This document shows, piece after piece, positions 1 to 40,469 of a stretch of DNA of 40,469 bases. Position 1 is the first letter of the stretch, and every line of letters begins with the position of its first letter. The notes under the pieces are model-generated. The model was not told the DNA's origin. It saw nothing but the letters and a program-made list of their open reading frames with translations, and ran no database searches. This stretch comes from a virus, in IMG/VR virus record IMGVR_UViG_3300035698_007296, positions 1 to 40,469 of that record. One strand, written 5' to 3'. The translations under genes and the position numbers were made by a program.

Positions 1-1994
1 ACACTGCCAATTGTTCCGGCGTCTCCAACAGTTAAGTTTCCGCCAACATGGACGTCTCCAGAGGTATCCAATTCTCCGTCTACACTGCTGCTCGCTTTCT
101 TAAAAACCGCAGTGGCTCCAATGCTTGTTCCATTAACAGCGATAATGTCTTCAAATTGGGACGTAGCCTCAGCAGCTAAGGCAGCCATGATATAAGAATT
201 GTTCGCTGTAGATCCCTCGACATGGATGTGGTTGAATATGCCTCTTACAACAGCAGTTGCTGAGTTAATAAAGTAAGCGGTGGCAATTGCTCCGCCGCCA
301 GTAACATGTATCGTGTTCTTAGAGAACTCGCCAACGGTTGCTCCGCCCGGATTATTAGTATTGCCCACGTAGACTGCAGCTACAATAGACGCATCGGGGT
401 CACTAATTTCAATCTCGCATTTATTGATTGTGACTACAGCAGCGCCGGTCCCAAACGAAATCCCTGAAACAAACGCACTCCCAGAACTTGTAATCTTTAT
501 GTGGACAAGTTCTAGCTCCGTGTTGCAGGCAGCTCCTCCGCAATACAACATCGCTTTTGCTATGGCAGCATTACTACCAGTGTGATTGTATTCTAAGGTT
601 CCTTCTGAGACCTTCAGTGTGCTCGTGCCGTCACTAAATAAACAAGAGGGCTGTGCTCCTGCTGTTGCATAGGAGGTTGTCATAGAAGTATGACATTTAA
701 CCAATGCGCAACTTCCGCTAGAAGTTCCTTTAACTGTATGCACGAGGGTTGTTGCTGCAGTAACTTCCATCTTGATTCTGTTCACTCTACATCCAGTGAA
801 GGCTCCATAATCACAAATATTGGCGTTCGCAGTAGTAACTTTGCACCTTGCTGGGCTGATCCCCATTCCGCGAACTTCTTGATTGTTTGCGGTGAAAGCT
901 ATTGTGTCGTCAGTGTAAGTTCCAGGATAGACAAGATATAGGCTATTAGCAACGGGACTGCCCCCATGGGTCAACGCTGCTTGAATAGTTGCATAATCTG
1001 CGTTTCCTGGTGAAGGTGAAATTGTAAAGACGTTGGTGTACGGACCTTCGCCATCAAGCCCGAGTGTTGCTAGAACGGTGGCCTGGTCGGCATCATCAAG
1101 AAGAGTCTGTGCAAAGGCCGTGCAGTCGGCCATTGCCACTGTTCCAGCGCCAGTACCAAGAATGATCTTGTCATCAGCGAATGTCAAGGCAGCGATTGCG
1201 TCTAGTTCAACATCGTAAGCCTGAACCGCAGAACCAACGTCGCCATCGACAAGCACATCAGCATGTGATGTCTCGTTAGCCGCCGTTGGATCAGCTCCTG
1301 CAGTCACTCCGATAAGAGTAAGAACTTCGGCGACAGATAGCCCTTTAATATTGCCTGCTGTGATTCTTCCAACGATTTGTTGTACGTCAATAGTGCGTAC
1401 CGTTGGGGAATTATCTGCGTCAGACGCAAGGATTGAATTGGCGTCAAAATCTCCATCAACAAGAACATCGGAATGAGATGTTTCATTAGCGGCAGTTGGG
1501 TCTGCACCTGCTGTTACACCGATTAGTGTAAGAACTTCTGCGGCTGTCAATCCCTTGATGTTTCCTGCGGTGATTCTTCCAACAATTTGTTGTACTGCAA
1601 TCTCTCTAGCAGTCGGAGTATCGTCTGAATCTGCGGCAAGAATTGTGTTCGCATCGAACAGACTCTTTGCTGTATAGCCTCCAAGATCTGTTCTGAGATC
1701 AGCAAAGTCATCAGCTGCTACAACTCTTTTAACAACAGTGCCTGCATCAAAAGTACAATCAGAAGCTGTCTCTGTGTCTCCGAGAGCCGAAACAGATAGA
1801 CCAGTTAGAGTGTTAGTTGTAATGCCTGTATAGATAAGTACTACAACATTAACAGCATCATTAAGGTTTATGTATCCACCACCACCATCAAAGTTAGCGG
1901 CAGAGACAAGCGTTAATGATGCATCAGTACCATGAATATAGTCAGAGGCAAGTACACCTTGTATTAAATTTTCTACTACATAAGGCTTAGCCAT
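1..1994 (-). CDS. Tail-fibre-like protein, C-terminus cut by window edge
   Basis: The frame is open from the ATG at 1994 to the left edge (about 664 codons) with no stop, so the C-terminus is missing. It is probably a receptor-binding or fibre protein of the virion. Two tandem 70-residue repeats (about residues 113-252) share the core QQIVGRITAGNIKGL. From about residue 325 the chain reads like a right-handed beta-helix of the pectate-lyase type (ADYATIQAAL, then YPGTYTDDTIAFT and EVRGMG). Near the edge it turns to Gly/Val/Asp repeats such as GDVHVGGNLTVGDAG, common near the end of fibres that have a C-terminal chaperone. The ATG overlaps the stop of the upstream gene (TAATG). It is the last visible gene of the leftward late operon. 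The family type is well supported; the receptor is unknown. Confidence 0.8.
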   Translation of the reverse strand, partial: MAKPYVVENLIQGVLASDYIHGTDASLTLVSAANFDGGGGYINLNDAVNVVVLIYTGITTNTLTGLSVSALGDTETASDCTFDAGTVVKRVVAADDFADLRTDLGGYTAKSLFDANTILAADSDDTPTAREIAVQQIVGRITAGNIKGLTAAEVLTLIGVTAGADPTAANETSHSDVLVDGDFDANSILASDADNSPTVRTIDVQQIVGRITAGNIKGLSVAEVLTLIGVTAGADPTAANETSHADVLVDGDVGSAVQAYDVELDAIAALTFADDKIILGTGAGTVAMADCTAFAQTLLDDADQATVLATLGLDGEGPYTNVFTISPSPGNADYATIQAALTHGGSPVANSLYLVYPGTYTDDTIAFTANNQEVRGMGISPARCKVTTANANICDYGAFTGCRVNRIKMEVTAATTLVHTVKGTSSGSCALVKCHTSMTTSYATAGAQPSCLFSDGTSTLKVSEGTLEYNHTGSNAAIAKAMLYCGGAACNTELELVHIKITSSGSAFVSGISFGTGAAVVTINKCEIEISDPDASIVAAVYVGNTNNPGGATVGEFSKNTIHVTGGGAIATAYFINSATAVVRGIFNHIHVEGSTANNSYIMAALAAEATSQFEDIIAVNGTSIGATAVFKKASSSVDGELDTSGDVHVGGNLTVGDAGTIGS
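1239..1658 (-). repeat. Two tandem 210-bp repeats coding 70-residue units in the fibre gene
   Basis: The units are 1449-1658 and 1239-1448. At protein level they are almost identical after the first 20 residues (shared core QQIVGRITAGNIKGL and the ending VLVDGD). The DNA differs at many third codon positions. The duplication is therefore not recent, or it is under protein-level selection. Confidence 0.85.
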
Positions 1995-2470
1995 TAGCGC
2001 TCCTCAAGCATTCCCTTTGTGTTCATCTTAGTCGCAGACTGTGCCCAGGATGCCACCTGAGAGGCCAGGAGATCCACGCCAGTCGAGTCCTTGCCTATAA
2101 CGTGTATATGCCCGTCTAGTTCAAAGCCAAGCATGTAAACAGACTTAGCTATACCGCTCATCTTGATTGATGTACGTTTCCTCAGTATTAGATCAGCTTT
2201 AGGCGGTAGGTCAACCCTCATCATTAAGCTTCCATGAATACACGAACACAGCAGCTTGTTCTTTTGAAATACCTTTAACGCAAACTGTGGGCTAAACGGA
2301 AGCCAGAATGCAGTCTTAATGTCTTTGTTACGAGCAAATACATTAGACCACTGAACTTCTTTACCAGTATTAGGGTTAAACTGCGATATTGTTGTGCCAT
2401 TAACGTACTCAATGGCCCAGAAATAGGAGAGAGGAGCCGTACCCAGTGGTTGTTTTTTATTTGTGTTCAT
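1994..2470 (-). CDS. Hypothetical virion protein, 158 aa
   Basis: I do not recognise this family. The ATG at 2470 has a GGAG site 8 bases upstream, and the stop overlaps the fibre start by one base, so the two are probably translationally coupled. The sequence looks mixed alpha/beta: an aromatic N-terminal stretch (PLSYFWAIEYVNGTTISQFN), a central beta-like segment and a basic patch (LILRKRTSIKMSG). Its position directly upstream of the fibre makes a fibre connector, adhesin-base or chaperone role possible, but this is inferred from position only. Confidence 0.7.
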   Translation of the reverse strand: MNTNKKQPLGTAPLSYFWAIEYVNGTTISQFNPNTGKEVQWSNVFARNKDIKTAFWLPFSPQFALKVFQKNKLLCSCIHGSLMMRVDLPPKADLILRKRTSIKMSGIAKSVYMLGFELDGHIHVIGKDSTGVDLLASQVASWAQSATKMNTKGMLEER

Positions 2471-2530
2471 TGGTACGACTCCTTCATCTCTCTATTCTAT
2501 CATATAGTCTTCTAATCGGCAACCTATCAT

Positions 2531-3097
2531 TTAAATTTCATCATAGGCAAATGTGATCGTTTCCGCAGCCTGAGCTCCAGCCGTTGCATCATCATCAATA
2601 ACTAGCTGGGCTACGAGTAGCTTGGATTTATCTGCCGTAGTATACGCATCAGTATCAAGTTCAAGTTCTGAACCACTAGTATAATCTTCAATATCAGCCG
2701 TAACAGGACTTTGGCCAAGATAGTAAGCATGTCCATTGACAGCAACATCAATAGCATAGCCAGTAGCAGCTGAACCAGCTGCTTGCTGATAACTAACTTC
2801 TGGGCATCCATTATCGCCACTGTCTCTTAGCCCTACCTGGACCTTTCCGCCAGTACCAAATGTCCATCCAATAGCTCCATCGCAGTAAACACTAATATTA
2901 TCTATCTGCGTAAAAGATCCTGCCATATCAAGAGCCCAGGATTTCCACCAAGACTGCATTAGTCCACTAGTTGCTACCTTATTAGGCGTATCAAGAACAG
3001 GAGTATGTGCATCAGAGCAATTAAATCTCCCATTCGTAATTAGTGTATAAGATATAGACGCTCCGTTTCCTTCGTAAATTGTGGTGGTCGCGCTCAT
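2531..3097 (-). CDS. Hypothetical beta-rich virion protein, 188 aa
   Basis: ATG at 3097 with an AAAGGAG site. The chain is rich in Gly, Ala, Ser, Thr and Asp and has few basic residues. It contains aromatic/glycine strands (GAIGWTFGTGGKVQVGL) and ends in an acidic segment (VIDDDATAGAQAAETITF). This composition is typical of phage surface or tail-tip beta-sandwich proteins. I do not recognise a named family. It lies between the 1117-aa protein and the fibre genes in the late operon, so it is most likely part of the particle. Confidence 0.7.
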   Translation of the reverse strand: MSATTTIYEGNGASISYTLITNGRFNCSDAHTPVLDTPNKVATSGLMQSWWKSWALDMAGSFTQIDNISVYCDGAIGWTFGTGGKVQVGLRDSGDNGCPEVSYQQAAGSAATGYAIDVAVNGHAYYLGQSPVTADIEDYTSGSELELDTDAYTTADKSKLLVAQLVIDDDATAGAQAAETITFAYDEI

Positions 3098-3109
3098 TTT
3101 TACTCTCCT

Positions 3110-6100
3110 TTAGCTACTGGATCTATCCGCTGATTCAACGCTCTCTCTAATGTAATCATCAACCCATCTTGTTAAATATCCATGTCTATTAGTGAAGTCT
3201 GTGCTAGACCTCATTACTTCATCTTTTACCTCTGTAACAGCAGAAATTATAGACAAGTGATAACTATCTAGCTTGCTACTGTTTAAGAAACTGCTTGCTG
3301 CTAATACAGATTGTCTCTTGAAATATCCAAGCGCAAAGCTAGCAGCCTCTTCTCTTGCATAATATGTAGCAGGAGTTATAGATCCACCTAGTAGAGTTCC
3401 ATCTTCCTTAAAGCCAGCAGGATCATCAGAAAGTTGATACATTCTTTTAACTGCTTTTCCTGCTATATTGTCTTCTTCTATCCCCAGTTCCTGATCTACT
3501 TCTTCACGTAAGTCAGCTAAGACTCTTTGGAAATCGCTTCTTGACGGATACTGCTTAGGATTTGCTCTACCAGAATTAAGTGGTTGACCAATCTTTTCAA
3601 GAGGAAGTACATAGCGTTTCCATAGCCTTCTCTGTTTGGACTTACTTATTCCAAACCCACCAGCAGGAACATAGTTACCAATTATGTCTTCAACTCCAGT
3701 ATATGTCCATTCCCCGCCAATCATTTCTCCTGTTCTTCTAGTGCGGGGTCCTTTTTGCCAAACTCCATCAATCAGCCTATTAGTTATATTTCTCTTCATG
3801 CCAAGAACATCAGCAAACATAGCTTCATATTCTTCCCAATAGCCACCGATTATTTCCTTGGCTCTTGCTTCTGTCATGCCTGGATTATGCTTAAGCTGCT
3901 CGTTGAGATAGCCTTGAGCTTGCTGTTCTCTTGGATCTGTTATTCCTTCGTAGTCCTCTGCGTCATCACTGTATACAGATCTGCTAATTTTATCAAGTAT
4001 TAGCTGAAATGTAGCTATTCCTGTCGGGTCTCTATTTCCAGTATCAGCATTTATTGCAACGAACGCTCTGAGTTGACTTTCTGTTATATCAGCAACCTCG
4101 ACACCATAAACAGTCATCTCTGTTACATTCTTGCTCTTCATTTCAGCAATGTCTAGAATGGCTTGCTGAATAACTAGCTCCATAGTGGTGTCGTCAAAAT
4201 CACCAATATATCCAGCTAGCACAGCCCCTTCGTTTGCTGTTCCAACAGAATTCAATATAGCACTATCTAGTATGTTTTCCATGAAAGGCCTAGTGGCATT
4301 TCCTGCATCAACAGCTGGGAGATACATACCATTCATGCGGCGTTTTACGCCACCCATAATAAAGTTATAAATAGGAGACTCACCTTCTTTCCAGAAGATA
4401 TATCTTCCTGCTTCATCAACCCAATCACCATCAGCATTAAGCAGAGTCCCTAAAGTACCTGGGGTCCACGCTGCTAGCTCTTCATCTGTAGGAACATCAA
4501 CGTTGGCTATAAAGGCCTTCGCGTCTTCATCCCATGTTGATTTACCAGAACCTACATATGGATCATTCTCTGTAGTATTAGTTTCTGGACTATCAGCGGG
4601 TTCAGGTGGAGTCCAATCGTCTGCTACTGGGTTTCCTTCTGAATCTACAGTTGTTTTAGTTCCATCTTCCAATTCAGTTGTAATAGCTCCATCAGAATAT
4701 GTAGTAGTAGTTACTCCATCATCTACTGTTACTACTGGCTCAGTAGCCTCTGTGGTGCCATCAGAGGGGTCTGTAGTCCCTTCGTCAGTATCAGCAGTAC
4801 TATTCAGTGCATCTAAGACAGATTGATCCCATCTGGCACCTGATAGTATCTCTGGATCAGTAGGTAGCTTCACCGAAAGATCAATATTATTATAGTCGAT
4901 ATTGGCAGGATCTAATGCAAGCTCTGCCACCTTGTCTGTTATTTCTGTTGCTATAATATAGTTTCTATAATACTTAAAAACATCATCTCGGTACTCAATT
5001 GGAACCATAGCTACATTAGCATACAGCTCATTCCTGATCTTTTTATATAGTTCTAATGCTATGCCTTCATTAATATCTTTCCATACTAGATTTAATTCTC
5101 CAGACATAATTCCGTCAAGAATATCTGATCCCTCTCCACTAGCATCTACTGCAGCACCAATTCTTTCTGTTCCCCACCATTGCTTATTAGGGAGTCTTTC
5201 AAGGCTAGTCGGATCAATAGCTCCATTTCTAATGCCCATATCTTGATCCATCTCTATCTTCTCTAGTAAGTATCTCATAGCTGTAGCCCTAGTCTCTTCT
5301 TCTGATAGGTCAGAACTACTAGCAGACTGGAATACAATGCTTACAAACATTCTTTTGAGCGTATCATCAATCCATGGTCTATCAAGCTCAGGAGCCTTTA
5401 GCAAGAATGCTTCTGTGTCTTCAATGCTAGGAACTATAGGAGTCTCTTCTTGGATCGTTGTATCAGGAGCTTTCTTCATAGTTACTACCTCAGGTAGTGT
5501 CTCTGGTCTCTCAATGTCTCCATTGTTAATACCAGCCACATAGATACTATTAACATAGTTCTGCAGCATAATAAACGCTGCCTCAGGTGACTTGTCTCTT
5601 AGCCATTGTCTATACACATTCTTGTATATGTTAGGTGTAACAATCCATGGTTGGTCAAGAAATTCATCAATTTGATCGTCTATGGTTCTCTTCTCTATTG
5701 CAACCATTTCTTCCGGCTTAGTTTGTACATCAAGTGGAGTCTCAGCTATTGCAACTGGTTGAATAACAGCAGCTACTGTTTCTATTACGCCTTTATCTTC
5801 TTCATCATTAAACACTTCAGGCGTTACTGTCTTTTGCTCAACAAGAGACGGTTTAGCATAAGCATAGCCATCTGTAGCGTACTCTTCTGCTTCAATAGGA
5901 TTCATACCAGGTACTGTTAAGCCAGGAGTTAGAGGTTTACTAGTCATTGCAATGTCTTCTTCACTTGCATAGCTTTCCCTGTCATAACCTTCTGCTTCAG
6001 TATGTGTATGCTCTATCTCTTTTTCTTCTACTTCCATCTCTTCTGGCTCTTCGGCTTCTGGCATTGTGATTACTGTTTCTGGAATAGGTTCTACTACAGG

Positions 6101-6463
6101 AGTAACTTCTTCTGTCTCTTCTACAAAGCCATCGCCTAGCACTTCTGTCTCTTCTTGTGCTGTATCAATAATTGATTGAGTCTCAGCAAGATCTAGTGCT
6201 TCAAACTCAGGGAGAGGATCGCCAACAGAAAAGGCCTTGACAAACTCACCGTAATAGTAAGTAGCTGCAGCGTTCATCCATGCAGAAAGCTCATCGCTGT
6301 CCGCAAATGAAATCTCCCCATTAAGTACTGCTGTCTTTGCTTGATCTCTTATTTTTTTAGCATAGTCTAGAAATCCGTCTGGCATAGGGGCACCGTTAAG
6401 TGCCCCCATGATTAGATTTGCAAGATTTCTGCTAATAGACCTAGAAGCTTTAGATGCATCCAT
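3110..6463 (-). CDS. Large hypothetical structural protein, 1117 aa
   Basis: ATG at 6463 with a GGAG site 5 bases upstream. I do not recognise a family. The N-terminal 110 residues are helical. Residues 110-220 are a very acidic, Pro/Val/Glu-rich linker (VEPIPETVITMPEAEEPEEM). A helical region follows to about residue 560, then a Thr/Asp-rich low-complexity linker around 565-640 (TTDPSDGTTEATEPVV). A long mostly helical C-terminal part follows, including an Arg-rich stretch near residue 925 (QKGPRTRRTGE). Its size and helical/linker organisation resemble the 673-2400-aa proteins of the rightward operon. Location in the late operon suggests a virion or ejected protein; this is inferred from context. 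Confidence 0.75.
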   Translation of the reverse strand: MDASKASRSISRNLANLIMGALNGAPMPDGFLDYAKKIRDQAKTAVLNGEISFADSDELSAWMNAAATYYYGEFVKAFSVGDPLPEFEALDLAETQSIIDTAQEETEVLGDGFVEETEEVTPVVEPIPETVITMPEAEEPEEMEVEEKEIEHTHTEAEGYDRESYASEEDIAMTSKPLTPGLTVPGMNPIEAEEYATDGYAYAKPSLVEQKTVTPEVFNDEEDKGVIETVAAVIQPVAIAETPLDVQTKPEEMVAIEKRTIDDQIDEFLDQPWIVTPNIYKNVYRQWLRDKSPEAAFIMLQNYVNSIYVAGINNGDIERPETLPEVVTMKKAPDTTIQEETPIVPSIEDTEAFLLKAPELDRPWIDDTLKRMFVSIVFQSASSSDLSEEETRATAMRYLLEKIEMDQDMGIRNGAIDPTSLERLPNKQWWGTERIGAAVDASGEGSDILDGIMSGELNLVWKDINEGIALELYKKIRNELYANVAMVPIEYRDDVFKYYRNYIIATEITDKVAELALDPANIDYNNIDLSVKLPTDPEILSGARWDQSVLDALNSTADTDEGTTDPSDGTTEATEPVVTVDDGVTTTTYSDGAITTELEDGTKTTVDSEGNPVADDWTPPEPADSPETNTTENDPYVGSGKSTWDEDAKAFIANVDVPTDEELAAWTPGTLGTLLNADGDWVDEAGRYIFWKEGESPIYNFIMGGVKRRMNGMYLPAVDAGNATRPFMENILDSAILNSVGTANEGAVLAGYIGDFDDTTMELVIQQAILDIAEMKSKNVTEMTVYGVEVADITESQLRAFVAINADTGNRDPTGIATFQLILDKISRSVYSDDAEDYEGITDPREQQAQGYLNEQLKHNPGMTEARAKEIIGGYWEEYEAMFADVLGMKRNITNRLIDGVWQKGPRTRRTGEMIGGEWTYTGVEDIIGNYVPAGGFGISKSKQRRLWKRYVLPLEKIGQPLNSGRANPKQYPSRSDFQRVLADLREEVDQELGIEEDNIAGKAVKRMYQLSDDPAGFKEDGTLLGGSITPATYYAREEAASFALGYFKRQSVLAASSFLNSSKLDSYHLSIISAVTEVKDEVMRSSTDFTNRHGYLTRWVDDYIRESVESADRSSS

Positions 6464-6479
6464 TAGCTCTCCTTGCTAT

Positions 6480-7424
6480 TTATCTACTGACTGGTGACCA
6501 GGTGAAGCCATACATCGTATTCAAGGAATTGGAAATATAAGTTGCATATTTCGCAAACTCACCTGTTGGCCAAGTGTATCCACCAGCGGTTGTTCCAAGA
6601 ATTCTAAACGTCTTTTGTCCATATGTCTCGACAAAATCAGCATAAGAATCATCAAGCTTCTTGCCAAACAGTCCGGCGTTTAGAGAGATCTGATACTTAA
6701 CTTCTTTGTCGTCATTAGTCTGTGCAAGAATATTGATAACAGGAAGAATGGCATCTGCTCCAGGAGCGACTCCAGTACCAGTACCAACTGCTACATTGGC
6801 AACTGCAGGGCGTGGATACCTGGTCTTATCAGGAACATTAGGACCAGTAGTATCATCATAGATGCTCTCAAGGTTTCTGTCATCATACCAGTCATCTGTA
6901 AGCGGAGTAGCAGTAGCTATTGCAAACTGCTCAAGAGCTGTTGCAATGAACGTCTTTTGATCATCTTTAATACGATTGATCTTTGCTCCAACTTCGTTAT
7001 TAATAGGACTACGTGTTTCCGTGTTATACGGATTGATCGGCTGGTTAAGAATGTTAGCTGGATCGCCAAGCTTTCCAGCATTCTCAGCTGTAATCCAAGA
7101 CATGTAGTACTTAGAAAGCCATGCATTGATATACATGCCAGCAGCTTTCATTGCTTCTTTTGAAGACTCTGGATATGAATTAAGCAGGCTGTTGATATAT
7201 TCAGCAGCCCAAAGTTTCATATCCTGTACGTAATCAAGCCCAACAATAGTAGGTTTATCTAGGGAGTACATTCCCTCAAGAGCTGATTCAATCGCAGCAA
7301 ATCCAGCAGCATAGCCACCAGGCGTTAGCCCTGCTGGGCCAATTCCTGCCGCAGCCTGAACTCTTGTTCCGAAAACTCGCTGAGCTGGATCACTAAACAC
7401 CTTGTTAACCCAAGATTTATTCAC
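6480..7424 (-). CDS. Hypothetical virion protein, 314 aa
   Basis: The start is taken as GTG at 7424 because an AAGGAG site sits 4 bases upstream. An in-frame TTG at 7442 has none. The start overlaps the stop of the 94-aa gene by 8 bases. The N-terminus (VNKSWVNKVFSDPAQRVFG) is followed by a Gly/Ala-rich segment and a helical region (about 40-180) rich in Tyr and Trp. A Gly/Ala/Val hinge lies near 215 (VAVGTGTGVAPGADAILPVI). No named family is recognised. The position between the beta-repeat protein and the 1117-aa protein suggests a particle component. Confidence 0.7.
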   Translation of the reverse strand: MNKSWVNKVFSDPAQRVFGTRVQAAAGIGPAGLTPGGYAAGFAAIESALEGMYSLDKPTIVGLDYVQDMKLWAAEYINSLLNSYPESSKEAMKAAGMYINAWLSKYYMSWITAENAGKLGDPANILNQPINPYNTETRSPINNEVGAKINRIKDDQKTFIATALEQFAIATATPLTDDWYDDRNLESIYDDTTGPNVPDKTRYPRPAVANVAVGTGTGVAPGADAILPVINILAQTNDDKEVKYQISLNAGLFGKKLDDSYADFVETYGQKTFRILGTTAGGYTWPTGEFAKYATYISNSLNTMYGFTWSPVSR

Positions 7425-7701
7425 TTTTCTCCTTTTGCTCAACGAATTGAGCTACCAACTGACGTACCCACCAGTCGATATATTTTTTATATCCTGCTTC
7501 TGAATACAGGGGCTCTCTGGTCTGAGGATGTACAGGACCTCTACGCTCTTCGACCCACAAAGGAATCTGTGACCTAAGAACATTCCATACCTTCATATAC
7601 CCCTCGTATGGTACTTGATAGGCATATTTGCCTAAAATACCTTGAGCATACTTCAGTAGGGACGCTGCCCTTGATTGTCCAATATACCATTTAGCTCCCA
7701 C
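7417..7701 (-). CDS. Small hypothetical protein, 94 aa
   Basis: GTG start at 7701 with an AAGGGG site 7 bases upstream. It is a basic, Tyr/Trp-rich protein (KWYIGQSRAASLLKYAQGIL; YKKYIDWWVRQLVAQFVEQ) with probable helices. The segment VEERRGPVHPQTREPLYSEA could be an exposed loop. Its 3' end overlaps the 314-aa gene, so the two are likely coupled. It is not recognised; a head-tail connector or assembly role is possible from position only. Confidence 0.65.
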   Translation of the reverse strand: MGAKWYIGQSRAASLLKYAQGILGKYAYQVPYEGYMKVWNVLRSQIPLWVEERRGPVHPQTREPLYSEAGYKKYIDWWVRQLVAQFVEQKEKSE

Positions 7702-7761
7702 TTATCCACCCCTTGCGGAGATTGTGCAGGGCCACCGAAGCAGCCCTGCAATTAATTCCAA

Positions 7762-10068
7762 TTAGAACAAGTAACCGAACACATCACAGACTAGAGTACC
7801 TGTTCCGGTAGTTCCGCCTGTATTATGCCAGTTAAGAGTCTGCGTAGTTGTTCCCATTACTCCTGGAGTTGCTAGTGTTAGCAGATCCCAAGTAGTCGTG
7901 CCAGTAAGAACTTTAGAAAGGTCTCCACTAGCAACAAGATCAGTCGCAGCAGCAAACCCAATATTACTAACAGCATCAGTTGCTTGATCAAGAGTCTGAC
8001 CAGCAGAACGGATAACAATTCTAGTAATAACGCATGACTTGCCAGTAGGAACGACATAGAGCGCCGTTGTTGCGACTGCTTCAACATCTACAGCCGTACT
8101 AGAAAGAAGTGCATCATAATTCTCTGGAACTGTTGACGAAAGAGAACCAGTAACGACAACATCGCCAGTTACAGCAACATCTCCTGTCATTACGATAGTT
8201 CCTGAACCAGCCTGAATCGTAGTCGTGCTAGTAGTGTTAGTGCTACCAAGAACTACAGTCTGAGCACCAGCACCATTTGCAATGCTTACCGTATGAGCGC
8301 CAGTACCAGTACCAAGATTCAAGGCCATGGTTGCACTCGATACGCCAACTCCGATTGTGCCAGTCTGTGCAGTCTCACCAATAGTGATGGTTGTTGCAAC
8401 TGCACCGCCAAGAGTCATGTTGCCCGTACCGGCATCGAGGGCCAGGCTACTTGCTGCGCTGTCACTACCAATGGTAATAACCTGCGCGGCAGTCCCACCA
8501 TCGCCAATATGGATTGTGTGGGCACCAACGCCTGTTCCTAAGTTTAGGATCATGGTTGCGCTCGACAAGCCGAACGACATTGTTCCTGTCTGTGCAGCGT
8601 TACCAAACGTATACGTTGTTGCAGCTACACCATCAACCGAGAAGTTACCAGTACCTGCTAGAAGATCAAGGGAACTTGCTCCAGTAGCATTACCCAATGT
8701 GATTGTCTGAGCAACAGCGTTAGAGAACAGTGCAACTGCTCCCGAAGCCGTGGCAGTCCAATCATCTGTAGAGGTAATAGAAATATCACCAGTTCCAGCA
8801 AGAATCGCCATCGAAGAAACGCCTGTTGCATTACCAAACGTTACTGTCTGAGCAACGGCATTAGAGAACAATGCGACTGCTCCAGAGGCCGTCATAGTAA
8901 AATCATCAGTAGAAGTAATGGCAATATCGCCAGTACCGCTCTGTAAGGTTGTTGCAGAAGCACCAGCTACAGAACCAAGCGTAACAGCAATACCGGTTAC
9001 GGAAGTTGTGTCCTTGGCACTACCAATGATAATCGTGTCAGCAGCAGTATCATTAGTTCCTACATTAATTGCATTCCCGTCAGTATTGGTTCCGATATTG
9101 ATCTTCGATCCAGCAGAGCCACCAAGAATATCAAGATCGTCAATAGAGGTAATAACAATATCGCCAGTTCCGCCATCAATAACAGTAGCACTAGTAGTCG
9201 TTGCCGACCCAAGCGTTACAGTTTTAATACCAGCGCCAACGCCAATGTTAATTGCCTGCGTTCCAGTACCACCTAAAGTGATAGTACCAGTTGCAGTTCC
9301 TACCCCAAGATTAACAGGATAAGCGTTACTTGTGTTAATACTAACAATTGGAGCAATAATATTCAAAGCAGTTGCGCTTTCTCCAGCAATTAGTTGAGCA
9401 ACCGTAGTCGCAGAAAAACCAAGCATTACATTGCTATCTGCGGCAAGGTTGTTAATTGCAAGCGTAGGCTCAAGAATTCCATCGTAGAATCCATCATCTG
9501 CAATTGCATCTGTTAGAAGGAATACAGGAACGTCTGTCGCTCCACCAGTAGGTAGGTTAACAGCAAGAAGATTAGCATTAGCATCTGCTGTTGCCCAGCT
9601 CATACCTGCAGCTGTGCCTGTTCCAAAACCCCATACAAGGTCATCAGTTGCAGTATAGCCAGCAGCAGTACCTGGAAGAGTAATAGTTGTCGCAACTCCG
9701 CCTACTTCAATAGCAGCGGTATCATCTGCCGTAAAGACTAAGCGAGCCCAGCTATCGCCATCATCATCAATAATGGCAATAAACTGTTGAGTGTCTCCAT
9801 CAAAGAAGCCATAGTCTGCTAGCTCATCAGCAATGACAAGTCCAGGAACATACGTTGCGCCACCAGCAGGCATATCCAAGAAGAGAGACACAGCATTTGC
9901 GTCAGTATCGTCTAGAATAAGCTTAGAAATCACATCGCCTGAATCAACGAAAGAGATATATGGATCGTCTCCATCGCCATCAAGAATAAGTGAACCAAAG
10001 TTAGATGCTGCCATAGCAGCGAAAGCAATCAGTGCAACAACACTGATCGCAATTAGTGTTTTTCTCAT
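7762..10068 (-). CDS. Secreted-type beta-repeat fibre/adhesin protein, 768 aa
   Basis: ATG at 10068 with a strong AGGAGG site, overlapping the upstream stop (TAATG). Residues 1-21 form a textbook Sec signal peptide: MRKT, a hydrophobic core LIAISVVALIAFAAMA, and an A-M-A cleavage site. Most of the rest is Gly/Ala/Thr-rich beta repeats. Repeated modules include ASGAVALFSNAVAQT followed by a GNATG turn, SATM.LNLGTG.GAHT, and AGTGDI.ITSTDD. Such repeats form beta-solenoid or trimeric fibres. The last 110 residues (from about EAVATTALYVVPTGKSC) look like a compact C-terminal beta domain. A signal peptide is unusual for a virion protein of a lytic particle. It could be a cell-surface protein made during infection, or the segment may be a membrane anchor. 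Confidence 0.8.
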   Translation of the reverse strand: MRKTLIAISVVALIAFAAMAASNFGSLILDGDGDDPYISFVDSGDVISKLILDDTDANAVSLFLDMPAGGATYVPGLVIADELADYGFFDGDTQQFIAIIDDDGDSWARLVFTADDTAAIEVGGVATTITLPGTAAGYTATDDLVWGFGTGTAAGMSWATADANANLLAVNLPTGGATDVPVFLLTDAIADDGFYDGILEPTLAINNLAADSNVMLGFSATTVAQLIAGESATALNIIAPIVSINTSNAYPVNLGVGTATGTITLGGTGTQAINIGVGAGIKTVTLGSATTTSATVIDGGTGDIVITSIDDLDILGGSAGSKINIGTNTDGNAINVGTNDTAADTIIIGSAKDTTSVTGIAVTLGSVAGASATTLQSGTGDIAITSTDDFTMTASGAVALFSNAVAQTVTFGNATGVSSMAILAGTGDISITSTDDWTATASGAVALFSNAVAQTITLGNATGASSLDLLAGTGNFSVDGVAATTYTFGNAAQTGTMSFGLSSATMILNLGTGVGAHTIHIGDGGTAAQVITIGSDSAASSLALDAGTGNMTLGGAVATTITIGETAQTGTIGVGVSSATMALNLGTGTGAHTVSIANGAGAQTVVLGSTNTTSTTTIQAGSGTIVMTGDVAVTGDVVVTGSLSSTVPENYDALLSSTAVDVEAVATTALYVVPTGKSCVITRIVIRSAGQTLDQATDAVSNIGFAAATDLVASGDLSKVLTGTTTWDLLTLATPGVMGTTTQTLNWHNTGGTTGTGTLVCDVFGYLF
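8717..8947 (-). repeat. Near-tandem repeat within the beta-repeat fibre gene
   Basis: Two copies (about 8717-8804 and 8860-8947, period near 143 bp) encode the same module containing SGAVALFSNAVAQ and an adjoining TSTDD. They are diverged at the DNA level. They belong to a longer series of weaker repeats along the gene. Confidence 0.65.
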
Positions 10069-10445
10069 TAGGACCTCCTAGCCCTCTTTTTAAGAATAGC
10101 AGTGACTGTGGCTGCTCCGACAGAATTGTTATCCAAGCGAAGCTTCATCCAACCTCCTGCTACGGTTGAGATGTGATACGTCTTAATCTTTGCATCTGGA
10201 TGTGCTACAACCAAATCCGTAGTCAACGTATCCCAAACCGGAGTAGCCTCATCATAGTTCAGGCACCTTAACATAGTAATGTCGATGTCTGTAGAGAGGT
10301 TACCTGCGGCAGTTGAGTCAACTTGAATATCAAAGTCGCACACTTGTCTTAAATCGACTACGTACTCAGTAGTTGGTGCATTACCAGTACTGGCATCTAG
10401 AGTCCACACAAATGTTCTAACTTTATGTTGCTCGTATGCATTCAC
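10068..10445 (-). CDS. Hypothetical virion protein, 125 aa
   Basis: GTG start at 10445 with an AGGAGG site 7 bases upstream. The chain is beta-rich: YVVDLRQVCDFDIQVDSTAA, then DIDITMLRCLNYDEATPVWD, then YHISTVAGGWMKLRLDNNSV. It ends in a basic tail KKRARRS. The pattern suits a small capsid- or tail-associated beta-sandwich or head-completion protein. It lies two genes after the major capsid protein. No named family is recognised. Confidence 0.65.
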   Translation of the reverse strand: MNAYEQHKVRTFVWTLDASTGNAPTTEYVVDLRQVCDFDIQVDSTAAGNLSTDIDITMLRCLNYDEATPVWDTLTTDLVVAHPDAKIKTYHISTVAGGWMKLRLDNNSVGAATVTAILKKRARRS

Positions 10446-10456
10446 AGTCTAACCTC

Positions 10457-10879
10457 CTATTCCAGAGAAACTAATAGAGTTTGTCGTGGTTTATCCTTTC
10501 CAAGCTCAAAGTCAATAGCTTCTTCTTTCGAGATGAGTCCCTCTTCAATAGCAGAGAGAATAGAATCAATAGTTGCCCCGTTGTAATTAAAGGTAGTTTC
10601 TGTTACTTCTACAACTTTAATTTCTTCAACTACGTCCTCAACTTCCTCCACAACCTCAATTTCTTGAACTTCATCCGCTTCATCATCCAGTAGGCTAGGC
10701 CCAAGAAGGTTAACAAGTGCGTTAACTAATTCCTTGGGCCCACCATTTAAGGCGATGAGCCGTTGAATTTCGTCACTTTTAGCATGGACGGCGCGACGAA
10801 CGCTACCAGTACCATACTTGTTGACCTTAAGAAGTCTTAGAAACTCCTTAGTATCAATCTTTACGAAATCATTGCTCAT
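10457..10879 (-). CDS. Hypothetical acidic protein, 140 aa
   Basis: ATG at 10879 with an AAGGAG site. The N-terminal half (residues 1-65) is helical and mildly basic (KEFLRLLKVNKYGTGSVRRA). Residues 66-95 are a Glu/Val-rich coiled stretch (VQEIEVVEEVEDVVEEIKVV). The end (SILSAIEEGLISKEEAIDFE) is helical. A charged spacer between two small helical domains would suit a capsid assembly, connector or scaffold-like role next to the capsid gene, but no family is recognised. Confidence 0.65.
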   Translation of the reverse strand: MSNDFVKIDTKEFLRLLKVNKYGTGSVRRAVHAKSDEIQRLIALNGGPKELVNALVNLLGPSLLDDEADEVQEIEVVEEVEDVVEEIKVVEVTETTFNYNGATIDSILSAIEEGLISKEEAIDFELGKDKPRQTLLVSLE

Positions 10880-10894
10880 ACTTTCTCCTTAATA

Positions 10895-11950
10895 CTAGAG
10901 TGTGTTAGTACTTCCGCGAACAGCTGCCTGCCAATACTTCCACACGAGGCCATAGTAGTGATACAGTCGCCATCGTTGTCGGCCAGGATGTTCAAACTGG
11001 AATGAGCTATCGCCCCGTTCAGGGTCTACTCGTGGCTCGTCAACACCTTCAAAGAAGTTGATGTGGAGCCCAGGAAGCTCTTTAGGATCTGCAACGAGGT
11101 ACCAGTCATAATCAAGCTTGCGGCTATAAATGACTTTCTTAACTCGTTTCTTAATTGTGTTAACATCGTTATTAGCCGTAGTCGGCTTGTTCGGATTGTC
11201 AACAATCTGATCGGCAATTTCGCGCCAGTACTTACCAACAACAAGATAAGACGAGTCTGCGCCAATGGGTTCGCCACTGTCATCTGTCATCGCATCCTGA
11301 AGACGGAAGCCTGCTACGAGGTTATCATAGGTCAAGGCGTTTCCGGTACCAGCATCGTCCATGTCATTAGCGTGATTAGTTTCATCAAACAGATCGTTAC
11401 TGTCATCTACCTCTGGGTTAGACTGGAGATAGTCAACATAAACGGAGTTATGAAGTCGTGATGCACATGCTCGACCCAAGCGATCTCCAAGACCATCGAA
11501 ATAGTCCAGGCGGTCACTCTTGCGAGTACGAAGATCTACGACTACCATTTCACCGTATCCGTTGATGCCATACGTAATCTCATCGGCATCAGCGATATTC
11601 ATCTGATTGAAGTCTTCACCGGACTCTTCCAACTTGCTAATCATGCCAAGCTGGTTAACTCGTTCCATCACCTGGGTATCCATGTAGTCGGACTGCCCAA
11701 CTGTAGAGAAGAGTTTCCAGTCATCAGACCAGTTGTAGTAAGCTTCAAGCATTGTTGCAGTGATATTCTGCGTCAATGTGTTGCTAACAAGATCAGGAGA
11801 GACAGATGCCATAATGCGACTGAACTTGTCCATCCGCATCGAAGCGCCGGTTTCGTCCATAAACGTAACTAGATCTGCAATCTGTTGTGGCGTCATACTC
11901 GTAATAAGAGAATCATCGCCGTTGTTGATTTTATTAATAGTATCAAACAT
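10895..11950 (-). CDS. Major capsid protein (HK97-fold, Mu gpT-like type)
   Basis: ATG at 11950 with an AGGAGG site. At 351 aa it has the normal length for this family. The N-terminal residues 1-100 are the helical arm. The middle carries the motif FDETNHANDMDDAG with ALTYDNLVAGFRLQD, common in Mu gpT-like and related major heads. The C-terminus has a conserved-looking FEHPGRQRWRLYHYYGLVW then KYWQAAVRG, the usual last strand of these proteins. It builds the icosahedral shell. It follows the protease/scaffold and decoration genes in the canonical order, which supports the call strongly. Confidence 0.88.
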   Translation of the reverse strand: MFDTINKINNGDDSLITSMTPQQIADLVTFMDETGASMRMDKFSRIMASVSPDLVSNTLTQNITATMLEAYYNWSDDWKLFSTVGQSDYMDTQVMERVNQLGMISKLEESGEDFNQMNIADADEITYGINGYGEMVVVDLRTRKSDRLDYFDGLGDRLGRACASRLHNSVYVDYLQSNPEVDDSNDLFDETNHANDMDDAGTGNALTYDNLVAGFRLQDAMTDDSGEPIGADSSYLVVGKYWREIADQIVDNPNKPTTANNDVNTIKKRVKKVIYSRKLDYDWYLVADPKELPGLHINFFEGVDEPRVDPERGDSSFQFEHPGRQRWRLYHYYGLVWKYWQAAVRGSTNTL

Positions 11951-11960
11951 AAAAACCTCC

Positions 11961-12353
11961 TTAGGCGATTAGTCCGCGAGTGATAAGAACGCGAGCCGTA
12001 GTATCCGTTGCTACAAGTGTATTTTCGATTGTCCAGCCAATGCTGAAGTCAGCCGAAGTACCCTCATCAAATGCTCCAGAGCCAGCCGCTGCTACCCGTG
12101 TGCCTTGAGCAGAAGTCAAACTAGCCACTGTTATATCCCAAACTTGGCCTTCAACTAAAAATTCTGCTCGAACATTCTCTTCGTCAATTGCACCGTCATC
12201 AACTATGACTCCCTGTACTTCACTGCCGTCAGTAGCCGCAATAGCAACTCCTGCCGTAAGAATAAACGGATCTCCTGCATCCATAGCAACTGCGCCAATT
12301 GTGACGCCCTGCCTACGCGATACTCCGCGTACTAGTCTCATTTTTTGGTCCAT
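11961..12353 (-). CDS. Capsid decoration/stabilisation protein (probable)
   Basis: ATG at 12353 with an AGGAGG site 8 bases upstream. This 130-aa beta-rich protein begins MDQKMRLVRGVSRRQGVTIG and has a body of Gly/Ala/Val strands (FILTAGVAIAATDGSEVQGV; AQGTRVAAAGSGAFDEG). Small beta proteins placed between the prohead protease and the major capsid gene are typically decoration or head-stabilisation proteins (DUF2190-like or lambda gpD-like). The assignment is by position and composition; no diagnostic motif is visible. Confidence 0.65.
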   Translation of the reverse strand: MDQKMRLVRGVSRRQGVTIGAVAMDAGDPFILTAGVAIAATDGSEVQGVIVDDGAIDEENVRAEFLVEGQVWDITVASLTSAQGTRVAAAGSGAFDEGTSADFSIGWTIENTLVATDTTARVLITRGLIA

Positions 12354-12365
12354 TATACCAACCTC

Positions 12366-14093
12366 CTATTTACGCTTTTTACTTCCCAATAGCTTTGAGA
12401 CAGCAGCTTCTACAGTCGATGGCTTCCCGCCGTCTCCAACAGGACGACCATCAATGTTAACTGCAGCTGTTCTAGCCAACTTCCCACCAATGCCCGCTAC
12501 TACTCTCTTTTGCATACCAATAAACTCATCCACTTCTGCTGGACTTACTGGTTTGCCTTTGAGTTCTTTTGCCATCTCGACAACAACAGCATCGGGAAGA
12601 CGGCTATTAACAAGCTTATCAGCAACCATTGACTCTGTATCTACTGTTGCAACTCTTTCCTCAAGAGCCTGTAGACGAGCAGCCTGGGTGTTCAAAGCTT
12701 GATTAACGTTACTTGCTTGCACTCTTTTACTAAGTGGCATCAATCCACCTCCTACGGTTTGTCTGGCCAAAGAGCCAGGTGTACTTTCTTGCGAAATTGG
12801 AGTTTCGCTTGACATGCCTTCTGGAGTAAACGAATCAAATGGCTTAGCATCCTCATCGGTTTCTTTCTTTTCTTCTTCAGGTTTTTCTTCTGTTTCTTCC
12901 ATAACAGCGCCATAAACAGATTCGAGAAGTGAAACAACTTTCTCTAATGGATACTTGTTAGGGTCTTCAGGCTCGCCGTATAGTTCTTCAGCAATACCAT
13001 CAAGCTTAGCTACCTTGTCATCGCCCACTTCAGAATCTGGTAGCATACCCTTTGCAAGTTCTCCAGCAAGCCGTTTAAACCAAGACTTACCAAACTTCGG
13101 TTCTGTCTCTTCTTGGTTTTCAACTGGCTTTGGCTCTGCTTCAGCATCTTTAGTTTCGTCCATAATTGGTTGTTCCATCTTAGGGTCCTCTTCAGCAGCC
13201 ATTAATCTAGCCCCCATTGCGGTAGAGATAGATGCAGAAAGTGCTTTTGCAAGTATTCTTCCGTCTGCAGCAGGGAACGTAACTAAATCCATGCTGTCAA
13301 CTCTTTCGATAACAGTTACTTTGTTGTTTGTGTCAAGAGCTCCAGTAGCATAAATAGACATGCCTGGAAGCTCTACCTGTTGATCTAACATAGAGTCAAT
13401 AAGATTTCGTCTAGCTGGGTCTGTAATCCATACAGAACCATAGACAGCTCTTTCTGCTGGGTCCCACATTGCACCCTTAACAAAGCCAACGTCATTACCA
13501 AAGATAGCTCCAGCTGGAACTACGTCATCAACGTGGTTCTCAATTTCGCCGTACTTACCTTTGAATACCATGACTCTAACAGGCTTGCCTTCAAAGAGAC
13601 CTTTTTCAACAGCTCCCTTTAGTGCATCTGCGCTCCAGATCTTTCCATCAAGAGCCTTACCAGCTGCAATAAGCCTAGCTCTATAAACTCCAGCCTTAAC
13701 AGAAGCTTGAAGTTTTCCTTGAGAGAAAACTGGTAGATTACCGAGAGGCGGAGTAGAGGCAATACTATCCATCAGTTTGCCAAAATCAGCCTGTCCTTTT
13801 TTAGGAGGCTTATCTCCAACAAGCTCGGAGAGGTATTTAATTGCTTTTACTACTTCTTTCGGAGGTTTCTTCAAACCCTTTAAGGACTTAAGAATTTCTC
13901 CTAGTGCCTTTATAGAAATTTGTGTTCCAGTCTTAGCTTGAGCGTCCAGCAAGGCTTTGAGTCTTTTGTTAATCTTTGCAAGTTCTTTAGATTGTTCAAC
14001 GCCCTGAAGTAGTGAAAAGATCTCTCCAATTTCTACTGCGGCTAGAAGCAAGGTTCTCATCTGGTTTCCTGCTCTTGTACTAGGGTTTCCCAT
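12366..14093 (-). CDS. Prohead protease fused to scaffold
   Basis: ATG at 14093 behind a perfect GGAGGTGAT site, the first gene of the late operon. Residues 1-160 are helical and Lys-rich. Residues 165-285 match phage head-maturation serine proteases: His187 (IENHVDDVV), Ser246 (ELPGMSIYATG, like the family GLSI.A.G) and Asp269 (SMDLVTFPAADG, like the family DLVT.PA.G). These would be the catalytic residues. Residues 300-460 are acidic and Glu/Lys/Pro-rich, and 480-575 are helical with a basic tail, which is typical of scaffolding. Protease and scaffold on one chain is common in phages. It would organise the procapsid and then cut the scaffold and capsid arm. Confidence 0.82.
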   Translation of the reverse strand: MGNPSTRAGNQMRTLLLAAVEIGEIFSLLQGVEQSKELAKINKRLKALLDAQAKTGTQISIKALGEILKSLKGLKKPPKEVVKAIKYLSELVGDKPPKKGQADFGKLMDSIASTPPLGNLPVFSQGKLQASVKAGVYRARLIAAGKALDGKIWSADALKGAVEKGLFEGKPVRVMVFKGKYGEIENHVDDVVPAGAIFGNDVGFVKGAMWDPAERAVYGSVWITDPARRNLIDSMLDQQVELPGMSIYATGALDTNNKVTVIERVDSMDLVTFPAADGRILAKALSASISTAMGARLMAAEEDPKMEQPIMDETKDAEAEPKPVENQEETEPKFGKSWFKRLAGELAKGMLPDSEVGDDKVAKLDGIAEELYGEPEDPNKYPLEKVVSLLESVYGAVMEETEEKPEEEKKETDEDAKPFDSFTPEGMSSETPISQESTPGSLARQTVGGGLMPLSKRVQASNVNQALNTQAARLQALEERVATVDTESMVADKLVNSRLPDAVVVEMAKELKGKPVSPAEVDEFIGMQKRVVAGIGGKLARTAAVNIDGRPVGDGGKPSTVEAAVSKLLGSKKRK

Positions 14094-14129
14094 CGAATCA
14101 CCTCCGTATAAATGTGATAAGGCAGTTTA

Positions 14130-14150
14130 TCCATATAGTGAGGTGTTTAA
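14130..14150 (-). promoter_or_regulatory. T7-like promoter candidate for the late operon
   Basis: Read on the minus strand, this 21-base sequence contains CTCACTATA and then TGGA. It matches the T7 class III promoter (-17 to +4) at 16 of 21 positions by direct comparison, including the whole -9 to -1 block. It lies about 40 bases upstream of the protease/scaffold start and just downstream of the terminator of the preceding operon, where a late promoter is expected. No convincing sigma70 promoter is seen in the same gap. The cognate single-subunit RNA polymerase is not in this window. Confidence 0.45.
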
Positions 14151-14170
14151 CAAACGAAATGCATAACACA

Positions 14171-14201
14171 ATAAAAAAAGGGAACGCATAAGCGCTCCCT
14201 T
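14171..14201 (-). terminator. Intrinsic terminator of the small leftward operon
   Basis: On the minus strand a 10-bp stem (AAGGGAGCGC pairing with GCGTTCCCTT, one G-U pair) with a 4-base loop is followed by TTTTTTTATT. This separates the XRE-headed operon (14223-16221) from the late virion operon. Confidence 0.9.
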
Positions 14202-14222
14202 ACAATTAGTAATTATCTAACC

Positions 14223-14681
14223 TTATTCTGGGTCGATCCATTCAACGACTTGGAGGATGAGCCACCACTGATTGTCGGTAAACCCATGTCGCTTGCGCTG
14301 GTAGTCAAGAGACTCGCGTACAGTATTCGTCCCGTAGGTATCACAAGCAGCTTTCCAGTCGAAAACCATTTCAACGATGTCAAGCCATCCCATAGCTGCT
14401 GTTGTCTCGTGATGCTCTGGGTGGTGGCTGTTGATCGCAAAGTGCTCTTTGATACACGTTGCCGTTCTCATTGAAGCTTCGTATTCGGGTGTCCCAATCG
14501 GGTGCTCTCGTGCTATACGATTAATCTCGATGAACCCTGGAAATTCCGTGGTGCTTAGTTTTGACTGATCGTGCATATGGGCCCTGTGTTCGAGCTCTGC
14601 TGAAAGCTGCCCAAGATTTGCTTCTACATGCTTCTGATGCCTCATAAGTGTTGCAAGAACTGTAGCTGCCTCGTTGCTCAT
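14223..14681 (-). CDS. DUF5662-like phage protein, 152 aa
   Basis: The start is ATG 14681, preceded by AAAGGAG; an in-frame upstream start at 14714 has no site and overlaps the previous gene. The motifs HMHDQSKLSTTEFPGF (His37-Asp38) and INSHHPEHHE (84-91), followed by WLDIVEMVFDWKAA, match the pattern I know for the DUF5662 family of phage and bacterial proteins. The clustered His/Asp residues suggest metal binding of an HD-like kind. The biochemical function is unknown. It is the last gene of its operon, just before the terminator. Confidence 0.7.
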   Translation of the reverse strand: MSNEAATVLATLMRHQKHVEANLGQLSAELEHRAHMHDQSKLSTTEFPGFIEINRIAREHPIGTPEYEASMRTATCIKEHFAINSHHPEHHETTAAMGWLDIVEMVFDWKAACDTYGTNTVRESLDYQRKRHGFTDNQWWLILQVVEWIDPE

Positions 14682-14695
14682 TGTTTCTCCTTTTA

Positions 14696-15037
14696 CTAGA
14701 TTCTCAGCAAGCAATAAGCAATAACAAATGCCTTTGGCTCTTCTTCGCCCTTGCTGATTAAATCAATAACTGCATCCCAGAACAGAGGTTGCCTAGAGGG
14801 TTTATGAAGTTTCTTAATTGCGTCTTCAATATATGGCCAGATAGACGGGACAGATTTAATATCAGGAAGCATGTGATTAAGTCTGTCGATCTTAACTGGA
14901 TTTCCCCAAAACCTTCTCCTTGATGTCCTGTCCGGTGATGTTACAGTTTCTTCATCCCATTCCCATCCGGCTAGTTCAGCAAAGTGATGTCTTAGTTCTT
15001 CGCTAGGTATACTCCTCAGTTTTTCCATTGCTTCCAC
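14696..15037 (-). CDS. Small phage protein resembling the ABA-sandwich type, 113 aa
   Basis: GTG start at 15037 overlaps the upstream stop (TAGTG); an ATG at 15028 is an alternative. The segment HHFAELAGWEWDEE, a later LNHMLPDIKSVPSIWPYIED and the C-terminal FVIAYCLLRI resemble the small 'phage ABA sandwich' proteins that describe a sample-like domain ending in LPDYLND-type motifs. Function is unknown in those too. The similarity is from motif memory and is moderate. Confidence 0.55.
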   Translation of the reverse strand: MEAMEKLRSIPSEELRHHFAELAGWEWDEETVTSPDRTSRRRFWGNPVKIDRLNHMLPDIKSVPSIWPYIEDAIKKLHKPSRQPLFWDAVIDLISKGEEEPKAFVIAYCLLRI

Positions 15038-15330
15038 TAGCTGATAATCCTAGGAGTTTCTTTCTTTACGCCAAGTTTTTCTCTTAGCATCCCCGCAACA
15101 ATTGTTGACTGTGGATCTCTAATAAGAATGCTAGCGCTATCTGTAGTCCATCCAATCATAAAGTCAAGGACCTGCTGGGAGTACTCATCAACCTTGACGT
15201 ATACCCTGTGTGGCACCGCTGTGGGGCCACCATTGCCGTCTTTAATGCTTCCTGCTTTAGTATTAGGCCAAGAGAGGTGCGTTACTTCATCAATGCTTTT
15301 AATCGCTTCTCTAAGTTCATTCAGTTTCAT
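15037..15330 (-). CDS. Hypothetical protein, 97 aa
   Basis: ATG at 15330 with AAAGGAG 7 bases upstream. The N-terminal helix (MKLNELREAIKSIDEVTHLS) is followed by a Gly-rich loop and beta strands (PHRVYVKVDEYSQQVLDFMI). I do not recognise it. It overlaps both neighbours, so it is part of a translationally coupled operon. Confidence 0.65.
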   Translation of the reverse strand: MKLNELREAIKSIDEVTHLSWPNTKAGSIKDGNGGPTAVPHRVYVKVDEYSQQVLDFMIGWTTDSASILIRDPQSTIVAGMLREKLGVKKETPRIIS

Positions 15331-15526
15331 TTTTAGTCTCCTTTGCTTCTATTTCATCAAGTAACTTCCTTGTTAAATATCGTGCTTGATGAGAGGCTGC
15401 ATCTATCATTTTAACTTTTCCAACAACATAAACTTGACTGGGATCAATAGGGATTAGAAGATATTTCATGCCTTCCATTTTTTCTTCAATAAAAGCTTGT
15501 AGGTCATCTCCCTGGTTAAGTATCAT
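15317..15526 (-). CDS. Hypothetical protein, 69 aa
   Basis: ATG 15526 is chosen because GAGGAG lies 7 bases upstream; a TTG at 15532 is the other in-frame option. It has a short acidic N-terminus (ILNQGDDLQAFIEEKMEGMK), a hydrophobic strand (YLLIPIDPSQVYVVGKVKMI) and a Lys/Glu-rich helical tail. It overlaps the upstream gene by 11 bases and the downstream gene by 14. No family is recognised. Confidence 0.62.
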   Translation of the reverse strand: MILNQGDDLQAFIEEKMEGMKYLLIPIDPSQVYVVGKVKMIDAASHQARYLTRKLLDEIEAKETKNETE

Positions 15527-15848
15527 TTTCAATCTCCTCTTTCTTCATATACATAATTGCTGGAATTGGTGATATTGATTTAATAAAATGTATCATCTTC
15601 ATACCGCCGAAAGGCCTGGTTGCGAAATACAACAGTTTATGAAAGATGTCTTGCTTAATCTCAATGATAAGCGACATGCCAAGTATAAAGTTTCCATCTT
15701 TCAAGCAGCTAGGAATCTCTCCCTTAGATGTATCCCAGTGGCCAGGAAAGATCTCCCATGAATCGAATACTACTTCAAGCTCTTCTGGGTACTGATTGGG
15801 CATCTTTGCCTCACCGAGCTCTATAGGGTTCTTTTCAAAGTCTTTCAT
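15516..15848 (-). CDS. Hypothetical protein, 110 aa
   Basis: The ATG at 15848 directly follows the TAA of the 41-aa gene. The chain is mixed alpha/beta (YPEELEVVFDSWEIFPGHWD; FILGMSLIIEIKQDIFHKLL) with the C-terminal segment MIHFIKSISPIPAIMYMKKE. No family is recognised. Confidence 0.62.
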   Translation of the reverse strand: MKDFEKNPIELGEAKMPNQYPEELEVVFDSWEIFPGHWDTSKGEIPSCLKDGNFILGMSLIIEIKQDIFHKLLYFATRPFGGMKMIHFIKSISPIPAIMYMKKEEIENDT

Positions 15849-15974
15849 TTATACCTTCCTGCTATCAAAGACGGCCTTCACTAAACTCTGCGCTAACATT
15901 CTAACTGCAGTCTTATCAGTGTGCTTAAGTAGCCATCCAGCTTTTTTTAGCTCTTCTTCAAGCACCTTCACCAT
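15849..15974 (-). CDS. Small hypothetical protein, 41 aa
   Basis: A short frame from ATG 15974 to TAA 15849, supported by an AGGAG site 12 bases upstream. It fills the only gap between the regulator and the 110-aa gene. It overlaps the regulator's 3' end and abuts the next ATG. The product is one or two charged helices (KVLEEELKKAGWLLKHTDKT). No family is recognised. Confidence 0.55.
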   Translation of the reverse strand: MVKVLEEELKKAGWLLKHTDKTAVRMLAQSLVKAVFDSRKV

Positions 15975-16221
15975 TGTTACTTTTTCTCCTGCGATGTCTT
16001 TTAGATTCTTCAATGATTGCCTCCATAATCCTGTTATACATATCTTTCGGTATCTTATTGCTTAGCATGTCCATTGTCTTTCTTGAGAACCTTTGTCCTG
16101 ATTCAAGTCTTGATACAGTGCATTGAGCACATCCTAAACGTCTAGCAAGCCCAGACTGTGAAAGGCTTAGCTCAAAGCGCCTAATAATCAATAAGACATC
16201 GCCTGGTTTTTGGTTTGCCAT
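15958..16221 (-). CDS. XRE/Cro-type helix-turn-helix regulator, 87 aa
   Basis: ATG at 16221 with GGGGAGG upstream. Residues 10-55 form a five-helix HTH of the Cro/CI type: LSLSQSGLARRLGCAQCTVS is the scaffold and recognition helix pair, followed by RLESGQRFSRKTMDML. The C-terminus is a basic tail (KRHRRRKS). It probably binds operators in the divergent control region 16222-16729 and regulates its own operon and the rightward one. It is too short to carry a CI-like dimerisation or cleavage domain. The DNA-binding fold is clear; its target is inferred. Confidence 0.8.
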   Translation of the reverse strand: MANQKPGDVLLIIRRFELSLSQSGLARRLGCAQCTVSRLESGQRFSRKTMDMLSNKIPKDMYNRIMEAIIEESKRHRRRKSNNGEGA

Positions 16222-16240
16222 TTATCCTCCCCGCTACGAC

Positions 16241-16246
16241 ATTATA
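16241..16246 (-). promoter_or_regulatory. -10 box of the leftward regulator promoter
   Basis: A perfect TATAAT on the minus strand lies 20 bases upstream of the regulator ATG. No good -35 box is present at 16-18 bases (TGTGCA is the best). The promoter is probably activator-dependent or weak, and it gives a very short leader. Confidence 0.5.
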
Positions 16247-16300
16247 CACTATTTGTCCTACTTATGCACATCCTTGGTTTCTAGCCTATGGCTCTACATA

Positions 16301-16319
16301 ATCACGAGAGAGGAGTGAT
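16301..16319. promoter_or_regulatory. Operator-like inverted repeat
   Basis: The 19-base sequence is ATCAC, nine bases, GTGAT. It has the size and symmetry of a Cro/CI-type operator. It lies at the start of the candidate small RNA and inside a larger GGCTCT/AGAGCC inverted repeat (16290-16326). It is a candidate target of the XRE regulator. Confidence 0.4.
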
Positions 16320-16490
16320 TAGAGCCCAGAATAAGGCATGAATTATGACCAGCGTAGCCAGGAACTTCCAGTTCCGCACTCCCCGTTAAATCCCAAGCTG
16401 CGCTGGCTTGTCTTTTGTACGTCTATTTAACAACTTGTGCCGCTACGCGGCATCGGCCCAACTTTCGTTGGCCGATGATACTATTTTAAT
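16309..16490 (+). ncRNA. Candidate small structured RNA
   Basis: A possible promoter (TTGGTT, 17 bases, CATAAT; 16274-16302) would start a transcript near 16309. That transcript ends at the strong terminator at 16451-16477. Between them are a 7-bp stem GCGTAGC/GCTGCGC (16352-16358 with 16397-16403) enclosing a GGAAC/GTTCC hairpin, and a TGCCGC/GCGGCA hairpin (16439-16453) just before the terminator. A 30-codon frame at 16338-16430 exists but has no usable ribosome binding site. The RNA class is not recognised. Confidence 0.4.
16451..16490 (+). terminator. Rightward intrinsic terminator
   Basis: CATCGGCC pairs with GGCCGATG, and after a bulged C the stem continues AAC/GTT around a TTTC loop (16451-16477). 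An A/T-rich tail with TATTTTAATTTT follows. It would stop transcripts entering from the left before the main rightward promoter at 16497. Confidence 0.7.
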
Positions 16491-16496
16491 TTTACC

Positions 16497-16525
16497 TTGC
16501 ATCTATAGTGAAGAAGTGCTATAAT
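16497..16525 (+). promoter_or_regulatory. Main rightward sigma70 promoter
   Basis: TTGCAT, exactly 17 bases, TATAAT. Transcription would start near 16532 and give a leader of about 200 bases before the first rightward gene. This promoter can serve the whole operon 16730-38131, as no terminator is seen inside it. Confidence 0.78.
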
Positions 16526-16645
16526 GGTTACGTTACGGCAGGAGCTATACTAGAGAATAAGTATTAATAATAGCGAAAAGGGTTTAGCACGTCTATTAAG
16601 TAGTGATCATATTCAGAAGGCTTCCCAGTGGGAGTATGGCTCTCA

Positions 16646-16659
16646 CATGTTTAAACATG
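16646..16659. promoter_or_regulatory. 14-base perfect palindrome in the rightward leader
   Basis: CATGTTTAAACATG is a perfect palindrome about 115 bases downstream of the predicted start of transcription. Partly symmetric TCAC/GTGA flanks surround it. It may be an operator or a leader hairpin; the sequence alone does not decide. Confidence 0.4.
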
Positions 16660-16729
16660 CGTGATACTGCTAATTCATTTACGATGGACTTCTCCTGTTG
16701 ATGTTGTAGTATTGGTGCAGGAGGTTCCA

Positions 16730-17161
16730 ATGGTCAAAGAAGAAAAAGAGGTAGAAGGCCTGTGGCATCCAGACAAGACAAGAATCCAAAAAATTAACAT
16801 GATAAAGAATCCGCTTATCTATGAAACAGACCAGCTAGTTTACGCGCTTGTCGATCTTCTGGTAACTGGAAAGAAAAACTCTAAAGAAGTAATGTCTAAG
16901 GCTGGATGGAGAAGAAAGTTAACTGAAAAGTTATATCCTATGGTTTACACATACGAAATGTCCTTATTGCTGGATTGCGTTACTAAGTGGAATCATATTC
17001 CAGAATACATACGTAAATCAATAATTAACTCAAAGAAACGGAAGAATGCAATAAAACTCGATAAGTATAGCTTAGCTGTAAAGGCTAAGGCTCCCGTGGT
17101 TGGGGCTGCTATGCTTGCCGCACTTTCATCACAAATGGGGGAGAAAGTACATGGAAGATAG
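16730..17161 (+). CDS. Hypothetical protein upstream of the helicase, 143 aa
   Basis: ATG 16730 has GCAGGAGG 5 bases upstream; the frame is open upstream but lacks another site. The protein is basic and helical (LTEKLYPMVYTYEMSLLLDC; KSIINSKKRKNAIKLDKYSL) with a hydrophobic Ala-rich C-terminal helix. It overlaps the helicase start by 11 bases. A gene directly before dnaB is often a loader or initiator, but I see no AAA+ or HTH motif here, so the role is unknown. Confidence 0.68.
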   Translation: MVKEEKEVEGLWHPDKTRIQKINMIKNPLIYETDQLVYALVDLLVTGKKNSKEVMSKAGWRRKLTEKLYPMVYTYEMSLLLDCVTKWNHIPEYIRKSIINSKKRKNAIKLDKYSLAVKAKAPVVGAAMLAALSSQMGEKVHGR

Positions 17162-18446
17162 AAAGAACGTAAGAATGTTGCCTAGTAGTATGGAAGCAGA
17201 GCGAGTAGTGCTAGGAAGCCTAATGCTTGAACCTGAGCGCATTATTCCTATCGTGCTTGAGAAATTAACACCAGAACACTTTTACTTAACTGAGCATAGG
17301 ACGATCTTTCGAGCGATTGTATCATTGTCAGACGATGGTATTCCTTGTGAGATTGTTGTACTAGCCAATAAACTGGAGAAGGAAGAGAACCTAGATAAGG
17401 CTGGCGGCAGAATATTTTTAAACAATCTGCTAGATTCTACAACAACTACTTCTAGCATTGATTACTACACAGACATTGTAAGAGATAGTGCTCTGCATAG
17501 ATTTCTAATTTCAACCGGCGAACAGATCTCAGAGCTCGGCTACGATGAAAAAGCCAAGGCCGACGCACAGTTAGATAAAGCAGTTGAGCTACTTAGTTCA
17601 CCAGCAATGAAGACTACAGAGACTGTTGTGTTCTCAATTGAACAATCAATCGACTCTTGGGTTGAACAGACAGAAGAGATACGAGCAGGAGGTACTGGGC
17701 TAACATTAGGATTTCCGCTTATTGATAAGTATGTTCGTGGAGCAGCTGGTCAAACTATTGTAGTTGCCGGTTCAGCAGGATTAGGCAAGACTGCTGTTGC
17801 TTTAAACATAATCTCACGACAAGCCGGTGCTGGTGTTCCTTGCGCCGTTATTAGCCTTGAAATGACAAAGGAGGCCGTAGTTGAAAGATTACTCCAAATT
17901 GAGGGTGGCCTCACCTCTGATGATCTACAGTATAAACCAGCCAGTGCTGAGGGAGCGATTCAAGCGCTGTCTCAAAAGCCAATCAAAATTACCGCAATGG
18001 GAACTACCAGTGCCACAGGAATTATTAGACAGATGCGACTTCTCTATCGGCAAGGCATTCGCAGCTTCTTTGTGGATTACCTTCAGCTAATGACATTTCA
18101 AGGCGCTGAACGTAGGGACCTTGAAATCGGAATGTGTCTCAGGATGTTGTTGTTATTTGCCAAGAGCCATGATTGCTGTGTTATAACTGGCAGTCAAGTT
18201 AATCGAGCAGCTATCACAAATGAAGGTGGAGTGCCTAAGCTTCATAACATGAAAGAGTCTGGGGCCATTGAGTCTCATGCCGACATCATCCTGGGTCTTT
18301 GGAGGGATGGATATAGTGGAGCAGAAAACAATGAGCTCACCATCCAGATCCTGAAGAACCGTAAGAGAGGGTTTGTTGGCAGCAAGCTTAACTTTCACTT
18401 TAATCCTCGGAGGCAAAGAATGGAGGAGGCTTCCAATTTTAGCTAG
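17151..18446 (+). CDS. dnaB: Replicative DNA helicase, DnaB family
   Basis: The start is ATG 17151 with GGGGGAG 7 bases upstream (an upstream alternative start at 17100 has none). At 431 aa it has the family's usual length. Residues 10-150 are the DnaB N-terminal helical domain (VVLGSLMLEPERIIPIVLEK), and 180-431 are the RecA-like motor. The Walker A is GSAGLGKTA (207-215), followed by ISLEMTKEAVVERLL. The Walker B is SFFVDYLQLM (305-314). The H4 region SHADIILGLWRDG and the terminal ILKNRKRG carry the expected arginines. It would unwind the phage replication fork as a hexamer. Confidence 0.93.
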   Translation: MEDRKNVRMLPSSMEAERVVLGSLMLEPERIIPIVLEKLTPEHFYLTEHRTIFRAIVSLSDDGIPCEIVVLANKLEKEENLDKAGGRIFLNNLLDSTTTTSSIDYYTDIVRDSALHRFLISTGEQISELGYDEKAKADAQLDKAVELLSSPAMKTTETVVFSIEQSIDSWVEQTEEIRAGGTGLTLGFPLIDKYVRGAAGQTIVVAGSAGLGKTAVALNIISRQAGAGVPCAVISLEMTKEAVVERLLQIEGGLTSDDLQYKPASAEGAIQALSQKPIKITAMGTTSATGIIRQMRLLYRQGIRSFFVDYLQLMTFQGAERRDLEIGMCLRMLLLFAKSHDCCVITGSQVNRAAITNEGGVPKLHNMKESGAIESHADIILGLWRDGYSGAENNELTIQILKNRKRGFVGSKLNFHFNPRRQRMEEASNFS

Positions 18447-18510
18447 GAGAGATCTACAGAGGGAGTATGGATTATATTGTCTGCCTAAGTTGATCGAACG
18501 CATTGATGAA

Positions 18511-18702
18511 ATGGACAACTTGACAGATGAGGACATAGATAGTATAATTGATGAGTTTATTGATATAGAGGTTGACATGAGGCCAGGGGAGCCTTTCGAT
18601 ACAGCAGTTGCGGCAGCTTTAATTAATCCCATATACATACGCACTGTTGAACGAATTAGGAGGATGGTTAATTATGGTAGCACAAAAAGATTCGACTTTT
18701 GA
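18511..18702 (+). CDS. Small acidic hypothetical protein, start uncertain
   Basis: The frame is open from about 18373 to the stop at 18702. No ATG with a good site exists. A TTG at 18373/18376 has a GAGAGG site but overlaps the helicase by 70 bases, and the first in-frame ATG is 18511. The residues before that ATG (RRDLQREYGLYCLPKLIERI) look protein-like, so the true protein may be longer (up to 109 aa). The C-terminal part is acidic (LTDEDIDSIIDEFIDIEVDM). Unknown function; it overlaps the next gene by 29 bases. Confidence 0.5.
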   Translation: MDNLTDEDIDSIIDEFIDIEVDMRPGEPFDTAVAAALINPIYIRTVERIRRMVNYGSTKRFDF

Positions 18703-19723
18703 AGAACCCGTACTTAAGAAAGGCGTAGAACTATCTCATTCAGAGCTTGACTATTTTTCAGGCCTACCAGAAGTATGGGAAGATCTTAGCATTGATGAAC
18801 GAGAAGCTCATATTATTGATATGAGTCGAGGGCGTTGTCCTATCATGGGAGAGCCTAAGGCTGGAGAGGAACTTGTTGTAGTACGTATCCAGCCTAAGAA
18901 GTTACTAGAAGCAGAGGCTATAGATTCTCCATGGATGTATATGCCGATTCTTTATTCACCAAAGAAGGATCGTGACATTACTCAGTTTATTGGGCCTAAG
19001 GCAATTGGATCTGGTTGGCTTGTGGCTCACTGGGATGTACTTGATGAAGAGAAAGGGTTTGAGGTTCTTGATAATGAGCGCCGCTCTATCAGCCACGCAG
19101 ACCTAGACTTCTATACTAGAGCATCTAGCACCGCTGCACAATCAGCTGAAGAGTGGCATAACAAGACCTGTGAGGCTTACAGTCGCATGTTAAAGGCTAT
19201 GTACGACTTTACAGCCTATATGAGTGCAGCAGATGACAATATTATGCCACTTGGCTTTGAGAAACCAAAAGACTGGATGAATGCTGTTGGTATTAAGTTT
19301 ACTGGAGATACAAAAGTCAAGAAGGTATTCGACTATCCATTTGAATTTGCCAATCTCTGGAAGGGCGATGATCACATTTCTCCCTTTACACTGTCAGCAA
19401 TTATTGGTTTGATTCCAGAAGAAGATATGCTTGAATGGCTACCTAGGATTAAGGAGAAAGCAGCGTTCAGGCCTTTGCTCGGTGGAGCTTCAGATTCAGA
19501 CATCAATGGGCTTATAGCTGAAATCAAGGAAGCATTCCCGAAAGAATCTAAGCCAAAACATTATTTGGTTTTCCCTGGCAAAGTAGAGTATACTGAGCTA
19601 GAACATACAGACACATTACCTCAAGACCAATCAGGCTTATCGGTAACTGTTGTCGAGGGGAAACTATCATGGAAGGGAAAAATGAGCACGGAGAGACTGG
19701 GGCTACCGTTCTCAGAGAAGTAA
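18674..19723 (+). CDS. Hypothetical protein, 349 aa
   Basis: ATG 18674 with AGGAGG 10 bases upstream; a TTG at 18647 is less likely. It is an alpha/beta protein with several Trp and acidic clusters (ELSHSELDYFSGLPEVWEDL; DDHISPFTLSAIIGLIPEED). No nucleotide-binding or catalytic motif is seen. It lies between the helicase and the RusA-like gene, so it belongs to the replication/recombination part of the operon. Not recognised. Confidence 0.7.
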   Translation: MVAQKDSTFEEPVLKKGVELSHSELDYFSGLPEVWEDLSIDEREAHIIDMSRGRCPIMGEPKAGEELVVVRIQPKKLLEAEAIDSPWMYMPILYSPKKDRDITQFIGPKAIGSGWLVAHWDVLDEEKGFEVLDNERRSISHADLDFYTRASSTAAQSAEEWHNKTCEAYSRMLKAMYDFTAYMSAADDNIMPLGFEKPKDWMNAVGIKFTGDTKVKKVFDYPFEFANLWKGDDHISPFTLSAIIGLIPEEDMLEWLPRIKEKAAFRPLLGGASDSDINGLIAEIKEAFPKESKPKHYLVFPGKVEYTELEHTDTLPQDQSGLSVTVVEGKLSWKGKMSTERLGLPFSEK

Positions 19724-20154
19724 CAATTGTAGTCTTTGACCAACCTCCAAGAAAGGGCAACTCCCGCATTATCGCTACACGCGGTAAGGGCGGGAGACCC
19801 TTTTTGCCTAAATCAAAGAAGGCACAAGCATACGAGAAGCATTTCAAAGAACAAACAGAACATATGGGATCACCAATGCTTGGAGGTAAAGACAAACTTC
19901 TTATCGTAGAAGGCTCAGCATTCTATAAAAACAAGTTCGTTGCAGACCTATCAATAGAGCTAGTCTTGGATTGTATGACTAAATCAGGTATTATAGTTGA
20001 TGATAGATATGTAGTCAAGCATAATGTTGATAAGAAATGGGATAAAGAAAATCCACGGGTTGAGTTAGTAGTAAGAGAAATTGATGAGAAGGAGTACCAA
20101 TGGGCGACGGGGATAATGTCAAATACCTTGCAGAGCAAAAAGCAGAAGAAGTAA
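19669..20154 (+). CDS. RusA-like Holliday-junction resolvase, variant active site
   Basis: ATG 19669 with GAGGGG 8 bases upstream; it overlaps the previous gene by 55 bases. The 161 aa have the RusA length and order: N-terminal strand and Lys/Arg-rich loop (KGNSRIIATRGKGGRPFLPK), then VADLSIELVLDCMTKSGIIV, then DDRYV and a final strand PRVELVV. In RusA as I recall it the catalytic set is DxDNxxK plus a later Asp. Here Asp93 and the Asp111/Asp112 pair are kept. The second Asp is Ser95 and the Lys position is Val99. It may be inactive, or use Glu97. Resolution of branched DNA before packaging is the expected role. Confidence 0.72.
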   Translation: MEGKNEHGETGATVLREVTIVVFDQPPRKGNSRIIATRGKGGRPFLPKSKKAQAYEKHFKEQTEHMGSPMLGGKDKLLIVEGSAFYKNKFVADLSIELVLDCMTKSGIIVDDRYVVKHNVDKKWDKENPRVELVVREIDEKEYQWATGIMSNTLQSKKQKK

Positions 20155-20681
20155 GACTAGAAGAGATAGCAAGTAAACTTACAGATAAACAGCGCAAGTT
20201 TGTTGAAATCTATAAGCTTGGACAAGTGCACCCAAGAGTAGCAATGAAGGAAGCTGGGTATGCACAGAAGACCATTGACCATGAAGGCCCAATTGTCTTG
20301 CTAAGAAACGAAAAGGTCAAAGCTTATATTGAAGCGCTAAGCGATACAAAACTAGAAGCTATTGTTGGGTCAATCAAAGCTCAGTTTCTACGTCTTGAAT
20401 ATAGTGTGGCTATTGCATTAAAGACTGTAACAGATCTTGCTAGGGATGCCCAGGATGAAGGGGTCAAGCTAAGAGCAGCTAAGGCCATTCTAGATCTAAG
20501 CAAGGGTATCTTGATCGCAACAATACCTCAGAAACGTATGGACTTCAGCTTACTTATGCGAGACATCTATAAAGAGGCTGTTGATGAAAGAAATAAAGTC
20601 TCAGACGAACAAGAGCCGTTCTTAGAGTTAGAAGCGACACTGGAGGAAGAAGATCCCACAGATAACGCTGCCTCAGCATAA
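20100..20681 (+). CDS. terS: Terminase small subunit
   Basis: ATG 20100 with GGAG 5 bases upstream, overlapping the RusA-like gene by 55 bases. Residues 27-85 carry the typical small-terminase opening KLTDKQRKFVEIYKLGQ followed by an HTH-like segment (RVAMKEAGYAQKTIDHEG) and LLRNEKVKAYIEAL. The middle is a long helix for oligomerisation, and the C-terminus is acidic. It would recognise phage DNA and load it onto the large subunit encoded directly downstream. The 193-aa length is normal. Confidence 0.85.
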   Translation: MGDGDNVKYLAEQKAEEVRLEEIASKLTDKQRKFVEIYKLGQVHPRVAMKEAGYAQKTIDHEGPIVLLRNEKVKAYIEALSDTKLEAIVGSIKAQFLRLEYSVAIALKTVTDLARDAQDEGVKLRAAKAILDLSKGILIATIPQKRMDFSLLMRDIYKEAVDERNKVSDEQEPFLELEATLEEEDPTDNAASA

Positions 20682-20730
20682 AGAGGAACTTCTTAGGATA
20701 TGTGATCCAGTTGATGGCGTTCTTTACTGG

Positions 20731-22140
20731 ATGACAAATTACTACAGAACCTTTGATAAGCCCAAAGGTAGAGTAGCCCTTTGGCCTGGGTGGAAGTTTC
20801 TACGCAGCTATGTAAAGGAGCTTCAAGGCTTAGACCATCAAAATGAGCAGCATAACATCCTAGTAGAAAAGTCACGCGATATGATGATCACGATTACAAC
20901 TGCTGGCTTTATGCTATACTCAGTTCAGTACGTCCCAGACTGGTCAGGTTTTGTAACTTCTCGCAAGCAAGCAGAAGTAGACGATGGTGGAGATAACTCA
21001 ACTCCTGACTCTATCTTTGGCATGATGCGCTTCTCATGGCAACAGCAAGCAGGATGGACTAGAGCACCCTTAGGCTTCACCCAGCTGAAGATTAGGAACC
21101 TAGAACCAGGAATGAACAGCTATGTAACAGGAGAGTCTGCAAACCCCTCAGCTGGCCGTGGTAAGTCAGTTACATTTAAGTATGGGGATGAGTTTGCATT
21201 TGTTCCACAAAGCCATAAGGTACATGCTTCAATGTCTGGTGGTAACTATAAGACACTTCTCTATTCAAGTACTTCTAACTTTACCGGCAACGCCTTTTAC
21301 GATATACGACATAAGGAAGACTCTGGTTTTGATATTCTAACTTATCACTACTCGCTGCGTCCTGGAAGAGATGGCGCATGGGCTGAGAAGATGAAGAAGA
21401 AGTACTCGGATCTTATTTGGGCAACTGAATATGAGATGAAGTATGAGTTTACAACTGAAAGAAATGTATATCCACGTTACTCGCCTAAAGTTCATGTTGT
21501 TCCTTTCGAGAACCTACCGACTGACGGTGAGCCTGTTATTACATTTGATGATGGATCTGCTACTCCTGGCGCTATGTACTTTTGTAGAAAGAAAGAAGAG
21601 ACGCTATGGGTCATTGATGAGATATACGAAGCAGGAATTCAGGTAAGGCTCCTAGACAGCCAAAGAGATGCTGGTGATAAAGATTGGGTAATGCTAGCAA
21701 AAGGGTTATGCAAAAAACATAATGTAGACCATACAGAAGTAACAATAGTTCACGGACCTGAATCATCCTCTAGGAGAGGGCATTCCAACACTGCTATGTT
21801 ATTTGCCCTAGAGGGCTTCCCTAACTTTGTTGTTGACGATAGAAAGCAGATGAGAATTAGGATTGTAGACAAACTTATGATACACTCAGATACGCAAAAG
21901 CCGCGCTTATTAATAGGCGATACTTGCCCGTATCTAATATGGGAGCTACCAAGGTATGAACGAAAAATGATCAACGGACAGATTACTGAAACTCCTAAGC
22001 AAGGAAACGATCATGGCTGTGATGCCTTGGCTGACGTTGCTCAGTTCCTGTTCCCAGACATAATGAAAGAGGAACAAGAAGTCTCAGCATGGTCTATGGA
22101 CCCGACTAGCTGGGAAACTGAGGGGGTTATCGGAGAATGA
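20731..22140 (+). CDS. terL: Terminase large subunit (ATPase/nuclease)
   Basis: The coordinates use the first ATG, which has no ribosome binding site. The same frame is open upstream to 20632, and an ATC at 20653 has GGAGG 6 bases before it, so the true protein is probably about 26 residues longer. The deviant Walker A is LVEKSRDMMIT (44-54). The Walker B with catalytic Glu is YGDEFAFVPQ (Asp153-Glu154), and the coupling motif is SSTSN. The nuclease domain has Asp273/Asp274 (VITFDDG), IDEIYEAG, Glu344 in HGPESS, and Asp431 in DHGCDALADV. It drives DNA into the prohead through the portal encoded next, and cuts the concatemer. Confidence 0.88.
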   Translation: MTNYYRTFDKPKGRVALWPGWKFLRSYVKELQGLDHQNEQHNILVEKSRDMMITITTAGFMLYSVQYVPDWSGFVTSRKQAEVDDGGDNSTPDSIFGMMRFSWQQQAGWTRAPLGFTQLKIRNLEPGMNSYVTGESANPSAGRGKSVTFKYGDEFAFVPQSHKVHASMSGGNYKTLLYSSTSNFTGNAFYDIRHKEDSGFDILTYHYSLRPGRDGAWAEKMKKKYSDLIWATEYEMKYEFTTERNVYPRYSPKVHVVPFENLPTDGEPVITFDDGSATPGAMYFCRKKEETLWVIDEIYEAGIQVRLLDSQRDAGDKDWVMLAKGLCKKHNVDHTEVTIVHGPESSSRRGHSNTAMLFALEGFPNFVVDDRKQMRIRIVDKLMIHSDTQKPRLLIGDTCPYLIWELPRYERKMINGQITETPKQGNDHGCDALADVAQFLFPDIMKEEQEVSAWSMDPTSWETEGVIGE

Positions 22141-24311
22141 AAAGCAGTCCATTTGAAAGTCAAAAGGCAATGGAAATTGCACTCAGAGAAGGAATCAAGA
22201 ACGGGGATCTTAACTCTGAAGACGTAGTATTTTACTCTATGGTTAATAGACTCACTGCTTCAACTAGGTCGATTCCTGTACCAGTTGGATCAGTTACTAG
22301 CGACTGGGGAACTGGTGGTACATCTGCTGTAATGCTTGACGAAGCTGGCAGAGGGCAGATGTATAGAGACTCTCGTAGAATCGTCAGAGATGACTCAATG
22401 GCTGGAAATGTGCTCATGAAATACATGATGCACGTATCTGGTCGTGGGTTAAAGATCTCACTTAAGCCAACGCTTGATGAAGAAGGAAAGCCAGTACCAC
22501 ATAAGAAAGCAGATCTATTAGATGATATTTATCCAGATGGTGCAGCAGAAGAAACAGCAAGAATGCTTATTGCTCAAACACTAACTAATGGTAGTATTTT
22601 TGTTCTACATCTTCCGCTTGACTCCATGTTCAGAGAGAAGGTTAATGACTTTGAAACAGTAGGCTATCCACAAATGAGAGCTATTCTTCCAGATCACGTA
22701 AGGAAGATTGTTCACTCTGATAGCTGGTCTTTCACAAGTCCTCCTTCACAATATCAACTGTCTACTCCGTTTAAGAAGATCTTCCCTAACGGAATTGTAC
22801 AGGCTGATAATATGACCCACCTAAGAATTTTCCAGGAATGGAATGATGGTATCTGGGGCTTGTCTCTCTTCTATAGATTTAACAAAGAAATTATGCGTTA
22901 TGTTGATTGGCTTGAGCAGAGAGCATTCAAGGCTAGAGCAGACAACTTAGTGTATTTGTTTAGAATGAGAGAAGGAGCACAGAGCGGAAAGAAATACGAA
23001 CTTCCTGATAAACCAATGATGATTGACCTTAATGCCCCTAATGAGGACGTTAAGGCCGTTGGACTAAACACTGGCTCTGGTAGTGATGCCAGAGGTGGTG
23101 ATGGCTATGAGTTCCGTCTTAGGTGTGCTCAAGCTGTTCATTTGCCAGAACATGAAGTAACAGAGAATGCTCAATACGCAGCACAGATCGGTAAGTTTGG
23201 ATTCCCGACAAGAATGTACGAATACATTCAAAACAACCTTGATGGTGCCCTTAAGCGTGTCTTCGCTAAGACACTTGGCGTCCCGCCTACTGAAGTAATG
23301 CTTGAATGGCCAAGAGTTGACACAAGAGACAGGGCTCAGATCGTAAGTGAAGTTACTTCTCTTGAGAAAGATCACGACATTTCAAAGGCTGAGGTACGTA
23401 GAGTACTTAGCTATGACGACAGAAACAAGGATGAGATTAACCAGGAGCTTAGCGATTCAATGTCGATTAATCCTGCTGGTAGTGGATCAATGTTCGGTAT
23501 GCCAGATAACTCAGGTATGCCATCAGGGTTCTCTGGCCTAGGCGATATTGGTAGTGCTGGTGGAGCATCTCCATCACCTGCTGGAGCAAATCCACAACCT
23601 CAGCCAAAGACAGCTGAGCCTAGTATCCCAGGACTAAGAATGTCTATGCCTGCATCTTACTGGCCAAGACTCTCTGCATCAATTGATCCAGAATCATTTG
23701 CTGGAAAGCTAAGAACGATGGAAGCTATCTCTGACTTTGGAATGAACTACGAAGTAATCGTAGATACTATTCCAGAACCAGGATTGCTTACGCTCGCTAC
23801 AGTTGGAGCTGACTATGGATACGCATCAGAAGGTGCTGCTATTGTTGGCGGAATGGATGAGAACGAAGACATCTGGATTGTTGGTGAAATGACATTCAAG
23901 AGAGTTCCTAGCGCTCAGTGGGCAACAGCATTTGGCTATGCACAAGAACGTTATCCTTCAATCAAAGAAGTATATACTGGTAGCGACGAACCTGAGCTAA
24001 CAGACGAGCTTAACAAGAACGGAATTAGAGCTACTGCAAAGCATCTTGGTGAAGACAGAACAAAGTTACTCATCAGTGCATTCCTGGATAACCATAAGAT
24101 CTTTATTCATCAGGATTGTGTTGAGCTTCTTACAGATTTGTTCCAGGCCGCAGCAGAGTCAATCGGCGGAATGGATTCAACTAAGTCAAGAGTAGATCAT
24201 AAGGATGCATTCCGGTACTTAATGATCGGCTTACTGGAGTCGTCAAAAATGATTGAATCAATCGGTTCACCTGAGGGCGGAGAACTCATAGAATCACCGG
24301 AGGCAGTATGA
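22137..24311 (+). CDS. Portal protein with C-terminal terminase-type nuclease domain
   Basis: The ATG overlaps the terL stop (ATGA). Residues 60-440 read as a portal: MYRDSRRIVRDDSMAGNVLM, a MRAILPDHVRKIV strand, MTHLRIFQEWNDGIWG, and a long stem helix (PTRMYEYIQNNLDGALKRVF). Residues 445-530 are a Gly/Pro/Ser linker. Residues 538-700 add a second domain with TerL-nuclease motifs: Asp559 (VGADYG), Glu584 (IVGEM), Asp617 (TGSDEPELTDEL) and Asp687/Asp690 (DHKDAFRYLM). All metal ligands are present. At 724 aa it is longer than most portals. The ring it forms is the DNA gateway; the nuclease part is unexplained. Confidence 0.82.
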   Translation: MKSSPFESQKAMEIALREGIKNGDLNSEDVVFYSMVNRLTASTRSIPVPVGSVTSDWGTGGTSAVMLDEAGRGQMYRDSRRIVRDDSMAGNVLMKYMMHVSGRGLKISLKPTLDEEGKPVPHKKADLLDDIYPDGAAEETARMLIAQTLTNGSIFVLHLPLDSMFREKVNDFETVGYPQMRAILPDHVRKIVHSDSWSFTSPPSQYQLSTPFKKIFPNGIVQADNMTHLRIFQEWNDGIWGLSLFYRFNKEIMRYVDWLEQRAFKARADNLVYLFRMREGAQSGKKYELPDKPMMIDLNAPNEDVKAVGLNTGSGSDARGGDGYEFRLRCAQAVHLPEHEVTENAQYAAQIGKFGFPTRMYEYIQNNLDGALKRVFAKTLGVPPTEVMLEWPRVDTRDRAQIVSEVTSLEKDHDISKAEVRRVLSYDDRNKDEINQELSDSMSINPAGSGSMFGMPDNSGMPSGFSGLGDIGSAGGASPSPAGANPQPQPKTAEPSIPGLRMSMPASYWPRLSASIDPESFAGKLRTMEAISDFGMNYEVIVDTIPEPGLLTLATVGADYGYASEGAAIVGGMDENEDIWIVGEMTFKRVPSAQWATAFGYAQERYPSIKEVYTGSDEPELTDELNKNGIRATAKHLGEDRTKLLISAFLDNHKIFIHQDCVELLTDLFQAAAESIGGMDSTKSRVDHKDAFRYLMIGLLESSKMIESIGSPEGGELIESPEAV

Positions 24312-25243
24312 CAGAAGCGAAAGAGAAAAAGTTAATAAATGAGTCGCCACAAAACTTTATTAGAATGGCATCAGTAAATCAGAATTCAAAAGAATTACTA
24401 AGTGCTCATAGCCTTCTGCATCAGTGGGCACAAGAGATTAGATCAAGCAGTCCGACAATGGAGATTGGGGAAAATAGATGGACCCTGCCATGGATTGCTG
24501 CTGCTCATGAAGCCGTTGTTAGGCGACTAACACAGCTTAAACCTAAATGGCAACATGATAGCCCTCTAAACGCTAGTGCCTTCTCTCCGCATCCTATTAT
24601 CATTGAGTATGGCGCAGTAGACATTTCTGGAGCCAATGGCAATGTATCAGTCTGTATGGATCAACCAGTTACAATTGATCATGTAATTAAGACAATCCAG
24701 CCAGATTTTACTACTAAGGTAATGGCTTCACTTCACCCTAAGAACCCTGGTTCTATGTACCATCTTGCTTTAATTCCTGCATCTCAGTGGAGAGAGCTAG
24801 GCGAGAACAAGAAGGAAGCTGCTGTTACTGCATTCAGGTCCGTAATGGGTCCTGCAATTAATGATCCAGGATATGAGAAAGACATTATCAAGGCTTCATT
24901 CGAGATAAAGATAGCAGCTAGAGAAGCAGAGACACGGCTTGAGGCTGAAGCTGCTGCTATAGAAATTGCATCAAGAGTCATTTCTGGAGATATGAAAGAA
25001 CCAGACTTTACGCAGATCAGTGCGTCCAGGATGTATATGGAAGAAATGATGAAGGTTGGCATGGAGATGCTTACTAAATTACTTGAGCCAATTGAGAACC
25101 ATGCACTTCTAATCAAAGGAGAAAAACAACTCAAAGCTGCGCTTAATAAGGTAAAGGCAAAAGGTAGGCCTACAAAAGCAGAAGCTAAAGATATTGCTAG
25201 AACAGCTGCTTTTATCATCGCTAAGAAACTGAAGGCAAAATAA
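24308..25243 (+). CDS. Hypothetical protein, 311 aa
   Basis: The ATG overlaps the portal stop (ATGA). The first 180 residues are mixed alpha/beta (FSPHPIIIEYGAVDISGANG; YHLALIPASQWRELGENKKE). Residues 190-225 are an Ala/Glu-rich helix (AREAETRLEAEAAAIEIASR), and the last 40 are Lys/Ala-rich. Its position after the portal is where a minor head or MuF-like protein often lies, but I see no MuF or ADP-ribosyltransferase motif. Not recognised. Confidence 0.7.
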   Translation: MTEAKEKKLINESPQNFIRMASVNQNSKELLSAHSLLHQWAQEIRSSSPTMEIGENRWTLPWIAAAHEAVVRRLTQLKPKWQHDSPLNASAFSPHPIIIEYGAVDISGANGNVSVCMDQPVTIDHVIKTIQPDFTTKVMASLHPKNPGSMYHLALIPASQWRELGENKKEAAVTAFRSVMGPAINDPGYEKDIIKASFEIKIAAREAETRLEAEAAAIEIASRVISGDMKEPDFTQISASRMYMEEMMKVGMEMLTKLLEPIENHALLIKGEKQLKAALNKVKAKGRPTKAEAKDIARTAAFIIAKKLKAK

Positions 25244-27264
25244 TGAGTCAAAAGTATAGCGTTCCAAATAATCCAGAAGGCAACACATGGGATTACGTTA
25301 TTCAGTACTATCCAGAGGCAGTATCTGCCGAAGAACTAAGAGATCTCTACTACAATGGTCCTGGTGGCGTTGTAGGGTATGCTGAGGACAAAGTAGATAC
25401 TTTCGCCGATACAGTCCTGGCTCCCTTATGGACCTATTACAAAGAGAGCTGGGTACCTGAAATGGGTGCTCTTGCAGAAATATTTGCATTTATCAGAGGA
25501 GCAAGCGAAGGCAGGCTGAAGACAAGAGTAAGAACTGCTATGCTTAGAGCAGCCAATGAAGCGCTTGCTAAAAGAGCACAAATATCCCAGACTGGCCTAG
25601 ACATGATTATGAACGAAGCGTTCTTCACTGTCTACTATGACGTAATGGAAAAAGTAGAGATTATCTATAAGAACGTTGGTAGGACTAACAAGAGCTGGTG
25701 GACCGTATTCGCCAGAAAGTATGTCATCTTTATTGGGCTACTAGGTGGGTCTGTGGTTGCAGGAACAGGAGTTATGGGCGCAATCGCATATGGAGCAGCT
25801 AAGTGGATGTCTGCCCTTCAACGAGGCGAAATGTCTACTGCTCAAGAAGTTCTGTATAAAACAATTAGGGGAGTAGCTAAGACGGCTGAAGGAATAAGAA
25901 ATGTGCTTCTACTCCCAGGGAAAGCTATTAAAAGAGTATTTGGTACTTCTCCGTTTAAAAACATCCATGATTTTAAGCTCCTAACTGTCTCGCTTAAGGA
26001 AAGCTTTAACAATAGTGGATTCAATTCATGGATACGTGGATGGAACAATGGGCTTGTTGTAAGAGCTGTTGGAGATTACACAATAGACGTAAAGCAAATG
26101 GGTCCTGTTGCATCCGCTGCACTTGCTACAGCTAGCGTTGCTTCAGCTGTGCTTATTGGAGCGGCAGTTGGCTTTGGAGCAGCATACCTTACATTCAGAG
26201 CTCTTATGGCTATTCCAGTGATTGGCCAAAGTAAGTTTATGAACAAGTATAGATACGCAGAGCCATCATATACAAACGAAATGCAGATGGAAGACATGAG
26301 GGAGATGCTAGAGAGGTCTCAGAATGTAGCAAGCTTTGTTGTTAATAAGATTGTTCCCATTACAGATAGAATGGCAACTGTTTATGCCGCTATTGAAGAG
26401 TATGGAGAAGTAGTAAGACAGTCAATCTCTGATACATATAATGAGCTAGGGCTTGAGGGACAAGCTGGGCTGGCAAAAGGAAAGCTATTTAACTCTAGGC
26501 AAGAATTAGTATCAATTAGAAATATGGTTAGTTCTCTACAAGCAGACTCTGAAGATGAAAGAGAAGCAATCAATGGCGCTAAAGATTTCTTGTCCGAGGA
26601 GTTGGATGCAAAGATACAGGAATTAGATTTAGTTACGGCTCAGTATGGAATAGTTAGCGGGGCTTCTAGTGGAGAAATATTCCCTTATATTGACGAGTTT
26701 AGAGTCCTAACAATCCTTCAGCCTGCAATAGAAATACTTGTTGGAGATGCTACTGTTGCTTCTATCGAGAAGTTGTCAGATGATGAGATGTCAGTTATAC
26801 TATCAAAGGCAGCTGAGATGCAGTCTGAAGAAATAGAAAAGTACACGCTAGAACTCGCAATGGAATTTATTGGCGATACCACAGAGATGGAGATTGACGT
26901 TGAAACTATTGGGAATGACGTAATCCTTAGAACAATGATGGCTGCAGAAGGACTTACTAATCTGATAAACATTGGGAACTATCCATTAGCTGAGTTTGAT
27001 AATTACTACGATGTACTTGTTAATGCAGAACCAGAACTTGTCGGACAAATAAAGGAAGACATCTCGGAGTCGCTAAGAAACCTAGCAATATTTAGAGCTG
27101 CTCTTACAATCAATCAAGCAGTACAGGGTCAATCAAGAACCCTTAACGATGCTGGTCAAGTAACGAATCCAGTTTATTCTGATGTTGCATCAATAATTAA
27201 AGAAAACGAAGAGGCAGCTGGCAATACTATTGCTCCTGGAAACACGGAATACACACAAGATTAA
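25243..27264 (+). CDS. Large protein with two hydrophobic segments, 673 aa
   Basis: The ATG overlaps the previous stop (TAATG). Two segments are long and hydrophobic enough to cross a membrane: about 160-186 (VIFIGLLGGSVVAGTGVMGA and beyond) and 289-327 (Gly/Ala-rich, ending FRALMAIPVIG). The rest is helical, with likely coiled regions around 345-480. A late-position phage protein of this type could be an ejection protein that forms a channel in the host envelope, but this is inference. No family is recognised. Confidence 0.72.
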   Translation: MSQKYSVPNNPEGNTWDYVIQYYPEAVSAEELRDLYYNGPGGVVGYAEDKVDTFADTVLAPLWTYYKESWVPEMGALAEIFAFIRGASEGRLKTRVRTAMLRAANEALAKRAQISQTGLDMIMNEAFFTVYYDVMEKVEIIYKNVGRTNKSWWTVFARKYVIFIGLLGGSVVAGTGVMGAIAYGAAKWMSALQRGEMSTAQEVLYKTIRGVAKTAEGIRNVLLLPGKAIKRVFGTSPFKNIHDFKLLTVSLKESFNNSGFNSWIRGWNNGLVVRAVGDYTIDVKQMGPVASAALATASVASAVLIGAAVGFGAAYLTFRALMAIPVIGQSKFMNKYRYAEPSYTNEMQMEDMREMLERSQNVASFVVNKIVPITDRMATVYAAIEEYGEVVRQSISDTYNELGLEGQAGLAKGKLFNSRQELVSIRNMVSSLQADSEDEREAINGAKDFLSEELDAKIQELDLVTAQYGIVSGASSGEIFPYIDEFRVLTILQPAIEILVGDATVASIEKLSDDEMSVILSKAAEMQSEEIEKYTLELAMEFIGDTTEMEIDVETIGNDVILRTMMAAEGLTNLINIGNYPLAEFDNYYDVLVNAEPELVGQIKEDISESLRNLAIFRAALTINQAVQGQSRTLNDAGQVTNPVYSDVASIIKENEEAAGNTIAPGNTEYTQD

Positions 27265-27273
27265 TAGGAAGAT

Positions 27274-29940
27274 ATGACTGATAAAATTGATAAAGGTATC
27301 TATGATGGTAATCCTAGCTATTCCGGCATGGTCTTCAAACCAGAATATGGTACTATTGATTTTGGTAGTGGGTACGAAGATTTAGACCCAGCTATTAAAT
27401 TAATGATAGATGGATTGAACCTATCAGTTAGCGAAGCAATAACCTCTCGTGATCGTCAAAGAGTCGATTTTCTTGAAAGCACCAGATTCAGTGTTATGAT
27501 GATGAAGAGCCAGTATCCAGAAGCTATTGAGTATCTAGATATAATTCTTAAGGCAATAGATGACGACATCGAGAAGGCTAGAAAAGAAGCAGAGCTTGGA
27601 TATGACTACGATATGCCTGAGGTTGCTCCACCAACAAGCATTATCAACCCAGAGACAAATGCATTTGATGTAGCACTGTCTACTGATGAGATGCTTAATA
27701 GAGATAGAATACCAACAGAGATGTCTCTTCCGACAGACGAAGAAATGGATGCAGATCACCAGCTTAGAGACATTGTTAGTGCCTATCAGTATCCAAACAA
27801 TAACAACCTTGGAAGAATTATTGAGTTCTATAACCATGTAGATACAAGACTGACTGAAGCAGAAACCACCAGCGATGAAGAACGAATGCTTAATAATGCT
27901 AGTAAAGAATATTTAAGCTCACTGCTTCTTAAGGCATGGAATACAATAGAATGGAATCTTGTGCCTCAAGAACTGAAAGAAAAGGCTGAGTGGCTTACGA
28001 AGAACCGTGTTAACGAAGCAACTGCAGAGCACTTTATCAACGGAGATATTGACGAAAACTTCTCAACTGAGAATAAAATAGCTATGGCTAATCAGATTAT
28101 TGAAGAGCTCTCTCCGTCTCGCTCTCTTGGTATTCTTCAAGTAGACTCAGAGCTTGGACATATCAAAGAATTAATCTTTCAAGAAACAATGCAGTTCTGG
28201 AGCTCACTTAACTCTCAGCTAGCAAATGGGTATCAAGATGAAATCAGAACAATTATTTCTGACCAAGTAGACCAAGTGGCTATGGAAGCAGCAATGAGAC
28301 CATCTAGCGGGATTACTACCTATGCTCAGTATTTGCCTGAAGCCCTTGATAAGTCTACAGCCAACGAGCTAATAAGAAACCTAAGAATTTCAGTTACAAC
28401 AAGGATTAATCTGTTTGCAGAAAACGGAGATCTATCAGCTGGTGCACTTGAAGGTATCCCATACTCAACAAGGCATACAGACCTAGTAGCAATTGGAAAA
28501 GAACAACTAAGAGAGAAGTATGGGTATAAAGGCTTTGAGATGTTCTCTGAGCGTGGCTGGCTTCCTTACTTTGTACAAGTAACAGTAGTCAATACTGCTA
28601 TTAATAGTGTAAGAAATCTATCTGATAAACTTTGTGACGAACTGGAGAAAATCGTAGACGACTCAATTGGGCTAACGCAAAACGATCTAACCAAATTAGT
28701 CCATAATGGAATAATAGAAATAGTAGATTCAGTTGACGATGCATTGCATGAAGCTGTTATGAAGTCTGCAGGAGTCCAAGAAGTCTGGGATACTTTCTTC
28801 TCATACCTTAACGAGATGCAGCTATTTAACCAGAAGTTCTACCTCCAGATGTTTAATACAGCAAAGGACGTTGCAAGTGCTGTTGTAAACGGAGCATTCC
28901 GCCCACTAGGTGCAGCAAGACACGCAGAAGTTGTAAGACGCTATAATGTAGCTACAGCACAAGCACAGTCCGCAGCAAGGGCCGGTAATCTTGAAGCAGG
29001 ATACAATAAGTATCTAGAGGTCAATTTCTTTCAACAACAAATACCACGCCTTAATACTGGCGGAGAGATTGTTCTAAGCAAAGGGCTCGTGCCTGGACAG
29101 AACTATGGAGATGCACTTTCGGCTTGGGCAAGTAAGGCAATAGCGTCTGGTAGAGTTGCAAGCCTAGATGAATTTTACTATGGAGAATGGAGAGTACTAA
29201 GAGAGAAATTTCTGCCTGACGCAATGGACTCTTATCAAAGGATACACGGCGAAGTAATGCCTCCTGGCAATCAGCAAGACTTCAGGGAACAATATCTAGC
29301 AACTGGACACGTTGATATATATTCTCAGACAAAAAAGGATCTTGAGGCAATGTTTGAAGATCTTGATTATGTAAAGAACCCAATGCGTGGGACAAGAATG
29401 TTTGAAGACACTCTCTCTGCTTTCATTCCTGGGGTAGGAGCTGCTGTTGCGAGCATAAATGACATTGCAAATGTTATTATGACAGATGCAGTCCCTGAGC
29501 TTAGGTCTTATATCCCAGAAGAGTACGAAGAGGACTGGGCTCGTTTACAGAGTAGTTACTATATAAGATTCAGAAACGGGGAAGACGTTGATATGGGTAA
29601 AGAGAACATAGCGTTTTACGAGGCTCATGGCATAGATCTTAATGCTATTCTCTCTGCTATACTTGGAAGAAAGATAGAAGATGGCAGCTATGAACAAATA
29701 GGGGTCCAACAGGAAGAGAGCCAAGCAATGGTCCTAATGGTCAGCTATAAAAATATGATACTTGATATTTTTGAAAACAATGAAGACGCTTCTTCCGCTG
29801 CTTTCCTTCTTGAGGTGCTCGGAGATCTGGTATATGACACAGACAATTTAGATGAGAAAAGAACAATAGAAGCTACATACGAGTGGCTACTAACACATAA
29901 GGTTCTCCCATTAGTAGAGGTTCAAGGAGGGAGTTTATAA
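27274..29940 (+). CDS. Large helical hypothetical protein, 888 aa
   Basis: ATG with AGGAAG closely upstream, nine bases after the previous stop. Nearly all predicted-looking structure is alpha-helical and acidic, for example IEYLDIILKAIDDDIEKARK and DEERMLNNASKEYLSSLLLK. A Tyr/Arg-rich stretch lies around residues 540-600 (HAEVVRRYNVATAQAQSAAR), and a short hydrophobic Ala/Gly segment (SAFIPGVGAAVASINDIANV) near 715. No catalytic motif is visible. Its stop overlaps the start of the 2400-aa gene (TAATG). It is probably part of one assembly with its large neighbours. Confidence 0.72.
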   Translation: MTDKIDKGIYDGNPSYSGMVFKPEYGTIDFGSGYEDLDPAIKLMIDGLNLSVSEAITSRDRQRVDFLESTRFSVMMMKSQYPEAIEYLDIILKAIDDDIEKARKEAELGYDYDMPEVAPPTSIINPETNAFDVALSTDEMLNRDRIPTEMSLPTDEEMDADHQLRDIVSAYQYPNNNNLGRIIEFYNHVDTRLTEAETTSDEERMLNNASKEYLSSLLLKAWNTIEWNLVPQELKEKAEWLTKNRVNEATAEHFINGDIDENFSTENKIAMANQIIEELSPSRSLGILQVDSELGHIKELIFQETMQFWSSLNSQLANGYQDEIRTIISDQVDQVAMEAAMRPSSGITTYAQYLPEALDKSTANELIRNLRISVTTRINLFAENGDLSAGALEGIPYSTRHTDLVAIGKEQLREKYGYKGFEMFSERGWLPYFVQVTVVNTAINSVRNLSDKLCDELEKIVDDSIGLTQNDLTKLVHNGIIEIVDSVDDALHEAVMKSAGVQEVWDTFFSYLNEMQLFNQKFYLQMFNTAKDVASAVVNGAFRPLGAARHAEVVRRYNVATAQAQSAARAGNLEAGYNKYLEVNFFQQQIPRLNTGGEIVLSKGLVPGQNYGDALSAWASKAIASGRVASLDEFYYGEWRVLREKFLPDAMDSYQRIHGEVMPPGNQQDFREQYLATGHVDIYSQTKKDLEAMFEDLDYVKNPMRGTRMFEDTLSAFIPGVGAAVASINDIANVIMTDAVPELRSYIPEEYEEDWARLQSSYYIRFRNGEDVDMGKENIAFYEAHGIDLNAILSAILGRKIEDGSYEQIGVQQEESQAMVLMVSYKNMILDIFENNEDASSAAFLLEVLGDLVYDTDNLDEKRTIEATYEWLLTHKVLPLVEVQGGSL

Positions 29941-32900
29941 TGCCCAGTAAATTTACTAATTTTCCAGCGATGAGCGTAGATACAAACTCTAGAACGAAAG
30001 AGCTTATGACTGATGCTCTTAAACAAATAGAGATTCAATACGACGTTTACATGGGGCGTTATAAGGATGAACCAGATAAACAGAACTACCTTCTTGTTGT
30101 AGCTGGGAATATGGCTGCTAAGTGGTATCAAATATTCTACCAGCTTCAAGATACAAAGCTTGCAGACTCTCAGAGGTTTGGTCGCTGCAAAGGTTCAGTT
30201 GGAGTTTCAGAAGAAGAATGCGTAAGAATGATGTATGAGTCTGAGATTAAGGGCGAATTTGCGCTTATGGATCAAACTCTACAAAGTAGCCAAGCGCAGT
30301 CAACAGATGCTCTTCAAGGACTATCTGACGATAAAATGATGACTCCTTCGCTGTGGATGGTAGGCTTCTATCAGGTGAAAGGGTGGTATGACTTTTCAAC
30401 ATACGCCAGATTCAGACTGAACATTCCAGACAGGATTTTTGACTCACTTGTTATTCCTATTTTTGACGACATCTATATGGCAGAACTCAGAGAGCAGTTC
30501 GCAGATACAAGAGAGATTCTTCCATCAAGGCTGAGAGAGATTATTGATGAGAAATATGTACTTGCGATACAATATCTCGATGCTAAATGGAAAGCGTTTC
30601 TTAAGGGACAACTTGATCCGATAGAGTACGAACTCGGAAGACTTAATGACATTAACATTGAAGTTGCAAAAGCAATATCAGATATGCGTAATCGTGGATT
30701 CGCTGTTTACTCTGACGATACTTATGGCCTTGCAATGGAATCTGCAGACACAGACCTAAGCATACCTGAACTAATGCTTCAGCGAAAAGAAGCTGCTTCT
30801 GAAACAAATAATACTATTGTACAGCCATACCTAAGACGAGATGCTTTATACATGGTTGACTTTGACTTCACCTGTGAAGATGTACAGAATAGACTAGATT
30901 ACCTTGATTCAATCAACTCTCTAATCCCACTGTATCCTCCAACTCAAACTGGAGTTGGAGACCACGATGCGATAGACAAGAGGCAAACATTTGAAGATAC
31001 ATACAGAATGCTTTACGTGTACAAGCAATCTTACTGTACCGAGCTCTCTACTAATACTTACTCTACTGCACCAGTCTTCTTTGAACAGAAAGCAACGATT
31101 AAAGATAACGAATTGTCAACAGAGGACTTTCCAGTAGCGAAGCAATCTTATCACGACTACCTTGACCTTGTGTGGGAACAAGCAGAGCATGGAGACTTTT
31201 TAGCAGATAATGTTATGTCAGGAATTGATTTAACACGAGCTGCCGGAGAGAAGTTCCTTAGCCAAGAGATTGAGAACCTAAGGACAGGTCACCTGCAAGC
31301 AATACATGATAGACTAGATGCATTTGTATCTGCTCCGTGGAATGGGCCTAAGATTGCAAATAACAGAGGTGTCTTTCTTCCGTACATTGGATTTGATGAA
31401 TGCGAAGATCTCTTCAAACTATGGATGGCAAGAGAAGTGAGAGCTGTATTCTCATTAATGCAAGACTACGTTGAAAATGGAGAAGAGAACGCAGCCGGAT
31501 ATACGCCAACAACTGTAACAATAATTACAATGCTAGACGAAATTAAGAGAGAAGCTTATGATCCGTATCTAGATGCCTATGGTGATGAGCTGTGGGGGTC
31601 TATTAAAGATACTCACTGGGATGCTTACAGAAGTACTATGCTCTCATATGACGGCATAGAACAGCAAAGTTTCAATCAATTTTATTATGATATTGCGATG
31701 CACGAAGCAGACCTAGCTAAAGAGACAGCGTTGCAGGATATGCTAAGAATTACATCAAGAGAAGTGGCTGGTCCTCCAGGATCGACAATGATGATTCTCA
31801 GTCAGGCTAAATATATGCCCTCTCTAGATAAAACGATTACTCAGGCTGATGCATCTGCTACTGTCGTTGGCTTTATAAGAACATCTGCTGACTCTAGTGA
31901 CTACATAGAAGGACAGCTCTATGCTGATAACATTAGAGGAGAGTTCCATAGCGGGACAATCTTTATTAACGGAGAAGTATTCGGCGGTATTACAGTAGAC
32001 TTCCAGAAGACGATTCAAGACTTTGAAGACATCTACAAAACAGGAAGAGTTCCCTATGCGTCAAAGGCAGATGTTGTTGAAGCAGTTCAGACAATGCAGT
32101 TACTCCAGCCATTAGTTCCGACTGATGTTGATTCAAGGCTTAGGTTTGAAAAGATCTTTGGCGCATACTGGGCCGAGCTTATGCATATGTCACCGTCGGG
32201 CTTTGGCTCTATGAGTGCAGAAGATATTCAAGGGTGGATCACATTTCAAACAGGTGTTATGCTAGGCAAGTACAAAGACCTATTAGACATAGCACAGAGA
32301 GTTTCCGCTAATCAGTATAATCTTGGAATAGGAGCTGCTGAAGACGCGATAGACAAACTTGACGAAGTAAACGATATGGCTATGTGGGCTAACGCATCCC
32401 TTGACGAGAAATCTAAGCAGCTTACTCAAGCTGTCGTCAACGCAGAAGAGCACCTTGTTAGTTGGGCTGATGTAGCATCTAATATAATGACTACTAGGGT
32501 TAACGTTATAAACTCCCATCTACATATGGCGGTCTCAGACCAAGTTCCAGTCCCAGATGATATAATGTCTCAGGCAAATGATATTGTAAAGATGAATTTC
32601 AATCTACGAACAATTGGATGGCCTGATCTTTCAGCTGCTCTTGAAGAACTATTAAAAACAATGAATGAGAATGTTAATCTTCCAACAGTCTCTCATCCTG
32701 TCAGTATAGAGGCTATTGAACCAAAGAGAGTAGAAGCAGGGCTATTTACTCCTTATGTTAAGTTTAATGGTGTCCGTCCTGGGAAAGCATTTCACGTCGA
32801 ATCGTTTACTGATGAAAGCCTAGAGGTAATAAGAGAGTATGTAGAAGAAAGGACCAATGCAGGAAGGGAGCTTTCGATAGAAAGTAAGGTTCATGGATTC

Positions 32901-35900
32901 AGGGCTTTGCTTGAAGCGCGTAATGGCGTCCCCATGATCTTCCTCGAAGGCATTGATAGAAACATGTCCGATGTTTACAAAAACATTGCTAGAGACCTTT
33001 CAATTGGCCCTGACTGTGTTCTTGAAGCTGAAGTTATGCAGTCTGTAGCTGGGGTTCTTTCACCTAGGATAGCGGAAGGTAGGTTTACAAGAAACGAGAT
33101 TGATGAGTCTGTTGCCGTCGCAGTGGTTTTTGATTGCCTCTCTCTTGATGGTGAGTCATTCCACAATAAGCCATATATTGAACGAAGACAGGCAATGGCT
33201 AAGTACTTTGCTGGGTCAACATTAGAATTTGTTACGAAGATGCCCAACAAGTGGTGCTCATCTTTTGAAGAAGTTAGGGCAGAAATACAGCAAGTAGAAA
33301 AACTATCTGGAAGCGAGGGCGCTCTAATTAAGACGAAAGATCATATGTACACATTAGAGAAAGACTCTGACGATTGGGCTAAGGTTAAAGCAAAGATGAG
33401 CCTATTCGTTACAGTACTTAAAGAGAACAAGCTAAAGACTGGAGCTATTAGTTATACTTGTGGTGTTGCATATGACATGAAGGCCGATATTAGAAAGTCA
33501 GATATTGTAAAGCTTAATGGCAAGACCTACGTAAGTATCGGTGCTACATTTGGTACATCTATTAAAGCGAAGAAAGGAGATCGTCTTCAGGTTGCTATTA
33601 CAGAACTGCTTGAGAATAAACAAGAAAAAGAGATCTTCTATAGATGGCAAGACCCAACTGTTATTAAAGCAGTGCCTAGAGAAACTGATGGTCTTGGCAA
33701 AGCAATTCAAACAGGCCATATTCTTCAGGCATCTATTTCTGAGCCATACAGACAGATCAATAAAAAGATACAAGAGATAAGAGATGCAACTACAGTAGCA
33801 GAACTACTTGTCATTAAAGAGTGGCTATGGGAACAAATCTCTGATCTTAACTTTACAAGACTGACTGATCTATGTACATTCGCACTTGGTCTTGCAATGG
33901 ATGCTTTGGGTCAAGCAGAAGAATCGCACCTTGGGGCTCTTGGCTTTGGTTACTCCGTTGAGTTTGCAACAACAGTCCAGTATAACGATCTTGTTAGACT
34001 CTACGAAGGAATTAAAGTAGAGATCAATACTGAAGGTGGAGAAAAACTAGAGAAGCTTATTAATCTTGCTAGAGCAGCTGAGCTTAGGTCTCAGAGAACA
34101 GAAGACGCAAGTCTGAGACAACAGTTCTTAGATCTTCAACGAGACGTTAATCTAGATATTCAACATCTTGGAGGGCTAGAAGGATTCACTCATTCAGGAT
34201 TGTTAGAAACATACAGTATGCTCACCACTAAGGCTTACTCTATAGCTACTAGATGGACAGCTGCTGAGGTTTCACAAAAAGATGCTATTCTTAAAGAAGC
34301 TACTGACTTAAGAACGTTTGTCGCTCAGCTACAATCTCAATCTTATAGTTACAATCTTGAGTATACAGACGAAATTAGATACATCCATGAAGCGCTAGAC
34401 ATAGTTATTGGGCCAGAAGATACGATTGTTTCATGGTCTAGAGTTGCAACTTCCTTGACTGATTATGATATTCGTCTTGATGTTGCAGAATCTGACATTA
34501 TGAAGCTTGAGGCTCTATATATGTCAGGTAAGAGCGGAAACTTAGATCTGTTGCAAGACCTATCTATTGGAGCATTTGACTTTATTCCAGACATGACTCC
34601 ATTCCTGCCTCCTATTAACCAGCCAGATCTAACACCAATTGTAGTAATAGACAAGTCACCTGATCTTGTAGCAATGCCGTCTAGCATTTTTGGTCTTGAC
34701 GCTGATCTGATCAATCGAATTACAGCGGTTAATGAGAAAGCAACCAATGCAAGGCTGAATAACTCAGAAAGTCAATGGGATATGCTAATTGATGCAAGAT
34801 TAGATGCAACAATGCTTTGGCAAACAATTGCAACAAGGCCATATGCTGACAGAATCACTGATATGATTGATGACACCCTTGATAAGCTAGAGAAAATACT
34901 AGCCGCCAAAGAAAATGAAGGTCTTAATCCAGACCTAAGCATCAAGCTATTTGATTTTAGTGGCCTAGCGAAGGGCCAGCTAAGCGTACCTACGTTTACT
35001 GCAGCAATAACACCAGAGCAATTTAAGACACAGTTTGAAGCAGCTACTTCAAAGGACTCTGCAAAAGCAGTGAGGAACTCATTAGAGACACTTGCTAACC
35101 AATTGACTAAAGCGCAGACACTGGGATTCCAAAGTTGGATAGGAGCGCTAAGAGATAAAGCAGAAATGCAGATAGATAGATGGAAAGCACTCTGGGATCT
35201 TTACAATTCATGGCGAGTTTCAGGCGGTATGTGGAGAAGGCTTGCAGCTGCTCAATCAGAGACAGAGGCATTAGTAGCCAGGGCTCTTGCTAATCTAAGG
35301 ATTCCATTCTCTGCTGAAGAAGGAACTAATGAGATCATTAGGCACTATAACAGCTATGTTAAAGGCCAGCTTCCATTTACTCCTCTACCTGACTCTCCCG
35401 AAGGTGAATCTATAGAAGATGCTAGACAGAGAGTATTTGATGGAAGAGTAGTAAACAATATGCAAGATTTGATACTAATGGCAATGAACTTTCTAAACGA
35501 AGGCGGAAGTCCAGATGATTATAGAGCCTTTAGAAACTACTCTCCATTCGTATTACTAACAGAAGGATTAATGGCAGATATTGATGTTCTTATAGAAGAC
35601 AGGATTAAAGCCTATGAGACATGGGATGACATGGACAATGCTTATCCACTTGCCGGTGAAGGAACTATTACGTTCAATGCTGTTTGGATTGACCCTAGAC
35701 ATAAAGATATGTATGAATTCAATGGTCGCTATGCAGCTATAATAAAGTCCGAATTAGAAGCTGGTAATAGAGTGCTTGTTGAAGAAGTTGGCGGTGTATC
35801 AATACTCCATGCTTCTGTTACTGCTGCTGGTGACGTAACTGGAGAGCCAGGTGTATACATAGATCAAGTATACAACAGCATAGAGTCTACGCTTAACATG

Positions 35901-37142
35901 GACCCAATGATGGCTGAGAATGGTGTCTATGGCGGAGCGTATGCTAACAACGAAGAACAGGTAAAGAATACGTTAAGAGGTATAGTCTCTATGCCAGGAG
36001 ATGGTGGTTGTGGTGGTTTCTACATAGGAACAGATACTGATGGATCTCCTCTCTTCGTAACAGCTGCTCATTGTCTTGATAACGAAACTCTTGGTGACGC
36101 AATAAAGATGACTACACTGACCGGAGAAGTAATTGAAGGTCAAATTGTCTGGAGAGGAAAGTATAAGGTACCAGTAGATGTCTATAACGCAGAAAATGCG
36201 GATATGGCAATTATTAGAGTAGCTCTGTCAGGCGAAATAGCGAAGACAGAAAATATGACTAAGTTAGAACTTGCCTATGAATTCCCTGATGCTGCAATAG
36301 CCATTTCTGCAAACATGGGCGAAGGCGATCTTATTGTTAGAAATGGTCCTGCTCGATACAACATGTTTGATATGTACTCCAGTAGAGACAGAGGACGGAA
36401 GGGCTACTCAGGGTTCCCTGTGATCGACTCTAATGGTGCTGTAGTCGGTATCTGGGTGCAGTCCTCACCAATGTTCTACGGAGAAATAACTGAAGAAAGA
36501 AGAGGGTATGTAGTCCCTATTGACGTTATTAGAGACATATTTAGAATTGCTGGTCTAGAATGGGATGAAGTTGGGATGTTAAATCAGGAGCAGATGTCAG
36601 TGTTAGGCGCTAGCGTTACACCTTCATTGCTTAATGAAGCTCCAACAAAGCTACCTCTTGCTGGGCGATTGGTATCATATGACGACTTAACACAAAGACT
36701 GTCGTTTATGAATGGTGATAGAGAAACTGGTTTTACTATTGTTGTTGATGGCAAAGCAGACGAGCCAAAGCTAACGTCTTATGTCACAGACGCTAGACTT
36801 CCAGTACATATGACAGATAAACCAGATACTGATATGAACCATCTTGATACAGTAATGTTACTTCCGTCACGTATAAGGGACGATAAGAGCTACTACGAGT
36901 TCTATCTTACGTTCCAACAGAATGTAAACCTTAATGGACTGTGGGCTATTAGTAAAGAAGCTGCACAGGAATACAACAAGGAAGCATTCTTGTTCAAGAT
37001 GAAAGATGAGACTCCGTTCTATATGAGAGACGATCTTAAGCACAAGGAAGAAAGGGCAACGCTCAAAGATTGGGAGAAGCCATCTATTCAAGATATTACA
37101 AGCTTTTTATCAAGACGACCATTGATTCAGGAGAAGAAATGA
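29940..37142 (+). CDS. Giant multidomain protein with ligase-like and trypsin-like domains, 2400 aa
   Basis: ATG with GGAGGGAG upstream. Residues 1-930 are mostly helical and unrecognised. Residues about 940-1265 read as an ATP-dependent DNA ligase: motif I ESKVHGFR with nucleophile Lys983 (the usual KxDG Asp is His985), motif III VLEAEVM (Glu1031), motif IIIa VVFDCLSLDG (1062-1071), motif IV SEGALIK (Glu1126, Lys1131) and motif V WAKVK (1146-1150). An OB-like part with KKGDRLQVAITELL follows. Residues 1270-1990 are helical. Residues 1995-2210 are a chymotrypsin-fold protease: His2044 (FVTAAHC), Asp2088 (NADMAIIRV), Ser2157 (KGYSGFPV). The C-terminal 190 residues are unassigned. It may be packaged and self-processed. 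Confidence 0.82.
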   Translation: MPSKFTNFPAMSVDTNSRTKELMTDALKQIEIQYDVYMGRYKDEPDKQNYLLVVAGNMAAKWYQIFYQLQDTKLADSQRFGRCKGSVGVSEEECVRMMYESEIKGEFALMDQTLQSSQAQSTDALQGLSDDKMMTPSLWMVGFYQVKGWYDFSTYARFRLNIPDRIFDSLVIPIFDDIYMAELREQFADTREILPSRLREIIDEKYVLAIQYLDAKWKAFLKGQLDPIEYELGRLNDINIEVAKAISDMRNRGFAVYSDDTYGLAMESADTDLSIPELMLQRKEAASETNNTIVQPYLRRDALYMVDFDFTCEDVQNRLDYLDSINSLIPLYPPTQTGVGDHDAIDKRQTFEDTYRMLYVYKQSYCTELSTNTYSTAPVFFEQKATIKDNELSTEDFPVAKQSYHDYLDLVWEQAEHGDFLADNVMSGIDLTRAAGEKFLSQEIENLRTGHLQAIHDRLDAFVSAPWNGPKIANNRGVFLPYIGFDECEDLFKLWMAREVRAVFSLMQDYVENGEENAAGYTPTTVTIITMLDEIKREAYDPYLDAYGDELWGSIKDTHWDAYRSTMLSYDGIEQQSFNQFYYDIAMHEADLAKETALQDMLRITSREVAGPPGSTMMILSQAKYMPSLDKTITQADASATVVGFIRTSADSSDYIEGQLYADNIRGEFHSGTIFINGEVFGGITVDFQKTIQDFEDIYKTGRVPYASKADVVEAVQTMQLLQPLVPTDVDSRLRFEKIFGAYWAELMHMSPSGFGSMSAEDIQGWITFQTGVMLGKYKDLLDIAQRVSANQYNLGIGAAEDAIDKLDEVNDMAMWANASLDEKSKQLTQAVVNAEEHLVSWADVASNIMTTRVNVINSHLHMAVSDQVPVPDDIMSQANDIVKMNFNLRTIGWPDLSAALEELLKTMNENVNLPTVSHPVSIEAIEPKRVEAGLFTPYVKFNGVRPGKAFHVESFTDESLEVIREYVEERTNAGRELSIESKVHGFRALLEARNGVPMIFLEGIDRNMSDVYKNIARDLSIGPDCVLEAEVMQSVAGVLSPRIAEGRFTRNEIDESVAVAVVFDCLSLDGESFHNKPYIERRQAMAKYFAGSTLEFVTKMPNKWCSSFEEVRAEIQQVEKLSGSEGALIKTKDHMYTLEKDSDDWAKVKAKMSLFVTVLKENKLKTGAISYTCGVAYDMKADIRKSDIVKLNGKTYVSIGATFGTSIKAKKGDRLQVAITELLENKQEKEIFYRWQDPTVIKAVPRETDGLGKAIQTGHILQASISEPYRQINKKIQEIRDATTVAELLVIKEWLWEQISDLNFTRLTDLCTFALGLAMDALGQAEESHLGALGFGYSVEFATTVQYNDLVRLYEGIKVEINTEGGEKLEKLINLARAAELRSQRTEDASLRQQFLDLQRDVNLDIQHLGGLEGFTHSGLLETYSMLTTKAYSIATRWTAAEVSQKDAILKEATDLRTFVAQLQSQSYSYNLEYTDEIRYIHEALDIVIGPEDTIVSWSRVATSLTDYDIRLDVAESDIMKLEALYMSGKSGNLDLLQDLSIGAFDFIPDMTPFLPPINQPDLTPIVVIDKSPDLVAMPSSIFGLDADLINRITAVNEKATNARLNNSESQWDMLIDARLDATMLWQTIATRPYADRITDMIDDTLDKLEKILAAKENEGLNPDLSIKLFDFSGLAKGQLSVPTFTAAITPEQFKTQFEAATSKDSAKAVRNSLETLANQLTKAQTLGFQSWIGALRDKAEMQIDRWKALWDLYNSWRVSGGMWRRLAAAQSETEALVARALANLRIPFSAEEGTNEIIRHYNSYVKGQLPFTPLPDSPEGESIEDARQRVFDGRVVNNMQDLILMAMNFLNEGGSPDDYRAFRNYSPFVLLTEGLMADIDVLIEDRIKAYETWDDMDNAYPLAGEGTITFNAVWIDPRHKDMYEFNGRYAAIIKSELEAGNRVLVEEVGGVSILHASVTAAGDVTGEPGVYIDQVYNSIESTLNMDPMMAENGVYGGAYANNEEQVKNTLRGIVSMPGDGGCGGFYIGTDTDGSPLFVTAAHCLDNETLGDAIKMTTLTGEVIEGQIVWRGKYKVPVDVYNAENADMAIIRVALSGEIAKTENMTKLELAYEFPDAAIAISANMGEGDLIVRNGPARYNMFDMYSSRDRGRKGYSGFPVIDSNGAVVGIWVQSSPMFYGEITEERRGYVVPIDVIRDIFRIAGLEWDEVGMLNQEQMSVLGASVTPSLLNEAPTKLPLAGRLVSYDDLTQRLSFMNGDRETGFTIVVDGKADEPKLTSYVTDARLPVHMTDKPDTDMNHLDTVMLLPSRIRDDKSYYEFYLTFQQNVNLNGLWAISKEAAQEYNKEAFLFKMKDETPFYMRDDLKHKEERATLKDWEKPSIQDITSFLSRRPLIQEKK

Positions 37143-38131
37143 ACTTAGACGAACTCATCTCTGAGCTCTCTGAGCCGATCAGTGAAGCTATTAGTGTAGT
37201 ATTGGAAGCAGCTAGTGCTGAGATTACCCCCTTAGGTGCCCTTATTACCCGTTTAAAGGCATCCAAACTGCAACCTGGGGTAATAGCCCTAAAGGATGGA
37301 ATTGCAACAATTGGTGGAGCCAGTGCATTCTTTATTGGAGTAGGAAATGGTGGGTATTACTTCATTGGTGATCCTAATAATTCAGGCAGAGTTGCAAAGA
37401 TAGAAGGGCATGAAGATATTCCTGTTGAGGCGATCTATACATCTGATAACATGTCGTATGGCTCAGCGAAAGAAAGGTTTAACATACTTAACGGTAGGCC
37501 TGACTTCTGGATATATAAGGTAAGAGATGGATATGAAGACCTAGTTGTTGACTTAAATCCTATTCCTCTTGGTTATTCTGCAGATGATGGCTTTGTTGTT
37601 ATGGGAAGAGATGCATCTCCTGGATATAAAGACAATGGATTACTAACAAAAGCTACAGATTCAATACTAGATCCACAGTGGAGCAATGTTAATTACTACG
37701 GTGGTGCAGGTTACGATGATGTTGGAGCTCCGATAGTAGATGAACATGGTACTGTATCTGGTATTGTTAATGCTTATGTTGATTTGCCTTCAGAGATTAA
37801 GGTGCTTGGTCTTGATATTAATCCTGTAGTTACAGGGACCAGCGTAGAGGACATGAAGAAGGTTCTTCAAGGGTATGGTATCTTTGATTATGGTGGCGAA
37901 GCATTTACTAGAGGTGAAGATGGTAAAGTTCACAGTAGAATGCTAAGAATTATGGCAGAGCTTCACAATAGAAACGTCTTTGAGCAAAGACTAGGCAAGC
38001 CTGATATAACTTCTGATGAAGGCAAGCGATGTGTGGTTGATGTAATTAATCAACATGAAGATAGACAAGACGAGTGGATTGTTATTGAATGCCTTGATCG
38101 CCTAGGTGTTGTTAATAAGTGGGGAGACTAA
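37139..38131 (+). CDS. Probable trypsin-fold pseudoprotease, 330 aa
   Basis: The ATG at 37139 has GGAG 5 bases upstream and overlaps the giant gene's stop (ATGA). Residues 45-215 follow the same strand order as the protease in the previous gene. ASAFFIGVGNGGYYFIGDPN aligns with the His region, RPDFWIYKV (Asp122) with the Asp region, and GYDDVGAPIVDEHGTVSGIV with the Ser region. The catalytic His position is Pro79 and the Ser position is Val195, so it should not cut. It could be an inhibitor, a structural partner or a decayed duplicate. The alignment is mine by eye. Confidence 0.6.
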   Translation: MNLDELISELSEPISEAISVVLEAASAEITPLGALITRLKASKLQPGVIALKDGIATIGGASAFFIGVGNGGYYFIGDPNNSGRVAKIEGHEDIPVEAIYTSDNMSYGSAKERFNILNGRPDFWIYKVRDGYEDLVVDLNPIPLGYSADDGFVVMGRDASPGYKDNGLLTKATDSILDPQWSNVNYYGGAGYDDVGAPIVDEHGTVSGIVNAYVDLPSEIKVLGLDINPVVTGTSVEDMKKVLQGYGIFDYGGEAFTRGEDGKVHSRMLRIMAELHNRNVFEQRLGKPDITSDEGKRCVVDVINQHEDRQDEWIVIECLDRLGVVNKWGD

Positions 38132-38205
38132 GCAGCCCAGCGCAGCAGTCTATGAGGTTGACCAGCCCCTCCGTTTGTCAGGCCACGCTGGTGTGAGTCT
38201 GCTTA
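38129..38205. terminator. Bidirectional hairpin between convergent operons
   Basis: TAAGCAG pairs with CTGCTTA (38129-38135 with 38199-38205) and CCAGCG with CGCTGG (38137-38142 with 38186-38191). An inner GGTTGAC/GTCAGGCC stem with one bulge also forms. The outer arms contain the stop codons of both facing genes. Tails are only weakly T-rich, so its strength as a terminator is uncertain. Confidence 0.55.
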
Positions 38206-38391
38206 ATTCTTTGCTAATCGTTCAAATACTTCTTTGTCTTCTCTAAGAATAATTAACGATAGAAGATATGCTGCTTTATCGTTAGCGTAATGATCAGTAG
38301 GCGGATAACGTTTGTTTATCCACCGTATCAGCCTTATTACTTTTTCGGAGTACATGGTACCCAAGCAGTAACGATCTTCTCTTTCTGGCAT
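38203..38391 (-). CDS. Small hypothetical protein, 50-62 aa
   Basis: The stop lies in the shared hairpin. The start may be ATG 38391 (62 aa) or ATG 38355 (50 aa); neither has a clear site. The conserved-looking part is YSEKVIRLIRWINKRYPPTD followed by HYANDKAAYLLSLIILREDK, a small helical protein. It overlaps the previous gene. Not recognised. Confidence 0.5.
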   Translation of the reverse strand: MPEREDRYCLGTMYSEKVIRLIRWINKRYPPTDHYANDKAAYLLSLIILREDKEVFERLAKN

Positions 38392-38624
38392 ACCTCAGCG
38401 CACTCAACTTCATCTTCCCATTCTTCCTGGCTTGTGTAATACCAATCAGTAAAGTAAGAACCTGAGCGACCGTCAGAAACTTCATAGAACTTATCTTCAA
38501 ACTCAAATACATAATCACAGTATTCGTATTTGCCGCTACTGACCCATTCGGATTCTTCAATAAGCTTTAGAACCTCTGAGTCACCATCCATCATTTCAAT
38601 TAAGTCTTCTTTCTTAAATTTCAT
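38337..38624 (-). CDS. Hypothetical acidic protein, 95 aa
   Basis: The ATG at 38624 overlaps the upstream stop (ATGA). The protein is acidic and aromatic (KYEYCDYVFEFEDKFYEVSD; SYFTDWYYTSQEEWEDEVEC) with four Cys (residues 36, 75, 79 and 91 by my count). Such small acidic proteins are common among early phage genes and are often inhibitors of host factors. No family is recognised and no function is assigned. Confidence 0.65.
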   Translation of the reverse strand: MKFKKEDLIEMMDGDSEVLKLIEESEWVSSGKYEYCDYVFEFEDKFYEVSDGRSGSYFTDWYYTSQEEWEDEVECAEVCQKEKIVTAWVPCTPKK

Positions 38625-38884
38625 GTCACTCCTATGTCTTTAAACATTCCTTCGATTGTTACTTTAGGCCATACGCCTACGCACATTTCTGGTGTATCAG
38701 GAGCTGTCTTTGTGCTCCAGCCTAGCTCTTGATATTGATATGCAAGATTACAGTAAGGACATCTCTCTCCATCAATATAGCCATATGATCCATTACAGCA
38801 ATTGTTGCCACATACAGGGCATTCTATTGCTGCTGTATCACATGTTTCGCACCAGTACCACTTGAACTCGTAGTTCTTTTCCAT
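38621..38884 (-). CDS. Cys-rich zinc-ribbon-like protein, 87 aa
   Basis: ATG 38884 is chosen because GGGAG lies 8 bases upstream; a GTG at 38893 is the alternative. The N-terminal half has CETCDTAAIECPVCGNNCC and then CPYCNLAY, with CxxC pairs spaced as in zinc ribbons. It probably binds one or two zinc ions. The C-terminal half is unremarkable. It is followed by the 95-aa gene through an ATGA overlap. The substrate or partner is unknown. Confidence 0.68.
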   Translation of the reverse strand: MEKNYEFKWYWCETCDTAAIECPVCGNNCCNGSYGYIDGERCPYCNLAYQYQELGWSTKTAPDTPEMCVGVWPKVTIEGMFKDIGVT

Positions 38885-38913
38885 ACTAATCACTCCCTGC
38901 TACTCCTTTCGTT

Positions 38914-38942
38914 TGGTGGCGGCATGTCCGAATCGAACGGAC
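38914..38942 (-). other. tRNA 3'-end-like fragment (T-arm, acceptor strand, CCA)
   Basis: On the minus strand GTCCG-TTCGATT-CGGAC is a perfect T-arm, followed by ATGCCGCC, A and CCA. No matching 5' acceptor strand (GGCGGCA-like) is found upstream before the stop at 38992, so it is not a complete tRNA. It may be a decayed tRNA or the tRNA end used as an attachment site. GCATGTC just upstream can also pair with GACATGC in it. Confidence 0.5.
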
Positions 38943-38991
38943 GTTTTTGACATGCTGGGCACGTTTTTATTTCGTACCTTCTGCTATGTCT

Positions 38992-39297
38992 TTAGTCACT
39001 ACTGTGACTCCTTACATCGGTTTCCGAGATCTTCAGAACATGATGCCTTATCCTAGGGTTGATCCCACGTCCTTTGTCTCGTGCCCTACTCCGCCTCGTC
39101 TTTCTGTGAAACCATCCTTCTGCGTACAATCCGAGAGATCTAAGAGTTGCAATTACTAAACCACGATGAGAGGTCACGTAGTTCTGGCCTTGCCATTCAC
39201 CGTTCTTGTATACTGCACCTTTAACTTGATAGTCACGATTTATCCATTGCTTTGGATTCTTTCGTATAGCTGCAACTATGTCTCTCTTCTTACTCAT
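38992..39297 (-). CDS. Basic hypothetical protein, 101 aa
   Basis: ATG 39297 with an AGGAG site that overlaps the upstream stop codon (TAGGAG). The chain is strongly basic (FHRKTRRSRARDKGRGINPR) with an N-terminal helix (MSKKRDIVAAIRKNPKQWIN) and a beta segment (YQVKGAVYKNGEWQGQNYVT). It may bind nucleic acid. No family is recognised. Confidence 0.65.
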   Translation of the reverse strand: MSKKRDIVAAIRKNPKQWINRDYQVKGAVYKNGEWQGQNYVTSHRGLVIATLRSLGLYAEGWFHRKTRRSRARDKGRGINPRIRHHVLKISETDVRSHSSD

Positions 39298-39306
39298 GTT
39301 GTACTC

Positions 39307-39573
39307 CTAAGTTTTGAGAAGAAAACCTTTGCCAGTAATATCAATATTGATAGTAGCTTCTTTAATAACAACTACTCGATTACATACACCATGTTGGAAT
39401 GAGCTTCCTTCAAAGAATGAATGTAATTTTCCTGATCTGTCCATCAGCATGAGATAGTTATCATTCTCATTCCAGTTAGGAAGCCGTCCTACAAATAGCT
39501 GGCCTTTCATAGTCGATCCATCTACTGCTCCATCTTCGCTACAATTTGTTACGTTGTTACAGATTTTAAACAT
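39307..39573 (-). CDS. Hypothetical protein, 88 aa
   Basis: ATG 39573 has GGGAG 5 bases upstream; a GTG at 39579 is less likely. The chain is beta-rich (MKGQLFVGRLPNWNENDNYL; HGVCNRVVVIKEATINIDIT) with three Cys near the N-terminus and centre. It lies immediately downstream of the tmRNA on the same strand and could be co-transcribed with it. Not recognised. Confidence 0.62.
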   Translation of the reverse strand: MFKICNNVTNCSEDGAVDGSTMKGQLFVGRLPNWNENDNYLMLMDRSGKLHSFFEGSSFQHGVCNRVVVIKEATINIDITGKGFLLKT

Positions 39574-39590
39574 AATCACTCCCTTTATTC

Positions 39591-39883
39591 TGGTGGAGGT
39601 AGCCGGAGTTGAACCGGCGTGTTACTTAGGCTCCTGAACAGATTCTACAGGCTTAGTTATTCGCTCATAACTGAGTTGCTACAGGGTGACCAGCTCTCAC
39701 TGGTTCCACCACCTTCTTTGTCTAACCGAAAGAAGGAACGGCTACTTGTGCATGGACTCCGAAGAGACCGCCAACAAAACTGGCTACTCGTGCTACGATG
39801 CTGCCTTTGTTTGTGTCAGTTGATTCGTTTGTTACAGCCTGCACCATACTCTCTGCCTAAATAATCGAAACCATTTTACCCCC
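39591..39883 (-). ncRNA. ssrA: tmRNA (293 nt)
   Basis: tmRNA rescues stalled ribosomes by acting as both tRNA and mRNA. The 5' end GGGGGTA pairs completely with TACCTCC before the discriminator A and encoded CCA. The 5' end continues TGGTTTCGAT, the usual tRNA-like-domain signature. The 3' part has the hallmark ACTAAGCCTGTAGA and a T-arm GCCGG-TTCAACT-CCGGC. GCAGGC (43-48) pairs with GCCTGT (helix P2). Further stems include CCTTCTTT/AAAGAAGG and CTCAGTTAT/ATAACTAAG. The tag frame is not certain. One frame stops at TAG 39793-39795 after a peptide ending K-A-A-S, and another stays open to about nt 160. Confidence 0.85.
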
Positions 39884-39891
39884 ATATTTGA

Positions 39892-39984
39892 CCAGCCTAG
39901 CTAGCCTTGTCGCCTCACCGCCATAGGGCAGGATCATAAGCTTTAACTACAGCAGAACTCCCTGAGTTCTTGTCACTAGGCTGG
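39892..39984 (-). ncRNA. Structured RNA element just upstream of the tmRNA
   Basis: A perfect 9-bp closing stem (CCAGCCTAG with CTAGGCTGG) encloses a perfect 7-bp hairpin AGAACTC/GAGTTCT with a 3-base loop and a CTGCC/GGCGG hairpin. It fills almost the whole gap between the 62-aa gene and the tmRNA. No T-loop motif is present, so it is not a tRNA. It could be a processing element, a leader or an independent RNA. Class not recognised. Confidence 0.45.
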
Positions 39985-39993
39985 GACCTTTGC

Positions 39994-40182
39994 CTACATA
40001 TGATTTTTATAATCTCCTGTTCCTTCTAACTCAAGGATAGCTTGAATAGCATCAAAGAGCTCGTCTTCTTTCTCATCAGTTAGCTTAATATCAAATGCGT
40101 ACAGCTTATCCTGTATATAATCACAAGCCTGAGCGCAGATATGTGTTACATCCTCCATCCATAGCTCTTTAGTATTACTCAT
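39994..40182 (-). CDS. Small acidic hypothetical protein, 62 aa
   Basis: ATG 40182 with AAGGAGG 6 bases upstream is a far better start than the in-frame upstream start at 40233, which lies inside a tRNA-like gene. The protein is helical and acidic (MEDVTHICAQACDYIQDKLY; LTDEKEDELFDAIQAILELE). It lies between the tRNA-like genes and the tmRNA. Not recognised. Confidence 0.65.
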   Translation of the reverse strand: MSNTKELWMEDVTHICAQACDYIQDKLYAFDIKLTDEKEDELFDAIQAILELEGTGDYKNHM

Positions 40183-40200
40183 GTCTATCCTCCTTAACTC

Positions 40201-40270
40201 TGGAGCGAGGAGCAGGATTTTAACCTGCGTCACAAGGCAATAGCCTTGACTCTAATTGAGCTACCCTCGC
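40201..40270 (-). tRNA. Reduced tRNA-like gene A (70 nt), anticodon probably AUU
   Basis: The acceptor GCGAGGG pairs fully with TCCTCGC (one G-U), then discriminator T and encoded CCA. The D-arm is GCTC-AATTA-GAGT, with a 5-base loop lacking the usual GG. The anticodon stem CAAGG/CCTTG has a 6-base loop CTATTG. The T-arm GCAGG-TTAAAAT-CCTGC has A in place of the usual C56. All four arms form, but it is shorter than a standard tRNA. If functional, the anticodon after U33 reads AUU. Confidence 0.6.
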
Positions 40271-40273
40271 TTA

Positions 40274-40344
40274 CCGACACTGACGGAGTTGAACCGTCGC
40301 TTCCACGGTACAACGTGGTGTACTTACGTTATACGATAGTGCCG
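40274..40344 (-). tRNA. Reduced tRNA-like gene B (71 nt), anticodon probably GUA
   Basis: CGGCACT pairs fully with AGTGTCG (one G-U). CGTA/TAC form a short D-stem around a loop without GG. The stem CCACG/CGTGG carries a 6-base loop TTGTAC, giving GUA after U33 (tyrosine). The T-arm GACGG-TTCAACT-CCGTC is standard. The CCA is not encoded (GTAA follows). It is separated from gene A by only three bases. Confidence 0.58.
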
Positions 40345-40357
40345 ATATACAATAGTA

Positions 40358-40469
40358 CTACTTCTTCTTACGAAAGTCAAGTATGGTTTCGATTGCTTTT
40401 CTACAGTTAGGGCATAGATCTTTATCTTCATAGAATAGCCAATGCTTTTCAGTGAACATCGCTCTCTGT
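40358..40469 (-). CDS. Small protein with CxxC motif, possibly cut by window edge
   Basis: The frame ends at TAG 40358-40360. An ATG at 40459 with a GAGAG-like site would give 33 aa, but the frame is open to the edge, so the gene may begin outside. The product contains WLFYEDKDLCPNCRKAIETI, a single CxxC pair as in half a zinc ribbon, and ends FRKKK. Function unknown. Confidence 0.5.
   Translation of the reverse strand, partial: QRAMFTEKHWLFYEDKDLCPNCRKAIETILDFRKKK

Follow-up and report, generated by a model that had tools for sequence, protein, structure and literature searches.

A giant virion-operon protein that joins a DNA ligase fold to a probable trypsin-like protease, and the virus ligase family to which it belongs

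DNA ligases are usually viewed as replication enzymes that are made after entry of the virus. Fusion of a DNA-modifying enzyme to a virion protein is seen in PHROG 56, 1530, and 13242, in which a methyltransferase is joined to a head maturation protease of the XkdF type. XkdF-type proteases act in the procapsid, as is established for the protease class. For ligases, the available part of a paper on the phage ATP-dependent enzymes (PMC5537653) describes no fusion to virion proteins. Polyvalent proteins, found in phages and conjugative elements, are large multi-enzyme chains for which packaging, injection, and an early role in the newly entered cell have been proposed (Iyer et al. 2017, PMC5512222). 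Their hub domains include a zincin-like MPTase and LPDs. The assemblin-like peptidase of polyvalent proteins is always C-terminal, and it was argued that the proteins carrying it are taken into the procapsid, where cleavage occurs (PMC5512222). On ligases, the same paper states only that 2H domains are not associated with phage RNA ligases, and trypsin is unmentioned in it.

The window analysed here covers an IMG/VR record from environmental DNA in full; the record has 40,469 bases and is linear and possibly a fragment. An operon on its plus strand encodes TerS, TerL, a portal-like protein, proteins of 311, 673, and 888 aa, a protein of 2400 aa, and a protein of 330 aa, with neighbouring genes spaced by -4 (an overlap) to 49 bases (Table 1). 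The initial annotation had placed the 2400-aa gene in a packaging/virion operon, and this is borne out by the TerS, TerL, and portal-like genes that lie upstream on the same strand. The name portal is based on the position of that gene between TerL and the virion genes and on the terminase-nuclease-like tail of its product. The 2400-aa frame, which had been described as one open frame, reads without interruption and is preceded by a strong ribosome-binding site. It overlaps the upstream gene by 1 nt and the downstream gene by 4 nt, as an operon would predict. A family match for the 330-aa downstream protein was not found, and comparison with trypsin gave no grounds for reading its gene as a decayed copy of one (BLAST E=0.069, hhalign probability 0.8%), a notion that was therefore rejected. 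The major head protein of the virus is related (phmmer) to ORFs of four virus loci (L013, L142, L008, and L051) that also encode a giant ligase protein.

Table 1. Features of the window, with positions counted from its first base.
Feature	Coordinates	Strand	Basis
Major head protein	10895..11950	-	PF25209 1.8e-17
Head-maturation-protease-like protein	12366..14093	-	phrog_15531 2.8e-4
Terminase small subunit	20100..20681	+	phrog_51 1e-7
Terminase large subunit	20731..22140	+	phrog_5989 1.2e-6; tblastn to phage TerL
Portal-like protein with terminase-nuclease-like C-terminal domain	22137..24311	+	Position; phrog_5653 2.6e-4 on residues 555-668
888-aa virion-operon protein directly upstream	27274..29940	+	Weak tape-measure-like match, phrog_32885 0.0012
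Shine-Dalgarno AGGAGG	29925..29930	+	9 nt ahead of ATG; read from sequence
Gene of the 2400-aa protein	29940..37142	+	Open reading frame, no internal stop
Residues 1-918, no recognised domain	29940..32693	+	Pfam and retrieved-locus ORFs searched
ATP-dependent ligase adenylation domain, about residues 945-1152	32772..33395	+	PF01068; AF2 model, PDB fold match
Motif I, K983-V-H985-G986, Lys predicted nucleophile, His in the place of Asp	32886..32897	+	Alignment
Motif IV, GSEGALIK, residues 1124-1131, virus-family signature	33309..33332	+	Motif comparison
OB domain, about residues 1153-1250	33396..33689	+	Alignment with ANMV-1 and relatives; beta-rich in AF2 model
Residues 1285-1984, no recognised domain	33792..35891	+	Pfam and retrieved-locus ORFs searched
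Probable trypsin-like serine protease domain, about residues 1995-2212	35922..36575	+	PF13365, phrog_9683, triad alignment, weak fold match
His2044 codon, predicted catalytic (TAAHC)	36069..36071	+	Position check
Asp2088 codon, predicted catalytic	36201..36203	+	Alignment, position check
Ser2157 codon, predicted catalytic (GYSGFP)	36408..36410	+	Alignment, position check
Residues 2213-2400, no recognised domain, without XkdF	36576..37139	+	Pfam, local profile, retrieved-locus ORFs
330-aa protein, coupled downstream gene	37139..38131	+	ATGA overlap with the 2400-aa gene

The initial annotation had read the motifs of an ATP-dependent ligase and a catalytic triad in this chain, and the residues it named are all at the right positions (K983, H985, E1031, F1064-D1065, E1126, K1131, W1146, K1148, K1150, H2044, D2088, and S2157). 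For the ligase, the profile search and structure prediction that it had proposed yield the nucleotidyltransferase fold. PF01068 matches residues 973-1150 with E=1.8e-16 (60.9 bits against a Pfam cut-off of 26.2), and PHROG 114 matches with E=6e-8. The AF2 model of residues 919-1284, built with 28 virus relatives in the alignment, has a mean pLDDT of 82 and a pTM of 0.78. The PDB structures that it matches best are those of DNA ligases, with archaeal, human, and mycobacterial LigD ligases at the top (best E 3.2e-17, probability 1.00); in all, 197 entries match at E<=0.001. The predicted nucleophile K983 sits in an invariant K column of the alignment, and motifs III, IIIa, IV, and V follow in order (E1031, FD1064-1065, E1126-K1131, and K1148/K1150). 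The adenylation domain is followed by an OB domain, missing from the initial annotation, whose pattern 'IGxTxxTxIK...GD...YxWxxPxVI' is common to the 2400-aa protein and a ligase of the virus ANMV-1. By profile, alignment, and model, an ATP-dependent DNA ligase fold followed by an OB domain is present in the 2400-aa protein.

One defining ligase residue is changed, as the Asp of KxDG is not present and H985 takes its place. This substitution, which had been taken to leave activity open, is real, and inactivity is weighed below; it is, however, less alarming than it first seemed. Among the large-chain relatives with a recognisable motif, the position is Asp in 30 of 44, Asn in 12, and Ser in 2. 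KxHG is also the ordinary motif of T4 Rnl2 (T4 RNA ligase 2) and of the trypanosome RNA-editing ligases. Since KxHG is normal in Rnl2-type enzymes, His985 does not on its own imply a dead enzyme.

About 850 residues C-terminal of the ligase, alignment and profile matches point to a probable trypsin-like domain. PF13365 (Trypsin_2) matches it with E=7.8e-6 at 27.1 bits, 0.5 bit short of the cut-off of 27.6; PF00089 (Trypsin) matches with E=5.7e-4 at 20.2 bits, below the cut-off of 20.6; and PHROG 9683, 'protease', matches with E=1.4e-4. H2044, D2088, and S2157 align with small trypsin-like proteins of other virus contigs. The triad has the order, spacing, and context (TAAHC, GxSGxP) of S1 proteases, and the positions of C2024 and C2045 are likewise those of S1 enzymes. 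The AF2 model of the protease is poor (pLDDT 39.5). The listed PDB matches of this model are trypsin-like in 50 of 50 cases, mostly HtrA/Deg proteins including DegS (best E 1.2e-3); since trypsin-like proteins served as anchors of the alignment, the PDB match is supportive and not independent. The earlier claim of a trypsin-like protease is probably right: the triad is in place and aligned and Trypsin_2 matches, whereas the Pfam scores are below cut-off and the model is of low confidence.

A Pfam search of the 2400-aa protein found no further domain beyond the ligase and the trypsin-like one. Residues 1-918 gave no Pfam match at E<=1, and residues 1285-1984 gave no trusted one (ParM_N only, weak and below cut-off). 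Among the ORFs of all retrieved loci, there were no relatives of the N-terminal, middle, trypsin-like, or C-terminal parts of the chain.

The ligase, in contrast to these parts, has many virus relatives. When IMG/VR was searched with motif IV as a back-translated pattern (GSEGAxxKxxDxxY), 36 loci were obtained. A SEGA-type ligase within a long ORF is encoded by nearly all of them; L003, L026, L009, and L034 were set aside as not being ligases of this type. The ORFs that are complete in their locus are mostly 900-2000 aa long, with 19 of 23 having at least 800 aa (median 1147). A control scan of IMG/VR with a relaxed motif, in which neither GS nor Asp was required, retrieved 122 ligase ORFs. 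A ligase in a large chain is not unique to this virus, as 46 of these 122 ORFs are chains of at least 600 aa. Ser precedes EGA in motif IV of all 46 large chains and of 2 of 66 complete small ligases (median 314 aa). The family set is biased by motif-based sampling, although the 2400-aa protein and ANMV-1 were both found without the motif. The 2400-aa protein likewise has GSEGA at residues 1124-1128 in a chain of more than 600 aa.

In the tree, all virus proteins are apart from nine cellular ligases (support 98/95; 100% of 200 bootstrap trees). The 2400-aa protein falls in a clade with L006, L018, L021, and L033, all of which bear XkdF, and with L010 (support 97/96). Its branch is long (1.8-2.1 changes per site), the longest or nearly so in the trees. 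By motif and tree, then, the 2400-aa protein is a divergent member of the SEGA virus ligase family. Within the retrieved sample, the pairing of a ligase with a trypsin-like domain was seen only in this protein.

Annotated phage genomes contain a single relative, the 866-aa protein of ANMV-1, whose hosts are uncultured archaea. The motif scan of assembled genomes gave 47 loci, most of which are chance matches or unrelated proteins and 13 of which are true members. The members are in genomes labelled Methanosarcinales, Methanophagales, Thermoplasmata, Hecatellales, and Omnitrophota, labels that come with the binning of virus contigs and are not host proof. Scans of viral contigs for the whole protein, the portal, and the ANMV-1 ligase, with eight-residue exact patterns that were too strict, gave no relatives, and neither did a two-sequence profile scan. 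The giant virus ligase family is widespread and apparently undescribed, as no description of it was found in the open-access literature.

The relatives combine the ligase with other enzymes. Among 35 of them, Pfam places in the same chain an XkdF prohead protease in 10, a Dam methylase in 8, a metallo-beta-lactamase fold in 4, NUDIX and UDG in 2 each, and a C5 methylase and a PAPS reductase in 1 each. The LigD-type 3'-phosphoesterase TIGR02777 (NCBIfam) is found in 6 relatives, and a local profile made from virus phosphoesterase-like segments matches both the LigD phosphoesterase region and about 30 members. Most relatives have a pol-beta-like NTase motif N-terminal of the ligase. The order of domains varies: NUDIX-ligase-UDG-Dam in L030; Dam-ligase-XkdF in L021, L033, and L005, the last with intein domains too; ligase-Dam-XkdF in L013; methylase-ligase-XkdF in L018; and ligase-XkdF in L006. 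In most XkdF-bearing relatives, XkdF lies no more than about 15 residues from the C-terminus. Portal, terminase, and minor head (MuF-type) proteins are among those encoded upstream of the relatives' genes, and head maturation proteases and major head proteins are among those encoded downstream. None of the family-typical partners (pol-beta-like NTase, phosphoesterase, XkdF) was found in the 2400-aa protein: an extra LigD-type domain or pol-beta-like NTase was searched for and is absent, and neither Pfam nor a local profile detects Peptidase_S78_2 (XkdF / S78 prohead protease) at the C-terminus. The absence of all three marks the protein as a stripped, fast-evolving member of the family.

Together, the ligase-XkdF fusion and the gene position imply that the relatives' chains are cleaved after entry into the procapsid. 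The 2400-aa protein would similarly be synthesised alongside the head and packaging proteins, taken into the procapsid, and processed by proteolysis, the trypsin-like domain possibly doing the cutting step done by XkdF in the relatives. On ejection it may be delivered with the genome, and the ligase/OB module may then seal the incoming DNA at nicks or ends. We judge the evidence to be evenly poised on whether these are giant DNA-end-repair proteins that are packaged, processed, and delivered with the genome in tailed bacterial and archaeal viruses. The initial annotation had likewise proposed an injected or packaged protein that repairs or circularises DNA and is cut by its own protease. Of that interpretation, the two enzyme domains, the place in the packaging operon, and the likeness to polyvalent proteins are supported; the notion of a packaged and cut chain gains indirect support from the C-terminal XkdF of the relatives and from the location of their genes between portal and major head genes. 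The class of architecture, given the 46 large chains, is not unique. The long branch, H985, the missing NTase, phosphoesterase, and XkdF, the virus's own head protease gene, the absence of relatives of the other parts of the chain among the retrieved loci, and the low-confidence trypsin model count against the proposed role. With a head-maturation-protease-like protein encoded by a separate gene, the virus does not need the trypsin-like domain to mature its head, and the domain need not be the maturation protease. A more elaborate reading counts the NTase, ligase, and 3'-phosphoesterase, with methylase, uracil glycosylase, and others, as a LigD-like end-joining and repair polyprotein within the virions of many tailed archaeal and bacterial viruses, which would be freed by a built-in maturation protease and would repair or circularise the genome on entry, XkdF being replaced here by a trypsin-type enzyme. 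We put this forward tentatively and lean somewhat against it.

The operon with its terminase and portal-like genes, and the portal and terminase genes that adjoin those of the relatives, would also suit a protein that acts in the infected cell during packaging, where the ligase would mend concatemer nicks before or during portal-terminase uptake and nothing would be injected. However, fusion to XkdF, a procapsid protease, is hard to explain in relatives that stay outside, and separate ligase genes would suffice; we consider such a role unlikely. A low probability is also given to a dead ligase that serves as a DNA-binding or structural virion module, with only the protease active. The His that replaces the KxDG Asp, the extreme branch length, and the loss of the partner repair domains speak for it, but Lys983, Glu1031, Glu1126, Lys1131, Lys1148, and Lys1150 are all kept, and the Asn of the relatives and the KxHG of Rnl2-type RNA ligases weaken the argument from His985.

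Delivery into the cell could serve counter-defence instead, the ligase repairing restriction or CRISPR cuts and the trypsin-like domain destroying host proteins. The early action ascribed to polyvalent proteins (PMC5512222) and the Dam, C5 methylases, and UDG of the relatives are in keeping with this. Against it, the 40,469-nt record holds no pointer to a host target and the known polyvalent peptidases are of other folds (PMC5512222), which leaves it quite improbable. Chance resemblance, that is, motifs scattered in a long virion protein that has no real enzyme domains, might be invoked for the protease, with Trypsin_2 just under its curated cut-off and a poor AF2 model, but the triad has the right order, spacing, and context, and for the ligase the E-values and fold match refute it. 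For the protein as a whole, it is very improbable.

If the proposed packaging, processing, and delivery of these proteins is right, the widespread fusion of ligase and end-processing domains to a prohead protease suggests that a finished DNA-repair kit is carried in the capsid. This provides a testable mechanism for genome circularisation and for survival of restriction or damage at entry, in viruses of uncultured archaea as well. The 2400-aa protein adds that the cutting module may be exchangeable.

Compared with known systems, the ANMV-1 protein (AJP62006.1 in KP703175; 866 aa, 'ATP-dependent DNA ligase') has the same ligase/OB type, with 25% identity over 214 aa (E=4e-12), and its gene directly follows the portal gene. 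Unlike the 2400-aa protein, it carries a pol-beta-like NTase as well as a LigD-type phosphoesterase motif, and it has neither a protease nor a trypsin-like domain. Bacterial LigD, an enzyme of non-homologous end joining, shares the combination of ligase and 3'-phosphoesterase with the virus family, though not with the 2400-aa protein; of the 3'-phosphoesterase, primase-polymerase, and ligase that define LigD, the latter has the ligase only. Moreover, the polymerase of LigD is of the primase type, in contrast to the pol-beta-like NTase motif and virion proteases of the virus proteins, and the virus ligases form a group of their own in the tree. The methyltransferase-XkdF proteins of PHROG 56, 1530, and 13242 match the relatives and their neighbours; they contain no ligase in the matched stretch and do not match the 2400-aa protein, which is neither a LigD nor an XkdF protein. 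The closest clade in the ligase tree, L006, L021, L033, and L018, consists of giant chains like the 2400-aa protein, with the ligase in the C-terminal half of the first three and mid-chain in L018. These carry XkdF, and several also carry Dam or another methylase, whereas the 2400-aa protein has the trypsin-like domain instead. The analogy with polyvalent proteins drawn in the initial annotation is supported, as a very large chain of 2400 aa carries unrelated enzyme domains, a ligase and a trypsin-like one. By this likeness, we call the 2400-aa protein a variant of the polyvalent kind, which may likewise be packaged.

Intein-domain matches were found in two members of the family of giant virus ligase proteins. 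In the Dam-ligase-XkdF giant protein of L005, one of the IMG/VR virus loci encoding relatives of the window protein, Hint/intein-splicing and LAGLIDADG domains lie inside the chain, at residues about 943–1299. Multi-enzyme chains occur at two further loci of this kind. The L016 chain contains a C5 cytosine methylase, more methyltransferase-like stretches, and the ligase, and the gene before it encodes a 1264-aa protein that matches both MuF-type minor head proteins and DNA pilot proteins. At L030, the next gene after the giant chain encodes a methylase-XkdF fusion. At L013, a head maturation protease fused to a major head protein directly follows the ligase-Dam-XkdF giant protein, and two protease-type domains are thus neighbours.

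Features of the window and of loci encoding related ligase proteins.
Feature	Location	Strand	Remarks
768-aa protein	window 7762-10068	-	strongly repetitive Gly/Thr/Ser-rich beta-type repeats
Portal-like protein	window 22137-24311	+	C-terminal domain terminase-nuclease-like
Gene after giant protein	window 37139-38131	+	start overlaps giant-protein stop codon (ATGA)
Giant chain, at least 2277 aa (runs off end of fetched stretch)	L016:4885-11715	+	
NUDIX, ligase, uracil-DNA glycosylase, and Dam methylase, single chain	L030:2816-7021	-	
Head maturation protease–major head protein fusion	L013:86-2824	-	phrog_15531 and phrog_4523
1166-aa cysteine-rich repeat protein	ANMV-1, L002:5868-9368	+	annotated hypothetical

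The head genes of the window are divided between two strands: the major head protein and a head-maturation-protease-like gene are on the minus strand (10895-14093), whereas the terminase and portal-like operon is on the plus strand (20100-38131). The terminase-nuclease-like domain of the portal-like protein is seen as a phrog_5653 match at residues 555–668, and a tblastn match to MT835521 likewise supports it. TerL, the terminase large subunit, is a separate gene directly upstream and has a nuclease-like end of its own. The gene after the giant protein is preceded by its own Shine-Dalgarno sequence; a family search with it found no known relatives. The 768-aa repeat protein, for which a family search gave no match, is perhaps a fibre or spike.

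In ANMV-1, a virus of uncultured archaea, the ligase gene is immediately followed by that of the cysteine-rich repeat protein.
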